Source: Termitomyces sp. T153 (Eukaryota > Basidiomycota > Agaricomycetes > Agaricales > Lyophyllaceae). Taken from it: a stretch of DNA of 64,000 bases. A model generated the notes under the pieces. The model was not told the origin of the DNA, did not search any database, and was given only the letters and a program-made list of their open reading frames with translations. Of the stretch, positions 1-64,000 are shown one piece after another. Made by a program: the position numbers and the translations under genes. The number at the start of each line of letters is the position of its first letter. Positions within the stretch are counted from its first letter, which is position 1. The stretch covers positions 372,001 to 436,000 of the forward strand of contig JACKQL020000034.1 in assembly GCA_018296165.2 (NCBI GenBank), written 5' to 3'.

Positions 1-297
1 TGCTATCATGCATGTCACAAGTCAATACATAAATTTATGTTGCAAACTTGTCATACACTCAATTACCTGTCATACACCTCAATTGTCATACACCTCAATT
101 AAGGAACTCAGATTGCCTCAAATGCTCAGAATTTTTTTGTCAAAATCTCAAGAAACTTGTCTTGCTGAGCCTAAAATCTGCAATAGTTATGAACCAAGAA
201 CAGTGACTTATGCCACCTAGTCACCTTATCTACAACAGGTACACATAGTAACAATATAAGTCTTTTGTACACAGACTGAGTCACCTTATCTACAACA
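1..297 (+). repeat. Partial LTR of copia element C1
   Basis: This non-coding stretch lies directly upstream of a copia gag start and ends in CTACAACA followed by GCTTATGGGCCC, where an LTR end and primer-binding site are expected. A 20-bp word (TCACCTTATCTACAACA) occurs twice, near 221-238 and 281-297. The LTR start is outside the window, so the assignment rests on position and the CA end only. Confidence 0.4.
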
Positions 298-393
298 GCT
301 TATGGGCCCCAGCTACTCAGTGTGTAAGACTCACAAAAATTTATCTGAACCACCAAAAACCAACCCCAACCAACAGAACTGAAACCAGACATC

Positions 394-906
394 ATGTCTA
401 GCAATCCAAACCTCTTCTGCTCCAGACAGGAAAAATTTGATGGATACAACTTGATATCCTTGAAAAAAACCATTGTCAAAGCTACCCATAGCTGTGGAGT
501 GTATGGATACCTCACTGGCAAAAGAAGCCAACCATTCACAAATCCCATCCCATCAAAACCAAAACCACCACTGACATCACCCATAAAATACCAGCACCTG
601 GTGGAGGAACACAAACCCAATGCTGACCAAATGGCTACAGCACAACACATATGTTTGAAGCATAGTAACAGTCAATGTCATGAATACCATAGGTGCTGGT
701 GTCAGACTTGATGGCAAAGTAGCAGATGTGTAGAAGTCACTGACCAACATACATGATCCAAGATCAGACCTCAGACTGATCCAGGCCAAGGAGGAACTAG
801 CAGCCATGCTTGAAGCATGATAACACTCAATGTCATAAACCCCATAGGTGCCAGTGTCAGACTTGATGGAAAAGCAGCAGATGTGTGGAAGTCACTGACC
901 AACATA
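394..906 (+). pseudogene. Copia gag, N-terminal fragment (C1)
   Basis: The reading frame starting at the ATG at 394 has the usual copia Gag opening: a short leader, then KFDGYNLISLKKTI and GVYGYLTGK, as in the Gag N-terminal domain that packages the element RNA. Further on, the segment KSLTNIHDPRSDLRLIQAKE follows a stop codon that replaces the expected Trp. A 97-bp part of this gene is duplicated (655-751 and 810-906). The gene is then cut by a family-1 LTR relic, so no functional Gag can be made. The copia assignment comes from the sequence pattern and from the copia protease, integrase and RT pieces that follow on the same strand. Confidence 0.7.
655..906 (+). repeat. Local 97-bp direct duplication in copia gag
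   Basis: Bases 655-751 and 810-906 are two diverged copies of the same sequence, both running from TTGAAGCAT through ATGTGT(A/G)GAAGTCACTGA. The differences are mostly transitions. The spacer between them (752-809) is the unique part of gag. Confidence 0.8.
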
Positions 907-1672
907 GGATGAGTTGCTAACAAAAGGTATAAGTAGCTAAGAAAGGGGAACTAAGTGATAGACAGGGGATGGGGAACAGGAAATAAGTGAAGTCAATATA
1001 AGCTGGGGGACAAATGCAAACTAGTCACTAGCTGCAGTTGCTAGTATCACTAAGTCACAAAATACTGAGAATACCTGCTGTCAGCACCCATGCTAAATTG
1101 AGTACAAGGTCATCAAGACTTGTTGCTAAGTTGTTGATGATGATGAGAGAGAGCAATAAGAAATCTGAAGCTGGTAAGCTGAGAGCTAATAAAGGAGATG
1201 ATACTCTGTTGGTTGCTTTTTGTCTCTATGTACAGGTAGTATTTATACTGTTTATAGGTATAGTATTTAGAAAGGAAATATTAGTTGCCACCAGTGACTG
1301 CATCTGCCAAAGTGTCCCTGATACATACTGTATGTCTGTATGGTAACCAAGTATTTGTATGCAATGTTGACAAGATGTATAATAAATGTCAGTAACAATA
1401 AAAGAGCATACCTAATGTCAATATCTGAGGTGTAGACACCATTCAGGTATGTTTGTAAGCAAGGCAAGAAAAATGATAAGTAAGAGGTCACATGGCCTTT
1501 AATATATCCATTTTTGAGAAGAGTTATAGTTGTTGCTAGGTAAGGTCACTAGCAATTGTTGCTAAGGAAGGTCTTGGCCTCATCATTTCAGATCCAAAGA
1601 CTAGACTCCATGTGATAGAGCTTGTGATCCAGCAGCCTTGTGGTTGCTAAAATCCTGTGCAATGGCTATATC
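907..1672 (-). repeat. Degenerate solo LTR of gypsy family 1
   Basis: On the minus strand this matches the family-1 LTR seen at 61362-62514. Shared landmarks, in + strand order, are CTAGTCACTAGCTGCAGTTG, the AAGCTGGTAAGCT segment, the TATA-containing CAGTATTTATACTG near 1241, the CCTAATGTCAATATCTGAGG segment, and the GTTGCTAAGGAAGGTCTTGG end. Both outer ends are truncated, so no target duplication can be scored. It interrupts copia C1. Confidence 0.75.
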
Positions 1673-2127
1673 AGAGAGTATTATTTGCAATGGGACTTTT
1701 CACTACTTTGAGTGCAAGCAAATAAATCCCAAGTTCTTGGCAGTTTCTGGCCTGATTGCCATTGAGCTGACAAGTTGCCCTGTCCACACTGAGAAGGGCT
1801 GTACAACTTCATGCCTATTCTACATTGCAAACAATCGCAAGTCTTGAGTTATGGCTGGCAATATTACACACAGCTTCATAGCTGCTACTTTTCCTCTTTT
1901 GTTTCCTACTTTGTGCAATGGTGAAAAAGTCTCCATGCAGGCAGCCTCAGAATGTGGACAATTGTCATGCAACCCTAAAAGGAAGGTTAGTGCCAGTCAA
2001 CCTGTCAATTAACCTGTCTATCATTGGTGCCTAATTCCAGTTCAGCTGAGTTCAAGTTCCAGTAGAAATACCATTGCAAATACTCTCTATTGTTCCAGAC
2101 CTTGGAGCTAGTTCCCATTGAAGTCAC
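1673..2127. other. Unassigned spacer inside copia C1
   Basis: No domain, RNA gene or repeat boundary is recognised here. It lies where the rest of copia gag would be expected, so it is probably strongly decayed C1 sequence. Confidence 0.3.
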
Positions 2128-3059
2128 ATGACTTGTACAAACTTGTGCTGTGTCCACCTCATGTGCTGCCCAGATAAGATAGTCCTATATGTCAATAATG
2201 GTGCCCAGAAACTATTGGATCTTATTATCATGGTCACTGGTGACCCTGACAATGATGAGGAAGTAGTCACCTATGCAGACTTGGCAGTCAGTCAGCACTT
2301 CTTTGTAGATAGGGAGGATTTCGAGACATACAGAGAACCAAACCCTGACAAGGCAACAGGACACACTGCAAACAAGGATGGCTTGTTCTATATTGCAGGA
2401 GTTGGAAGAGTTGGAAAACATGTTGTTTACAATAGCAAACTTGTTGAACTCACCTTTGAGGATGCCATCCATGCTCCAAACTTGAGTCACAGCCTTGTCT
2501 CAATTGGTTCCCTTGGTCAGAAGGACTGCAAGATGTGTTTTGGAAGAATGAGTGTCACATTCTATGACAGTGATGGAAACCCCTTCATGCATGCCACTCC
2601 TACCTCTGGCACAATGTATAAAATCACCTTTGTCAAGAATGCAGACCCCACAGCCATGCTTAAGCAATCACTTCACTGCCCTGTAAATTTTGAGATGTGG
2701 CACAGATGCCTTGGACACATCACTGAGGCTACACTCCACAAGATGATCAAAAACAAAATGGTCAAGGAACTATCAGTGACAAAGATGTCAGTCCTTGGGA
2801 AATGTGAGGACTGCATAATGGGGAAAACCACTTGATACCCTTTTGATGCCAAGGTTAAAGTTGAAAAAATGCTGTACAAATGCATAGCTTTTGACTTATG
2901 GGGTGTAATCATACACCTTCAGCTGTGTGGTGTATGCCAAAATACTCAAGGAGGACAACCCAGTTGAATATGAGGTCTGTAAAGGCTGTCCTGATTGGTT
3001 ACTTTGGAAAAGGCAATAACAAACTGTTGGATTGTGCCACTGGGAGAATATTCCAGTTG
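2128..3059 (+). pseudogene. Copia protease, GAG-pre-integrase and integrase remnant (C1)
   Basis: The frame from 2128 to 2835 carries the remains of the copia aspartic protease, then a well preserved GAG-pre-integrase domain (AIHAPNLSHSLVSIG, and WHRCLGHITEATLHKM with the zinc-binding H...H...C..C pattern ending CEDCIMGK). The protease active site, DSGAS in the family, reads DLAVS and is dead. After the stop at 2833 the homology continues as IAFDLWG (integrase core start) and, after a deletion, as the integrase tail VLIGYFGKGNNKLLDCATGR near 2980-3045. The middle of the integrase is missing. Domain order and strand agree with the gag fragment upstream and the RT fragment downstream. Confidence 0.8.
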
Positions 3060-3265
3060 CATGTAACATTGTGGTAAAGGAATCCAGGCTTGTGGCAAAA
3101 GGTTTCACTCAGATTTTCAGTGTTGAATTCTTTATTACATACACATTGGTTGTTCAACACAAATCCTTATGCATGAATCTGGCTATTGGGGCCATGATGG
3201 ACTGTGAGATCTGGCAGATTGACTACACAAGCACATACCTCAATGCCAGGACTCCCCAGGACTAG
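3060..3265 (+). pseudogene. Copia reverse transcriptase, N-terminal fragment (C1)
   Basis: The translated segment SRLVAKGFTQIFSVEFF, then IGAMMDCEIWQIDYTSTYLN, is the standard beginning of a Ty1/copia reverse transcriptase, in which the family has the catalytic 'QIDVKSAYLN' block. The fragment starts abruptly after the integrase tail and stops at 3265, so about three quarters of the RT, including the YVDD centre, and all of the RNase H are absent. What follows is unrelated sequence. Confidence 0.8.
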
Positions 3266-3340
3266 ACAGTATAGATTAGTGGGCATAACCCCTGCCTCTG
3301 GAGTTATTAGGAATTCAACTCCCACAAGGGACCCCCTGCA
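3266..3340 (+). other. tRNA-like Pol III promoter, SINE head candidate
   Basis: TAGATTAGTGGG at 3272 matches the tRNA A-box consensus at 11 of 12 positions. AATTCAACTCC at 3312 matches the B box at 9 of 11. The 40-base spacing is close to that of a tRNA. The acceptor and T stems do not pair, so this is not a functional tRNA. A tRNA-derived SINE head is possible but no repeat copy or tail is seen in the window. Confidence 0.25.
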
Positions 3341-3423
3341 TGTTTTACTTCTCATCTCTCTCACTTAATCTGACACTCAGTCACTTCACATCAGCCAAAC
3401 CAAAACCCAATAAGAAATTATCA

Positions 3424-4453
3424 TTACATGGATACAGGGTACACTATGTTACAGAATGAGGCTACACTGGGTCCAAGATAGGCAAAAAGTAAAGTATCAG
3501 GCCTCCACTTCACTCTCCCCCCTCCTTTAGAAATTCTCTCTCCATTTCCCCAATCTCCAAGTTGATCTCCATTTGTGTCTTTACTACTGCCAGGACCTTT
3601 GAGAGCCCAGGCAATGTCTCCTCTGTGTCCACTGCCACCTCCCACCACAACCCCAGAGCCACAGCATTTTGCTGCCAGTAACCATCCCATCCTTACCACT
3701 CCCTACCCTAGTTCTGAAGGATGGTCCCCAGACATCTGCAACAACTCATCCTGGATTGATGCAAATGTGGTGGAGGCCCCACCCAAGAGGACCCAATGCT
3801 CTTGGATCCAAACTATGCCAACCTGTTAGCAACCCTGGAGCAAAGTAGAGAAACACTCACATAGCACACCAGCATGCCTTGTTCATCAGCCACTCCTCCT
3901 GCCACTTTCTGGCCTCCATCTGCAACTGGGGAACCCCTTCCTTTGGCACTCTCTGGCACCCCTCTACTTCCTCCACAGACTGTGCCTCCAACTGCACCAG
4001 ATGCTCTCACAGGCCCTGCACCTCTAGGGCCTGCTCCATGGCCACCTGCATGGCAGTGTCACAATCCTGCTGCAACATGTCCCTCTTGCTCTGTGCCATG
4101 TCCCAATCCCCCCCCACCTTCTGGAGCTCCCCCTCTTGTGCCGTTGGCATCCTCAATAGCCCCTCCACCTGGTGAGAAAGGAACATCTTGGTAATCAAAG
4201 ATGCAGGGTCAGGAGAGCTTGACAGATGCCCTATCAATGCTCCCAAGCCAAGGAAGTACACATGGGGCCCAGGGGGGCCCACCATTGACTTTAGGCCCCA
4301 TGACCACTTACTGGGTCTTGCCTCTGGCAGCAGAGGGGCCCTCTGCTTGCCCTTGTCACATGGCACTGTGTCCCTCTCTCTCTGTTGATAAGACCCATTG
4401 TAGAGTACAATAGATTGTAAGTCCTCAGTCACTCCACAGAAGAATAAAGACAA
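3424..4453 (-). pseudogene. Unrecognised coiled-coil protein relic
   Basis: The minus strand holds a mostly open frame from 4453 to about 4007 that continues in the same sense, with stops, to about 3424. The protein has a basic start region (QRERDTVPCDKGKQRAP), a Pro/Gly-rich stretch (KSMVGPPGPHVYFLGLGALI), then a heptad-like hydrophilic helix with many Gln, Glu, Asp and Met (WDMAQSKRDMLQQDCDTAMQ) typical of a coiled coil. I do not recognise the family and assign no function. It sits between two copia fragments, so it may be the coding part of another, probably non-autonomous, element. Stops replace apparent Trp, Arg and Gln codons in the distal half. Confidence 0.45.
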
Positions 4454-4574
4454 CTGTATTAACCTGTAGAGTACAATAGATTGTAAGTCTACAGTAATTG
4501 TAAGTAACTATCCAAAAAGTGTATATAAAAGACTTGGCTCACCCTCAGTCACTTCACAGAAGAATAAAGACAAC
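4385..4574 (+). repeat. Duplicated LTR-like sequence with TATA box and poly-A signal
   Basis: TGTAGAGTACAATAGATTG occurs near 4390 and again near 4466. TCAGTCACT(C/T)CACAGAAGAA followed by TAAAGACAACT occurs near 4427 and 4545. A TATATAAAA box at about 4522 lies upstream of the second AATAAA. This looks like the end of a small copia-type or non-autonomous LTR in + orientation, partly duplicated. Confidence 0.4.
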
Positions 4575-4757
4575 TGAGGGTGGCAGTTTGTGTATGTAGG
4601 ACTTTTATAGGAAGAAAAATAAGGTTTAAATAAAGAATAGTAAACATATGGACATGGAAACACAAGGCATACAAGTAGCCATGCTCTAAATGTAAGTATG
4701 ACAAAAAAGAAAACAATTAGACTTTTAGGCTTTGATGTGACCCTGTGCATCTCCCTC
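4575..4757 (-). repeat. 3' LTR of copia C2 (probable)
   Basis: Directly after the C2 RNase H frame, the minus strand reads the purine tract GGGGGAG and then TATTGAGGGAGATGCAC. The expected LTR start would be TGTTGAGGG, one G-to-A change away. The stretch ends in CCACCCTCA, giving an acceptable CA end. The other LTR of C2 is not in the window, so the boundary is provisional. Confidence 0.45.
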
Positions 4758-4779
4758 AATACTCCCCCAGACATGTAGG

Positions 4780-5822
4780 TTAGAGTAGAGTTTTTAGGCC
4801 AAGCTTTGTGACAAGGTAATCATGCTGAACATGCATGAGTGCCTTGGTGAGAAGATTGGCTATGTTCTCAGAAGATGCCACTGGCTGTATCTTAATGTCA
4901 CTCTCCTGTACCCTTTCTTGAATGTAGTGGTGGCAGATATCAATGTGTTTAGCTCTTGCATGCCCCTTTGTGGATTTGGCTAGCACAATAGATGAGCAGT
5001 TGTCAGCATTTAGAGTAATGGGAAGAGGTTGCACTAGCTCAATCTTGGCTAAGAAATTATGCATCCAGAGATCTTGTTGTGCACTGCAGGTTAAGGCAAT
5101 GTACTTCTGCCTTGGTGGTCAACAGTGCAATGGTGTTTTGGTGCTTGGAGCTCCAAGAGACAGCTCCCCCAGACATCATGAACCACATAGCTGCCAGTTG
5201 ATTTCCTAGTGTTAAGATCCCCCCCAATATCAGCATCAATGTAACCAACAGGCTTGATATTACCATTGACATGCTTGGACTATGTGATGCAATAATCAAG
5301 AGTTCCTTTTACATATCTGGAACATGGAGGAGCATGTTCCAATGCACTGGTCCAGGGTTTGACTGGAAGCAAAACAGAATGCCAATGGCAAACAAGAAGT
5401 TGGGTCAAGTGGCAACTTGGGCCCACATCAGTGATCCAAGAAGCCTCTGGCAGGGTTTGTCTTCCATGAAGACTTGATCAGCATTCATTTGTGAGGTCAT
5501 TTCTTCTGTGAGACAAATACCAGCAAGAAGGGGTGTAGAGTTTGAGTTGCAGCCTTCCATACCAAAACATTTGAGGATGTGTTTTAGGTATGCATGCTGA
5601 GATAGGGAGATGGCACTAGTCTGTGGGTTTTGCTCAATTGCTATACCTACAATAAACAATGGATCACCCAAGTCTTTGATCTCATACATCTCTCCCAGCT
5701 CATGTTTGGCTTTAGCTGTGCCCTGGGCAGTTAGGGACAAACCAAAAGTGTTGTCAGTGAATGTGTTGGTGATAGTGTGTTTGCTGTCAACTTTCCTTGA
5801 CTGTATGCAGCTATCTGCATGT
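4780..5822 (-). pseudogene. Copia RT C-terminal part and RNase H (C2)
   Basis: Read from 5822 downwards, the protein begins HADSCIQSRKVDSKH and TFTDNTFGLSLTAQGTAKAK, which is the palm region. The family YVDD/YTDD centre appears as FTDN, so the second catalytic Asp is Asn. It continues with HELGEMYEIKDLGDPLFIVG and ISLSQHAYLKHILKCFGM, then the copia RNase H segments GGAVSWSSKHQNTIALLTTK and KHIDICHHYI, ending near LLTKAL. All of these are landmark blocks of the Ty1/copia RT-RNase H region. Frame changes and stops near 5405 and 5057 make it a pseudogene. The rest of the RT lies beyond the nested insertions. Confidence 0.85.
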
Positions 5823-7010
5823 TGATAAGACTCATTTATTGCTGAGCACCATTTTTGGCATTCTGGACTGAGCAGCAGCTAACTATTTTGACATGGCACA
5901 AGTCATGACACTCAGCATGTGAGGCCTAGCCCCAAGGTCTGGAACAATGTAGCCTTTGCATGGGACTTTAGCAACCACAAGACTCATCAATCACAAGGAA
6001 CATCATGTGGAGTCTGGACTCTGGGTCTAGAACAACAAGGCCAAGACCTTTCTGAGTGACAATTGTTAGTGACTTCTTGGCAACAATGGAGCTTTCTTCC
6101 CCCCATATATGGACATATTGCCAGTCACATCATTTCTTATTTATCATTTTTCTTGTCAAGCTTACAAACATACTTGAACAACATCTACACTTCAGGTATT
6201 GACATTGGACTTGCTCCTTTTGAGATTTATTACAATTTATATGCCACATAGACTTTGCTTATATTTTTCACTTAGTTACAGATTGATGCCTTGTATAAAC
6301 CATAAACACTTTGGCAGATGCTGTTGCTAGTGGTGACTATTTGCTTACTTTCCCATACTATACTTTTGAACAGTATAAATACTGCCTGTACTATACTATA
6401 CTTTTTGAACAGTATAAATACTGCCTGTACATAGACCCTCCATCATCAGATCCAATCCCATCAAATAAAACCCTTCTATCTCTAAGCTTACCAGCTTGAG
6501 ATGTCATTTGGTCTCTATCACTTACTCTATCCCTTGCTCTCCATTGACAATGACTTAGCAACAAGTCTTGCCAACTCCAACTCCAACTTAGTGTGGTACC
6601 AACTGTGGGTGCACTTAGTGTCATCTTGGCTCAGCAGTGCTAGTGACTGCAGTTAGCAACTAGTTTGCATTTGTCCTCTGTTCAGTATCTTTATTGCCAT
6701 TTCCCCCCACCATTCTATTCTCTATTCAACTCCTCTTTCACTGTTAAAGTTCACTTTGCCTTAGCAACATATTTGTCTTCATTTGTTTTATTCCCTCAGT
6801 GACTTCTTGTTACTGCCTAGTGACTTAGGCTAGCAATAGTGACTCTTCCAACTTTGCACCTCACATCCACATTAGCTTTTGTTCTCTGGGACAGTTAGTG
6901 ACTCACCCTCAACTATTAACTTCCTACTGCTGGCTACCCTATCCAGTGAATAGTGTTAGGCTCTCTTTTTAGGTTTCCTGCATGGCACTAGGTGGCATAG
7001 GAGCACATCA
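5823..7010 (+). repeat. 5' LTR of element A (family 1)
   Basis: It starts TGATAAGACTC and ends GGCATAGGAGCACATCA, the same termini in family terms as the B LTRs. It includes the GTATAAATACTGCCTGTAC core promoter block, duplicated in this copy. It is followed by TTT and TGGAGCC, the probable primer-binding site. Confidence 0.9.
6364..6430 (+). promoter_or_regulatory. Duplicated LTR core promoter (two TATA boxes)
   Basis: The 28-bp unit TTTTGAACAGTATAAATACT plus GCCTGTAC is present at 6364-6391 and 6403-6430. Other family-1 LTRs, including the partner LTR near 35070-35100, have it once. TATAAATA at 6374 and 6413 is the likely TATA box for the genomic transcript, because in the family it is the only TATA-like site in mid-LTR and lies upstream of the GTACATAGAC segment. 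Confidence 0.5.
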
Positions 7011-7030
7011 TTTTGGAGCCTACTGCAAGG
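7011..7030 (+). other. Primer-binding site of element A (candidate)
   Basis: Three bases after the LTR end comes TGGAGCCTACTGCAAGG. In element B the same place, on the minus strand at 24778 downwards, reads TTTTGGAGCGCACCATGAGG. TGG three bases after the LTR fits priming by the CCA end of a tRNA. I cannot name the tRNA. Confidence 0.4.
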
Positions 7031-7082
7031 GGTTTAGAAGTTAACCATTCTACTAAAAACCAGAACTCAAGCAAAATGTCAC

Positions 7083-9427
7083 TTGGAAATCCTTAGCATA
7101 TTACCCCAGTCTTCACTTTCAACCCCTCAGCATTCTTCACCCATGACTCAACCTCAACCTCTTGCTAACAAACTCAAAACCACTAGGAACCTTTGTGACA
7201 TTAGCAAAATCCTTGCCAACTTTCCAGGCACATTTATTAAAAGTTTTCTTGGTGCACCCCTTTTGCCTCTTACCCGAACCAACTCTATCTTCTTCCCAGA
7301 AGCCCAATTTATCCTTTCCTCACCAACTAACCCCTTTCCACTGCTAATACCAACAATTGCTACTATGAACAACAACCCCACTGCTTAGCATGCTAGAATG
7401 CTGCTCCACAATGATACCACTGTGCCTAAATGGGATGAGAGTTGCCCCAGGGAACTCCCTTACTACTTGATGGAACTGGAATACCTTTTTGCTGACTGTG
7501 GCATTGCTGACAACACTCAGAAGAAGGAATACATGGCTCAATATATCTCCTATGACATGGCAGAAACCTGGCTTGGCTTACCTGAATTTGGTGACAATGT
7601 TACCATTGGCAACAATGCTCCTCAACCTTATACTTACCAGGAATGGAAGGTGCAGTGCTCAGGTTATACCCTGGTGCTGATGCTAGTGCTTGTTATCACC
7701 TTGGCAACCTTGAATGACTTGTCAACCAGACCTTTAACAGTGGCTTAGTGACTTTGGGCAGGTTCTCAGATTACTACCAGGATTTCCAACATATTGCTAG
7801 ATGGTTACTTGCTAATGGAAAGCTCTATTGCAATGAGGAACATTGCCTATTCCAACAAGGTATCCCCACATCACTATAGTCTAAAATTGTTCACTGACTT
7901 GAAAACACTCTTCCTGACCATCATCCTGAGGACCCTTACAATGTTGATCAAGTCTTTGAGGGTGCCAAGTGGGTTTTGAAAGGCACAGACACCTCTACAA
8001 CCAAGACCAGCAATGGCATCAGTGGTATTTCTTCATCACCAGTTGTTAACACACCAGTTTTGCCATTGCTTATGTCTAAGTGGGAAACCCTCAAGTTAGT
8101 GACCACCACAGCAATTGTCAGTGCCTTGGAACATCTAGAAGCTCTTTTGACCAACAATGCCCAGCCTTGTCAACAGTTTGTCAACAGTACTTGCCACTTC
8201 TGTGGCAAAACAGGTCATACCATGGTCTGCAGCACTTGCATAAAAATGAAACAAATAATTCAGCAGGGTAAGATTCATTGCAATGCTGAAGGCAAGATCA
8301 TTTTACTCTCTGGTGCTATGATTCCAAACTATTTTGGCAAACAGCTCTACATTGAATGTATTGAGGGATGGCACTAGCTGAATCCAGGACAAATTGTTAC
8401 AGGCAGACTCTCTTCCAACACTAATCCAGACCCAGACCAAGCAGCTATGCAGCAGTTGCTAATTCATGAGGTTATGCAACAGGATGTCACTATGGGCTGA
8501 ACACTAAGCAAGGAAGAACAGATCAAGGCTTTGGAATGAGAACTCTTTGCACTCAAGCAACCTGGCAAAAAGTTTGATGGCATACAAGTTCCCTGTGTGG
8601 CATATCAACCAGCAAAAAATACCCCCAAGGTGACACCAACTAGCAACATGCCGGCAACTTCATCCCCTTCTGACTCTGCTCCAGCTCCTGCTGCTAAGCC
8701 TGCAGACAAAGGCAAAGCACCTGAATGTACTGTTGCTAACAAACAACTGCCCATTGCTAAGGAACCAGTTGCTCAGCCTCTAGTTCACCCATTTTCTAGC
8801 ATCTCTGGTCACTATGCCCATCCCACTAACAGGAATTTTGCTGCACCCAACAGGTCTAACAATGGTGCCTATCAAACTATGCCACTCATTTACAATATTG
8901 AACAGTCCAAGGCAGTCTTTGAATGGGTTTTAAGCACTAAGGTCATGGTTTCAGCTGGCAAACTTTGCTCAGTATCACAGGAGATTAGGAATTAATTCAG
9001 GACAGCCATCATGCCCAAATGACTTATAGGCACTAGTGCTAACACTGTACAGGACCTGAGCAACATTTTTGAAGATATTTTGCTGACATTCACTATTGAA
9101 GAACCCCAGTTTTTGCTTGGATCAAATGCTGCTACTGCTAATGGACTTACCTTGGATAAGGCTCCCCTTGCATCTGTTGACCCCATTAAAGCTTATATTG
9201 ATTTGCTACCCCAGGGAGAAGAGCCAGTGGTGCTCACTGCTGCTAAGGATTCCCAGTTACTCCATTCTGTCATGATGCTAATTGATAACAAAGAAGAAGT
9301 AGAATGCATCCATGACAGCAGCTCACAGATCATCTCAATGTCTGCAGAAATTGCTAGCTACCTTAGTTTATCCTATGACCCCAATATAGTCTTGAATATG
9401 CAGAGTGCTAACAGCACCATGGATTGA
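7083..9427 (+). pseudogene. Family-1 gag and protease (element A)
   Basis: This is the Gag-Pro part of a Ty3/gypsy polyprotein. The N-terminal capsid-like region (KWDESCPRELPYYLMELEYL, AETWLGLPEFGDN) is followed by a cysteine/histidine knuckle, CHFCGKTGHTMVCSTC near 8195-8243, with spacing C-x2-C-x4-H-x6-C rather than the usual final x4. A Pro/Ala-rich linker follows, then the aspartic protease (VECIHDSSSQIISMSAEIAS). The catalytic DSG of the protease is DSS here. Stops occur near 7388, 7746, 8376 and 8990, and the frame shifts around 7650-7980. The same protein, better preserved, is encoded by element B at 24718-22358. The final TGA after NSTMD is shared with B and D. Confidence 0.8.
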
Positions 9428-11275
9428 TTGCTAGGACTTGCTCAGAACATACCTTGCACTATTGGCAATGTAACAGTTTATCTCCAAATCCATTTTTACA
9501 GTCCCTCACCTACAACATTCTCCTTGGATGCCTCTTTGATGTTTTAACTCAAAGTGTGGTCAGCACCCTTAGCAACGTTGAGACCACCATCACCATCATG
9601 GACCCCAACACTGGCATGTGGTGCACTATTCCAACCTTTCCATGTGGTAAATCTAAAAGAAACAATTGCTAAAATGTTTGCTTTGAAACTGAAGCACCCC
9701 ACTGCTTTCATTGCCAAAGACATTGACAACAAAAATAGCAACACAGCGGTCATTATTAGCTATGATCATTCAACTGGTCTAGCAACTTGTATAGCTTCTT
9801 GTGATTTGGACAAAGACATTGTACTTACCAATTCTAACACACAGACAAACCCTGCCCTAACATATCTTTATGCTACTGCTAGACATGACTTAACAACATT
9901 CCAGACTCCTTTTGGTGCTCTTTGCTTAGTGACTTTGCCAATGGGTTGGACCAACTCTGTGCCAATATTCCACAACAACATAACCTTCATATTGCAGCCA
10001 GAGATTCCCCACAATGTCCTCAGCTTTATCAATGATGTTGGTGCTAAAGGACCCAAGGACTGGAAGATCATTAACAGTAATCCTGCTAAGCATCCCGCTA
10101 ATCCAAATATTTGCCTAGCTCTATGGGAGTTCTTTAAACTTCTCAACAGCATTCTCCAACAAATGAAGTATTGCAGCAGCACCTTCTCAGGTCACAAGCT
10201 AGTTTTATATGCTCTGACCTTCAAGATCCTTGGCCATGTTTGCACTCCTAGCAGTCAAATCCCTGATGAAAGTTGCTTAGCCCTGCTCAAGTGCTGGGGT
10301 CCTTGCAAGTTGCTATCAGAAGTCAGAGCCTTTTTGGGCACAGTTGGAGTTCTTAGGATTTTTGTTAAGAATTTTGCTTACCATGCCAACAATTTAACAA
10401 AACTTACTCATGTTGGCATCCCTTTCAAATTTGGCCCAGACCAGATCAATGCTCAGCAAGGCCTTGTCAAAGCTCTCAAAATGCTAAGCCCTTAGTTCCA
10501 ATTGACTATGAATTGCCTGACCCCATCATCTTAGTAGTAGACACTTCCTATATTGCTGTCAGTTACTACTACCTTTGCCAGTGCACTAGCAACAACCACA
10601 AAGAACACTGCTACAACCACTTTGGGTTGATTATGCTCAATGACAGAGAAGCCAGATTTAGTCAGCCCAAGTTGGAACTCTATAGCCTTTATTGAGCACT
10701 GCAAGCTTTGCAAATGTACCTTATTGGCATTAGGAACCTCATCGTTGAAGTCAATGCTCATTACATGAAGGGCATGCTTCAGAACCCTGACATCCAGCCT
10801 TCCACTAGCATGAACTGCTGGATCATGGCAATATTGATGTTCCACTTCAAGCTCATTCATGTCAAAGGAACTTTCCATGGCCCTGATGGTCTTTTTCAAT
10901 GTCTGCTTCAGCCTAGTGACCCCCCTCCTGATGATAGCAACAACTCTGTTTATGAAGACTAGATCAATTGCTTGCATGGATTCATTCACCAAGTCCAGCT
11001 GCCACTCCTTTACCAAGTCTCCTCAGCTTCCTGTTGACTACCCCCTCTGGTCAAGTTCCAGCCTCTACAGCCCTTAGCAACTTTTGTTAGTGACAATAGT
11101 AATGCCCCACAACTAGTGAACAGCAACAACATTCAGCCTCTCCATGATGATGGCACCACCACCTACAGCAACATACTCTGCAGTGCTAAAGCTATTGCTA
11201 GCAACACTTGCATACTTCTAGTTGAGAAGTGGCTTCACAACCTTGTCAGACCTGAAGGCCTTAGCAACAACAAGT
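9428..11275 (+). pseudogene. Family-1 protease tail, RT and RNase H (element A)
   Basis: The frame continues with LLGCLFDVLTQSVVSTLSN (end of the protease domain), then YDHSTGLATCIASCDLDKD, and then jumps at about 9885 from LYATA into HDLTTFQTPFGALCLVTLPM. Comparison with copy D shows that about 870 bp of RT (fingers and first catalytic Asp) are deleted at this point. The second catalytic block reads SFINDVGAKGPKDW, where the gypsy family has an FIDD-type motif, so one Asp is Asn. RNase H follows (VDTSYIAVSYYYLCQC, DREARFSQPKLELYSLY). The frame then runs to NNKYT, where a solo LTR interrupts it, and resumes at 13272. Confidence 0.82.
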
Positions 11276-11437
11276 ACACTAATAAGCTCCAGTTGTTGCT
11301 GAGCACCATTTTTGGCATTTTGGACTTAGCAGCAGCTGACTACTTTAAATTTGGCACAAGTCACAACATTCAGCACGCGGGGCCTAGCCCAAGGTCTGGA
11401 CCAAAGATGAGACTTTAGCAACCATGAGACTTATTGA

Positions 11438-12269
11438 TGTAGTACTGGGTTAGAGTAATACTGATAGTTCTGGGGCTTTCTTGAAGACTTAGGCAGTCTA
11501 CTCCAATTCCACACTGATGTCTTGATAAATGCTTGAAGTTGAAGGGGTTTACTTCCAAAATATTTCTATTCTGAATGCAGAAGGGTCTCAACAAACTCCA
11601 GCCTAAGTGATACACTCCCTGGGAACCACCGAGCCTTTGCCTATTAATTGCCTGTTCATTTGCTACTCTACTTGGGCTATTTATACCTCTTTCTACAGTG
11701 CACAGACCACCCCCTACATGTGACTTTTGGTTCCATACTTTCCAGCCCCTTATTCATAACTGTTATTCTAATTCCCCCTTTTGGCATGCCTGTTTCAGTG
11801 CCACAGGCCAGTTCCTGGTTCCATCATTCCTCCTTTGCATTCTTAGCTTCCATTTGCCCCATTTATCTCTCCCTCCTTTGTATTTCTTCCATTCATATTC
11901 TTCTCCATTCAGTTTCTTCCCTTCTTCTTCCTTTATTTATTTCATATTCTTCCCCATTCAGGTCCTTTCCCATTCAGGTTCTTCCATTCATCTGTCCCCT
12001 CCAATTCATTCCATTCATCTTCCTTTATTCATTTCATATTCTTCCCCTTTCAGGTTCTTTCCCATTCAGGTTCTTCCATTCATCTTCCTTTCCCTTCCCT
12101 TCATTCCATTCATTTCATATTCTTCCCCTTTCAGGTTCTTTCCCATTCAGGTTCTTCCATTCATCTTCCTTTCCCTTCCCTTCATTCCATTCATTTCATA
12201 TTCTTCCATTCATCTTCCTTTCCCTTCCCTTCATTCCATTCATTTCATTGGTGTGACAACATTGTATCA
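11438..12269. mobile_element. 832-bp insertion in the solo LTR, possibly another solo LTR
   Basis: The host LTR sequence breaks after ACTTATTGA and resumes as TTGATCACAAGGAA, so TTGA is duplicated (11434-11437 and 12270-12273). The insert begins TGTAGTACTGGG and ends GACAACATTGTATCA, giving TG...CA ends. A TATTTATACC sequence near 11682 is a possible TATA box. The right half is a pyrimidine-rich tandem repeat. No coding capacity is recognised. Size and termini suggest a solo LTR of a family with no other copy here. Confidence 0.6.
12024..12245. repeat. Pyrimidine-rich 81-bp minisatellite
   Basis: About two and a half copies of an 81-bp unit are present, each containing ATTTCATATTCTTCCCCTTT, CAGGTTCTTTCCCATTCAGG and TTCCATTCATCTTCCTTTCC. 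The last copy lacks the CAGGTTC part. One strand is nearly all C and T, which creates long open frames with no protein-like content. Confidence 0.85.
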
Positions 12270-13271
12270 TTGATCACAAGGAATATCATGTGGAGCCTAG
12301 AACTTGGGCCTAGATCATCAAGGCCTAGACCTTTCCTAGCAACAATTATTAGCAACCCTAGCGATTCTGGCAACAAAAAGGCGTTCTCTTATCATATACG
12401 GACATATTACCAGACACATACCTTTTTACTATCATTCCTCTTGTCAAATTTACCAACATACTTGAATGGCGTTTACACTTCAGGTATTGATATCGGACTC
12501 ACTCTTGTTTTGGATTTATTGTCAATTATACACCGTGGAGACTTTGCTTATAGTTTTCACCTGGTTACAGATTGACACCTTGTACAGACCATAAACACAT
12601 TGACAGACACCATCTCTAGTAGTGACTATCTGCTTACTTTCTCATACTATACTTTGGAATCATATAAATACTGCTTGTACATAGACACTTCATCATCAAA
12701 CAACCCATCCAACAGAGAACTAACTTGGATAGATCCCCTTGAGCTGTGCCATCTATCTCTAAGCTTACCAGCTTGAGATTTCACTTTGCTTCTCTCATTC
12801 CTCTATTGCTGTTGACATTGGCTTAGCAACAAGCCTCATCAACTTTGACCTTGACTTAGTGTGGTGCCATCTGTGGGTGCCTTTTGTGTTATTTCAACTT
12901 AGCGACATTAGCAACTGTGGCTAGCAACCATTTCATGTTTGTTCGTCCCTTGATTCAGTGTCTCCATTACCGTTTTCCAATTTCTACCCTATTCCCTAAC
13001 TCCACCACCACCATTAAGAGTTTGCTTTGTCATAGCAACACTTCTTACCTTCATCTATTCCACTACCTATTGCTAGTGACTTAGGCTAATAGTAGCGACC
13101 TTTTCAACTTCACCTTACAACACAACTTTTGCTCTCGTTCTCTGGGATGGTTACTGACTTGCCCTCAAACTATTAACTTCCTATTGCCAGCTACTCTATC
13201 TAGTAACTAGTGTTAGGTCCTCTTTTTAGGTTTCCTGCATGGCACTAGGTGGCATAGGAGCACATCAACAC

Positions 13272-14542
13272 CACCTTTGTTTGCTACACCTCAATGTTCT
13301 TTGTCACTGGAGGCAAACTTTGGTGGTGAAGTTGAGATGGTGCTCACAAGCTTTTTGTTCCTACTGCCAGTTGCTTACAAGTCTTAAAAGCCATGCATGA
13401 CAACTTGGGACATAGAAGCCTTTTTGCTACTCACTCAGCTCTCCTAGAATGATTCTCGTGGCCTCAAGTTAGTGCTGATATAGTGTGGTATATTCAGACT
13501 TGCCACCTCTGCCAAGTGCACCAGATGACTAAAGTTCTCATTCCGCCAACTGTTGCTATACCAGTGCCCTTGTTCAGCAAGATATACATTGACACTATGT
13601 TCATGCAACCCTCCAATAAGTTCAAGCATATCATTCAAGGACATTGTTTACTAACTCATTGCTCCAAGTTCTATGTGCTTGCTAGAGACAACACCAAAGC
13701 TATTGCCAAGTGGTTGTATGAAGATGTCATCTATTGCTGGGGCACCCTTAGCAAAATTGTTACTGACAATGGACTGCCAATTCTGAAAGCAGTATAACTT
13801 GCACCATATTTGGATCTCAGGTTACAACAAGCATGCTAACAGTATAGTTGAGCAACCTCATTTTAATGTTTGCCAAGCTCTCTTCAAAGTGGTTGACAGT
13901 GATCAGTCTAGGTGGAGTACAGCTACTTACTCTGTCTTTTGGTCAGAATGTGTTACAGTTTGCAAGCAAATGGGTTGCCCTCCTTACTATGTGACAACTG
14001 GTACCCATCCCCTGCTGCCTACCAACATAGTTGAAGCAATGTATCTGCAACCACTGCCAAACTTGTTCTTATTGACAACAGACCTTATAGCCTGCAGAGC
14101 AATTGATCTTCAATGTTGCCAAGAGGACCTTGACCACCTTTACAATAACGTCCTTAGCACTCATCACCAAGCCACTATTTGCTTCAAAGCAGAACATGCT
14201 GCTATGATTTGCAACCACAATTTCCAAGCTGGCAACCTTGTACTGATGAGAAACACTAGAATCAAAGTGATGCATAACAAGAAAATGAAGCCTTGCTACT
14301 TAGGCCTATTGGTGGTAATCTCTTGTAACTGTGGTGGCACTTACATTCTTTGTGAACTAGATGGTTCAGTACTGCATTGCCCCATAGCTACTTTTTGCTT
14401 GGTTCCTTATTTTGCTAGAGAACACATCTCAGTGCCTAGCAATGCTTCTGACATTGACACTTTGCAACTTTGTGAACTTGAGCAAACCAACCTTGTAGAT
14501 GATGACAATGTTGGCAACAATGCTAGTGAAGAAGAAAACTAA
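13272..14542 (+). pseudogene. Family-1 integrase (element A)
   Basis: The N-terminal zinc-binding HHCC domain is recognisable (HDNLGHRSLFATH..., then CHLCQVHQMTK). The catalytic core has the first Asp in YIDTMFMQPSN, the second in IVTDNGLPIL, and the Glu in SIVEQPHFNVCQALFKVVD. The C-terminal part (GNLVLMRNTRIK, YLGLLVVISCNCGGTYILCE, LVPYFAREHI) ends at a TAA in the same place as copies H and D. A stop at 13797 and the shift just after it break the frame, and TGA/TAG codons occur before 13480. The family catalyses insertion of the cDNA into host DNA with staggered cuts. The 4-bp duplications of this family fit that. Confidence 0.85.
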
Positions 14543-15056
14543 AACATACCCTTCACTAAGCCATAGTAATCTTTTGTAACTTTGCTTTTCATCTCACTAT
14601 AACCCTTTGCTAGTATTCAGAAAAACCATCAAAATACCTTGTATTAAGTCCTTTTGTTTTTGCTACTCTTTCCTCTTGTTACCATTGTTTAAAAGCCTTT
14701 CACAGACATCCTACTTTACTATTCTCTTGCTTTTGGTGCTGTGCTTTGCTATTTGTTGCTAGTGCTTGGCATGCCTCTGGAGGTTTTTTGCCATAATGAT
14801 TTACTGAGCGTTTTCCTCCATTGTCACTAGCATCAGGCAACAGCCACTAGTGCATACCAACTTATTTGTCTTGCTTATTTTTGCATTTTCTTGCTCTCAC
14901 TTATAGTTTTGGAATGCTTGACAGTACTATACATTTTGGGGACCCTTAAGGGGGCCAGTCTGCCATATACAAAAAGCTGTGAAGCCCCTTAAGGGGGCTA
15001 GTCTATGTCCATGCTACAAAGTCTAAAAAGTTATGTACACGAGAAAGCAATGGTCA
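14543..15056. other. Convergent 3' flank between integrase and passenger gene (A)
   Basis: There is no coding sequence. It holds the 3' ends of two convergent genes and the palindrome pair listed separately. The same layout recurs in copies D (59876-60372), H (47982-48494) and B (18705-19009). Confidence 0.7.
14938..14998. promoter_or_regulatory. Paired CCCTTAAGGG palindromes between convergent genes (A)
   Basis: GGGGACCCTTAAGGGGGCC (14938-14956) and GCCCCTTAAGGGGGC (14984-14998) are near-perfect palindromes about 30 bp apart, each next to CAGTCT or TAGTCT. The same pair lies at 60260-60318 in D and at 48038-48093 in H. B keeps one fused copy. A role in ending or processing the two convergent transcripts is inference. 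Confidence 0.5.
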
Positions 15057-15245
15057 CTAAGCATTGAGGTCAGCATTGTCATTGGGCACCTCCTCCAACT
15101 CCCCCTCCTCCCAGTCCTCCTTGCCCATGTTGTTCTCCTCCTGCCAGGCCAGGAAGGCCTGACAGTCACTATGGTACCCTGCCAGCATCCTCTTAGCAAC
15201 AGTGAAGCGTGCCCTTGCTGCTACCAACTCCTCTCTTGCCACCAC
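15057..15245 (-). pseudogene. Passenger gene of element A, last-exon part
   Basis: The minus-strand frame VAREELVAARARFTVAKRML, YHSDCQAFLAWQEENN and EEVPNDNADLNA is the C-terminal end of the antisense passenger protein. It ends at the TAG that corresponds to the stop of the B copy at 18704. The upstream part of the same exon (WRFQRELV) lies at 32484 and above. Element E separates the two with a 5-bp target duplication. See the entry for 16674-18704 for the full gene. Confidence 0.88.
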
Positions 15246-15394
15246 TGTAAGGGCAACCTCTGGAGCAGTGGGTTGGAGTCATGCAGCTAGCAGAAGGGAA
15301 TCCAAAGTATATTAGTGGAGTAGATGACAATACAATCAGTAACTAATCACCTAGCAGAGGGGAATCCAAAGAGAACAAGTCTAAGGATTCCTGC
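15246..15394 (-). repeat. 3' LTR of element E, first part
   Basis: It matches the family-2 LTR (compare 32117-32250) from TGTAAGGGCAACCTCTGGAG to AAGTCTAAGGATTCCTGC. Element B is inserted after CTGC. The LTR continues at 25891 after the duplicated CTGC. Confidence 0.9.
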
Positions 15395-16499
15395 TGATGT
15401 GCTCCTATGCTGCCTAGTGCCATGCAGGAAACCTAAAAAGAGGACCTAACACTAGTCACTAGATAGGGTAGCTGGCAGTAGGAAGTTAATAGTTGAGGGC
15501 AAGTCAGTAAACGTCCCAGAGAACTAGAGCAAAAGTTACGTTGTGGAGTGAAGTCGATAGGAGTCGCTATTGCTAGCAGAAGTCGCTAGTGACGATCAGG
15601 AAAGAAAAAGGGTAAAGACAAGTAACATTGCTAAGACAAAATGCCCTCCTAATGGAGGTAGTGGACAGTGAGGGAATAGGGTAGAGACAGGGAAAGGCAG
15701 TAACAGGAAGACTAAAATCAAGGGACAAACATAAACTGATTGCTAGCCATAATTGCTAGCGTTGCTAAGTCAGATTAATTAAAATAGGCACCTGCAGTTA
15801 GCACCACACTAAGTCAAGGTCGAAGTCAAGAAGGCTTATCACTAAGCTTGAGTCGAAGGCAATAAAAGAGTGAAGGAAGCAAAGTGAAATCTCTTGCTGG
15901 TAAGCTCCAAGATATCAGTTCTCTGATTGTTCTTTTTTTTTTTTTGGTGTCTATGTACAGTCAGTATTTATACATTTCAAAGTATAGTATGGGAAAGTAA
16001 ACAAATAGGCACCACTAGCAATGGCGTCTGTCACTGTGTTTAGGGTGCATATGAGGCGTCAGTCTGTAACTAAGTGAAAAATCATAGGCAAAGTCTTGGC
16101 AGCACCTAATTGCAAATGAAACCAAAAAGTAACAAGTCCAATGTCAATACCTGAAGCGTAGATGCTGTCCAAGTATGTTGGTAAGCTCGGCAAAAGAAAT
16201 GATAGTAAAAAGGTATGCGTCTGATAATTTTTTCATATATAGTAAGAGAACACCATTTTGTTGCTAGAGTCACTAGGGAGGGTCTAGGCCTTGATGATTT
16301 AGGCCCAAGTTCCAGACTCCACATGATGTTTCTCATGATCAGTAAGTCTTGTGGTCGCTAAAGTCTTGTGCTTTGCTCCAATCCTTGGGCTAAGTCTTGT
16401 GTGCTGAGTGTTGTGACTTGTGTCAGATTCAAGGTAGTCAGCTGCCACTAAGTCCGAAATGCCAAAAAAATGGTGCTCAGCAATAACTGGGGCTCATCA
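15395..16499 (-). repeat. 3' LTR of element B
   Basis: In + strand order it begins TGATGTGCTCCTATGC and ends AACTGGGGCTCATCA. The reversed TATA block CAGTATTTATAC lies near 15960. On its high-coordinate side it is followed by TCCTCCTCC, the reversed polypurine tract GGAGGAGGA. Confidence 0.95.
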
Positions 16500-16508
16500 T
16501 CCTCCTCC
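16500..16508 (-). other. Polypurine tract of element B
   Basis: On the minus strand GGAGGAGGA lies directly against the 3' LTR start TGATGAG. Element A has GGGGAGGA at 34523-34530 and element I has GGGGAAGA at 62515-62522 in the same place. This is the expected plus-strand primer of reverse transcription. Confidence 0.7.
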
Positions 16509-16673
16509 ATACTGAGATATTGACTGTCCTCAGTCAACCCCAAAGTCATGTGCTTGATTGCTTGGTCCATGCACCAGAGAGATTCGAATGAAAACGGCTG
16601 GTGGTCTCGCTTGAACTTCATCATCCCCACTTTCTTCTCATCTACTCTCCACTACAATCTTGATCTTATCGCT

Positions 16674-18704
16674 ATGTCTGATCTTGCCTCTCAATTCAAA
16701 AAGACTATGATGGCCCACGCCTTCCTGGAATGTGTCAACCAATTGCTCACCATGGCTCGTGCTTTCTTGGCGAAGGATCCTTGCTTGGCAGTCACTGCTA
16801 TCTTTCAGACATGGCTGCAGTGGTTCAAGACTGCAGGGAGTGGGGTTGAGTGGCCGGAGTTGGCAACTGTCGAGAGGGAGTGTCGCCAACTATACAAGCA
16901 GTACAAGGGGGAGGAATGGGTTTGCCCATTTGACGTCCACTTTGTAAGTCTCTTCTTTTCTTCTCTTAGCGACATTCCTAACGCAATTGCTAGGTGCCGG
17001 TTGATTCCTCCTTGGAGTTCCTAATGGATGACCTTACAGCGGGAATGACGGTAAGTGCCCTGGCAGTTGCTAGCGCTAGCGACACTGCTAAGGTATGCCA
17101 GCTTTTTGAAGACTTGTCGCCAAATGACCAGTTCTTCTTCCAGCACCTGGTAGGTGCATTAGCAGTGGCAAGGGGGGAGGGATGGAGCGAGGGTTGCGGG
17201 GGTGAGGAGGCGGCAAATTGTGGGGACATTCAAGAGGCAGGCCTCTCGACTCCCAAGGCAGCGGCTGGCAGCGTTGCTAGGGGGTTGGCGACATCACCAT
17301 GATTGGCAACAACCCCAAGGAGCAAAGGGAAGGGGAAGGCAAAGGCACAAGACAAGGAGGACAAGGATATTGAGGTGAGTTTTCTTCTTTTCTTTTTTGC
17401 CAACTCTTGGCAATGGTTGCTAACTGCTCTTGCAGGAACAAATTGAAGAAATGTTTACTGACAAGCACTTGGCAACCCTTCTTTGTTGGCAAAAGGCCTC
17501 GACGGTGGTGGACACCGGCCTGGGAGCTGGGGTGAAGTTGGAGAAGGCAAAAGGAAAGGTAATGGTGTCGCTAGAGAAGTGACAAGAGTATAAGTGCATG
17601 CAAGGAGCGGTAAGCACTTAGCAATTGTTTCTTTCTTTGTCACTAACAATTTCTTCTAGTGCAACAACTGCTGGGCCAATAATGACCCAGAGGGCTGCTG
17701 GTACCCCACGGGGGTCCAGCCCTGTTATCGTTGCGACAGCACAAGGAAAAGCTGCTCACACAGCAGATGGTCGTCGAGGAGTACTGGCAGCAAGTTTGCT
17801 AAGAAGATAGCGATGAAGGCGGCGTTGGTAAGGAATGTGAGGGCTTTCATGGAGCAACAGCAGGAATTATTGAGAAGAGGGGAGCTCCTCAGGATCAAGC
17901 CTTCTAGCTTGAGCTTGCCGACATTGCAGGAGGAGGTGACAAGTGGGAGTAGTGGGGGTGCTAAGGCAAAGAGTAAGGAGTGGGTGGAGAGCGATGAGGA
18001 CGGTGGCAACGACGGCGGTGACAATGACAACGACAACAAAGTGCCTCTGGCACAAAAACAAGCAGCAAGTCCTGTGTCAGTCGCTAGCACTAAGCGGCCC
18101 TGAACAGTCACTAGCGAGGAGAGAGAGGGGGACATGGAGATGAGGGAGACAACTCCCTTAGCGACGGTCGCTGAGGTGGAATGGGAGGTGAGTGACATGG
18201 AGGTCAAGGGTGAGGAAGAGTTTGAGGCCGCCCCAGCTGCCATTGAGGAGGATGAAGAGGAGGAAAGGGCTGAGGAGGTCAAAGTCTGACAACGGGTAAG
18301 TTCTTTCCTTTTGCTATCTTCTTGATTGCTAACCGCTTTGCTAGGGGACCTGGAGCAACATGCCCTTGTGCCAGGTTGGCAATGACAAGCTGGAGTGGTT
18401 GGGCAAGGATCTGGGTTGGCCAATGCTGCTAACGTCAGTGGCATCACTAGTGGATTTTGACGAGAGAGTGGCAGGAGTGGAACGGCGGTTCCAGAGGGAG
18501 CTGGAGGCTGCTCGGGAAGAGTTGTTAGCAGCGCAGGCCCATTACACTGTTGCCAAGCAAATGTTGGTGACTCTGGCGGGATATCGGCATGACTGTCAGG
18601 CCTTCCTGGCCTGGCAGGAGGAGAACAACATCAGGGAAGGAGACTGGGAGGAGGTGGAGGATCCTGTGGAGGTGCCTGACAATGACGCTGACCTTGACTC
18701 TTAG
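16674..18704 (+). pseudogene. Antisense passenger gene of family 1, multi-exon, cysteine-cluster protein (element B)
   Basis: The gene runs opposite to gag-pol. Exon 1 starts at MSDLASQF (16674) and encodes a helical domain (AVTAIFQTWLQWFKTAGSGV, WPELATVERECRQLYKQYKG). Introns with GT...AG ends are visible at about 16944-16993, 17051-17092, just after 17370, 17609-17660 and just after 18295. Exon 5 opens with a six-cysteine cluster (C-x2-C-x8-C-x8-C-x2-C-x6-C, from CNNCW to KSC), resembling a Zn2Cys6 DNA-binding cluster with one longer loop, followed by basic and coiled-coil sequence and a Glu/Asp-rich region. The last exon is helical (RFQRELEAAREELLAAQA, QAFLAWQEENN). Four in-frame TGA codons (near 17300, 17579, 18102 and 18287) replace what are probably CGA Arg codons, so this copy is dead or marginal. 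Function unknown. Copies: 34357-32484 plus 15245-15057, 61361-60373, 47862-47981 and 62685-64000. Confidence 0.85.
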
Positions 18705-19009
18705 CACCAGTTGCCTCCTGTATATAATTTTTTTTAGTTTTCATAGTATGGACACAGACTAGCCCCCTTAAGGGGCCCCAAAATGTTTAATACTTGGCAA
18801 TGATTCAGAGTCTGAGAGAAACCAAACAAAACAAAAGCAAGATCAATGGGGTATTATGCACTGGTGACTGTCACCTAACGCTCTAGAGGCATGCCAAGCA
18901 CTGGCGACAGAATGGCCAAGCACAGCATCAAAACAAGAAACTAGTAAAGTAGATTGTTGATGGGTTTTTCTGGATAATACAGATAGGAACAATAAGAAAC
19001 GAGGCAGAG
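18705..19009. other. Convergent 3' flank with one CCCTTAAGGG palindrome (B)
   Basis: There is no coding sequence. GCCCCCTTAAGGGGCCCC at 18762-18779 sits next to CAGACTA and CAAAATG. It looks like the left half of one family palindrome fused to the right half of the other, so the spacer between the pair has been deleted in B. Confidence 0.5.
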
Positions 19010-22000
19010 TCAAGATAAGTTGCCAAGGCTTAGCAAAAGGTAGCTTTCTTCTTCACTAGTTATGTCGCCAGTATTGTTGTCGTTGACAAGTTCAGTTTGC
19101 TCCATTTCTCTGAGTTGAGAGGTGTTGATGTCGAAAGCGTTGCTAGGCACTATTATGTGTTCTCTAGTGAAATAGGGAACTAAACAAAAGGCGGCAATGG
19201 GACAATGCAGTATGGAGCCATCTAGTTCACAAATAATGTAAGCACCTCCACAGTTGCGAGAGATTACCACTAAGGGGCCTAGGTAACAAGGATTCATCTT
19301 CTTGTTATGCGTTACCTCAATTCTAGTATTCCTCATCAGTATAAGGTCACCTGCTTTGAAGTTGTAATCGCAGATTGTAGTGGCATATTCTGTTTTGAAG
19401 CGAATGGCTGCTAGGAGATGAGCGCTAAGAACGTGACTGTGAAGGCGGTCGAGATCCTCTTGGCAGCGTTGAAGATCAATTGCTCGGTGGGCTATGAGGT
19501 CTGTTGTCGACAATAGCAAGTTTGGTGGCAGTTGCAAATATGTTGCTTCTACTATGTCAGCTGGCAAGAGAGGGTGGGTACCAGTTGTTGCGAAGTAAGG
19601 GGAGCAACCCATTCGCTCGCAAATGGTAACCTGTTCTAACCAAAATACAGAGTAAGTAGCAGTACTCCACCTGGACTGATCACCATCAACCGCTTTGAAG
19701 AGGGCTTGGCAAACATCGAAATGGGGCCACTCAACTATTCCATTAGCATGCTTATTGTAACCAGAGGTTCAGATGTGGTGCAAGTTATACTTCTTCGCCA
19801 AGTAGGTAACTGCCTTTAGGATGGGAGGTCCATTGTCAGTAACAATTTCACCAAGCGCTCCCCAACAACAGATGACATCCTTGTATAGCCACCTAGCAAT
19901 AGCTTCTGTGTTCTCTCTGGCAAGCATACAAAACTTGGGGTAATGAGTTAGCAAACAACATCCTTGAATGATATATTTGAACTTATTGGAGGGAGGCATG
20001 AACATGGTGTCCACATATATCTTGCTGAACAAGGGTGCTGGCATAGCAACAGTTGGCGGGATGAGAACTTTGGTTGTCTGGTGTATTTGGCAGAGGTGGC
20101 AAGTCCGAAGGTACCATACTATATCAGTGCTAACTTGAGGCCACCAAAATTGTTCTAAAAGGGCTGAGCAAGTAGCAAAAAGTCCTCTATGACCCAAGTT
20201 GTCATGCGTGGCTTTCAAGACCCATAAGCGGCTAGCAATAGGCACAAACAGCTTATGAGTGCCATCTTGACTTCTTTGCCAAAGTTTGCCTCCAGTAGCG
20301 AAGAACATAGAGGCATAGCAAACAAAAGTGGCATAGTCTTTGTCGCTAAGGCCCTTGGGTCTGACAAGATTGTGAAGCCATTTTTCAACTAGAAGTATGC
20401 GAGTGTCGCTGGCGATAGCTTTGGCACTGCAAGGTACATTGCTATAAGTAGTGGTGCCATCATCTTAGAGAGGCTGAATATTGTTGCTGGTCGCTAACCA
20501 AGGGGCAGTGCCAGTGTCACTGGCAAAAGTTGCTAAAGGATGCAAATAATCATACTCAGCCAGAGGAGGTAGGCAATGAGAAGCCATGGAAACTTGGCGA
20601 AGTAGCGGCAGTGGTAGCTGAACTTGGTGAATGAACCCATGTAAGCGATCTATCCAATCCTCATAAACGGAGTTGTTGCTATTGTCAGCTGGAGGGTCAC
20701 CAGGCTGTGGCGGGCATTGCAAAAGACCATTGGGGCCATGGAAAGTTCCTTTGATGTGGACCAGCTCAAAGTGAAACATCAAAATTGCCATAATCCAGCT
20801 GTTCATGCTAGCGGAAGGCTGGATGTCAGGGTTCTGAACCATACCCTTAATGTAGTGAGCATCGACTTCGATGATAAGGTTCCTAACACCAATGAGGTAC
20901 ATCTGTAAAGCTTGTAGCGCTCAATAAAGGCCATAGAGTTCCAACTTGGGCTGACTGAATCTGGCTTCTCTGTCGTTTAGCATAATCAATCCAAAGTGGT
21001 TGTAGCGGCATTCCTTGCGATTGTCACTAGTGCACTGGCAAAGGTAATATCCAACCACTATGTACAAGGTGTCCACTGCTAGGATGACAGGGTCAGGTGA
21101 TTCATAGTTGATAGGAACTAGGGGCTTAGCGTCTTGTAAGACTTTCAAGAGGTCACGTTGAGCATTTATCTGGTCAGGGCCAAACTCAAAGGGGATGCCA
21201 ATGCGAGTAAGTTTTGTTAGGTTGTTGGCTCGATGGGCAAAGTTCTTGACAAAAATCCTAAGTACCACAACTGTGCCCAAAAAGGCTTGGACTTCCGATA
21301 GCGACTTACAAGGGCCCCACTGCTCAATTAGGGCTAAGCGACTCTTGTCAGGGATTCATCTGCCAGGAGTGCACACATGACCTAGAATCTTGAAAGTCAG
21401 GGCACAAAGAACAAGTTTGTGACCAGAAAAAGTGCCACCACAATATTTCATTTGCTGGAGAACCCTGTTGAGAAGCTCAAAGAACTCCCATAGTGCTAGG
21501 CAAATGTTTGGATTAGTGGGATGCTTAGCGGGTTTACCGTTAACAATCTTCCAGTCCTTGGGTCCTTTAGCGCCAACGGTGGTGGATTTGGATTGAGCTG
21601 AGGGATTGTCGCTAGGGGATTGCCAATAATCTGGCGCTTGATTTGGAAATCCTTGCTAACGTGGCTGGCAACTGGTTTGGTTTTCATGGCAACAGGTTTG
21701 TACTTCTTCTTTACTTGGACTCCTCTTTGCTTAGGGGGTTCGTTAGCAACAAACTGAACAGGGAATGGAATGTTAACGTAGGTGGGGGTAGTGTCTGTAA
21801 CGTGTGTATCAAGTGGTAAAGTCTGTCCAAGAATCAAGGGATGAGATGTATCAGCAGAAACCAGATAAGAACGAGGTGGAAGGGACAAATCAGATATGTC
21901 GCTAGCCATAGCGTAAAGGTATGCTAGCGCAGGATTAGTCTGTGTGTCAGAATTAGTAAGTAAAATGTTGTTGTCCAAATCACAAGAAGCTAGACAAGTC

Positions 22001-22357
22001 ACTAGACCAGTTGAATGGTCATAGCTGATAACAATTGCTATGTCACTATCTTCTTCATCCCTGCCTTTGGCAATGAAAGCAACAGGGTGCTTCTGTTTCG
22101 AAGCGAACATTTTGGTGGTTGTTCCTTTTGGATTTGCCACGAGGAAAGGTAGGGATAGTGCGCTGTTGGCCAGTATTGGGATCCGTGATTGTTATAGTAG
22201 TTTCAACGTTGCTAAGTGTGTTGATCGTACTTTGAGTTAATACATCAAAGGGGCGTCCAAGTAGAATGTCATAGGCAGGAGACCATAAAACATAGATTTG
22301 GAGATAAACCATAATGTTGCCAATAGTACATGGTATGTTTTGAGCAAGTCCTAGCTA
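19010..22357 (-). pseudogene. Family-1 pol with RT centre deleted: RT C-terminal part, RNase H, integrase (element B)
   Basis: Read from 22357 downwards: the protease end (SPAYDILLGRPFDVLTQSTI), a region with YDHSTGLVTCLASCDLDNN and KPVASHVSKDFQIKRQIIG, then at about 21580 a jump from QLNPNPPP into KDWKIVNGKPAKHPTNPN. The RT fingers and the catalytic FIDD-type block are therefore deleted, by a different event from that in element A. After this come the RT connection and RNase H (VKNFAHRANNLTKL, VDTLYIVVGYYLCQCT, REARFSQPKLELYGLY), and the integrase with HHCC zinc domain (HDNLGHRGLFATCSALLEQF, CHLCQIHQTTK), core residues in YVDTMFMPPSN and IVTDNGPPIL, and the C-terminal YLGPLVVISRNCGGAYIICE. 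The frame runs past the usual stop to SLGNLS. Confidence 0.85.
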
Positions 22358-24718
22358 TCAGTCCATGGTGCCATTAGCACTCTGCATGTTTAAAACTATG
22401 TTGGGATTGTAGGGTAGTTCAAGGTCACTGGCAATTTCTGCTGACATTGAAATAATCTGAGAACCACTGTTGTGAATGCATTCCACTTCCTCTTTGTTGT
22501 CGATCAGCATCATGATGGTATGAAGTGACTGAGAATCCTTAGCAACAGTGAGCACCACAGGCTCTTCTCCATAGGGTAGCAAATCGATGTAGGCTTTGAT
22601 GGGGTCAACAGATGCAAAAGGTGCCTTATCTGAGGTAAGTCCGTTAGCAGTATTGACATTGGATCCTAGTGAAAACTGGGGTTCTTCAATAGCAAAAGTT
22701 GGCAATATATCTTCAAAAATGTTGCTAGGGTCTTGTACCATATTAGCGCTAGCGCCTACTAGTTGTTTGGGCATAACCGCTGTTCTAAACTGATTCCAGA
22801 TGTCCTGTGATACTGAGCAAAGTTTGCCAACCAATACTGTAACCTTGGTGCTTAAAACCCATTTGAAAACTGCCTTGGACTGCTCAATGTTGTAAATGGG
22901 TGGCATAGTTCGATATGCACTGTTGTTAGTTTGGTCAGGAGCAGTGAAATTCCTGTTAGCGGGGGGTACATAGTGACCAGGGATGCTGGAAAATGAATGA
23001 ATGGGAGGCTAAGTGACAGGTTCCTTAGCAATGGGTGGTTGTTCATTAACAACGGTATGTTCAGATGCTTTGCCTTTGTCGGTGGGCTTAGCGGCAGGAG
23101 CTGGAGTCAAATCGGAAGAGGATGAAGTCACTGAGGTGTCACTAGTCAGGGGTGTTGCCTTTGGGGTATCGTTTGCTGGTCAATAAGCCACGCAGGGGAC
23201 TTGTACACTATCAAACTTTTTGCCAGGTTGCCTGAGTGCAAAGAGTTCACGTTCCAAAGCCTCGATCTGTTCTTCCTTGCTTAGCACTCGGCCCATAGCG
23301 ACATCCTGTTGCATTACTTTGTGGATTAGTGACTGCTGCATAGCCGCTTGCTCAGGATCCGGGTTAGCATTGGAAGAGAGTCTGCCAGTAATGATTTGTC
23401 CTGGGTTAAGCCTGTGCCATTCCTTGATGCGTTCCATGTATAGTTGCTTGCTGAAATAATTAGGGATCATAGTGCCTGATGGTAAAATGACCTTTCCTTT
23501 GGCATTCTGATGGACCTTACCCTGTTGAATCATTTGCTCCAGTTTCATACACGTGCCTTGGACCATGGTGTGACCAATTTCACCACACAAGTGACAAGTG
23601 CTGTTAGCAAACTGTTGACAAGGTTGGGTGTTACTGTTGGTCAAAAGAGCTTCCAAATGTTCCAAGGTGCTGACTATAGCTGTGGTGGTTGTTAATTCCA
23701 AAGTTTCTCACTTAAGCGTAGGCAAAAGAGCAGCTGGTGCATTAGTGATTGGCAATGACAAAGGAATACCACTGATGCCATTGCTGGTCTTGGTTGTAGA
23801 GGTGTCTGTTCCCTTTAAAACCCATTTGGCACCCTCGAAAACTTGGTCAACATTGTAAGGGTCCTCAGGATGGTGGTCAGGAAGAGTGATTTCGAGGCAA
23901 CAAACAATTTTGGACCATAGCGACGTAGGGATACCTTGTTGGAACAAGTGACATTCCTCATTACAATAGAGTCTACTGTTAGCAAGTAACCATTGGGCAA
24001 TATGTTGGAAATCCCTGTAGTAATCAGAGAACCTTCCCAAAGTTGCTAAGCTGCTGTTGAAAGTTTGGTTGACCAGTCATTCCAAGTTGCCAAGGTTATA
24101 ACAAGCGCTAGCATCAGTGCCAGGGTACAGCCTAAGCACTGCCGATTTCCATTCCTGGTAAGTATATGGTTGGGGAGCATTGTTGCCGATATTGTCACCA
24201 AATTCAGGTAAGCCAAGCCAGGTTTCTGCTGTGTTGTAAGAGACGTATTGTGACGCATATTCCTTCTTCTGGGTGTCGTCAGTGATGCCGCAGTCAGCAA
24301 AGAGGTATTCTAGTTCCTTGAAGTATTGGGGGAGTTCCCTAGGGCGACTCTCATCCCATTTAGACGCAGTTGTGTTGTTGCATGGTGGCATTCTAGCACG
24401 CTGAGCGGTGGGGTCATTGTTCATATTAGCGATTGTTGGGTTTAGCGAAGGAAGGGGGTGAGTTGGTGATGAAGGGATAGATTGTGTGTCTGGGAAAAAG
24501 ATAGAGTTGGTTGGGGTCAAAGGTGAAAGTGGTGCATCAAGGAAACTTTCGATAAAGGCGCCTGGAAAATCAGCAAGGATTTTGCTAATGTCACAAAGGT
24601 TTTTAGCAGTTTCGAGTTCGTCGGCAAGAGGTCAAGGACAGGCTGCTGGCAAAGAGTGCTGAGGGGTCAAAAATGAATGTGGAGGTGATTTGACAAGGTT
24701 TTTCAGGTGATGTTTCAT
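22358..24718 (-). pseudogene. Family-1 gag and protease (element B)
   Basis: This is the best preserved Gag-Pro of family 1. The start ATG at 24718 (MKHHLKNLVKSPPHSFL) is the first in frame after the primer-binding site. Gag contains ETAKNLCDISKILADFPGAF, SKWDESRPRELPQYFKELEY and an atypical knuckle CHLCGEIGHTMVQGTC (C-x2-C-x4-H-x6-C). A Pro/Ser-rich linker follows, then the protease with VECIHNSGSQIISM. The catalytic Asp of the protease is Asn here, consistent with CG-to-CA decay of CACGAC. A few TGA/TAG/TAA codons interrupt the frame (near 24076, 23707, 23178 and 23010). The TGA at the end, after NGTMD, is in the same place as in A and D. Confidence 0.85.
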
Positions 24719-24778
24719 TTGAGCTCTGGTTTCTGGCAAAATGGTTAACTTCAAAGGCCCTCATGGTGCGCTCCAAAA
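24719..24778 (-). other. Leader and primer-binding site of element B
   Basis: On the minus strand, TTT and then TGGAGCGCACCATGAGG follow the 5' LTR end ACATCA. This is a tRNA-primer site in standard position, which contrasts with the self-priming signature of family 2. Confidence 0.45.
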
Positions 24779-25886
24779 TGATGTGCTCCTATGCCACCTA
24801 GTGCTGTGCAGGAAACCTAAAAAGAGGACCTAACACTAGTCACTAGATAGGGTAGCTAGCAGTAGGAAGTTAATAGTTGGGAGCGAGTTAGTAACCATCC
24901 CAGAGAACTAGAGCAAAAGTTACATTGTGGAGTGAAGTCGATAGGAGTCGCTATTGCTAGCAGAAGTCGCTAGTGACGATCAGGAAAGAAAAAGGGTAAA
25001 GACAAGTAACATTGCTAAGACAAAACGCCCTCCTAATGGAGGTAGTGGAGAGTGAGGGAATAGGGTAGAGACAGGGAAAGGCAGTAACAGGAAGACTAAA
25101 ATCAAGGGACAAACATAAACTGATTGCTAGCCATAGTTGCTAGCGTTGCTAAGTCAGATTAATTAAAATAGGCACCTGCAGTTGGCACCACACTAAGTCA
25201 AGGTCGACGTCAAGAAGGCTTATTGCTAAGCTTGAGTCAAAGGCAATAAAAGAGGAAAGGAAGCAAAGTGAAATCTCTTGCTGGTAAGCTCCAAGATATC
25301 AGTTCTCTGATTGTTCTTTTTTTTTTTTTTTTGGTGTCTATGTACAGTCAGTATTTATACATTTCAAAGTATAGTATGGGAAAGTAAACAAATAGGCACC
25401 ACTAGCAATGGCGTCTGTCACTGTGTTTAGAGTGCATACAAGGCGTCAGTCTGTAACTAAGTGAAAAATCATAGGCAAAGTCTTGGCAGCACCTAATTGC
25501 AAATGAAACCAAAAAGTAACAAGTCCAATGTCAATACCTGAAGCGTAGATGCTGTCCAAGTATGTTGGTAAGCTCGGCAAAAGAAATGATAGTAAAAAGG
25601 TATGCGTCTGATAATTTTTTCATATATAGTAAGAGAACACCATTTTGTTGCTAGAGTCACTAGGGAGGGTCTAGGCCTTGATGATTTAGGCCCAAGTTCC
25701 AGACTCCACATGATGTTTCTCATGATCAGTAAGTCTTGTGGTCGCTAAAGTCTTGTGCTTTGCTCCAATCCTTGGGCTAAGTCTTGTGTGCTGAGTGTTG
25801 TGACTTGTGTCAGATTCAAGGTAGTCAGCTGCCACTAAGTCCGAAATGCCAAAAAAATGGTGCTCAGCAATAACTGGGGCTCATCA
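24779..25886 (-). repeat. 5' LTR of element B
   Basis: It runs from TGATGTGCTCCTATGCC to GGGGCTCATCA. The promoter block on the minus strand is TATAAATACTGACTGTACAT near 25364-25345. I counted six exact GTYGCTA words in this 1.1-kb LTR. Confidence 0.95.
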
Positions 25887-25890
25887 CTGC

Positions 25891-26090
25891 TGCTCAGCAC
25901 AGTGCATCAATGGGCATCAGAAGCATGGGAACTACTGCACAGGTGACTGGAGCTACTCCTAACCCTAGGGCTATTGTTGCTGAGGTAATACAGAGAACTC
26001 TGTGGTCCTGGAAAGACCCACAGAGATGTCAAACAAGCTGCAGAGGTGCTAGAACCAGTCATGGAGGTTGGAAATGGAAGTCTTCTGACA
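25891..26090 (-). repeat. 3' LTR of element E, second part
   Basis: It continues the family-2 LTR from TGCTCAGCACAGTGCATC to GAAGTCTTCTGACA, where the minus strand LTR starts (TGTCAG). Next to it the minus strand has AGAGGGGGAGTGA, the polypurine tract also seen at the F 3' LTR (41448-41460). Confidence 0.88.
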
Positions 26091-26101
26091 TCACTCCCCC
26101 T

Positions 26102-27765
26102 CTAGTGTGTGGTGTCTTGATGCACAGGGTAGAAGAAGTCCCTGATTGCTTGGTCTGCTGGCAAGATAGGGTAGATTCCTTGTATGGTACATGGGGCATC
26201 TGGATGTCTCTGGTGAAACTCCTTTACAAGTCTGGGGGTATGTATGTTCTCCTGTGGCTCCCAAGAAATATCCTTGATTCTGTAGCCTTTTCACTTCACC
26301 TTGTATTGTAGTCATCTCTGGAATAAATGGCTGTCCAGGATTTCTTCCACTTCATACTCCTTGTTGTTGACTACCATGGGGGGCAGCAGAGGTGGTGGAC
26401 ATTGCCCCAGGATAGGATCCTTAGGGGCCGGGGTTAGTTTGACCACATTGAACACCGGATGAAGCTGGCACATCCCCATAGGGAGTCAGAGTTGATAGGC
26501 CAAGGGTCCTACCTGTTGTTCCACTGTGAACAGCCCTAACTGATGGTGTGACAGCTTTTTTGAGAATCAGGTGGTTGTAATATCAGAGGCATCTAGATAG
26601 ACTTGATCTCTGGGCTGATATTTGCGCTCTGGGGTCCTCCCATAGTTATAGTATTGTGCCATGTTGTCCTTTGCCTTTGCCAGCGCAGCTCAGGCCTCCT
26701 CCTGTAACCTCTTCATCCAGTCCATGAATTTGTTTACTGCTTCATTCTCCAAGAGTTGGGCCTAAGGTTCAAAACCCATGTGTGGGTGCTATCCAGTGTC
26801 AAGGAAGAATGGGGAAAACTGGGTGGATGCATGAACATGGTTGTTGTACTGGAATTTGGCATTGGGGAGGAGTTCATTCCAGTTGTCTTAGTGCTCATTG
26901 CAGAAGAGGCAGAGATACTGCTCCAACTCCTGGTTTATGCATTCTGTCTGGCTGTTGGACCATGGGTGGTAGGAAGTGGTGTGTGGAGCTTTACTCCAAG
27001 CAGTCAGTAGAGCTTCCAGGTGAACTCTGCCATGAATTGTGGTCCCCAGTCCAAGATGTAGGTGTTGGAGAGGCCATGGAGCTTCCAGACATTCCTCCAG
27101 TACAGGTTTGTGGCACCCATAGTGGAGCAGGTGGTTTGGGTCAGAATGAAGTGCACTTTCTTGTCATACAGATCCACTACCACCATGATCATATTGTAAC
27201 CATGGGTGTTGGGGAGCTCTACAATGAAGTCTATGGATGCTACACTCCATTGTCCTGCTGGCACTGGTAGCGGGTGTAACTGTCTGTAGGAAAGTCAGCA
27301 CTGGGGCTTGGTCCAGAGGCAGAGATTGCAGGTACTAGTGTAGGACCCAATGTACTGGGACATCTGGGGCCACCAGTAGTTCCACAATACTAGCTCCAGT
27401 ATCTTCCACTGCCTGGGGTGCCCTGCAATGCAGGAGTCATAGTGTTGCTCTACAATCCTCCAATGGAGCTCCAGAATGTTGAGGATGCAGATATGGTCTC
27501 AGAAGGTCAGGATTACATCTCAGAGGGCCCATTTGTCAGTGTGGACCGCCTTGACACCAGTAGTATGCCCTGCCATCAGCATCTGAGTGGCCTGCACTAC
27601 AAGCTCCTCTTGCTGACTGTTCTGATTCCCCTGCCATATGTCCTGGAGAATGTCTGCCTCTGCTCCATCAATGGCAAGACCCTCCATGGCTTAGATTGCA
27701 AACAATTCAGGATGGAGGAGCACAATGTCACTGTTATCCCCTTCCCCTGTTCTGTGGTTTGCTCT
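26102..27765 (-). pseudogene. Family-2 integrase with C-terminal chromodomain (element E)
   Basis: The integrase of a chromovirus-type gypsy element. The zinc domain is seen around 27470-27310 (HYDSCIAGHPRQ..., CNLCLWTKPQC). The core has the first Asp in VASIDFIVELPNTHGYN, the second in LDWGPQFMAEF (family SDRGPQF, with Arg now Trp) and the Glu in NQELEQYLCLFC. At the end is a chromodomain (NNKEYEVEEILDSHLF, YKVKWKGYRIKDISWEPQEN), which in this group is thought to guide insertion to heterochromatin through modified histone H3. The last stop is the TAG at 26104-26102. Several TAG/TGA codons break the frame. Confidence 0.85.
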
Positions 27766-30126
27766 CTAGGACAGAGCATCTGGTTTTCCCATGCTCTGGC
27801 CAGGCTTGTGGTGTAAGGAGAAGTCAAAGTTGGCAAGGTAGAGGGACCATTGGGCCTGTTGGCAATTGAGCTTCTTGGCTGTCTGGAAGTATTCAAGGTT
27901 CCTGTGATCTGTCCAGACCTCAAACATGTGCCACACACCTTCCAGGAAGTGCTGCCACTCCTTGAATGACCAGATGATGGCCAGCATCTCTTTGTCGTGG
28001 ATCTCATAGTTCCATTCCACTGCATTCAAGCTTTTGGAGTAAAAAGCCACTGGATGCCACTTTCGATCCTCTAGAGCTTGCTGTGAGAGCATTGCTCCAG
28101 TGGCAAAGTTGGAGCTGTCAGCCTCTATATAGAAGGGAGAGTTGTTGTCCAGGAATAGAAGGACAGGCCTGGAGGTCATAGCATGCTTGAGAGTGTCAAA
28201 GGCCATCTGCTCTGGAGGTTCTCAGCTCCACGTAACATCCTTTTCCATTAGGTCAAATAGTGGACAGGCATGGTGCAAGAAGTCCTGGGTGAATCTCTGG
28301 TAGAAGTTCATGAAACTGAGGAATGCCTGCACCTTCTTCTTGTTCTGGGGCTCTGGCCACTCCACCACACCTGCTACCTTCACCAGGTCCATCTCCATGG
28401 CTCTATGCAAGATGATCAGGCCAAGGTACTTGATCCAGATTTGTTCAAACTTGCACTTCTCTGGCTTGAGGTAGAGCTGGTGCTGGCAGAGGTGTTCCAG
28501 GATAAGACAAGTGATCCAACGGTGTTCCTTCAGCATTTTAGTGTAAATGAGGATGTTGTCAAAGTACATGCACACTACACCCTCCATAATGAGGTCCTGG
28601 AAGATGTCATTCATCATGGTCTGGAAGGTGGCTGGGCTATTGGTGAGACCAAAGAACATACCAAGTGGCTCAAACAACTCCTGGTTGGTCTAGAAGGCTG
28701 CCTTCTACTCATCTCCTTCCTAGATGTGCACATTGTTGTAACCCCACTAGATGTCCAGTTTAGTGAAGTACCATGTGCTCCAGAGGTTGTTGATGAGCTC
28801 GGAGATGAGGGGAAGAGAGTAACAGTTCTTCACTGTCATGGCATTGAGTACCCAATAGTTCTGTACTAGTCAGAGGGAGCCATTCTTCTTTTTGATGAAG
28901 AAGACTAGAAAAGCCATTGGAGACTTGGATGGACAGATATGACTGAAGTCCAAGTTCTCCTGCAAGAATGTGTCAAGCTCATCCTGCTCCCTGAGCATGA
29001 GGGGGTAGACCTTACAACTGGAGGGTGCAGAGTCTGGCAGCAGTTTGATGGTGTGGTCCCACCTCTTGTGCTCTGGAAGTGAGTCAAAGGAGGCTTTGGA
29101 GAACACATCCTCAAACACATGCAGGTAGGGAGGTACTACATCCTGGAACTCTTGAGGCACAGCATTGGCAGCAAAGGCCTGGGCCAGCCTCTGGGACATA
29201 GTTTGGCTAGCCCTGATCTCTGCAATGGAGGGCGGCGGGTGGATAGTGGTAGCATAGATTCAATCCCCCACCTCTATCACTTCATCCAAGAGCTCTGGCT
29301 TGTGTATACCACCAAACTCCCCTCTACACTCCTTCTCCAGGGCTCTGCCATTGCTCCAATTGTCCTTGTAAAGGGCCTCTTCATGAGGGAACGCCAGAAG
29401 CAGGATATCCAGGAGGTCTAGATCAGCAAAGGGGAGAGGGCCAGTGCAACATGTGCAGATAGCTGCATGCTCTTGGACTTGGGTCTGACACTCTGCCCTG
29501 TCCTCTACAGTGCAGGTGAAGCACTTCCTGGGGCACCTGCTTATGGTTACCTCTCCTTTGCTCCAATTGACCTCAGAGTTATGCTCTTAGAGCCACATGA
29601 ACCCAAGGATCATGTCTTGCCTTCCCAAGCTGGTGACAGCAAATATGGTGCACTCTGTGTGATTCCAATAATGGAGAACCAGATTGACTATGGAGCTGAT
29701 AGTGCCGGCTTTGTTGGGCATTCCATTAATGTTATAGACTAGAATGGGCTTGGGAAGGGGCTGCATGGTTAGGCCATGGTGTTTGATGAACTCCAAGTCC
29801 AGGAAAAGTCCTGTTGCTCTGCTGTCTAGGAGAGCTGTGACTCTGTGGTTTTGCTGGGTGTCTGTTGTCTCAATCTCCACATTGAGGTGCAGAGAATGGC
29901 GGACCTTCAGAGGTGTTGGAGAGCTTGATGGGGGCTCTGGAGTTAGTGTTTGTACATTTGGAAAGGGGCTTTGAGGTTCTTCTGTCTCAGAACAAAGGGC
30001 ATTGGAAAAGGCAGTTTCATTTTCTATTGACAGACAAGAGAACCTGTTAGCACTTAGCAATGGAGGCGTACACCTCATCCATTGCTCAACTAAAAATCCC
30101 CCTCCAGCTCTGAAGGTGAGTTGCAC
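27766..30126 (-). pseudogene. Family-2 protease, RT and RNase H (element E)
   Basis: The protease region reads VTALLDSRATGLFLDLEFIK. The family DSGAT is DSRAT, so the active-site Gly is lost. RT blocks are SFDSLPEHKRWDHTIKLLPD, ICPSKSPMAFLVFFIKKKNG, then FGLTNSPATFQTMMNDIFQD and VCMYFDNILIYTKMLKEH. The catalytic YLDD appears as YFDN. RNase H reads [20 protein letters not shown] and WTDHRNLEYFQTAKKLNCQQ. Stops near 28870 and 28230 interrupt an otherwise long frame. This order (PR, RT, RNH, IN, chromodomain) is that of the Tf1/sushi side of Ty3/gypsy. Confidence 0.87.
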
Positions 30127-31077
30127 ACACTGACTTTCTCTAGGGTCAACTCCAGCATAGGCTTGTCTAGTGATTGAGCTTCAGCAGCATCTTTTGCAGC
30201 CAAGAATTGCAGGAGGAGTTCCTCCTGCTCCACCATGGAAAGGTAGCATACCTCCAGGCCTAGGGGACAGTGCTGTGCAAGGTGCCCAGGCTTCTTGCAT
30301 CTCTGGCACAACAGTGGGGCCACATGGAGTTGTCGGGCTGCATCCACATCTATGAGGATCTCCAGTGGCAGGAGACATGCTGCAGGGGTGGCTGGAGTGA
30401 GTGCCAGCACTGGGTGAGTAGGCATGGGGTTGCAGAAGTTGCTGACTGAAGTGGGGCATAGCATGCCTTCCCTGTCTGTACTGCTCCCTGTCATGCAGCA
30501 TCAGTGCTGGCATCTTGGTGGGGTCTAACAGGAATAACTCCATGTGGAAGTCCTTTTCAAAGGCAGCCCAGTCCGAAAAGCTCCCCACACTTCCTGAACA
30601 GTGGAAATCTCATAGCACATAGGTGGAGGCATGTCCAGTTTTCATATAAGACAGCACCCAGGCTATTTTCAATGCATTGGAGTCAAAGGTGTCCCAGCTG
30701 AGATGGATGTAAGTGAGGCAGGACTGTAGGAATTGCTTCTTGCTAGAGCGGACACTGTTGTATGTGTCTAGTAGTGCTGGACAAGAGATCTGCAGCTGCA
30801 AGGCTACTGGAGCCATGGGAGCAGGTGCTGTGGCAGGCAGGGCTGGTTCTGCAGCCACATGAGGGGCAGAGTTAGGACTTAGGCATTCTAGCAATGCCTG
30901 GAGGGATTGGGAGATAAGATCTGTTATCTGATGAAGGGTAGAGAGTTTGGTCATATAGTGGGTGAGAAATGATTGCATTAATTGCATCTGGATCTCTAGG
31001 TGGAGCAGGCAAGTCCAGGCTTTGTCCTGCAGGGCTGGGGCCTCTGAGGGTGTATCTGGGTTGGCAAGCTGAGACAT
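30090..31077 (-). pseudogene. Family-2 gag (element E)
   Basis: The start at 31077 (MSQLANPDTPSEAPALQDKA) is conserved in element F at 36173. The protein has a Leu/Gln-rich helical region (LEIQMQLMQSFLTHYMTKL), a capsid-like block (YIHLSWDTFDSNALKIAWVL, SFSDWAAFEKDFHMELFLLD) and a standard CCHC zinc knuckle CQRCKKPGHLAQHC that binds the RNA. The first frame runs from 31077 to 30610 and is then lost by stops and shifts. The knuckle is in the frame 30494-30090. The segment between the two, about 60 codons in F, is shortened in E. Confidence 0.82.
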
Positions 31078-31170
31078 AGAACTCCATAGTGCTTAATCCT
31101 AGCAGAGAAGTAACAGATAGCAGCTTGGAGGTTCCTTGCAGCTATGAGGGGCTTCCAGGCCAGTTTCAGG

Positions 31171-31181
31171 AGACTTGTTCT
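31171..31181 (-). other. Self-priming primer-binding site of element E
   Basis: On the minus strand AGAACAAGTCT lies two bases after the 5' LTR. Its exact complement, AGACTTGTTCT, is in the LTR (minus strand of 32236-32246). This is the Tf1-type arrangement, in which the transcript 5' end folds onto its own primer site. Confidence 0.65.
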
Positions 31182-31183
31182 GC

Positions 31184-32478
31184 TGTAAGGTGATGTGGTC
31201 CTATGCCACCTAGTGCCATGCAGGAAACCTAAAAAGAGAGAACCTAACATGCATCACCAGATAGGGTAGCTGGCAGTAGGAAGTTAATAGTTGAGGGCGA
31301 GTCAGTAACCATCCCAGAGAACAAGAGTGAAAGTTGTGTTGTATGGTGAAGTTGGAGGGATTGCTATCGCTATCCTGAGTTGGTAAACAGGTTGCTAGCC
31401 ACAGTTGCTAATGTTGCTAAGTCAAAATAACATGAAGGGCACCTATAGTTGGTACCATACTAGATTGAGGTCAAAGGTGATAAGACTTGTTGCTAAATTG
31501 AAGTCAACGGCAAGTAAGGAATAGAGGGAAAGTATAGGCAAAGTGAAATCTCAAGCTGGTAGGCTTAGAGATAGACAGATTCAGTTTGAGGGGGATCTAT
31601 CCAAGTCAATTCTCTGGCCCAAGTGTCTATGTACAGACAGTATTTATATGGTTCCAAAGTATAGTATGGGAAAGTAAGCAAATAGTTGCCACTAGCAATG
31701 GCATCTGTCAATGTGTTTATGGTCTGTGCAAGGCATCAGTCTGTAACTAGGTAAAAAACTATAAGCAAAGTCTCTGAAGTGTAGACGCCGTTCAAGTATG
31801 TTGGTCAAATTTAACAAGGGGAATGATAGCACAAGGTATGTGTCTGGCAATGTATAGCAAAAGAAAGCTGTTTTGTTACCAGAGTCGCTAGAGTTGCTAA
31901 TAATTGTTGCTAGGAAGGGTCTAAGCCTTGCTGGTCTAGGCCCAAGTTTCAGGCTCCACATGCTAAAGTTCCATGCTAAGGCTACCTCGGTCCAGACCTT
32001 GGGCTAGGCCCTGCATGCTGAGTGTCATGACTTGTGCCAAATTTAATATAGTCAGCTGCCGCTAAGTCCAAAATGCCAAAAAATGGTGCTCAGTGACAAC
32101 TGGGGCTCATCAAAGGGCAACCTCCAGAGCAGCAGATCAGAGTCACACAGCTAGCAGAGGAGAATATGAAGTATATTAGCAGAGTAAATGATGATACAAT
32201 CAGTAACTAATCACCTAGCAGAGGGGAATTCAAAGAGAACAAGTCTAAGGATTCCCGCTGCTCAGCACAGCACATCAGCAGGTGTCAGAGGTGTGGGAAC
32301 TACTGCACAGGTGACCAGAGCTACTCCTAACCCTAGGGCAATAGTCACTGAGGTAATACAGAGAACTCTGCAGTTTTTCGGAGATCTCCACAGGTCTTTC
32401 CAGGACCATGGAGACATTGAACAAGCTGTGGAGGTGCTGGAACCAGTTACAGAGGTTGGAAACAGAAGTCCCCTGACA
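31184..32478 (-). repeat. 5' LTR of element E, split by a solo family-1 LTR
   Basis: The LTR consists of 31184-31190 plus 32117-32478. The join TGTAAGG + GCAACCTCCAGAG restores the family-2 LTR end. The high-coordinate end is CCCTGACA. The matching 3' LTR is 15246-15394 plus 25891-26090. Confidence 0.9.
31191..32112 (-). mobile_element. Solo family-1 LTR in the 5' LTR of E
   Basis: It runs from TGATGTGGTCCTATGCC to AACTGGGGCTCATCA and is flanked by AAGG on both sides (31187-31190 and 32113-32116). At 922 bp it lacks about 180 bp of the usual LTR through internal deletions. It has no internal region. Confidence 0.92.
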
Positions 32479-32483
32479 ACTAC

Positions 32484-34357
32484 CAGCTCCCTCTGAAACC
32501 TCCACTTCATTCCCTCAGCCCTCTTGTCAAAGTCTAGTAACAACACCACTGGTGTTAGTAGTGTGGACCAGAGCAGGTCCTCACTCAGCCACTTAAGCTC
32601 ATCGTTGCCAACCTGTTATAGTGGCATGCTGCTCCAGGCCCCCTAGCAAAATTGTTAGCAAATGAAAGGTAGCAAACTAAATTACTTACCCATTGTCAAA
32701 CTTTGGCTTCCTCTTTATCCTTGTCCTCTTTCTTGTCCTCCTCCACAGCTGTTGCTGCTGTCTCAAACTCCTCCTCAACCTTAACCTCCATGTTGCTAGT
32801 CACTGGCCCAGCACCAGCAATTGTTGCTACTGGAGTCTGCTCATCTCTACATCTCCCACCTCCTGCTCTCCCTCCTTGCCAGCAACCGTCCTTGGTCACT
32901 TAGCGCTAGCAACAGATACTGGACTTGCTGGATGTTTTTGTGCCAAGGGAACATTGATGTCACTGCCATTGTTGCTGCTGCTGTCACCATCCTTATTGCT
33001 CTCTTTGTCATTGCTCTCCACCACTTCCTAGCTCTTCTCCTGTCATTTACTCTTAGTGACTCCACTGCCTCCAACTGTCACCCCCTCCTGCAAAGTTGGT
33101 AGGTTCAAGCTGGAGTGCTTAACCTTGATGGGCTCTTCCTTTCTTGCCAACTCCCTCTGCCTCTCTACAAATGCTCTTGCATTTTGTACAGATGCCACCC
33201 TTGCTGCTATCTTCCAGACAAACTTCCTGCCAGTACTCTGCAACAATTTACCGCTATGCAAGCAGCCCTTCTTTGTGCTGTTGCAGCAATAGCAGAGCAA
33301 GGTCCCAGTTGGGTACTAACAGCCCTCAGGATTGTTCTCTGCCCAGCAGTTGTCACACTTGTCACACTAAGTAAAGGCCATTAGCAAAAGAAATGAAGAG
33401 ATTGCTAAAAGACTTACCACCCCATGCTTGCATTTGCATGCTTGTTGCTTCTTTAGCAACACCAGCACTTCCCCTTCACCCTCTTCAATACCTCCCCAGC
33501 TCCCATTTCTGTGTCCAACACCCCTGACACCTTTTGCCAACAAAGAAGAGTCACCAATTGCTTGTTAGTAAATGTTTCTTTGATTTGTTCCTGCACAAGG
33601 ATTAGCAAATGCTGCTAAGGATTAGCAAAAGAATGATGACTTACTTCTAATTGTTCTTCTTCTTCTTCCTCCTTCTCTCTGGCCTTGCCCTTCCCTTTCC
33701 CTTTGCTCCTCAGAGTTGTTGCCACTCTTGGCGACATTGCCAACCCTTAGCAATGCCGCCAGCTGCAATCTTGGGAGTCAAGGGGCCAGCCTCCATAATA
33801 TCCCCACAATTTTCCCTCTCCTTGCCCCCATAGGCCTCACTCTGCTCCTCCCCCTTGCCACCACTAACACATCTAGTGGGTGCTGAAAGAAGAACTGGTC
33901 ATTTGGCAACAACTCTTTAAAAAGCTGGAGTTACCTTAGCAGTGTTGCTAGCACTAGCAACTTTGCCAGCACTTACTATCATTCCAGCTGCCATATCCTC
34001 CATCAAAAACTCCAAAGACAGCAAAAGAGGAACCTAGCAAAAAAGTTGTTAACCTTGTTGCTAAAAGAAAGTCAAAGAACTTACAAAATGCTTGTCAAAT
34101 GGTCAAATCCAATCCTCTGCCTTATATTGCTTATACAACTGCTGACACTCCTTGTAAACAGTTGCCAACTCTGCCCACTCAATCCCACTATCTGCCGTCT
34201 TGAACAAGCAAAGCTACAGTTGGATAATGGCAGTGACTGCCAAGTGAGGATTTGTTGCCAGCAAAGCATGAGCAACAGATAAAATGCAGTCAGCCCAATC
34301 AAAAAAGGCCTGGGCCATGGCATGCTTTTTGAGTTGGAAGGACAGTTCAGATGACAT
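32484..34357 (-). pseudogene. Passenger gene of element A, exon 1 to last exon start
   Basis: On the minus strand the gene begins MSSELSFQLKKHAMAQAFFD at 34357, close to the 3' LTR of A, as in B. Exon 1 (AVTAIIQL, then WVDLAEL-like sequence) is followed by the same intron positions. The six-cysteine cluster lies around 33355-33266 (CDNCWAENNPEGC, then CYCCNSTKKGC), with the same spacing as in B and one Trp turned into a stop. An acidic region follows (EEEFETAATAVEEDKKEDKD). The last exon starts near 32640 and runs to WRFQRELV, where element E interrupts. Together with 15245-15057 this is a full-length, decayed copy. Confidence 0.85.
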
Positions 34358-34522
34358 AGCAATAAGATCAAGGTAGAGGAGGAGATAAGACAGGATCTGG
34401 GAGTGTGGATGAAGGTCAAGCAAAATTGCTAGCTGTTTTTATTCTCATTCATCTAGGCACATGGACCAAGTGAACAATCACAAGACTTTGGGTTGACTGA
34501 GGACAGTCAAGATTTCAGCATA

Positions 34523-34530
34523 GGGGAGGA
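34523..34530 (+). other. Polypurine tract of element A
   Basis: GGGGAGGA directly precedes the 3' LTR start TGATAAG, as expected for plus-strand priming. Confidence 0.65.
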
Positions 34531-35662
34531 TGATAAGACCCACTTGTTGCTGAGCACCATCTTTGGCATTCTGGACTGAGCAGCAGCTGACTATTTCGAC
34601 ATGGCACAAGTCACAACACTCAGCATGTGAGGCCTAGCCCCAAGGTCTGGAACAATGTAGCCTTTGCATGAGACTTTAGCAACTACAAGACTTATCAATC
34701 ACAAGGAACATCATGTGGAGTCTGGACTTTGGGTCTAGAACAACAAGGCCAAGACCTTTCTGAGTGACAATTGTTAGTGACTTCTTAGCAACAATGGAGC
34801 TTTCTTTCCCCCATATATGGACATATTGCCAGTCACATCATTTCTTATTTATCATTTTTCTTGTCAAGCTTACAAACATACTTGAATGGCATCTACACTT
34901 CAGGTATTGACATTGGACTTGCTCCTTTTGAGATTTATTACAATTTATATGCCACATAGACTTTGCTTATATTTTTCACTTAGTTACAGATTGATGCCTT
35001 GTATAAACCATAAACACTTTGGCAGATGCTGTTGCTAGTGGTGACTATTTGCTTACTTTCCCTTACTGTACCTTTGAACAGTATAAATACTGCCTGTACA
35101 TAGACACTTCATCAACCAATTGTACCATTGAATCAACCCTATCATCAAATACCACCTCTATCAAATCCCTCTATCTCTAAGCTTACCAGCTTGAGATTTC
35201 ATTTCACCTCTATTGCTTACTCTCTCCCTCTCTATCTGATAACAACTTTGCAACAAGTCTTGTCAACTTTGTCATCAACTTTGTGTGGCACTGATTATGG
35301 GTGTCCTTAGTGTTACTTTCAAGTTAGCAAAGTTAGCAACTATAGCTAGCAATTAGTTTGCATTTGTCCTCCTTTCAGTTTTTCCTTGCCACCACTCCCC
35401 TTTCCCTACCAAACTCCTCCTTCACCAATTAAGTCCACTTCATCTTAGCAATGCTTTTGCCTCCATTTGTTTTCCTTTTTCCTCAGCAACTTCTCATTAC
35501 CCCCTAGCAACTGAAGCTAGTGATAGCAACTCTTCCAACTTTGTACCTCACATTCACATTAGCTCTCATTCTCTGAGATGGTTAGCAACTTGTTCTCAAC
35601 TACTAACTTCCTACTGCTGGCTACTTTATCTAGTGACTAGTGTTAGATTCTCTTTTTAGGTT
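34531..35662 (+). repeat. 3' LTR of element A, end truncated
   Basis: It starts TGATAAGACCCACTTG and shares long identical blocks with the 5' LTR at 5823. It stops at CTTTTTAGGTT, where the family continues TCCTGCATGGC to ACATCA. The last ~38 bp are gone and copia C2 sequence resumes at once. Confidence 0.9.
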
Positions 35663-35715
35663 ATCTCGATATCCAAGTGCTTGATAAGCCATGTCCAGAA
35701 TATACCACCAGTCTC
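35663..35715 (-). pseudogene. Middle piece of copia C2 reverse transcriptase
   Basis: On the minus strand this 53-bp island encodes RDWWYILDMAYQALGYRD, the copia RT block between LKTLYGM-type and the D-C-I palm region. It links the pieces at 42042-41810 and 5822-4780. It is too short to notice alone but is decisive for the nest reconstruction. Confidence 0.85.
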
Positions 35716-36084
35716 TGTCAGGAGACTTCCATTTCCAACCTCTGCAACCTATTCCAATGCCACCACAGCTTGTTTAACACCTTCAGGGCTCATTCCAGAA
35801 CCCTGGAAATCTCTGGAGAACTGCAGAGTTCTCTTTATTACCTCAGCAATCATTGTCCTAGAGTTAGGACTAGCTCCAGCCTTCTGTACAGTACTTCCCA
35901 TGCCTCCACCACCTGCTGATGTGCCACACTGAGCAGTGGGGATCTTTAGACTTGTTCTCTTTGGATTCCCCTCTGCTAGGTGATTAGTTATTAATTGTAT
36001 TGTTCTCTACTCTACTAATATACTTTGGATTCCCCTCTGCTAGCTGTGTGACTCCAATCTGCCACTCTGAAGGTTGCCTTTACA
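35716..36084 (+). repeat. 5' LTR of element F
   Basis: 369 bp, from TGTCAGGAGACTTCCATTTC to GGTTGCCTTTACA. The R region probably begins at AGACTTGTTCT (35948-35958), which is complementary to the primer site just after the LTR. Confidence 0.92.
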
Positions 36085-36097
36085 GCAGAACAAGTCT
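35948..36097 (+). other. Self-priming pair of element F
   Basis: AGACTTGTTCT at 35948-35958 in the LTR is the exact 11-base reverse complement of AGAACAAGTCT at 36087-36097, two bases after the LTR. Tf1-type elements prime reverse transcription by folding the first ~11 bases of their own transcript onto the primer site. No tRNA-like TGG site is present here. Confidence 0.65.
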
Positions 36098-36172
36098 CCT
36101 TAAACTGGTCTGGAAGCCCCTCCTAGCTGCTATCCATTGCTTCTCTACCAGGATTAAGTACTGTGAAGTTTT

Positions 36173-37400
36173 ATGTCTCAGCTTGCCAACTCAGACACAC
36201 TCTCAGAGGCCCCAGCCCCACAGGACAAAGCCTGGACTTGCCTGCTACACCTAGAAACTCAGGTGCAATTAATGCAATCATCTCTCACCCATCACACTAC
36301 CAAACTCTCTACCCTCCATCAAACCACAGATCTGATCTCTCAATTGCTCTGGGCACTGCTCAAATGCCTAACTCCTACTTCCACACCTTCCACAGCTGCA
36401 AAAGCAGCCCCAACCACGCTGGCATCTATCTCTGCAGCTCCAGTGACCCTATGGCCACAGATTCCATGCCCAGTGCTAGCAGATGCATACAACGGCACCT
36501 GCTCCAGTGGGGAACAATTCTTGCAGTCCTGCCTCACTTACATCCACCTCAGTAGGAATGCCTTCAACTCCAATGTGTTGAAAATAGTCTAATAGTCTGG
36601 GTATTGCTGTACATAGAGACCAGATGCACCTCCACCTATGCATTGCAAGTCTTCCATTGCCCTAGAGGTGTTGGAAGTTTTCTAGACTGGGCTGCCTTTG
36701 AGAAGGACTTCCACATGGAGTTTTTCCTGCTAGACTCCACCAAGACTGTGGCCTTGACACTATGTGATAGGGAGCAATATGGGTAAGGAAATCATATGCT
36801 AGATGAGTACATTGCCTTGTTCTAGGCTCTGGTCAAGCAAGCTGCTTACCTCAATGGCTTTCAATTAGGCCTCATCTTCTGGGATGGCCTGCACTCCACA
36901 CTGGTAAAATGCATTGACAATCTTGCAGAGGGTCACCCAGACAATGAAAAGATTGTGTCATGGTATGAGGTGGCCTAGGACCAGTGGCAACTCATGGAGA
37001 TTTGGAGGGAGCTCTGCTGCCCACATTCCACAATGCATCCCACTCCATTCACCAATCTCTGCCAGCTCATACCTGCTCACCCAATGCTAGCCCTTACTCT
37101 GGCCATCCCTGCAGCATGCCCCCTGCTTCCAGGGATCCCTATGGATGTAGACACCACCAGGCAGCTGTGTGCTGTGCCGCTGCTGTGCTAGAGATGCCAG
37201 AAGCCTGGGCACTTTGCACAGCATTGCTCCCTGGGCCTGGAGGTATGTTATCTTTCTATGGTGAGCAGGAGGAGCTCCTCCTACAGCTGCTGGCCACAAA
37301 GGATGCCACTAGAGCTCTGCCACTTGATGAGGCTATGCCAGAGTTGACCCCGGAGGAGATCAGCATGTGCACATCACTCCTGGAGCTGGAGGATTTTTAG
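36173..37400 (+). pseudogene. Family-2 gag (element F)
   Basis: It starts MSQLANSDTLSEAPAPQDKA, as in E. The order is a helical N-terminal part (LETQVQLMQSSLTHHTTKL), the capsid-like core (SCLTYIHLSRNAFNSNVLKI, SFLDWAAFEKDFHMEFFLLD, and FQLGLIFWDGLHSTLVKCI near 36860-36920) and a CCHC knuckle near 37190-37230 (RCQKPGHFAQHC, whose first Cys is followed by a stop). It ends with an acidic tail (LTPEEISMCTSLLELEDF) at 37400. Stops at about 36593, 36787, 36826 and 36978, and a frame change around 37190, show inactivation. Confidence 0.83.
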
Positions 37401-37411
37401 TTAAGCAATAG

Positions 37412-39850
37412 ATGAGGTGTATGCCTCTATTGCTGAGTGCTAACAGGCTCTCATGTCTGTTGATAGAAAATGAAACTGCCTTTTCCAATGCCTTTCATTC
37501 TGAGACAGAAGAACCTCAATGCTCCCCTCCAGATGTACAAACACCAACTTTGGAGCTCCCACTGAGCTTACAACACCTCCAAGGGTCCAACAGCATGGCC
37601 TTGCCTGAGTGTCAAATGCCCCAACAGTACATGATGGCTTCCAGCCTATCTGCCAACTTCCTGCACCTCAATGTGGAGATTGAGATGACGGACACTCAGC
37701 AAACCTGCAGAGTCACAGCTCTTCTAGATTGCAGAGCAACAGAACTGTTTCTGGACTCAGAGTTTGTCAAACACCATGGCCTAACCACACAACTCCTCCC
37801 CAAGCCCATTCTAGTCTACAACATTGACAGAACACCTAACAAAGCAGGCACCATCAATTCCATAGTTGACCTGGTCTTTCGCTATTGGAATCATGCAGAG
37901 CACACTGTTTTTGCTGTCACCAGCTTGGGTAGGCAGGACATGATCCTTGGTTTCACATGGCTCTGCAAGCACAACCCCAAGGTAGATTGGACCAAGGAAG
38001 AGGTAACCATGAGCAGATGCTCTTGGAAGTGCTCTGCCTGTGCTGTGGAGGACAAGGAGGAATGCTGGGCCTGAGTTTGAGAGCATGTGGCCATTCATGC
38101 ATGTCATGCTGGGCCTCTCCCCTTCACTGACCTGGACCTCCTGGAGCCTTCACCTCTAGTGTTCCCTTATAGAGAGGCCCCCTACAAGGACAACTGGAGC
38201 AGTGACAGAGCTCCAGAGGAGGAATGTGGAGGGGAGTTTGGTGGCATACACAAGCCAAAGCTCCTAGATATAGCAGTAGAAGTGGGGAACCAGATCTATG
38301 CTACCACTGTACACCTGCTGCCCTCGATTGTGGAGATCCAGGCCAGTCAGACTACATCCCAGCAGCTGGCCCAGGCATTCACTACTAATGCTGTGCCCCA
38401 AGAGTTCTGAGATGTTGTACTCCCACTATGCATTTGAGGATGTGTTCTCCAAAGCCTCATTTGACTTGCTCCCAGAATGCAAGAGGTGGGACCATGCTAT
38501 TGAATTGTTGCCAGATTTCACACTCTCCAGCTATAAGGTCTACCTGCTCACACACAGGGAGCAGGACAAGCTTGATGCCTTCCTGCAAGAGAACATGGAC
38601 TCTGGTCATATCTGCCCTTCCAAGTTTCCTATGGCTTCTCCAGTCTTCTTTATCAAGAAGAAGGATAGCTCACTTTGGCTGGTCCAGAATTATTGGGTTC
38701 TCAATGCCATGATGGTGAAGAACTGCTACCCCCTCCCCCTCATCTTTGAGCTCATTAACAACCTCAAGGGTGCACAATACTTCACTAAACTGGATGTCTG
38801 GTGGGGCTACAACAATGTGTGTATCCAGGAGGGAGACAAATGGAAGGTGGCCTTCTGGACTAATTAGGGATTGTTCAAACCACTCATTATGTTCTTTGGA
38901 CTCACTAACAGCCCTGCCACCTTCCAGACCATGATGAACAACATCTTCCAGGACCTCATTGCAGAGGGTGTAGTGTGTGTATACCTTAACATCCTTATCT
39001 ACACAAAAACACTGGAGGAACACTGTTAGATTATGTGCCTTGTTCTGGAATGCCTCTGCCAACACCAGCTCTACCTCAAACCAGAGAAGTGCAAGTTTGA
39101 GCAGACCCAGATTGAGTATTTTGGCCTGATCATCTTACATGGAGCTGTGGAGATAGACCCAGTAAAGGTGGCAGACATGGTGGAGTGGCTGGAGCCCAAG
39201 AACAAGAAGGAGGTGCAAGCGTTCCTCAGCTTTGTGAACTTCTACTGGAGATTCATCCAAGACTTCTTGCATTATGCCCATCTGCTATTCAACCTTGCTG
39301 GGAAGGACATTGTGTAGAGTTGAAGACTTCTGGAGCAGGTGGCCTTTGATGCTCTCAAGTGTGCCATAACCTCCAGACCCATCCTCCTCTTCCTGGATGA
39401 CAACTCCTCCTTCTAAATGGAAGCTGACAGCTCTAACTTTGCTACTGGGGCAATTCTCTTCCAGCAGTCTCTAGAGGATGGGAAGTGGCATCTAGTGGCC
39501 TTTTACTCCAAGAGCCTGAATGCAGTAGAGCAGAACTACAAGATTAATGACAAGTAGATGCTGGCCATCATCTAGTTGTTTAAGGAGTGGCAGCACTTCC
39601 TAGAAGGTGCATGGCACAAGTTTGAGGTCTGGATGGACTACAAGAACCTTAAATACTTCTGGACAGCTAAGAAGCTGAATTGCCAACAAGCCTGGTGGTT
39701 CCTCTACCTCACCAACCTTGACTTCTTGCTGCACCATAAGCCTGGCCAGAGCATAGGGAAACCAGATGCCCTGTCCCAGAGAGTGGACCATAGCATGGGG
39801 GGAGAGAATAACAACAACATTGTGCTCCTCCACCCCAAACTGTTTGCAAT
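37412..39850 (+). pseudogene. Family-2 protease, RT and RNase H (element F)
   Basis: The frame begins shortly after gag. The protease active site reads LLDCRATELFLD (family LLDSGAT), so it is inactive. RT has FSKASFDLLPECKRWDHAIE, ICPSKFPMASPVFFIKKKDS, YFTKLDVWWGYNNVCI (first catalytic Asp present) and FGLTNSPATFQTMMNNIFQD. The catalytic YLDD is reduced to VCVYLNILIYTK, one codon deleted and Asn left. RNase H reads FLDDNSSF, then [20 protein letters not shown] and WMDYKNLKYFWTAKKLNCQQ. Stops (for example at 38408, 38866, 39316 and 39415) occur mainly at former Trp, Gln and Arg codons. Confidence 0.87.
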
Positions 39851-41371
39851 CTGAGCCATGGAGGGTCTAGCCATTGACAGAGTGGAGGTGGACATTCTCT
39901 GAGACATACAGTGGGGTAATTGGGACAGCCAGCAGAAGGAACTCATTGCACAGGCAGCTTGGGTGCTGAAATTGGGGTGTACTTCTGGTGCCAAGACAGT
40001 CCACATGGATAAATGGACCCTCTGGAATGGGATCCTGACTTTTAGGGACTGTATCTATGTGCCCAACATTCTGGAGCTCGGTTGGAGAATTGTGGAGCAA
40101 CACCACAACTCCCACATTGTGGGGCACTCCAGACAATGAAAAATACTGGAGCTAGTCTTTTGGAACTACTGGTGGCCCCAGATGTCCTGGTATATTGGGT
40201 CCTACACTAATACATGTGATCTTTGCCTCTGGATCAAGCCCCAACATTGACTCCCCTATGAACAGCTACACCTGCTGCCTGTGCCCATAGAATGGTAGAG
40301 TATGGCTTCTGTAGACTTCATTGTAGAACTCCCCAATGCCCACAATTATGATGCAATCATGGTGGTGGTGGACCTTTATGGCAAGTGAGTGCACTTCATT
40401 CTGAGCCACACCACCTGCTCTGCCATGGGCACTGCAAACTTGTACAGGAGGAATGTCTGGAAGCTCTACAGCCTCTCCAATGCCTCTATCTCAGACTAGG
40501 AACTGCAATTTGTGGTGGACTTCACCAGGGAGCTCTACTGACTACTCAGTGTGATTAGTGTGAAGCTTCACACCTCCACCGCCTACCACCTGCAGTCCAA
40601 TGGCCAGACTGAACATGTAAATGAGGAGTTGGAGCAGTATCTCTGCCTCTTCTGCAATGAGCACTAGGATGATGGGATGAGCTCCTCCCCAATGCCAAGT
40701 TCCAGTACAACAACCACATTCACATATCCACCCAGTTCTCCCCATTCTTCCTCAACACTGGACAGCATCCATACATAGGTTCTGAATTTCGGGCCCAACC
40801 CTTGAAGAATGAGGCAGTAAACAAATTTGTGGACCAGATAAAGAGGTCTCAGGAGGAGGCCCAAGCTATGCTAGCAAAAGAAAAGGATGCCATGGCACAA
40901 TACTACAGCCTTGGAAGAGCTCCAGAGCACAAATATCAGCCTAGAGATTGTGTCTACCTGAATGCCTCCAACATTACAACTACCTGACCCTCAAAAAAGC
41001 TGTCACACTGCCAGTTAAGACCTTTCATAGTGGAACAACAAGTAGGACCCCTAGCCTATTGACTCTGGCTCCCCATGAGGATGCACCAGCTTCATCTGGT
41101 GTTTAATGTGGTCAAACTAACCCTCAAGGATCCTATTCCAGGGCAACGTCTGCCACCTCCACCACCTCTGGTGGTGGTTGACAACAACAAGGAGTACAAG
41201 GTGGAGGAAATCCTGAACAGTCATTTATTCTGGAGACAATTACAATACAAGATGAAGTGGAAGGGCTACAGGGTCAAGGACATCTCCTGGAAACCATGGG
41301 AGAATGTACACACTCCTGGACTCATCAGGGAGATTCACCAGAGACACTCAGATGCTCCACATGCCATATGA
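39851..41371 (+). pseudogene. Family-2 integrase with chromodomain (element F)
   Basis: The zinc domain is HHNSHIVGHSRQ followed by CDLCLWIKPQH near 40100-40250. The core has ASVDFIVELPNAHNYDAIMV (first Asp), a region SD-stop-ELQFVVDF (second Asp) and NEELEQYLCLFC (Glu). After a GPF-like linker come KNEAVNKFVDQIKRSQEEAQ and then the chromodomain NNKEYKVEEILNSHLFWR, YKMKWKGYRVKDISWKPWEN, ending HSDAPHAI at 41371. The chromodomain aromatic and acidic positions are kept. AGAGGGGGGGTGA before the 3' LTR is the polypurine tract. Confidence 0.86.
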
Positions 41372-41460
41372 GGTATCTACCCTATTTTACTAGCAGACCA
41401 AGCAATCAGGGACTATTTCTAATCCATGCATTGGGATGCCACACACTAGAGGGGGGGTGA

Positions 41461-41809
41461 TGTCAGGGGACTTCCATTTCCAACCTCTATAACCTATTCC
41501 AATACCTTCACAGCTTGTTCAACACCTCTGGGGCTCATTCCAGAACCCTGGAGATCTTTGTATTATCTCAGTGATCATCATCCTAGGGTTAGAAGTAGCT
41601 CTAGCCTTCTGTACAGTAGTTTCTATGCCTCTGCCGCCTACTAATGCACTGCACCAAGCAGCAGGGATCCTTAGACTTGTTCTCTTTGGATTCCCCTCTG
41701 CTAGGTGATTAGTTACTGAGTGTATTATTGTCTACTCTGCTAATATACTTTGGATTCCCCTCTGCTAGCTGCGTCACTCTGATCTGCCACTCTGGAGGTT
41801 GTTCTTACA
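41461..41809 (+). repeat. 3' LTR of element F
   Basis: 349 bp, from TGTCAGGGGACTTCC to GGTTGTTCTTACA. It differs from the 5' LTR by small deletions and many transitions, so F is old relative to B. Confidence 0.92.
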
Positions 41810-42042
41810 GTCCCTTCCTCTCTGCATCATATTGTAAAGGGTTTTTAAAAGAAAGTACACCTTCTTCTCTCCCTCCTTAAAACCTGGAGGTATCTGCATG
41901 CATACTTTGTGTTTGAGCACACTGTTAAGGTAAGCAGAAATGAAATAGACTTGCCAAATCTCAAGTCCAAGCTCTGCCACTATTGCTGCCAAGATTCTGA
42001 GAGATTCCAATCACACTACTGCTGCATATGTTTTACTAAAAT
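41810..42042 (-). pseudogene. Copia C2 reverse transcriptase, N-terminal part
   Basis: The minus strand encodes VKTYAAVV, then ESLRILAAIVAELGLEIWQV, FISAYLNSVLKHKVCMQIPP, GFKEG and LLKTLYNMMQRGRD. These are the opening blocks of copia RT (the family has EIWQVDFVSAYLNS, with the first catalytic Asp; here the Asp is Tyr). It continues at 35715 after element F. Upstream it is cut at 42043 by a family-2 LTR end. Confidence 0.85.
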
Positions 42043-42250
42043 TGTCAGGAGACTTTCATTTCTGACCTCTGCAACCTGTTCCAGCATCTCTGCAGCTTGT
42101 TCAACATCTCCAGGGCTCATTCCAGACCCTGGGAGATTTCCAGAGAATTGCAGAGTTCTCCATATTACCTCATCAATCATTGTTCTAGGGTTAGAACTAA
42201 CTCCAGCCTTCTGTACAGTAGTTCTCACACCTCTGCCACCTACTGATGCA
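42043..42250 (+). repeat. Truncated family-2 LTR, inverted relative to element G
   Basis: It starts with an intact LTR end, TGTCAGGAGACTTTCATTTC, and follows the F LTR to about CCACCTACTGATGCA. It then joins G integrase sequence of the opposite strand. The flanking copia C2 sequence shows that this LTR end inserted into C2. The other end is lost. Confidence 0.8.
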
Positions 42251-42519
42251 ACATGATTGTTCTACTGGAACTCAGCATCTGGCAGGAGCTCATCCCAATC
42301 ATCCTGCCTCTCATTACAAAAAAGGTGGTGATACTGTTCTAGTTCCTGATTAACATGTTCTGTCTGCCCATCTGACTGAAAGTGATAGGCTGTGGTGGTG
42401 TGGAGCTTCACTCTAAGCAGGCAGTACAGTTCCTGAGTAAACTCTGCCACAAACTGGGGGCTTTGGTCAGAGACTGTCTCTAAGGATGTTTGCCTCATTC
42501 TCTTGAACCACAATCTCTT
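42251..42519 (-). pseudogene. Family-2 integrase core remnant (element G)
   Basis: The frame TVSDQSPQFVAEFTQELYCL, TTAYHFQSDGQTEHVNQELE and NERQDDWDELLPDAEFQ includes the second catalytic Asp and the Glu of the DDE core. Directly upstream, the RNase H/linker frame (IVVQENEANILRDS) is joined without the zinc domain and first catalytic Asp, so about 0.7 kb is deleted. The chromodomain is absent because of the truncation. Confidence 0.82.
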
Positions 42520-44810
42520 CTAGTGCATGGATGGCAAACAGCTCTGGCTTGAGGAGAACAATGTTGTCATTATCTCCTTCTCCTGTGCCATGATTAGCCC
42601 ACCTGGACAGCATGTCTGGTTTGTCCATGCTCTGTCCAGGTTTGTGATGCAGTGAGAAGTCAAAGTTGGCCAGATACAGAGACCACCAAGCTTGGTGTCA
42701 ATTGAGTTTCCTAGCAGAATGGAAGTGCTCAAGGATCTTGTGGTCTGTCCAAACTTCAAACTTATGCTGCGCACCCTTAAGGAAATGATGTCCTTCTTCA
42801 AAGGACCAAATAATTGCCAGCCATCTCCTTGTCATGGATTTCATAATTCCATTCTACTGCATTGAGGCTCTTAGAGTAGAAGGCTACTGAATGCTATCTG
42901 CCATCCTCCTTTGACTGCTGGGAGAGGACTGCTCCTGTAGCAAAGTTGGAGCTATCTGCTTCCACACAGAATGGAGAGTCATTGTCAGGGAACAGGAGAA
43001 CTGGCTTTGAGGTCACAGCTTGCTTGAGGGCATCAAAGGCAGCTTGCTGTAGGGGCTCCTACTGCCATGCTGTATCCTTAACTGTGAGGTCAAAAAGGAG
43101 GTGTGCATGGTGGAAGAAATCCTGTATAAACCTCCAGTAGAAATTGACAAAGCCAAGAAAGGCCTGCACTTCCTTCTTGTTCCTTGACTCAGGTCACTCT
43201 GCTACACCTGCCACTTTAATGGGGTCCATCCCAGCTATTCTATGCAAAATAATCAAATCCAGGTACTCCACCTTGGTTTGCTCAAATTCACACTTCTTAG
43301 GCTTTAAATAGAGCTGGTGTTGGTGGAAGCATTCCAAGACAATGTGTGTGACCCAGTGATGCTCCTCCAGAGTTTTAGTGTAGATGAGGATATTGTCAAG
43401 ATACACACAGACAACACCTTCCACAATCAGATCACAGAAAAGATCATTCATCATAGTCTGGAAGGTGGCTGGGCTATTGGTGAGACCAAAGAACATCACA
43501 AGAGGCTCAAAGAGTCTGTGATTGGTTTGGAATGCTGCCTTCCACTTGTCCCCTTCTTTGATGCATATATTGTTGTAGCCTCAACAGACATCCAACTTTG
43601 TGAAGTAGCATGCACCACAAAGGTTATTGACAAGTTCTGAGATGAGTGGCAAAGGATAGCAATTCTTCACTGTCATCACATTCAAAACACAATAATCCTG
43701 AATCAAATGAAGAGACCCATCCTTTTTCTTAATAAAAAAAGACTGGGGAAGCTATTGGAGACTTGGAGGGTCATATTTGTCCTAAGTTAAGATTCTCCTG
43801 CAGGAAAGCATCCTGCTCATTCTGCTCACAGGGTGCAAGTGGATATACCTTGCAGCTGGAGGGCTCTGTATCTGGTATCATCTCAATTGCATGATCCCAC
43901 TGCCTGTGCTCTGGAAGTGAATCAAAGGAGGCCTTAGAGAATACATCCTCAAAGTCATGGAGGTGATTGGGAACTGTGCTATGGAAGGGCTTGGGCTGTG
44001 AGTTTGCTGCAAATGCCTCAGCCAGATGCTGAGAAGTAGTCTGACTGGCTGGAATCTCTGCCACTGTAGGAGGAGGGCAGAGGGTTGTAGCATAGATCTG
44101 ATAACCCACCTCTATGGTCTCATCTGCAGACTCTGCATCTGGAGTATGAGTCCAGTCTCCTTCACCTTCCTCTTCCTCTGGAAATTCACATCCAACACCT
44201 CAGACATCCTCATAGAGGGCCTCTCCATGAGGGAATGCCAGAGAGGAGGACTCAGGAGGTCAAGATCAGCATAAGGGAGATGTCCAGCACAATAGGCACA
44301 TACAGCAGCATGCTCACAAACCTTGGCTCTCTGCTCCTTGCAGGCTTCTTCTACATAGGTAGTGCAGCAACAGGGGCAACAACTCATTTTCACCTCACTC
44401 TTATTCTAGTCAATTTCTGAGTTGTGTTCATGTAGCCAAGTGAACCCCAAGATCATGTCTTGCTTTTCCAAACTAGTGACAGCAAAAGCGGCTCACTCTG
44501 AGTGGTCTTGGTAGCAGAGGACCAGGTCTACCATGGAGCAAATAGAGCCATCTTCATTGAGCATGCCATCAGCATTGTATACAGGGATAGGATGGGAAAG
44601 GGGGCAAGTAGTGAGGTGGTGTTGTTGCACATAGTCCATGTCAAGAAAGAAATCTGTTGCTCCACTGTCAAGGAGAGCAACCACACTTTGGATCTGCTGG
44701 GTGTCTGTTGTCTCAATTTCCACCTGTAGCTTCAGGAAGTTGGTAGAAGGGGTGGAAGCAATGAAATAACAATGAGGGAGATGGTGTTCCCAGGCAGGAA
44801 CCCAGAGGCG
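42520..44810 (-). pseudogene. Family-2 protease, RT and RNase H (element G)
   Basis: The protease is intact at the active site (VVALLDSGATDFFLDMDYVQ). RT blocks are SFDSLPEHRQWDHAIEMIPD, FGLTNSPATFQTMMNDLFCD and VVCVYLDNILIYTKTLEEHH, so the catalytic YLDD is YLDN as in E. RNase H is seen on the minus strand around 43080-42650 in broken frames, including WTDHKILEHF-like and SLYLANFDFSLHHKPGQSM-like sequence. Stops, frame changes and a lost first RT Asp (KLDVCXGYNN region near 43600) show inactivation. Confidence 0.82.
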
Positions 44811-45009
44811 TGGGCTAGGAGGTGTGTTTCCAGCTGAGACTTTAGCTGGAGAGGGAGTTTGTATGTCTGAGGAGGGGCTTATTATTTTAGGAATAGTATC
44901 AACAATAGCAACAGATATATTTGATTCTATGGACAGGGAGTGAAATAATTAGTACTGGGCAATGGGAGCATACTAGTCATCCGTTGCCCTTTAAAAAATC
45001 CTCAGACTC

Positions 45010-46245
45010 TGTAGGAACCTCCTCCAATATATTGGCCACTTCTTTGGAATGGAGAGCAATAGGTGCATTAGGAGAGGGGGCTCCTGTGGCATCCTGGGCT
45101 GCCAGGAGTTGGATGAGCAACTCTTCCTATTCCAATGCCAATAGGTAGCAGACCTCTAGTCCTTGAAGACAGTAGTGGGCAAAGTGGCCAGCCTTTCCAC
45201 AGCGCTGACACAGCAGAGGAGTAGAGGACTACTGTTGGAAGGTGTCCACATCCATTGGAACTCCTTGGGGCAAGGAATGCAAGAGAGTTACATGGGATGG
45301 AAGAGGAAACATTGCACCTGTTTGTAGGGCTGCTTGAGCAGGCATGGAAGGGAGAGCTCAGGAAGAGAACCCTCCACAAGAGAGAGGAAATGACAAGGGC
45401 TGCATCTGCTGCAGCTCACATTGCAGTTCCATCAACTGCCATGGGTCACATGCCACCTTACACTAGGTGTTGATATGCTCTGAGCACCCCTGTGCCATAC
45501 TGTTGATGTGATCTATAAGTGAGGGATGGAGTCTATCATGGAAGGTCAGGCAGAGTTGCAGACTATCTGGATATCCCACTTGTTTGACTAAGGTGTAAAA
45601 GGAGTTAATGTACTTGTCAAGTGGCCACTTTCCTTAACCATACTAGGTTCAGTCTCAAAGGGAAAGAGCTGCAGTTTTGGCAGGGTCAAGGGAAACAAAC
45701 TCAGCTTGGAACTCCTTCTTGAACTCCATCTAACCAGAGAAACTCTCAACTCCTCCTAGGCATTGAAAGATATGCAGGGCATAGGTTGAAGCTTGGCCAG
45801 CCTTCATGTAGGAGAGAACCCAGGCAATTTTTGAGGCATCCAAGGTGAAGGCTTCACTGCTCAGCTGGATATAGGTGATACAGGACTGGAAGAAATGTTC
45901 TCCAACCTTACAATCTCCATCATACATGTCAGGGAGTGCAGGACAAGGGAGTTTGGAACAGGGAGCTGAAAGGCCTGAACCAGATACAGATGCAAACCAT
46001 TCTGCAGCAGCTGGAGCCAGGAAGCCTGAGCTAAGTGCAGACACAAACTGTTCTGCATCTGCTAGGGGCATAGGAGGTGTCGTAGGAGCAAGGAGAAGAC
46101 ATTCCAAGAGGGCTTGAGGAGATAGGGACACTGCTTCAGTAGCTTGATGGAGTCTGGTGAGTTCAGCTGTGTGAGAAGTAAGGGAGGCTTGGATAAGTTG
46201 AACCTGTGTTTCCAGGGATAGAAAACAACTCCAGGCATCATCCTT
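45010..46245 (-). pseudogene. Family-2 gag (element G), interrupted by a solo LTR
   Basis: The frame includes FLSLETQVQLIQASLTSHTA and ELTRLHQATEAVSLSPQALL, FFQSCITYIQLSSEAFTLDA, SKIAWVLSYMKAGQASTYAL, and further down the knuckle CQRCGKAGHFAHYCLQGLEV near 45215-45160, a good CCHC motif. An Ala/Ser-rich linker after ALLECLLL is longer than in E and F. The N-terminal end continues at 47397-47566 beyond the solo LTR. A stop at about 45729 follows ESFSG. Confidence 0.82.
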
Positions 46246-47396
46246 GTCACGACCCGTTCCCCGAAACCCCGCACGTCGTCCATCAAAACCCCGAACCCCC
46301 AAAAGGACCCCCAACGCTCCGCCGAACTTCCACCCATGCCCCGCGCCTACTTCGGCTAACTCCAACGCCCCCCCGGCTAACTCCGACGGCCCCCTGGCCA
46401 ACTTCGGTGCCTGCCCCGCAGCCACTGACACTTACCCTGGGCTTCCTGAACCCCGAGAACCACCCCCGCGACTCCCGATCTTCGCCACCCATCATTAACT
46501 CGACACCCTGCTTCCTCCGACCTATTCCGGAGTATCACGACAACCTCGGGGCAACCCGCGTTCTCCAATGATCCCATCAACATATCAGCGCGGCATGATC
46601 TTTGATCACAACTGACACCCGCCCACTCCGTCAAGCCCCGCCAAGCCCCGCCGCCACAGCCGACGTACCCCGAAGTCCTCCGGTAGTCAGTATATAAGTC
46701 ATTGAGTAGCTCTTCATACTCTAGTCTTGATATTGCTTAACGTTACCTATGGTCTGATTGTTTCCTTTTCGTGTTTCGTGTTTTGTGTCCCAGTCTCCTT
46801 ACTCTCAGTCTCCCGGTCTTATCTCAGTCTCCCGGTCTTATCTCAGTCTCCCGGTCTTGTCTTGTCTCCATTTCGTTATCATTCTTGTTATCGTTTTGTA
46901 TCTCCACTCGAATCTACTCCTGTTCCATATCGTCTTGTCCGATGCTGTCTCGGTGACTCCGTCAGACCATTGTGCCCAAGTCTTTATCAACCCTAACGAC
47001 CTCACAAACTCTGCGATTACGATTACGAACCCCGACACTCCTTTACCAGGTCCGAACCTCACTCTTCGCTCGGTCCCGGACTCCATCAGCTCCAAATGAT
47101 CTCCCATCAAACCCCGGCTCCGTCCCCATTGATTACACAGCCACCTACTCCCTTGCTTCTGCAAATCTCCCGTACGGCCTTCTGCCTGAACCCCGCCAAG
47201 ACCATCTCGCTTCCTCACAATCCGACTTCTCCGGACCTTCCCGGATCTGTCTGGATCACATCCCCCCAACTACCCACGCAACCCACCAGGGCCCGGAACG
47301 TCTTCGAGTGTTCGGTTACCAATGCAGGGGAATCACACCCGCCTAGTAAGGACTCGCCCAGTGCAGCTGAGCCCCCGGGGTCAGCGGAACCTGACA
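46246..47396 (+). mobile_element. CpG-rich solo LTR of a third gypsy family
   Basis: The 1151-bp insertion starts TGTCACGACCCGTTCCCCG and ends GCGGAACCTGACA, with ATCCT duplicated on both sides (46241-46245 and 47397-47401). It has a TATA box (GTATATAAG near 46690) in + orientation, and three tandem CTCAGTCTCCCGGTCTTRTC units from about 46803 to 46862. It is dense in CpG, unlike everything around it. TGTCACGACCC is a common start of fungal gypsy LTRs. The open frames within it have no protein-like composition. Confidence 0.95.
46803..46864 (+). repeat. Triplicated 20-bp unit in the solo LTR
   Basis: CTCAGTCTCCCGGTCTTATC occurs three times in tandem (the last ends TTGTC), about 110 bp downstream of the TATA box. 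The unit may be part of the transcribed R/U5 region. Confidence 0.8.
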
Positions 47397-47567
47397 ATCC
47401 TGTGGGCTTGAAGCATCAGAGGGAGGTGCTGAAGAGGTTGACTGGGTCATAGGAAGAGCACAGGGAGCACTAAGACACTGGTGGGGGAGAGACCTTTTGA
47501 GGAACCAAGTAGAAGCTCAGGTAATCAAAGAAGGGGCTCCCAGACCAAATCTAGAGACTTGTTCTGC

Positions 47568-47861
47568 TGTAAGGGTGACCTCTGGAGACTGTGGCTCAAT
47601 CACACAACTAGCAGAGGGAAATCCAAAGTCTATTCAGCACAGTACAATGTCTACAAATAGGACTACACACCTGGCAGAGGGAGATTCAAAGAGAACAAGT
47701 CTGAGGATCTCTAATGCCAGGGTTTGGAAAATCTACTCTAGTCACATGACCTTGCCAAACATGTGCATACCTTGTCATGTGGGTTCTGTGCAGAGCACAC
47801 ATAGCAACTGATCATGTGACCAAACACATGACCAAACACATGCATTGGCAGTTCCCTGACA
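47568..47861 (-). repeat. 5' LTR of element G
   Basis: It begins TGTAAGGGTGACCTCTGGAG and ends GTTCCCTGACA. AGAACAAGTCT (47692-47702) pairs with the primer site AGACTTGTTCT at 47555-47565 outside the LTR. The distal half differs from E and F and contains repeated ACCAAACACATG units, so G represents a distinct LTR subfamily. Confidence 0.8.
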
Positions 47862-47981
47862 GTACCACAGTGACTGTCAGGCATTCTTGGCCTAGCAGGA
47901 GGAGAACAACATTGGAGAGGAGGATTGGGAGTAGGGGGAGTTGGAGGAGGTGCCTGACAATGACACCAACCTCAATGCTTA
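47862..47981 (+). pseudogene. Passenger gene fragment, C-terminal end (fragment H)
   Basis: On + this gives DCQAFLA (stop) QEENNIGEEDWE and ELEEVPDNDTNLNA, ending at TAG. It matches the last 40 residues of the passenger protein in B. It lies antisense to the H integrase. The upstream part was separated by insertion of G and is not in the window. Confidence 0.85.
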
Positions 47982-48037
47982 GCAACCGCTGCCCTCCTGT
48001 ATATAAATCTTTATTAGTTGTTTTTGGACATAGACTA

Positions 48038-48093
48038 GCCCCCTTAAGGGGCTTCATAGTTTTTGTAATTGTAGACTGGCCCTCTTATGGGGC
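48038..48093. promoter_or_regulatory. Palindrome pair between convergent genes (H)
   Basis: AGCCCCCTTAAGGGGCTTC at 48037-48055 is intact. Its partner GGCCCTCTTATGGGGCTC at 48078-48095 is decayed. Position and flanks (TAGACTAG, TAGACTGG, CAAAATG) match A and D. Confidence 0.45.
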
Positions 48094-48494
48094 TCAAAAT
48101 GTAAAGTACTCTTGATTGTTCTGAAATAGTAAGAGAAAGCAAGAACAAAAAAAGCAAGACAAATGAGGCAGTACACACTAGCAACTGTTGCTCAATGCTA
48201 GCAACAATGGAGGAAATGTTCAGTAAATCATCATGGCAAAAAACCTCCAGAGGTGTGCCAAGTGCTAGTGACAAACTGCAGAGCACAGCATTGAAAGCAA
48301 GAGAATAGTAAAGTAGAATGTCTGTGAAAGGCTTTTAAACAATAGTAACAACAGGAAAGAGTAGCAAAAATGAAAAAGACTTGATATATTTGTAAGGTAT
48401 TGTTGACAGTTTTTCTGAATACTAGCAAAGAGTATAGTGAGATAAAAAAGCAAAGGCAAGAAAGATTGCTAGGGCTTAGCAAAAAGTGATGTTT

Positions 48495-51292
48495 TTAGTT
48501 TTCTTTGCTGGCTTTGTCACCAGTGTTGTCATCATCTATGAGATCAGTTTGCTCTAGTTCACAAAGGCACAAAGTGTCAATATCAAAAGCATTGCTAAGC
48601 ATGGAGATGTGTTCTCTAGCAAAATAAGGTACCAGGCAAAAGGCAGCTATGGGGCAGTGCAGCACTGAACCATCTAGTTTACAAAGGATGTAAGTGCCTC
48701 CATGGTTAAGAGATTACCACCAAAGGGCCTAAGTATCAAGGCTTTATCTTTTTGTTATGCATCACTTTGATCCTAGTGTTCCTCATCAGTACAAGGTCTC
48801 CTGCTTAGAAATCATGTTTGGCTTCAAAGCAAATGGCAGCTAAGCAACAAACACTAAGAACATTATTGTGTGGCAGTCAAGGTCCCCTTGGCAATGCTGA
48901 AGATCAATTGCTCAGTGGGCTATAAGGTCTGTTGTTGACAAGAACAAATTTGGTGGCAGTTGCAAATCTTGTTATGCATCACTTTGATTCTAGTGTTTCT
49001 CATCAGTACAAGGTCACCAGCTTGGAAATTGTAGTCACAAATCATAGTAGCATGTTCTGCTTTGAAGCAGATAGCAGCTAGGCAACAAGCACTAAGGACA
49101 TTATTGTGAAGGCAGTCAAGGTCCTCTTAGCAACATTGAAGATCAATTGCTCTGCAGGCTATAAGGTCTGTTGTTGACAAGAACAAGTTTGGCAGTAGTT
49201 GCAGATACATTGCTTCAACTATGTCAGCAGACAGCAGGGGATGGGTACCAGTTGTCATATAGTAAGAGGAGCAACCCATTCACTTGTGAACTATAACATG
49301 CTCTGACCAAAAGACTGAGTAAGTAGCTGTACTCCACCTAGACTGATCACCATCAACTGCTTTGAAGGGGGCTTGGCAAACATCAAAATGAGGTTGCTCA
49401 ACAATACTATTAGTGCACTTGTTTCCTGAGATCCAAATGTGATGCAAGTTGTACCTCTTTGCTAAATAGGTGAGTGCTTTCAGGATCAGAGGTCTGTTGT
49501 TGGTAACAATTTTGCTAAGAGCTCCCCATCAACAGATGATGTCTTCATATAACCACTTTGCAATAGCTTCAGTGTTTTCTCTGGCAAGCATGTGGAACTT
49601 GGGATAATGAGTTAGCAAACAACATCCTTGAACAATATACTTGAACTTATCAGAGGGTGGCATGAACATAGTGTCAATGTATATCTTGCTGAACAAGGGT
49701 GCTGGCATAGCAACAGTTGGCAGGATAAGAACCTTAGTTGTCCAATAGACCTGGCAGAGGTGGCAAGTACAGATATACCATACAATATCAGTGCTAGCTT
49801 GAGGCCATCAAAACTATTCTAGGAGAGCTGAGTGAGTAGCAAAAAAGCCTCTATGTCCCAAGTTGTCATGCATAGCTTTTAAGAGTTGTAAGCAACTGGC
49901 AGTAGGAACAAAGAGCTTGTGAGCACCATCTCTGCTTTGTCACCAAAGCTTGCCACCAGTGATAAAGAACATTGAGGCATAGTGAATGAAGATGGCATAC
50001 TCATTGTTGCTAAGGCCTTCAGGTCTGATGAGGTTGTTAAGCCATTTCTTGACTAGAAGCATGCAAGTATTGCTAGTGATTGCTTTAGCACTACAGGGTA
50101 CATCACAATAGGTGGTGGTGCCATCATCATGGAGAGGCTGAATGTCATTGCTGTTTGCTAGCCAAGACACTTGGCAAAGCAGTGGCAGCAGCAGCTGGAC
50201 TTGGTGAATGAAGCCATGCAAGCAATCAATCCAATCTTCATAAACAGAGTTGTCACTGTCGTTGGGAAGGGGGTCACTAGGCTGAAGTGGGCATTGCAAA
50301 AGACTGTCAGGACTATAGAAAGTTTCTTTGACATGAACTAGCTTGAAGTGGAACATCAATATTGCCATAATCCAGTGGTTCATGCTAGCAGAAGGCAGGA
50401 TGTCAGGGTTCTGCAGCAAAGCTTGAAGTGCTCAATAAAGTCCATAGAGTTCCAACTTGGGCTGACTGAATCTGGCTTCTCTGTTGTTAAGTGTAATTGA
50501 CCCAAAGCAGTTGTAGTGGCATTCTTTGTGGTTGTTGCTAGTGCACTGGCAAAGGTAATAGCCAACAGTGATATATGAAGTGTCTACTGCTAAGATGATG
50601 GGGTTAGGTGATTCATAGTCAATTGGAACTAAGGGCTTAGCTTCTTGTAGAGCTTTGACGAGGTCTTGCTGAGCATTGATCTGGTCTGGGCCAAATTTGA
50701 AAGGGATGCCAACATGAGTAAGTTTTGTTAAATTGTTGGCATGGTAAGCAAAATTCTTAACAAAAATCCTAAGAACTCCAACTGTACCTAGAAAGGCTCA
50801 AACTTCTGATAGAAACTTGCAAGGACCTCAGCACTCAAGTAGGGCTAAGCAACTGTCATCAGGAATTTGACCACTAGGCATACAAACTTGACCAAGGATC
50901 TTGAAGGTCGGGGCACATAAAATGAGCTTGTGACCAGAGAAGGTGCTGCTGCAATACTTCATTTGCTGTAGAATTCTGTTAAAAAGTTTGAAGACCTCCC
51001 ATAATGCTAGGCAAACATTTGGATTAGCATGGTTCTTGGTAGGTTTACTATTAATGATCTTCCAGTCCTTGGGTCCTTTAGTGCCAATGTCATTGATAAA
51101 GCTGAGTACATTATGGGGGATCTCTGGCTGCAATATAAAGGTAATGTTGTCATGGAATATTGGCACAGAGTTGGTCCAACCCATTGGCAAGGTCACTAAG
51201 CAAAGAGCACCAAAAGGAGTCTGGAATGTTGTTAAGTCATGTGAAGCTGGGTCAATGAGTTGCTCGTCATAGCCAACATAGAGATTGAGTGT
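48495..51292 (-). pseudogene. Family-1 RT C-terminal half, RNase H and integrase (H)
   Basis: From 51292 downwards: LTTFQTPFGAL, LPMGWTNSVPIFHDNITFIL, and SFINDIGTKGPKDWKIINSK with the catalytic Asp again Asn. RNase H follows (SYITVGYYLCQCTSNNHKEC, REARFSQPKLELYGLY), then the linker WIMAILMFHFKLVHVKETFY and the integrase: HDNLGHRGFFATHSALLE, CHLCQVYWTTK, KIYIDTMFMPPSDKFKYIV. In the second catalytic block, TDNGPPIL of the family reads TNNRPLIL, so Asp is Asn. The Glu block SIVEQPHFDVCQAPFKAVDG is kept. The C-terminal part contains a 220-bp tandem duplication. The final stop is the TAA at 48497-48495. Confidence 0.85.
48748..49206 (-). repeat. Tandem duplication of ~220 bp in the H integrase
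   Basis: Units 48748-48966 and 48967-49206 align from CTTGTTATGCATCACTTTGA to ACAAATTTGGTGGCAGTTGC. They have diverged by substitutions and small indels. The unit encodes the LSTTDLIACRAIDLQCC to LVLMRNTRIKVMHNK region, so the integrase tail is partly repeated. Confidence 0.8.
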
Positions 51293-51407
51293 GGCCCCCC
51301 TGAGCCCTCAGCCATCTAGGCAACCTCAGAAAATTTGGCTTCACCTCCCAACCTGGGAACCAAAAGACTAGATGTGGTGACATCCCATCATCCTCTACCA
51401 CTAACTA

Positions 51408-52039
51408 ATGAACCAAAAACCTCCCACAGCCCCCAGCAGAATATGCATCTGGCAACAAAATGTACACAAGTCGAGTATAGTGCAAGCTGAACTTCTTGCA
51501 ACTGCATGCTCTGAGGACTGGGATGTGCTTGCACTCCAAGAGCCGTTCCTTGACCTACTGGGCAACACAAAAGCCAATGCATACTGGTGGGTAGTGTACC
51601 CCTCCCACAACAGACAGGATGGGGCAACACATATGTGCTCTATACTGCTCATTAATACTAACATATCCACAGATGCCTATACCCAACTTATCATCTCCTC
51701 CACTGATATCATGGCAGTTCAATTTGTAGGTAAATTTGGCTACTTATCCTTGTTCAATGTGTACAACACTTGTATGCACAACAAGCTAACTGGGAGGATT
51801 TCAATACTGCTCTCAAGGAGCACTTTCAGGCTTACTCATCAGCACAACCTATCCTGATAGAAGAGGCATTCCATACCAAGGTCAATGACCTGACTGAGAT
51901 TATCCAGGAAGTGATTGCCATTGATAATTTGGTTCCCCTCCAAAAGCCCTGTCCTCACACCAAAAAATGGTGGAACAATGATCTTAAAAGGCTGAAAGCC
52001 CAGAGATGGAAGGCATATAACCTGGCTTACAAATTTTGA
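51408..52039 (+). pseudogene. LINE endonuclease domain, internally deleted
   Basis: The ATG at 51408 starts MNQKPPTAPSRICIWQQNVH, where IWQQNVHKS is the N-terminal endonuclease block (Asn of the metal site). LQEP (ALQEPFLDLL) has the catalytic Glu. The frame holds ADIMAVQF-like sequence, then breaks at FNVYN and continues, in another frame from 51770, as NWEDFNTALKEHFQAYSSAQ, so the C-terminal half of the endonuclease, including the final SDH block, is deleted. KKWWNNDLKRLKAQRWKAYN then leads into the RT part. Confidence 0.8.
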
Positions 52040-52090
52040 GACTTTTCAGATCACCCCTTAAAGGCTGATGTAGCAAGGCTCTCTTGTAAG

Positions 52091-53610
52091 ATGTCAGATG
52101 GCATATGGAAGGCCAAGGAAGATCATTGGAAGGATTGGTTGGAAATGATCAATGCCCAACAAATCTACCTGGCAAATAAATACGTTGCCAAAGAGCCAAT
52201 GGACTTTGCCTGTGACCGAGTACCTGACCTCAAGGTCAAGGTTGATGGCATACCCATGGTAGCCTCCACCAATGCTGAGAAAGCCACTGCCTTAGCTGAG
52301 TCCTTCTTTCCTCCTCCCCCCCAATCTCCCTCTATTCCACACTCAGCCTACTCCAAACCTCTTGTGGACACCCTGTACTTCACAAGAGAGCATATCTCAG
52401 CTGCTATAGGCAGCCTGCTGCCTCTCAAGGCCTTGGGGCCAGATGGTATCCCAAATATTGTCCTTAAGAAGTGCGCCAAGGCTCTTCTTGACCACCTCTA
52501 CTATATCTTCTGGGCAGTTTTTGAGCTTGATGTATACCATCTGAGCTGGCTGGAGTCAACCACACTGGTACTCTGCAAACTAAAAAAGCCAGCCTACAAT
52601 GTGGCTAAGGCTTACAGGCCCATAGGCCTCTTTAACACAATCGGGAAATTGCTCTCCACCCTAGTAGCTTCTGACCTCTCCCACATAGCTAAGCAGAATG
52701 GAATGCTCCCACTTGGCCAGTTCAGCGGCTGACCTGGTTGTAACACCTCTAATGCCATGCATCTGGTGGTCTCAAGAATCAAGGATGCATGGTGTGGAGG
52801 TAAGGTTGCCACCACTCTCTTTCTTAATGTCTAAGGGGCTTTTCCCAACACTGTCAAGGACCATCTTCTCCATAACATGAGGGAACTTGGGGTCCCCTCA
52901 TGCTTCATATGCCTCACTGAGCACATGCTCTCCAACCACCACACTTGACTGAAGTTTGATGACTTCACCTCGGAGTGAATTCCTATTATCAATGGCACCA
53001 TGCAAGGATGCCTCCTCTCTATGCTCTTTTATGCTTTTTATAATGTGCTGCTCATCTGCATTGCCAACTCGAGCAACAAATCTGAGCTGGCCTCAGGTTT
53101 TGTTGATGATGTCATGTTTCTTGCCATTGCCAAGTCTCTAATGGAGACACATATGATAATCAAAGACTTGATAGAATGCATCCAAGGCACCTTTGACTGG
53201 TCCACTCTCCACAACTCACCTTTTGAGCTGTCTAAACTTGCTCTCATGAACTTCCTCTGCTCCCACTTTGATACCATCCTCTCAAAACCAGCTCTCCAGT
53301 GCTCCAACCCCAATGGCTCAGTCACAATGCAAGTTGTCAACACAGTAAAAGAGTTCAAGTACCTCAGTGTCATCTTTAACTCCAGGCTACACTGGTCTGC
53401 CCACACCCAGAAGGTCACTGCAAGCACCACCTGGTGGACAATCCAGATTGCAAGGCTCTTTTGTATCTCAGGTGGCATGCCCCCCCACCACATCTGCCAG
53501 CTCTACAACACAGTTGTGGTGCTAGCTTTCACTTATGCTGCAGATATTTGGTACACTAGCATCTCAGACACAGCCAGAGGCAGCGGCACTCTGGCTCTGT
53601 TGCAGTCATG
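52091..53610 (+). pseudogene. LINE reverse transcriptase
   Basis: RT blocks in order: FTREHISAAIGSLLPLKALG and PDGIPNIVLKK (block 1), WLESTTLVLCKLKKPAYNVA, AYRPIGLFNTIGKLL (block 2), then after a stop at 52729 GKVATTLFLNV-stop-GAFPNTVKDHL (the family Asp of DVSGAFDNV is Asn), NGTMQGCLLSMLFYAFYN (block 4) and ASGFVDDVMFLAIAKS (catalytic FVDD, intact) near 53100. The thumb region with FKYLSVIFNSRLHWSAHTQK follows. Stops at 52729, 52831, 52947 and 52977 make it non-functional. Confidence 0.87.
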
Positions 53611-54870
53611 AAGGAACTCTTGTCAGTGCAGCAAAGGGCTGCCAAGATTGTCACTGGTGTCCTGAGCACAGCTGCAGGTGATGTCCTTGATGTTCATGCT
53701 AATCTACTTCTCATAGATCTCCTCTTCCAAAAAGTCTTAGTGCGGGCAGCTGTCTGCCTCTCCTCCCTCCCTGCCTCCCATACACTCTATGGCCTAGTCT
53801 GCTCAGTAGCAAAATGCCTTGTCTGCCGTCACTGCTTCCCCCTCCACAACTCCTTTGCCTATACTGACATTGCCCCCTCAACCATTGAAACAGTCCTCTC
53901 ATACTAATGTCCTCTCAGCTATAAACCATCCTTCTCCACCCACATTGAGCCTGACAAGGATGCAGCTCTTGTCACTGCCCAGCAGATACACAACTATGCC
54001 ACAATGGTGGTCTACTGCAATGGGTCAGGCTTTGAAGGAGGGATAGGTGCATTGACCATGCTATACATAGACAGTGAGGAAACCTCATCACTGAAGTATC
54101 ACCTCAGCTTGGATACTGAGCACACCATCTACGAGGCCAAAGTCAAAGGCCTCTCACTTGGCCTTTACCTCCTCTCATCCTTCAACCACCAGCTTTGGGG
54201 ACTAATTGCTCTGGGCAGCAATAGCCAAGCCAGTATCTGTGTGCTTACTAACCAGTGCCCACACCTGGCCCACTATCTGCTTGACCAAGTCTACACAGCA
54301 GCAGAGAAACTCCATAGGAAGCAGGACTGCCTTTGTAGCACCTCTAGCAGATGTACCATGCAAGGCATGGATACAACAAAGCAACTCCACACCTGAGGTG
54401 TCATTTGACTTCAGGTACACTGGACTCCAGATCACATGGGATTTGCCCCCAACAAAAGAGCTGACCAGCTTGCCAAAAAAACCATGCAAGGCTCATTGAG
54501 TCCCCCTGCCAGCCTCCCAACATTCATCAGATCTTGCCCCCTCCCTAAAAGCATCCCAGCAACTCACCAAGCTGACCTTATAGCAATGCAAGTCCTATGA
54601 AAACAATGTTGAAAGAGATCCCCCTGATTTGCCAACATTCACAAGCTCAACAAGACCCTACTCTCTAGAGGATACCTCAAACTCATCAAGCCCCTTGACC
54701 ACTGGCAATCTGCATTGCTCATGCAGCTCCACATGGGCCACCTCCTTCTGAACCACCATCTCTTTTAAATCCATTGAGCCAAATCCCCAACCTGCCCACA
54801 CTGCCTAGGTCTAACAGTAGAGACTGTCCATCATTACCTACTCGAGTGCCCTCAATACTAATTTGAGTGC
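53608..54870 (+). pseudogene. LINE RNase H and C-terminal zinc knuckle
   Basis: After the linker (MKELLSVQQRAAKIVTGVLS) comes RNase H: VVYCNGSGFEGGIGALTMLY, where the family catalytic Asp is Asn (TGC-AAT, consistent with CG-to-CA decay), then HTIYEAKVKGLSLGLYLL with the catalytic Glu, and VHWTPDHMGFAPNKRADQLA near 54411-54470 with the last Asp-type block. The C-terminal CPHCLGLTVETVHHYLLEC near 54797-54853 is the CCHC-like knuckle common at LINE ends. Several stops are present. Confidence 0.82.
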
Positions 54871-55478
54871 CACATACACTTCACCCAACCATTGGAATAA
54901 AAAGCCAAGTTTATTACTCACATCTTATCCTCACCTACTGCTCTTACCCACTTCTTTAGATACATCAAGGCCACCAAATGCTTCCAAACCCTCTAGCCTG
55001 ACCAACCCCCCACATCTCGCCAACCCCCTCCAGCCCAGGCCTAGCAACTTACATCCACCCCAAATTGCACACTCCACGATGCTCAACCTGCTTGCCTGAA
55101 AACTTTTATTCTCACTAATCTACAATACACAGCTATTCTAATAATGGCCCTTGGCACCTGACCTGCCTCCTGCTACTAACCCTCTTTTTAGCCTGGTGGG
55201 GAACACAGCCCAGTTGCTCGTCCTTACCTCACTTGCCAATGCAAGCATTTATTGTTACAATCACTCAGCAGCATACCTCAACCACATCACTTTTTCAGGA
55301 TATATTAGGGGAGGGCAGTCTAAACAATGCTGAGAAATGTTGGCCTGCTCATTCTCCACGTATGCAGGGAGGTAGGAATTCTGTTGCTCTCATAGTCTAT
55401 ATAGCCTGTTTGTTGTACTGTGCAGCATGAGCACTAAGCATTTCATGCACGTTAAATGGAAAAAAAAAAAAAAAAAAA
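54871..55478 (+). other. LINE 3' untranslated region and poly-A tail
   Basis: There are no domains. The stretch is pyrimidine-rich and ends in a 19-A tract (55460-55478), the hallmark of target-primed reverse transcription. Confidence 0.75.
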
Positions 55479-55482
55479 CAGC

Positions 55483-58400
55483 TTGTAGGTGCTAGCGCTA
55501 ACACTATACAGAACCCAAGCAACATTTTCAAAGATATTTTGCTGATGTTTTTTTGCTATTGAAGAACCCCAGTTTTTGCTTGGATCTAATGCTGCTACCA
55601 CTAATGGACTTACCTTGGATAAGGCTCCTCTCACATCTGTCAACCCAGTTGAAGCTTATATTGATTTGCTGCCCCATGGAGAAGAGCCTGTGGTGCTCAC
55701 TGTTGCTAAGGATTCACAGTTGCTTTGTTCTGTCATGATGCTGATTGATGACAAAGAAGAAGTAGAATGCATCACTGACAGTGGCTCCCAGATTATTTTG
55801 ATGTCAGTGGAAATCACCAGCAACCTTGGCCTATCCTATGACCCCAACATTGTTTTGAATGTGCACAGTGCTAACAGTACTATGGATTGATTGCTAGGAC
55901 TTGCTTGCAACATTCCATGCACCATTGGCAACATTATGGTCTATTTGCAAATACATGTTTTACGATCCCCCACCTATGACATTCTCCTTGGACACCCCTT
56001 TGATGTGTTAACCTGAAATGTGGTCAACACTCTTAGTGATGTTGAAACTACTATAACTATTATGGAGCCCAACACTGGCATGTGGTGCACTATTCCAACA
56101 TTTCCATGCAGTAAATCAAAAAGAAACAATTGACAGAATGTTCACTTTGAAACAGAAGCACCCCATTGCTTTCATTGCCGAAGACATTGATGACAACAAT
56201 AGTGACACAGCAGTTGTTATTAGCTACAATCATTCAACTGGTCTAGCAACTTGTATAGCTTCTTGTGACTTGGACAAAGACATTGTACTTACTGATTCTA
56301 ACACACAGACAAACCTTGCCCTAGCATATCTATATGCTAGGACTAGCAATCTATCTGACTTTTCCCTTCCACCTCACTCATATCTTGTTTTCACTGATAC
56401 TTCTAATTCTTTGATTCTTGGACAGACTTTACCTCTTGATACAAATGATGCAGACATTTCCCCTACTTACATCAACATCCCTTTTTCTACTTAGTTTGTT
56501 GCTAACAAACCCACTAAGCAAAAAGGTGTCCAGGTAAAGAAGAAGTACAAGCCCATTGCTATGAAGACCAAACCAGTTGCCAGTCACATTAGCAAAGACT
56601 TTTGAATCAAGTGATACATTATTAGCAACCCATTAGTGACAATGCCACCACTCAACCCAAATCCACCACCATTTGTACCAACACAATGATTCACTAGCAA
56701 ATGTCAAGCAAAACTCATTAAAGACCACAACACAGGATTTCTCACTAACAATGAAATCAATGTTCTCATCAACATGGTCACCAAACAAGAAAAGGCTTTC
56801 ACTTGGGAGGACTTTGAATAAGGAAGTTTATGCCCCGACTTCTTTCTGCCAGTATGCATACCAATGATTCCACACATACCTTGGGTTCAGCACAATTGCT
56901 CCATACCCCCAGGAATAGAGAAGGAAGTATGTGAAATCATTTATGACAAAATCAAGGCTGGCATCTATGAGCCCTCAAACTCTGCTTATTGCTCACAATG
57001 GTTTTGTATTCTTAAGAAAAATGGTAAGCTCAGGATTGTACACAGTCTAGAGCTGCTAAACTGTGTCACTATTTGCCATTCTGGAGTACTGCCTTTCCCA
57101 GATCATGTCACTGAATCTTTTGCTGGATGCATTTGTGGCACCACACTCAATCTCTACATTGGCTACAATGAGTGACTCATTGACCCAGCTTCATGTGACT
57201 GAATAACATTCCAGACTCCTTTTGGTGCTCTTTGCCTAGTGACCTTGCCAATGGGTTGGACCAACTCTGTGCCAATATTCCATGACAACATCACCTTCAT
57301 ATTGCAGCCAGAGATCCCCCATAATGTACTCAGCTTTATCAACAACATTGGTGCAAAAGGACCCAAGGACTGGAAGATCATTAATAGTAAACCTGCCAAG
57401 CACCACACTAACCCAAATGTTTGCCTAGCATTATGGGAGGTCTTTGAACTTCTCAACAGAATTCTCCAGTGAATGAAGTTATGTGGCAGCACCTTCTCTG
57501 GTCACAAGTTAGTTTTTTATGCGCTCTAGCCTTCAACATCCTTGGACACATTGCATGCCTAGTGGTCAAATCCCTGACAAAAGTTGCTTAGCCCTGCTAG
57601 AGTGCTGGGGTCCTTGCAAGTTGCTATCAGAAGTCAAAGCCTTTTTGGGGACAGTTGGAGTTCTTAGGATTTTTTTCAAGAATTTTGCTCACCATGCCAA
57701 CAACTTAACAAAACTCACTTTCTGAGTTTGGCTCTGACCAGATCAATGCTCAGCAGAACCTCATTAAAGCTTTACAAGATGCTAAGCCCTTAGTTTCAAT
57801 TGATTATGAATCACCTGACCCCATCATCTTAGTGGTAGACACTTCCTATATTGCTGTCAGTTACTACCTTTGCCAGTGCACTAGCAACAACTGCAAAGAA
57901 TGCCACTACAACTGCTTTGGGTTGATTATGCTCAATGACAGAGAAGCCAGATTCAGTCAACCCATGTTGGAACTCTATGGCCTTTATCAAGTGCTGCAAG
58001 CTTTGCAAATGTACCTCATTGGCAACAAGAACCTTATCATCAAAGTTGATGCTTGCTGCATCAAGGGTATGCTACAGAACCCCAACATCCAACCTTCCGC
58101 TGGCATGATCCATTAGATCATGGCAATATTGATGTTCCACTTTGAACTTGTCCATGTCAAAGGAACTTCCCATGGCCCTGATGATCTTTTGCAACACCTG
58201 TTGTGACCCCTCTCCCAATGATAGCAAGACAATAGAGACAACTCCATGTATAAAGACTGGATCAATTGCTTGCATGGCTTTGTTCACCAAGTCCAGCTGC
58301 TGCTGCCACTCCTTTGCCAAGTAAGTATCCACAGCCTCACATTGACTGCTCCCTCTGGCCAAGTTCTAGCCTCTCCAGCCCTTAGCAACTTTTGTTAGCA

Positions 58401-59875
58401 ATGATAGCAAAGCTCCATGACTAGCAAACAGCAACAACATTCAGCCTATCCATGACAATGGCACCACCACCTATAGCAACATACCCCACAGTGCTAAAGC
58501 TATTGCTAGCAACACTCGCATACTTCTAGTCAAAAAATGGCTTAATGACCTTGTCAGACCTGAAGGCTTTAGCAACAATGAGTATGCCACCTTCATTCAC
58601 TATGCCTCAATGTTCTTTACCACTGGTGGCAAACTTTGGCAATGAAGCAGAGATGGCACTCACAAGCTTTTTGTTCCTACTGCCAGTTGCTTATAAGTCT
58701 TAAAGGCCATGCATGACAACTTGGGGCACAGAGGTCTTTTCACTACCTGCTCAGCCCTTCTAGAATGGTTCTGGTGGCCTCAAGTTAGTGCTAATATAGT
58801 GTGGTATATTTGGACTTGCCACCCCTGCCAGGTGCACCAGATGACTAAAGTTCTCATCCTGCCAACTGTTGCTATGCCAGCACCCTTGTTCAGCAAGATA
58901 TACATTGATACTATGTTCATGCCACCCTCCAATAAGTTCAAGTATATCATTCAAGGACATTGTTTGCTAACTCATTACCCTGAGTTCTGCATGCTTGCTA
59001 GAGAGAACACTGAAGCCATTGCCAAGTGGTTATACAAAGATGTCATCTGTTGCTGGGGGGCCCTTAGTGAAATTTTTACTGACAATGGACCTCCGATCCT
59101 GAACGCAGTCACCTACTTAGCAAAGAAATATAACTTGCACTATATTTGGATCTCAGGTTACAACAAGCACACTAATAGTATAGTCAAGTGACTTCATTTT
59201 GATGTTTGCCAAGCCCTCTTCAAAGCGGTTGATGGTGATTAGTCTAGGTGGAGTACAGCTATTTACTCTGTCTTTTGGTCAGAGCATGTTACAGTTTGCA
59301 AACACATGAGTTGCTCCCCTTACTACACAACAACTGATACCCACCCTCTGCTGCCTGCCAACATAGTTGAAGCAACATATTTGCAACCACCACCAAACTT
59401 GTCCTTATCAACAACAGACCTCATAGCCCACCAAGTGATTGATCTGCAATGTTGCTAAGAGAACCTCAACCACCTTCACAATAATGTACTTGGCACTCAT
59501 TGCCTAGCCACCATTTGCTTTGAAGCAGAACATGCCACTACAATCTGGGACTACAATTTCCAAGCTGTCAACCTTGTACTGATGAGGAACACTAGGATTG
59601 AAGTGATGCACAACAAGAAAATGAAGCCTCAATACTTAGGCCCATTGGTGGTAATCTCTTGTAACTGTGGTGGTGCTTAGATTCTTTGCAAACTAGATGG
59701 TTCAGTGCTGCATTGCCCCATTGCAGCCTTGTGCTTGGTTCCTTATTTTGCTAGAAAACACATATCAGTGCTTAGCAATGCTGTTGACATTGACACTTCG
59801 TGACTTTGTGAACTAGAGCAAACTGAACTTGTAGATGATGACAATGCTAGTGACAATGCTAGTGAGGAAAATTAA
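55483..59875 (+). pseudogene. Family-1 protease, RT, RNase H and integrase (D)
   Basis: The protease has an intact DSG (VECITDSGSQIILMSVEITS). The TGA after NSTMD follows, then the protease tail, LILGQTLPLDTNDADISPTY, and the RT: VPWVQHNCSIPPGIEKEV-like start, AYCSQWFCILKKNGKLRIVH, GCICGTTLNLYIGYNE, LPMGWTNSVPIFHDNITFIL and SFINNIGAKGPKDWKIINSK, where both catalytic Asp are Asn. RNase H and the integrase follow: HDNLGHRGLFTTCSALLEWF, CHPCQVHQMTK, KIYIDTMFMPPSNKFKYIIQ, IFTDNGPPILNAVTYLAKKY, then a TGA at the Glu block, where SIVK replaces SIVE. About a dozen stops are scattered. The frame ends in SEEN at the TAA 59873-59875. Confidence 0.88.
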
Positions 59876-60259
59876 AATCACACCCTTCACTAAGCCCTAG
59901 CAATCTTTCTTGACTTTGCATCCTGTCTCACTATACCATTTGCTAGTATTCAGAAAAACTGCCAAAATACCTTACAAAAATATTAAGTCCTTTTGTTTTT
60001 GTTACTCTTTCCTCTTGTTACCATTGTTTAAAGAGCCTTTCACAGACATTCTACTTTATTATTCTCTTGTTTTTAATGCTGCACTCTGCTGTTTGTTGCT
60101 AGCACTTGAGGTTTTTCACCATGATGATTTACTGAGCATTTTCCTCCATTGTTGCTAGCATCAAGTGACAGCCACTAGTGCATACCTACTTATTTGTCTT
60201 GCTTTTGTTTTGACTTTCTCTCTCATTGTTTGGACTGTTCAGGAAGTACTTTACATTTT

Positions 60260-60318
60260 GGGGCCCTTAAGGGGGCCAGTCTGTGATATACAAAACTGCA
60301 AAGCCCCTTAAGGGGGCT
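60260..60318. promoter_or_regulatory. Palindrome pair between convergent genes (D)
   Basis: GGGGCCCTTAAGGGGGCC at 60260-60277 and AGCCCCTTAAGGGGGCT at 60302-60318 are both intact. They have the same spacing and flanks as in A. Despite strong decay elsewhere in D, both are preserved; they contain no CpG. Confidence 0.5.
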
Positions 60319-60372
60319 AATCTATGTCTGTACTACAAAAACTAAGACTATATAAAGAGGGACTGACTATTG

Positions 60373-61361
60373 CTAGGCATTGAGGTCAGCATCATCATCA
60401 GGCAGCTCCCCCAACTCCCCCTTTTCAAATCCTCCTCTCTAACATTGTTCTCCTCCTGCCAGGCCAAGAAAACCTGACAGTTGCTGTGGTACCCTGCTAG
60501 AGTTGCCAGTATCCTCTTAGCAACAGTGAACCATGCCCTTGCTGCCACCAACTCCTCCTTTGCCACCTCCAGCTCCCTCTGAAACCTCTGCTTCACTCCA
60601 GAAGCCCTCTTGTTGAAGTCCAATAACAATGCCACTGGCATTAGTGGTGTTGGCCAAGCTAGGTCCTTGCCCAGCCACTCCAATTTGTTGTTCCCAACCC
60701 ATCACAGTGGTGTGCTGCTCTAGGTTTCCTAGCAAGACTGTTAGCAAACAATTAATTAGCAAAAGAAGCCACTTTCCTGTTGTCAGACTTTCTCCTTGTT
60801 CTTGCCCTTGTCCTCATCTTCCTCCTCAGTTGTGTCTACTGCCCCAGCCTCAAACTCCTCCTCACCCTTGACCTCCATATTGCTAGCCACTTACTCCACC
60901 TCAGCAACCTTCACCAAGGGAGTTGTCTCCCTCATCTTCACATTCTCCACCTCCTTCTCCCCCTTCTTGCTAGCAACAGTCCATGGTCACTTAGCACTAG
61001 CAACTGGCATCAAACTTGCTGCTTGTTTGCATGCCAAAGGCATGTTGTCATCACCATCATTGCTATTGCCATTGCCTTCCCTGTTGCTATGCTTGTCCTT
61101 GCTCTGCACAACCTCCTTACTCTTCTCCTGTCACCTACCCTTAGTGACTCCACTGCCTCCAACTGTTGCCCCATCCTGCAATGTAGGCAAGTTCAAGCTG
61201 GAATGCTTGACTTGTATGGGCTCTCCCTTCCTTGCCAACTCCCTCTGTTGCTCCACAAATGCCCGCACATTCTGTACCAACGCCACTCTTACCACTATCC
61301 TCCTGATGAACTTTCCACCAGTGGCCCTCAATGACTTACCACTATACCTTTCCTTGAATGG
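60373..61361 (-). pseudogene. Passenger gene, 3' half (D)
   Basis: From 61361 downwards on the minus strand, the exon-5 segment after the cysteine cluster (LRATGGKFIRRIVVRVALVQ, NVRAFVEQQRELARKGEPIQ, KHSSLNLPTLQDGATVGGSG) is followed by an acidic region. The last exon then has WEQQIGVAGQGPSLANTTNA-like sequence and RFQRELEVAKEELVAARAWF, GYHSNCQVFLAWQEENN, ending at the TAG 60375-60373. The TGA before the last intron is shared with A and B. The 5' half, including the cysteines, was cut off by element I and is not in the window. Confidence 0.85.
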
Positions 61362-62514
61362 TGATGTGCCTCTATGCTACCTAGTGCCATGCAGGAAACC
61401 TAGAAAGAGAATCTAACACTAGTCACTAGATAGGGTAGCTGGCAGTAGGAAGTTATTAGTTGAGGGCAAGTCAGTAACCATCCCAGAGAACAAGAGTGAG
61501 TGGGGTGATGAAGTGTGAAGGAGAAAGAGTCACTATTGCTAGCCTAAGTTGCTAGGTGGTAACAAGAAGTTGCTGACAGAATAAAACAAATGAAGACAAA
61601 TATGTTGCTAAGGCAAAGCAAACTTTAATGGTACAAGAGGAGTTGAATACAGAATAGAATGGTGGAGGGGGGGGAATGGCAATAAAGATACTGAACAGAG
61701 GATGAACACAAACTAGTCACTAACCACAGTTGCTAGCATTGCTGAGTCAAGATAACACTAAGTGCACCCACAGTTTGTATCACACTAAGTTGGAGTTGGA
61801 GTTGGCAAGACTTGTTGCTAAGTCATTGTCAATGAAGAGCAAAGGATAGAATAAGTGATAGAGACAAAATTAAATCTCAAACTGGTAAGCTTAGAGATAG
61901 AAGGGTTTGATTCAATGGGATTGGATCCAATGATGGAGGGTCTATGTACAGGCAGTATTTATACTGTTCCAAAGTATAGTATGGGAAAGTAAGCAAATAG
62001 TTGCCACTAGTAACAGCATCTGCCAAAGTGTTATGGTTCATATGAGGCATCAATCTGTAACTAAGTGAAAACTATAAGCAAAGTCTATGTGGCATATAAT
62101 TGCAATTAAATCCCAAAAAGAGCAAGTCTGATGTCAATACCTGAAGTGTAGATGCCATTCAAGTATGTTTGTAAGCTTGACAAGAAAACTGATAAGTAAG
62201 AAAATTATGCAGCTGGCAATATGTCTATATATGGGAGAAAGAAAGCTGCATTGTTGCCAAGGAGTCACTAACAATTGTTGCTAAGAAAGGTCTTGGCCTT
62301 GTTCTTCTAGACTCAAAGTCCAGACTCCACATGATGTTCCTCATGATTGGTAAGTCTTGTAGTTGCTAAAGTCACATGCAAAGGCTACATTGTTCCAGAC
62401 CTTGGGGCTAGGCCTCACATGCTGAGTGTTGTGACTCATGCCACATTGAAATAGTCAGTTGCTGCTAAGTCCAAAATGCCAAAATTGGTGCTCAGCAACA
62501 AATGGGTCTTATCA
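61362..62514 (-). repeat. 3' LTR of element I
   Basis: 1153 bp. In + strand order it runs from TGATGTGCCTCTATGCTACC to AATGGGTCTTATCA, with one TATA block near 61965. It belongs to the TGATAAG subfamily, like element A. Confidence 0.92.
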
Positions 62515-62522
62515 TCTTCCCC
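62515..62522 (-). other. Polypurine tract of element I
   Basis: TCTTCCCC on + is GGGGAAGA on the minus strand, directly upstream of the LTR start TGATAAG. Confidence 0.65.
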
Positions 62523-62684
62523 TATGTTGAAATCTTGGTCCTCAGTCAACCCAAAGTCTCATGATTGCTTGCTTGGTCTGTGCACCTAGATAAATGAAAA
62601 TAAAAGCAGCTGGCAATTTTGCTTGAACTTCATCAACACTCCCTTCTTTCATCTTATCTCCACCTTTATCTCAATCTTATTGCT

Positions 62685-64000
62685 ATGTCATCTGAACTTG
62701 CCTCTCAACTTAAGAAGATCACAATGGCCCATGCTTTCCTTGATCAGGTTGACTGCCTGCTTTCTATAGCCTGTGCATTGTTGGCAAAGGATCCTCACTT
62801 GGCAGTCACTGCCATATTCCAAACTTGGCTGCAATGGTTCAAGACTGCAGGAAGTGGGGTTGAGTGGCCAGAGTTGGTGACTGTTGAGAAGGAGTGTCAC
62901 CAGCTCTATGAGCAGTACAAGGGGGAAGGGTGGGTTTGACCTTTTGACGTACACTTCATAAGTTCTTTGTTTTCTCTCTCTTAGCAACAATTCTAATGAG
63001 TTTGCTAGGCTCCAGTCAATCCCTTGTTGAAGTTTTTGATAGATGATCTGATGGTAGGAATGACAGTAAGTGCCCTGGCAGTCACTAGTGGTAGCGACAC
63101 TGCTAAGGTAATGTTAGCTTTTTGAAGACTTGTTGCTGGATGACCAATTCTTCTTCTAGCACCCACTAGGTGTGTTAGTGGTGGCGAGGGGCAAGGAGTG
63201 GAGTAAGGACCATGGGAGTGAGGAGAGGGCAAATTGTGGGGACATTATGGAGGCCAGCTCCTCAACTCCCAAGGCTGCAGCTGGCAGTGTTGCTAAGGGG
63301 TTGGCAACATTGCCAAGAGTGGTGACAACTTCAAGGAGCAAAGGAAAGGGTAAGGGTAAGGGTAAGCTCAAGAAGAAGACAAAGAAGATACCAAAGTAAG
63401 TCTTCACATTTTTGCCAGCTCTTAGCAACACTTGCTAATTTTCTCCAGGAACAAATGGAAGAAATATTTTCTGACATGCACTTGGCAACTTTGCTTTGTT
63501 GGCAAAAGGCCTTGATGGTGGTGGATACTGGGCTGGAAGCCAGCATAGTATTGAAGAAGGCAAAAGAGAAAGTGACAGTGTTGCTAGAGAAGCAACAGGA
63601 GTTCAGGTGCACATAAGGACCAGTAAGTGCTTAGCATCTGTTGCTTCTATAGTCGCTAACAACTTCTTAATGTGACAACTGTTTGGCTGATAATGACCCA
63701 GAAGGCTGCTGGTACCCAACAGGGGCCCAGCCTTGTTACCATTGCAACAGTACTAGGAAGAGCTGCTCATACAGTGGAAGATCATCAAGGAGTACAGGTG
63801 GCAAGTTTGCCAAGAAGATAGCAGTGAAGGCAGCATCAGTATGGAATGCAAGGGCTTTTGTGGAAAGGCAGTGGGAGTTGGCAAAGAAGGGAGTGCCCAT
63901 TGAGGTCAAGCACTTGAGCTTGAACCTACCAACTTCACAGAAGGGAGTGATGGCTGGAGGGAGTGGAGTTGCCAAGGGTAAGAGCAAGGAAGTGGTGGAG
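62685..64000 (+). pseudogene. Passenger gene of element I (runs off the window)
   Basis: It starts MSSELASQLKKITMAHAFLD and keeps AVTAIFQTWLQWFKTAGSGV nearly identical to B, evidence that the protein has been under constraint during spread. The six-cysteine cluster at about 63672-63770 (CDNCLADNDPEGC, CYHCNSTRKSC) has the same spacing. It continues with SKFAKKIAVKAASVWNARAF and ELAKKGVPIEVKHLSLNLP to the window edge. The copy is broken: a TGA in GWV-stop-PFDVHF, the first intron donor GTAAGT is ATAAGT, and the acceptor before the cysteine exon is altered. At the place where B has TGA after SLEK, this copy has CAA. Both derive from CGA by CpG decay on opposite strands. Confidence 0.85.

What the first reader, a model, noticed from the sequence alone, without database searches (positions are those of the whole stretch)
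16674..18704. Family-1 gypsy elements carry an antisense, intron-containing passenger gene
In all five preserved places (A, B, D, H and I) the same gene lies between integrase and 3' LTR and points against gag-pol. Its GT-AG introns are at shared positions. Introns of a sense gene would be removed when the element copies itself through RNA. An antisense gene keeps them because its introns are not read as introns in the genomic transcript. Similar residues and intron sites over several copies show that it moves as part of the element and is not captured afresh each time. Its start codon is only ~175 bp from the 3' LTR, so that LTR region may act as a promoter in both directions. Plant Tat-lineage elements such as Grande are known to carry an antisense extra gene in the same position. 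I know of no described fungal case.
Basis: partly seen in the sequence, partly recalled or inferred. Interest (0 to 1): 0.85.

Follow-up and report, generated by a model that had tools for sequence, protein, structure and literature searches.

The report
Antisense, intron-bearing gene inside mushroom retrotransposons
A jumping DNA element in a termite-farmed mushroom carries an extra gene written backwards on its other strand, with its introns kept when the element copies itself, and the gene is under selection, so it probably helps the element.

Summary
The gene at 16674-18704 lies between pol and the 3' LTR of a Ty3/gypsy-type element with two LTRs and a target duplication, reads against gag-pol, and has six predicted exons and five introns. 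The host is Termitomyces, very close to strain J132. In the genome, 104 of 148 copies of the leader dyad are followed by the gene's start codon. 34 of the 40 best integrase matches carry the gene, one of them internally deleted.

The copies read in full from B's group are dead. Two young subfamilies carry open spliced frames in 12 of 12 fetched copies, with all five GT-AG introns. Seven of these are 99.3-100% identical with unrelated flanks on the LTR side, so recent retrotransposition kept the introns. dN/dS between the subfamilies is 0.145.

The protein matches no family searched. It has a helical N-terminus, a conserved six-cysteine motif, an acidic stretch and a long C-terminal helix. I infer a nuclear regulator acting for the element; expression and function are untested. 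New variant of a known kind.

The parts
15395..16499 (-). 3' LTR of element B (TGATGAGCCCC...GGAGCACATCA on the - strand)
   Evidence: 97.5% identical to 24779-25886
24779..25886 (-). 5' LTR of element B
15391..15394 (.). target-site duplication CTGC, left side
   Evidence: 4-bp duplications also at young copies L052/L063 (CCGT) and L053/L064 (ACTT), none at L056/L065
25887..25890 (.). target-site duplication CTGC, right side
24759..24775 (-). primer-binding-site-like TGG..., 3 nt inside the 5' LTR
   Evidence: read; three young copies show TTT|TGGAGCCCACC at the same place; tRNA not identified
16500..16508 (-). polypurine tract GGAGGAGGA directly beside the 3' LTR
   Evidence: sequence; purine-rich in Y, X, B, D, I alignment
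16520..16537 (.). dyad TTGACTG-TCCT-CAGTCAA in the gene's leader
   Evidence: present in 20 of 20 L009-L028 (18 exact, 2 with one mismatch), 12 of 12 young copies, B and D; I lacks part. TTGACTGNNNNCAGTCAACC: 148 exact in the genome, 0 for the reversed control
16587..16593 (+). TATA-like box (AATGAAA here; AATAAAA in most older copies, AGTAAAA in Y, AATAACA in X), 85-92 bp before the ATG
   Evidence: in 27 of 27 leaders that the script matched, out of 35 given; a loose set of words chosen after looking, so weak evidence
16674..16943 (+). passenger exon 1 (start ATG)
   Evidence: dN/dS 0.05 over residues 1-115 between young subfamilies
16944..16993 (+). intron 1
   Evidence: GT-AG in 11 of 21, AT-AG in 10 of 21 of the B group; GT-AG in 12 of 12 young copies
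16994..17050 (+). exon 2
17051..17101 (+). intron 2 as preferred (51 nt; 52 nt in D and I); alternative 17093-17143
17102..17374 (+). exon 3
   Evidence: start aligns to T32_za158 proteins; motif L[FW][ET][DE]L[SLF]P in 18 of 42 members of A3
17375..17435 (+). intron 3
17436..17609 (+). exon 4
17610..17659 (+). intron 4
17660..18295 (+). exon 5, with six-cysteine motif and acidic stretch
17660..17755 (+). six-cysteine motif C-x2-C-x8-C-x8-C-x2-C-x6-C
   Evidence: all six cysteines in 28 of 32 members of A3 without gaps there, of 42 members
18296..18344 (+). intron 5
18345..18704 (+). exon 6, long C-terminal helix, stop TAG
   Evidence: helix 496-556 of P0003, pLDDT 85-92 over 501-560
18763..18775 (.). 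CCCCCTTAAGGGG palindrome between the two convergent stop codons
   Evidence: present (up to 2 mismatches) in all 20 L009-L028 and all 12 young copies
19010..20464 (-). integrase part of pol, ending 19010
   Evidence: ORFs; Integrase_H2C2 E 4e-15, SH3_Tf2-1 below cut-off, E 0.054
20465..24631 (-). rest of gag-pol of B, broken; about 670 nt present in H, where the reverse-transcriptase core should lie, are missing
   Evidence: a young copy, L066, has a pol frame of at least 1254 aa
32483..34354 (-). passenger copy D, with LTR 34531-35662, integrase side missing
62688..64000 (+). passenger copy I (continues past the window)
60383..61340 (-). passenger copy H, second half
15067..15233 (-). passenger remnant A (last about 60 codons)

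Best explanation
It is an accessory gene of a Ty3/gypsy-type LTR retrotransposon lineage of Termitomyces. It lies tail-to-tail with pol, on the strand opposite the genomic RNA. Shown by sequence: it belongs to the element, its five predicted introns survive retrotransposition, it has stayed coding under purifying selection, and it is open in recently inserted copies. Inferred: the introns survive because in the genomic RNA they appear as reverse complements and are not spliced. The gene is transcribed from a promoter in or next to the 172-174 bp between polypurine tract and ATG, spliced, and translated into a nuclear protein of about 580 residues. That protein dimerises through its C-terminal helix, binds nucleic acid with its six-cysteine motif, and regulates the element in trans (its transcription or its silencing). 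Probability of the structural part about 0.95; of a trans-acting nuclear regulator about 0.4.
For: Multicopy: 40 loci scored out of 270 candidates, 81-100% identity; 104 of 148 leader dyads followed by the start codon, 0 in the reversed controls. Linkage: leader, gene and integrase end side by side in 20 of 20 fetched older copies, LTR in 19 of 20; 34 of the 40 best integrase hits; Mantel r 0.80 and 0.79. Recent mobility with introns: 7 Y copies 99.3-100% identical up to the LTR edge, LTR-side flanks unrelated in 21 of 21 pairs, LTR pairs of three of them 99.0, 99.3 and 99.9%, 5 of 5 introns GT-AG and an open spliced frame in 12 of 12 Y and X copies. Selection: Y-X dN/dS 0.145, N-terminal part 0.05, 206-330 with the motif 0.096, C-terminal part 0.088; transversions concentrate at third positions in all 14 pairs tested, OR 2.05-4.1 (7, 7). 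Across the genus: 160 proteins in 3 searches, all Termitomyces (strains J132, T112, Mn162, T32_za158, T159_Od127), down to 27% identity. Regulator reading: six cysteines in 28 of 32, C-terminal helix, invariant dyad.
Against: No RNA data of any kind; intron 2 has two workable readings. No Pfam, NCBIfam or PDB sequence match above cut-off for the protein; the model is poor (mean pLDDT 50), so DNA binding and dimerisation are readings of sequence. 5 of the 40 integrase hits run into the LTR with the gene deleted, at 4 different junctions; two copies share one junction, so that form seems to have moved: the gene is not needed in cis. The dyad remains in all five, so it may serve the element in cis and not the gene. 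The LTR next to the leader is almost as conserved as the leader. Constraint on the gene is weaker than on pol (OR about 2-4 against 5-8). The copies read in the window are dead. The searches for copies are capped.
Confidence: 0.62

Rival explanations
1. Only the antisense RNA matters: it pairs with the genomic RNA and feeds RNA silencing or tunes copy number, and the protein is incidental.
For: In Blumeria hordei, antisense transcripts of Ty3-type elements exist, and introns were verified in two of the cloned noncoding RNAs, at least one of them antisense to a Ty3-type element (PMC10648671, passages). The review of plant antisense ORFs raises the same option (PMC7264820, passages).
Against: Reading frame open in 12 of 12 young copies, dN/dS 0.145, third-position bias in 14 of 14 pairs, protein similarity down to 27% with the six cysteines mostly kept.
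Confidence: 0.12
2. The protein is not a regulator but a structural or targeting helper: a nucleic-acid-binding partner of particles or pre-integration complexes, or a tether that chooses the insertion site.
For: Cysteine motif and basic segments could bind RNA or DNA; no chromodomain was matched in pol (at E 0.1, at E 0.01), only a sub-threshold Tf2-1-like SH3 match.
Against: No match to gag or capsid families in Pfam; a long acidic, fast-evolving stretch (dN/dS 0.255) fits a regulator better; gene-less copies seem able to move, perhaps helped in trans.
Confidence: 0.25
3. A host gene family into which the elements inserted, or a gene captured recently and repeatedly.
For: Introns are usual for host genes; the ultimate origin is probably a cellular gene.
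Against: Same position, orientation, leader and introns in each copy read; congruent distances with integrase and LTR; identity of young copies stops at the LTR edge; homologues over the genus, their genomic context unread.
Confidence: 0.02
4. Neutral cargo: the gene is kept only because whole elements are copied and it does nothing for element or host.
For: Weaker constraint than pol; independent deletions.
Against: dN/dS 0.145 and 12 of 12 open frames are not expected of cargo without function; deletions are the minority among the best integrase hits (5 of 40).
Confidence: 0.05

Closest known systems
Boty / BcGypsy1 elements of Botrytis cinerea and Sclerotinia with antisense gene brtn (Zhao et al. 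2011, not held; known here through passages of PMC7264820 and PMC8365987)
   Same: Fungal gypsy-type LTR retrotransposon, extra gene between pol and 3' LTR, antisense to gag-pol.
   Different: Ascomycete host; Boty-like pol has a chromodomain (PMC4227169, passage), none was matched here. I could not obtain the BRTN sequence, so relatedness of the proteins and introns in brtn are untested.
Plant Tat-lineage elements: Grande gene23, RIRE2, Retand with TRP28 (PF04195)
   Different: No TRP28 match here; the word intron does not occur in the main text of PMC7264820 or PMC11963269 (counts 0).
HTLV-1 HBZ and related antisense retroviral genes
   Same: Antisense gene at the 3' end of a retroelement; nuclear protein (PMC11963269 passage); antisense promoter inside the 3' LTR of HTLV (PMC7264820 passage). 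That HBZ mRNA is spliced is recalled.
   Different: HBZ is a bZIP protein (recalled); no such match here, and the likely promoter lies at least partly outside the LTR.
Intron-containing antisense transcripts of Blumeria hordei transposons
   Same: Fungal, antisense to transposons including Ty3-type elements, introns verified for two cloned RNAs (PMC10648671, passages).
   Different: Classed as noncoding; here a conserved reading frame.
Tcn1-like fungal gypsy elements with an additional ORF of unknown function
   Same: Fungal gypsy element with an extra ORF (PMC2864245, figure-legend passage).
   Different: Orientation and position not seen in the passage; 'antisense' and 'opposite' do not occur in that text; chromodomain elements.

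Membership tests
LTR retrotransposon, Ty3/gypsy type | two LTRs with TG...CA ends, target duplication, primer site and polypurine tract | tested here: met
   4-bp duplication in 3 of 4 elements whose two outer edges were read
LTR retrotransposon, Ty3/gypsy type | pol order protease - RT/RNase H - integrase | tested here: met
   L066: protease, then RNase H, then H2C2 integrase in order; the RT core was read by eye (FIDDV), no Pfam RT match at E 0.01
Element with antisense extra gene (Boty/Grande kind) | ORF between pol and 3' LTR, opposite strand, in most copies | tested here: met
   34 of the 40 best integrase hits; 104 of 148 dyads
Boty/brtn | protein homologous to BRTN | not testable with these tools
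   sequence not held; no Botrytis protein among hits, whose reach is limited
Retand/TRP28 | PF04195 domain | tested here: not met
   Pfam scans
Fungal Zn2Cys6 regulators | match to the zinc cluster family and spacing C-x2-C-x6-C-x5-12-C-x2-C-x6-8-C (spacing recalled) | tested here: not met
   no such Pfam match listed up to E 10; second spacing is 8, not 6; six cysteines conserved
DUF3716 (PF12511) | score above the family cut-off | tested here: not met
   best E 0.12, 2 of 14 members; 10.8 bits against cut-off 22 for P0006
Protein-coding gene | purifying selection on the spliced frame | tested here: met
Protein-coding gene | spliced transcript observed | not testable with these tools
   no RNA data

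The most novel reading that the evidence does not exclude
The gene encodes a retrotransposon-borne, dimeric, zinc-cluster-like DNA-binding protein of a new family. It recognises the dyad TTGACTG-N4-CAGTCAA that 34 of the 35 leaders read hold (at most one mismatch) between polypurine tract and gene, and works in trans as a regulator or anti-silencing factor for the whole family, including copies that have lost the gene but kept the dyad: a fungal counterpart of retroviral antisense regulators that arose independently.
Probability: 0.2. Interest if true: 0.82.

Novelty: new variant of a known kind. Interest (0 to 1): 0.62.

Why it matters
Antisense accessory genes of LTR retrotransposons are known from plants and from Boty in ascomycetes, but their roles are unknown. 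Here is a basidiomycete case with five introns, a separate leader with an invariant dyad, open recent copies beside natural deletion derivatives, and measurable selection. It makes the role of such genes testable: one genome supplies open, decayed and deleted versions. It also suggests that many of the 160 Termitomyces 'hypothetical proteins' found here are transposon genes, not host genes.

Tried and rejected
Intron 2 took three attempts. 17051-17092: rejected, an extra base in D and I would break the frame. 17093-17143 (and 11 of the 14 public models in A1; P0015 keeps both stretches, P0032 and P0056 agree with me): workable, open in the young copies I looked at (L052, L060), AG in 35 of 35. 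I prefer 17051-17101 for its donor (GTAAGT in 34 of 35, AG in 35 of 35) and for exon 3's match to distant homologues. Both may be used; the conclusions do not depend on it.

Host-gene origin: no search reached a relative outside Termitomyces. The three protein searches scored 7992, 7993 and 7997 word-sharing candidates, so this is no proof of absence.

Structure: mean pLDDT 50; I made no fold search because a poor model gives meaningless matches. PDB by sequence: nothing for the profile; one hit at E 0.81 for the cysteine piece, taken as chance.

Replaced by transversion counts of Y pol against B, H and A.

5' LTRs sought at six older copies: three gave partial pairs (L018 95.6%, L015 96.1%, both cut by the end of the fetched stretch; L011 95.5% over 247 nt), three had none where expected (L021, L014, L027). 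In the Mantel tests I used 18 (integrase) and 17 (LTR) of 21 copies; L010, L013, L020 were dropped for incomplete integrase pieces and L016 for lacking an LTR hit. Integrase against LTR gave r 0.84, p 0.02.

Introns change less by transversion than third positions in Y-B (6 of 257 against 43 of 581, p 0.004), and likewise in Y-L013 and Y-L028, but about equally in Y-X; I have no explanation.

Full report
WHERE IT IS. The window is part of contig C34 of a 72.4-Mb, 307-contig genome. A public gene model of Termitomyces sp. J132 (P0062) matches window 9674-17299 in pieces at 98.5-100% identity (and one piece at 83%, counted across an intron gap), so the organism is Termitomyces J132 or very close (Agaricales, Lyophyllaceae).

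OBSERVATION. Element B runs from 15395 to 25886 with LTRs 97.5% identical and a 4-bp target duplication. Gag-pol reads on the - strand and pol ends at 19010. The gene reads on the + strand from 16674 to 18704, tail-to-tail with pol. Leader 174 bp, polypurine tract beside the LTR. The model has six exons and five introns of 49-61 nt; intron 2 has a second workable reading. B is dead: four stops in the gene, and about 670 nt missing where reverse transcriptase should lie.

NOT A ONE-OFF. With the gene as query, 40 loci were scored from 270 candidates, 81-100% identical. With integrase as query, so without choosing for the gene, 34 of the 40 best hits (of 253 candidates) carry it: 24 by coordinates and 10 of 16 by fetched DNA, one of these internally deleted. 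Five run into the LTR with the gene deleted, at four different junctions (L069 and L070 share one); one (L029) shows neither gene nor LTR. All five keep the dyad and polypurine tract, from which I infer that the gene is ancestral and was lost several times. A pattern of dyad plus start codon occurs 104 times; the dyad with its CC 148 times; reversed controls 0. The other 44 were not sorted into decayed starts and deletions.

IT TRAVELS WITH ITS INTRONS. In 21 older copies (B and L009-L028) all introns sit at the same places; 94 of 105 are GT-AG and 11 have an AT donor. These copies carry a heavy CpG-type decay: CpG observed/expected 0.40-0.66 in the three tested against 1.1 in two young ones, and LTR pairs differ mostly by transitions (37 to 0, 27 to 1, 21 to 4, 9 to 2). 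The protein search of the genome uncovered young subfamilies. I fetched seven Y and five X copies. Y copies are 99.3-100% identical over 3.7-3.8 kb of LTR, leader, gene and spacer; X copies 97.9-99.7%. Flanks outside the LTR share nothing: 0 of 21 Y pairs and 0 of 10 X pairs, so they are separate insertions and not assembly duplicates. LTR pairs of three Y copies are 99.0, 99.3 and 99.9% identical; two of these three have a 4-bp target duplication. In 12 of 12 the spliced frame is open (582 or 581 residues) and 5 of 5 introns are GT-AG. A sense gene would not be expected to do this: an RNA intermediate would tend to lose its introns. That the antisense position is the reason is inference from established retrotransposon biology.

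IT IS CODING. Y against X: dS 0.40, dN 0.058, ratio 0.145; 0.05 in the N-terminal part, 0.096 around the cysteine motif, 0.088 in the C-terminal part, 0.235 in the linker, 0.255 in the acidic stretch. Since CpG decay distorts such ratios in older copies, I used transversions there. Third positions exceed first plus second by OR 2.15-2.9 in B-D, B-I, B-H, D-I, D-H and 2.5-4.1 in L013-D, L028-I (p 0.004 to 5.6e-8), and by OR 2.5-3.8 in Y against B, H, D, I, L013, L028 and 2.05 (p 0.016) in Y-X. These pairs are not independent. Pol shows OR 5.2-7.8 in four comparisons: the gene is constrained, less than pol. Distances of gene and integrase (18 copies) and gene and LTR (17 copies) correlate, r 0.80 and 0.79, p 1e-4.

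RELATIVES. Three searches of 5.8 billion proteins gave 62, 105 and 58 hits, together P0001-P0160, all in Termitomyces: J132, T112, Mn162, T32_za158, T159_Od127, named hypothetical proteins, down to 27% identity. Their genomic context could not be read. No Pfam, NCBIfam or PDB family above cut-off.

PROTEIN. Residues 1-115 are predicted helical (pLDDT mostly 52-86), 496-556 form a long helix (85-92 over 501-560), and the middle is without confident structure. A motif C-x2-C-x8-C-x8-C-x2-C-x6-C keeps all six cysteines in 28 of the 32 members of A3 without gaps there (42 in all). Lysine-rich and acidic stretches lie on either side. The layout recalls fungal zinc-cluster regulators (from memory), but the family test is negative.

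LEADER. The 172-174 bp between polypurine tract and ATG is as conserved between Y and X (87.2%) as the gene (87.5%) and more than the whole LTR (79.0%); the 300 bp of LTR next to it reach 85.6% and the far 300 bp 73.0%, so the conserved block includes part of the LTR. The leader holds the dyad TTGACTG-TCCT-CAGTCAA (20 of 20 older copies, two with one mismatch; 12 of 12 young; B and D; partly lost in I) and a TATA-like word 85-92 bp before the ATG in 27 of 27 leaders that the script matched, out of 35 given; the words were chosen after looking. Between the two stop codons a CCCCTTAAGGGG palindrome recurs in all 32 copies scanned, up to two mismatches.

MECHANISM. Shown: element gene, antisense, introns kept, selection, recent open copies, losses tolerated. 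Inferred: expression from the leader, splicing, nuclear regulator in trans. Rivals: helper of particle or integration, antisense RNA effect, neutral cargo.

LITERATURE. PMC7264820 (abstract and passages) reports antisense ORFs in plants and Boty with brtn in fungi; PMC8365987, PMC4227169 and PMC5987419 (passages) mention brtn; PMC11963269 (abstract and passages) Retand; PMC10648671 (passages) antisense, partly intron-containing noncoding RNAs in Blumeria; PMC5408684 and PMC2864245 (passages) extra ORFs, none called antisense in what I saw. Zhao 2011 was not held. In ten full-text searches I saw no basidiomycete or Termitomyces case in the listings; the library lacks most subscription journals, and most listed papers were not opened.

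VERDICT. Real, element-borne, coding, mobile with introns; a new variant of a known kind.

Noticed in passing
G000: Two young subfamilies, one of at least seven near-identical insertions with open gene frames (and an open pol frame in the one interior read, L066), suggest the family moved very recently in this Termitomyces.
   Followed up: yes
   Followed up: partly
window 35716-36085, 41461-41811: A different element with LTR-like repeats of about 370 bp; related stretches at 25883-31188 and 42254-44762. I did not look for an extra gene in it.
   Followed up: no
L030/L067, L031/L068, L033/L069, L037/L070, L038/L071: Gene-less elements with four different deletion junctions among five copies; all five keep the polypurine tract and dyad.
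   Followed up: yes
L009-L028 and window copies: Strong CpG-type decay: LTR pairs differ mostly by transitions, splice donor GT of intron 1 becomes AT in 10 of 21 copies; points to methylation of these elements.
   Followed up: partly
P0013, P0062: These public Termitomyces gene models are chimaeras of this gene with other transposon parts; other copies are annotated as hypothetical proteins, and 11 of 14 models in A1 read intron 2 otherwise than I do.
   Followed up: partly
window 11884-12248: Degenerate tandem array of pyrimidine-rich units (TTCCCATTCAGGTTCTTCCATTCAT-like), read by eye and.
   Followed up: no
window-wide: Words such as GCTAGCGAC / TTAGCAAC recur in LTRs, genes and introns alike; not quantified.
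   Followed up: no
L056/L065: A young copy with LTRs 99.9% identical but no target duplication at the edges read; perhaps recombination between copies.
   Followed up: no
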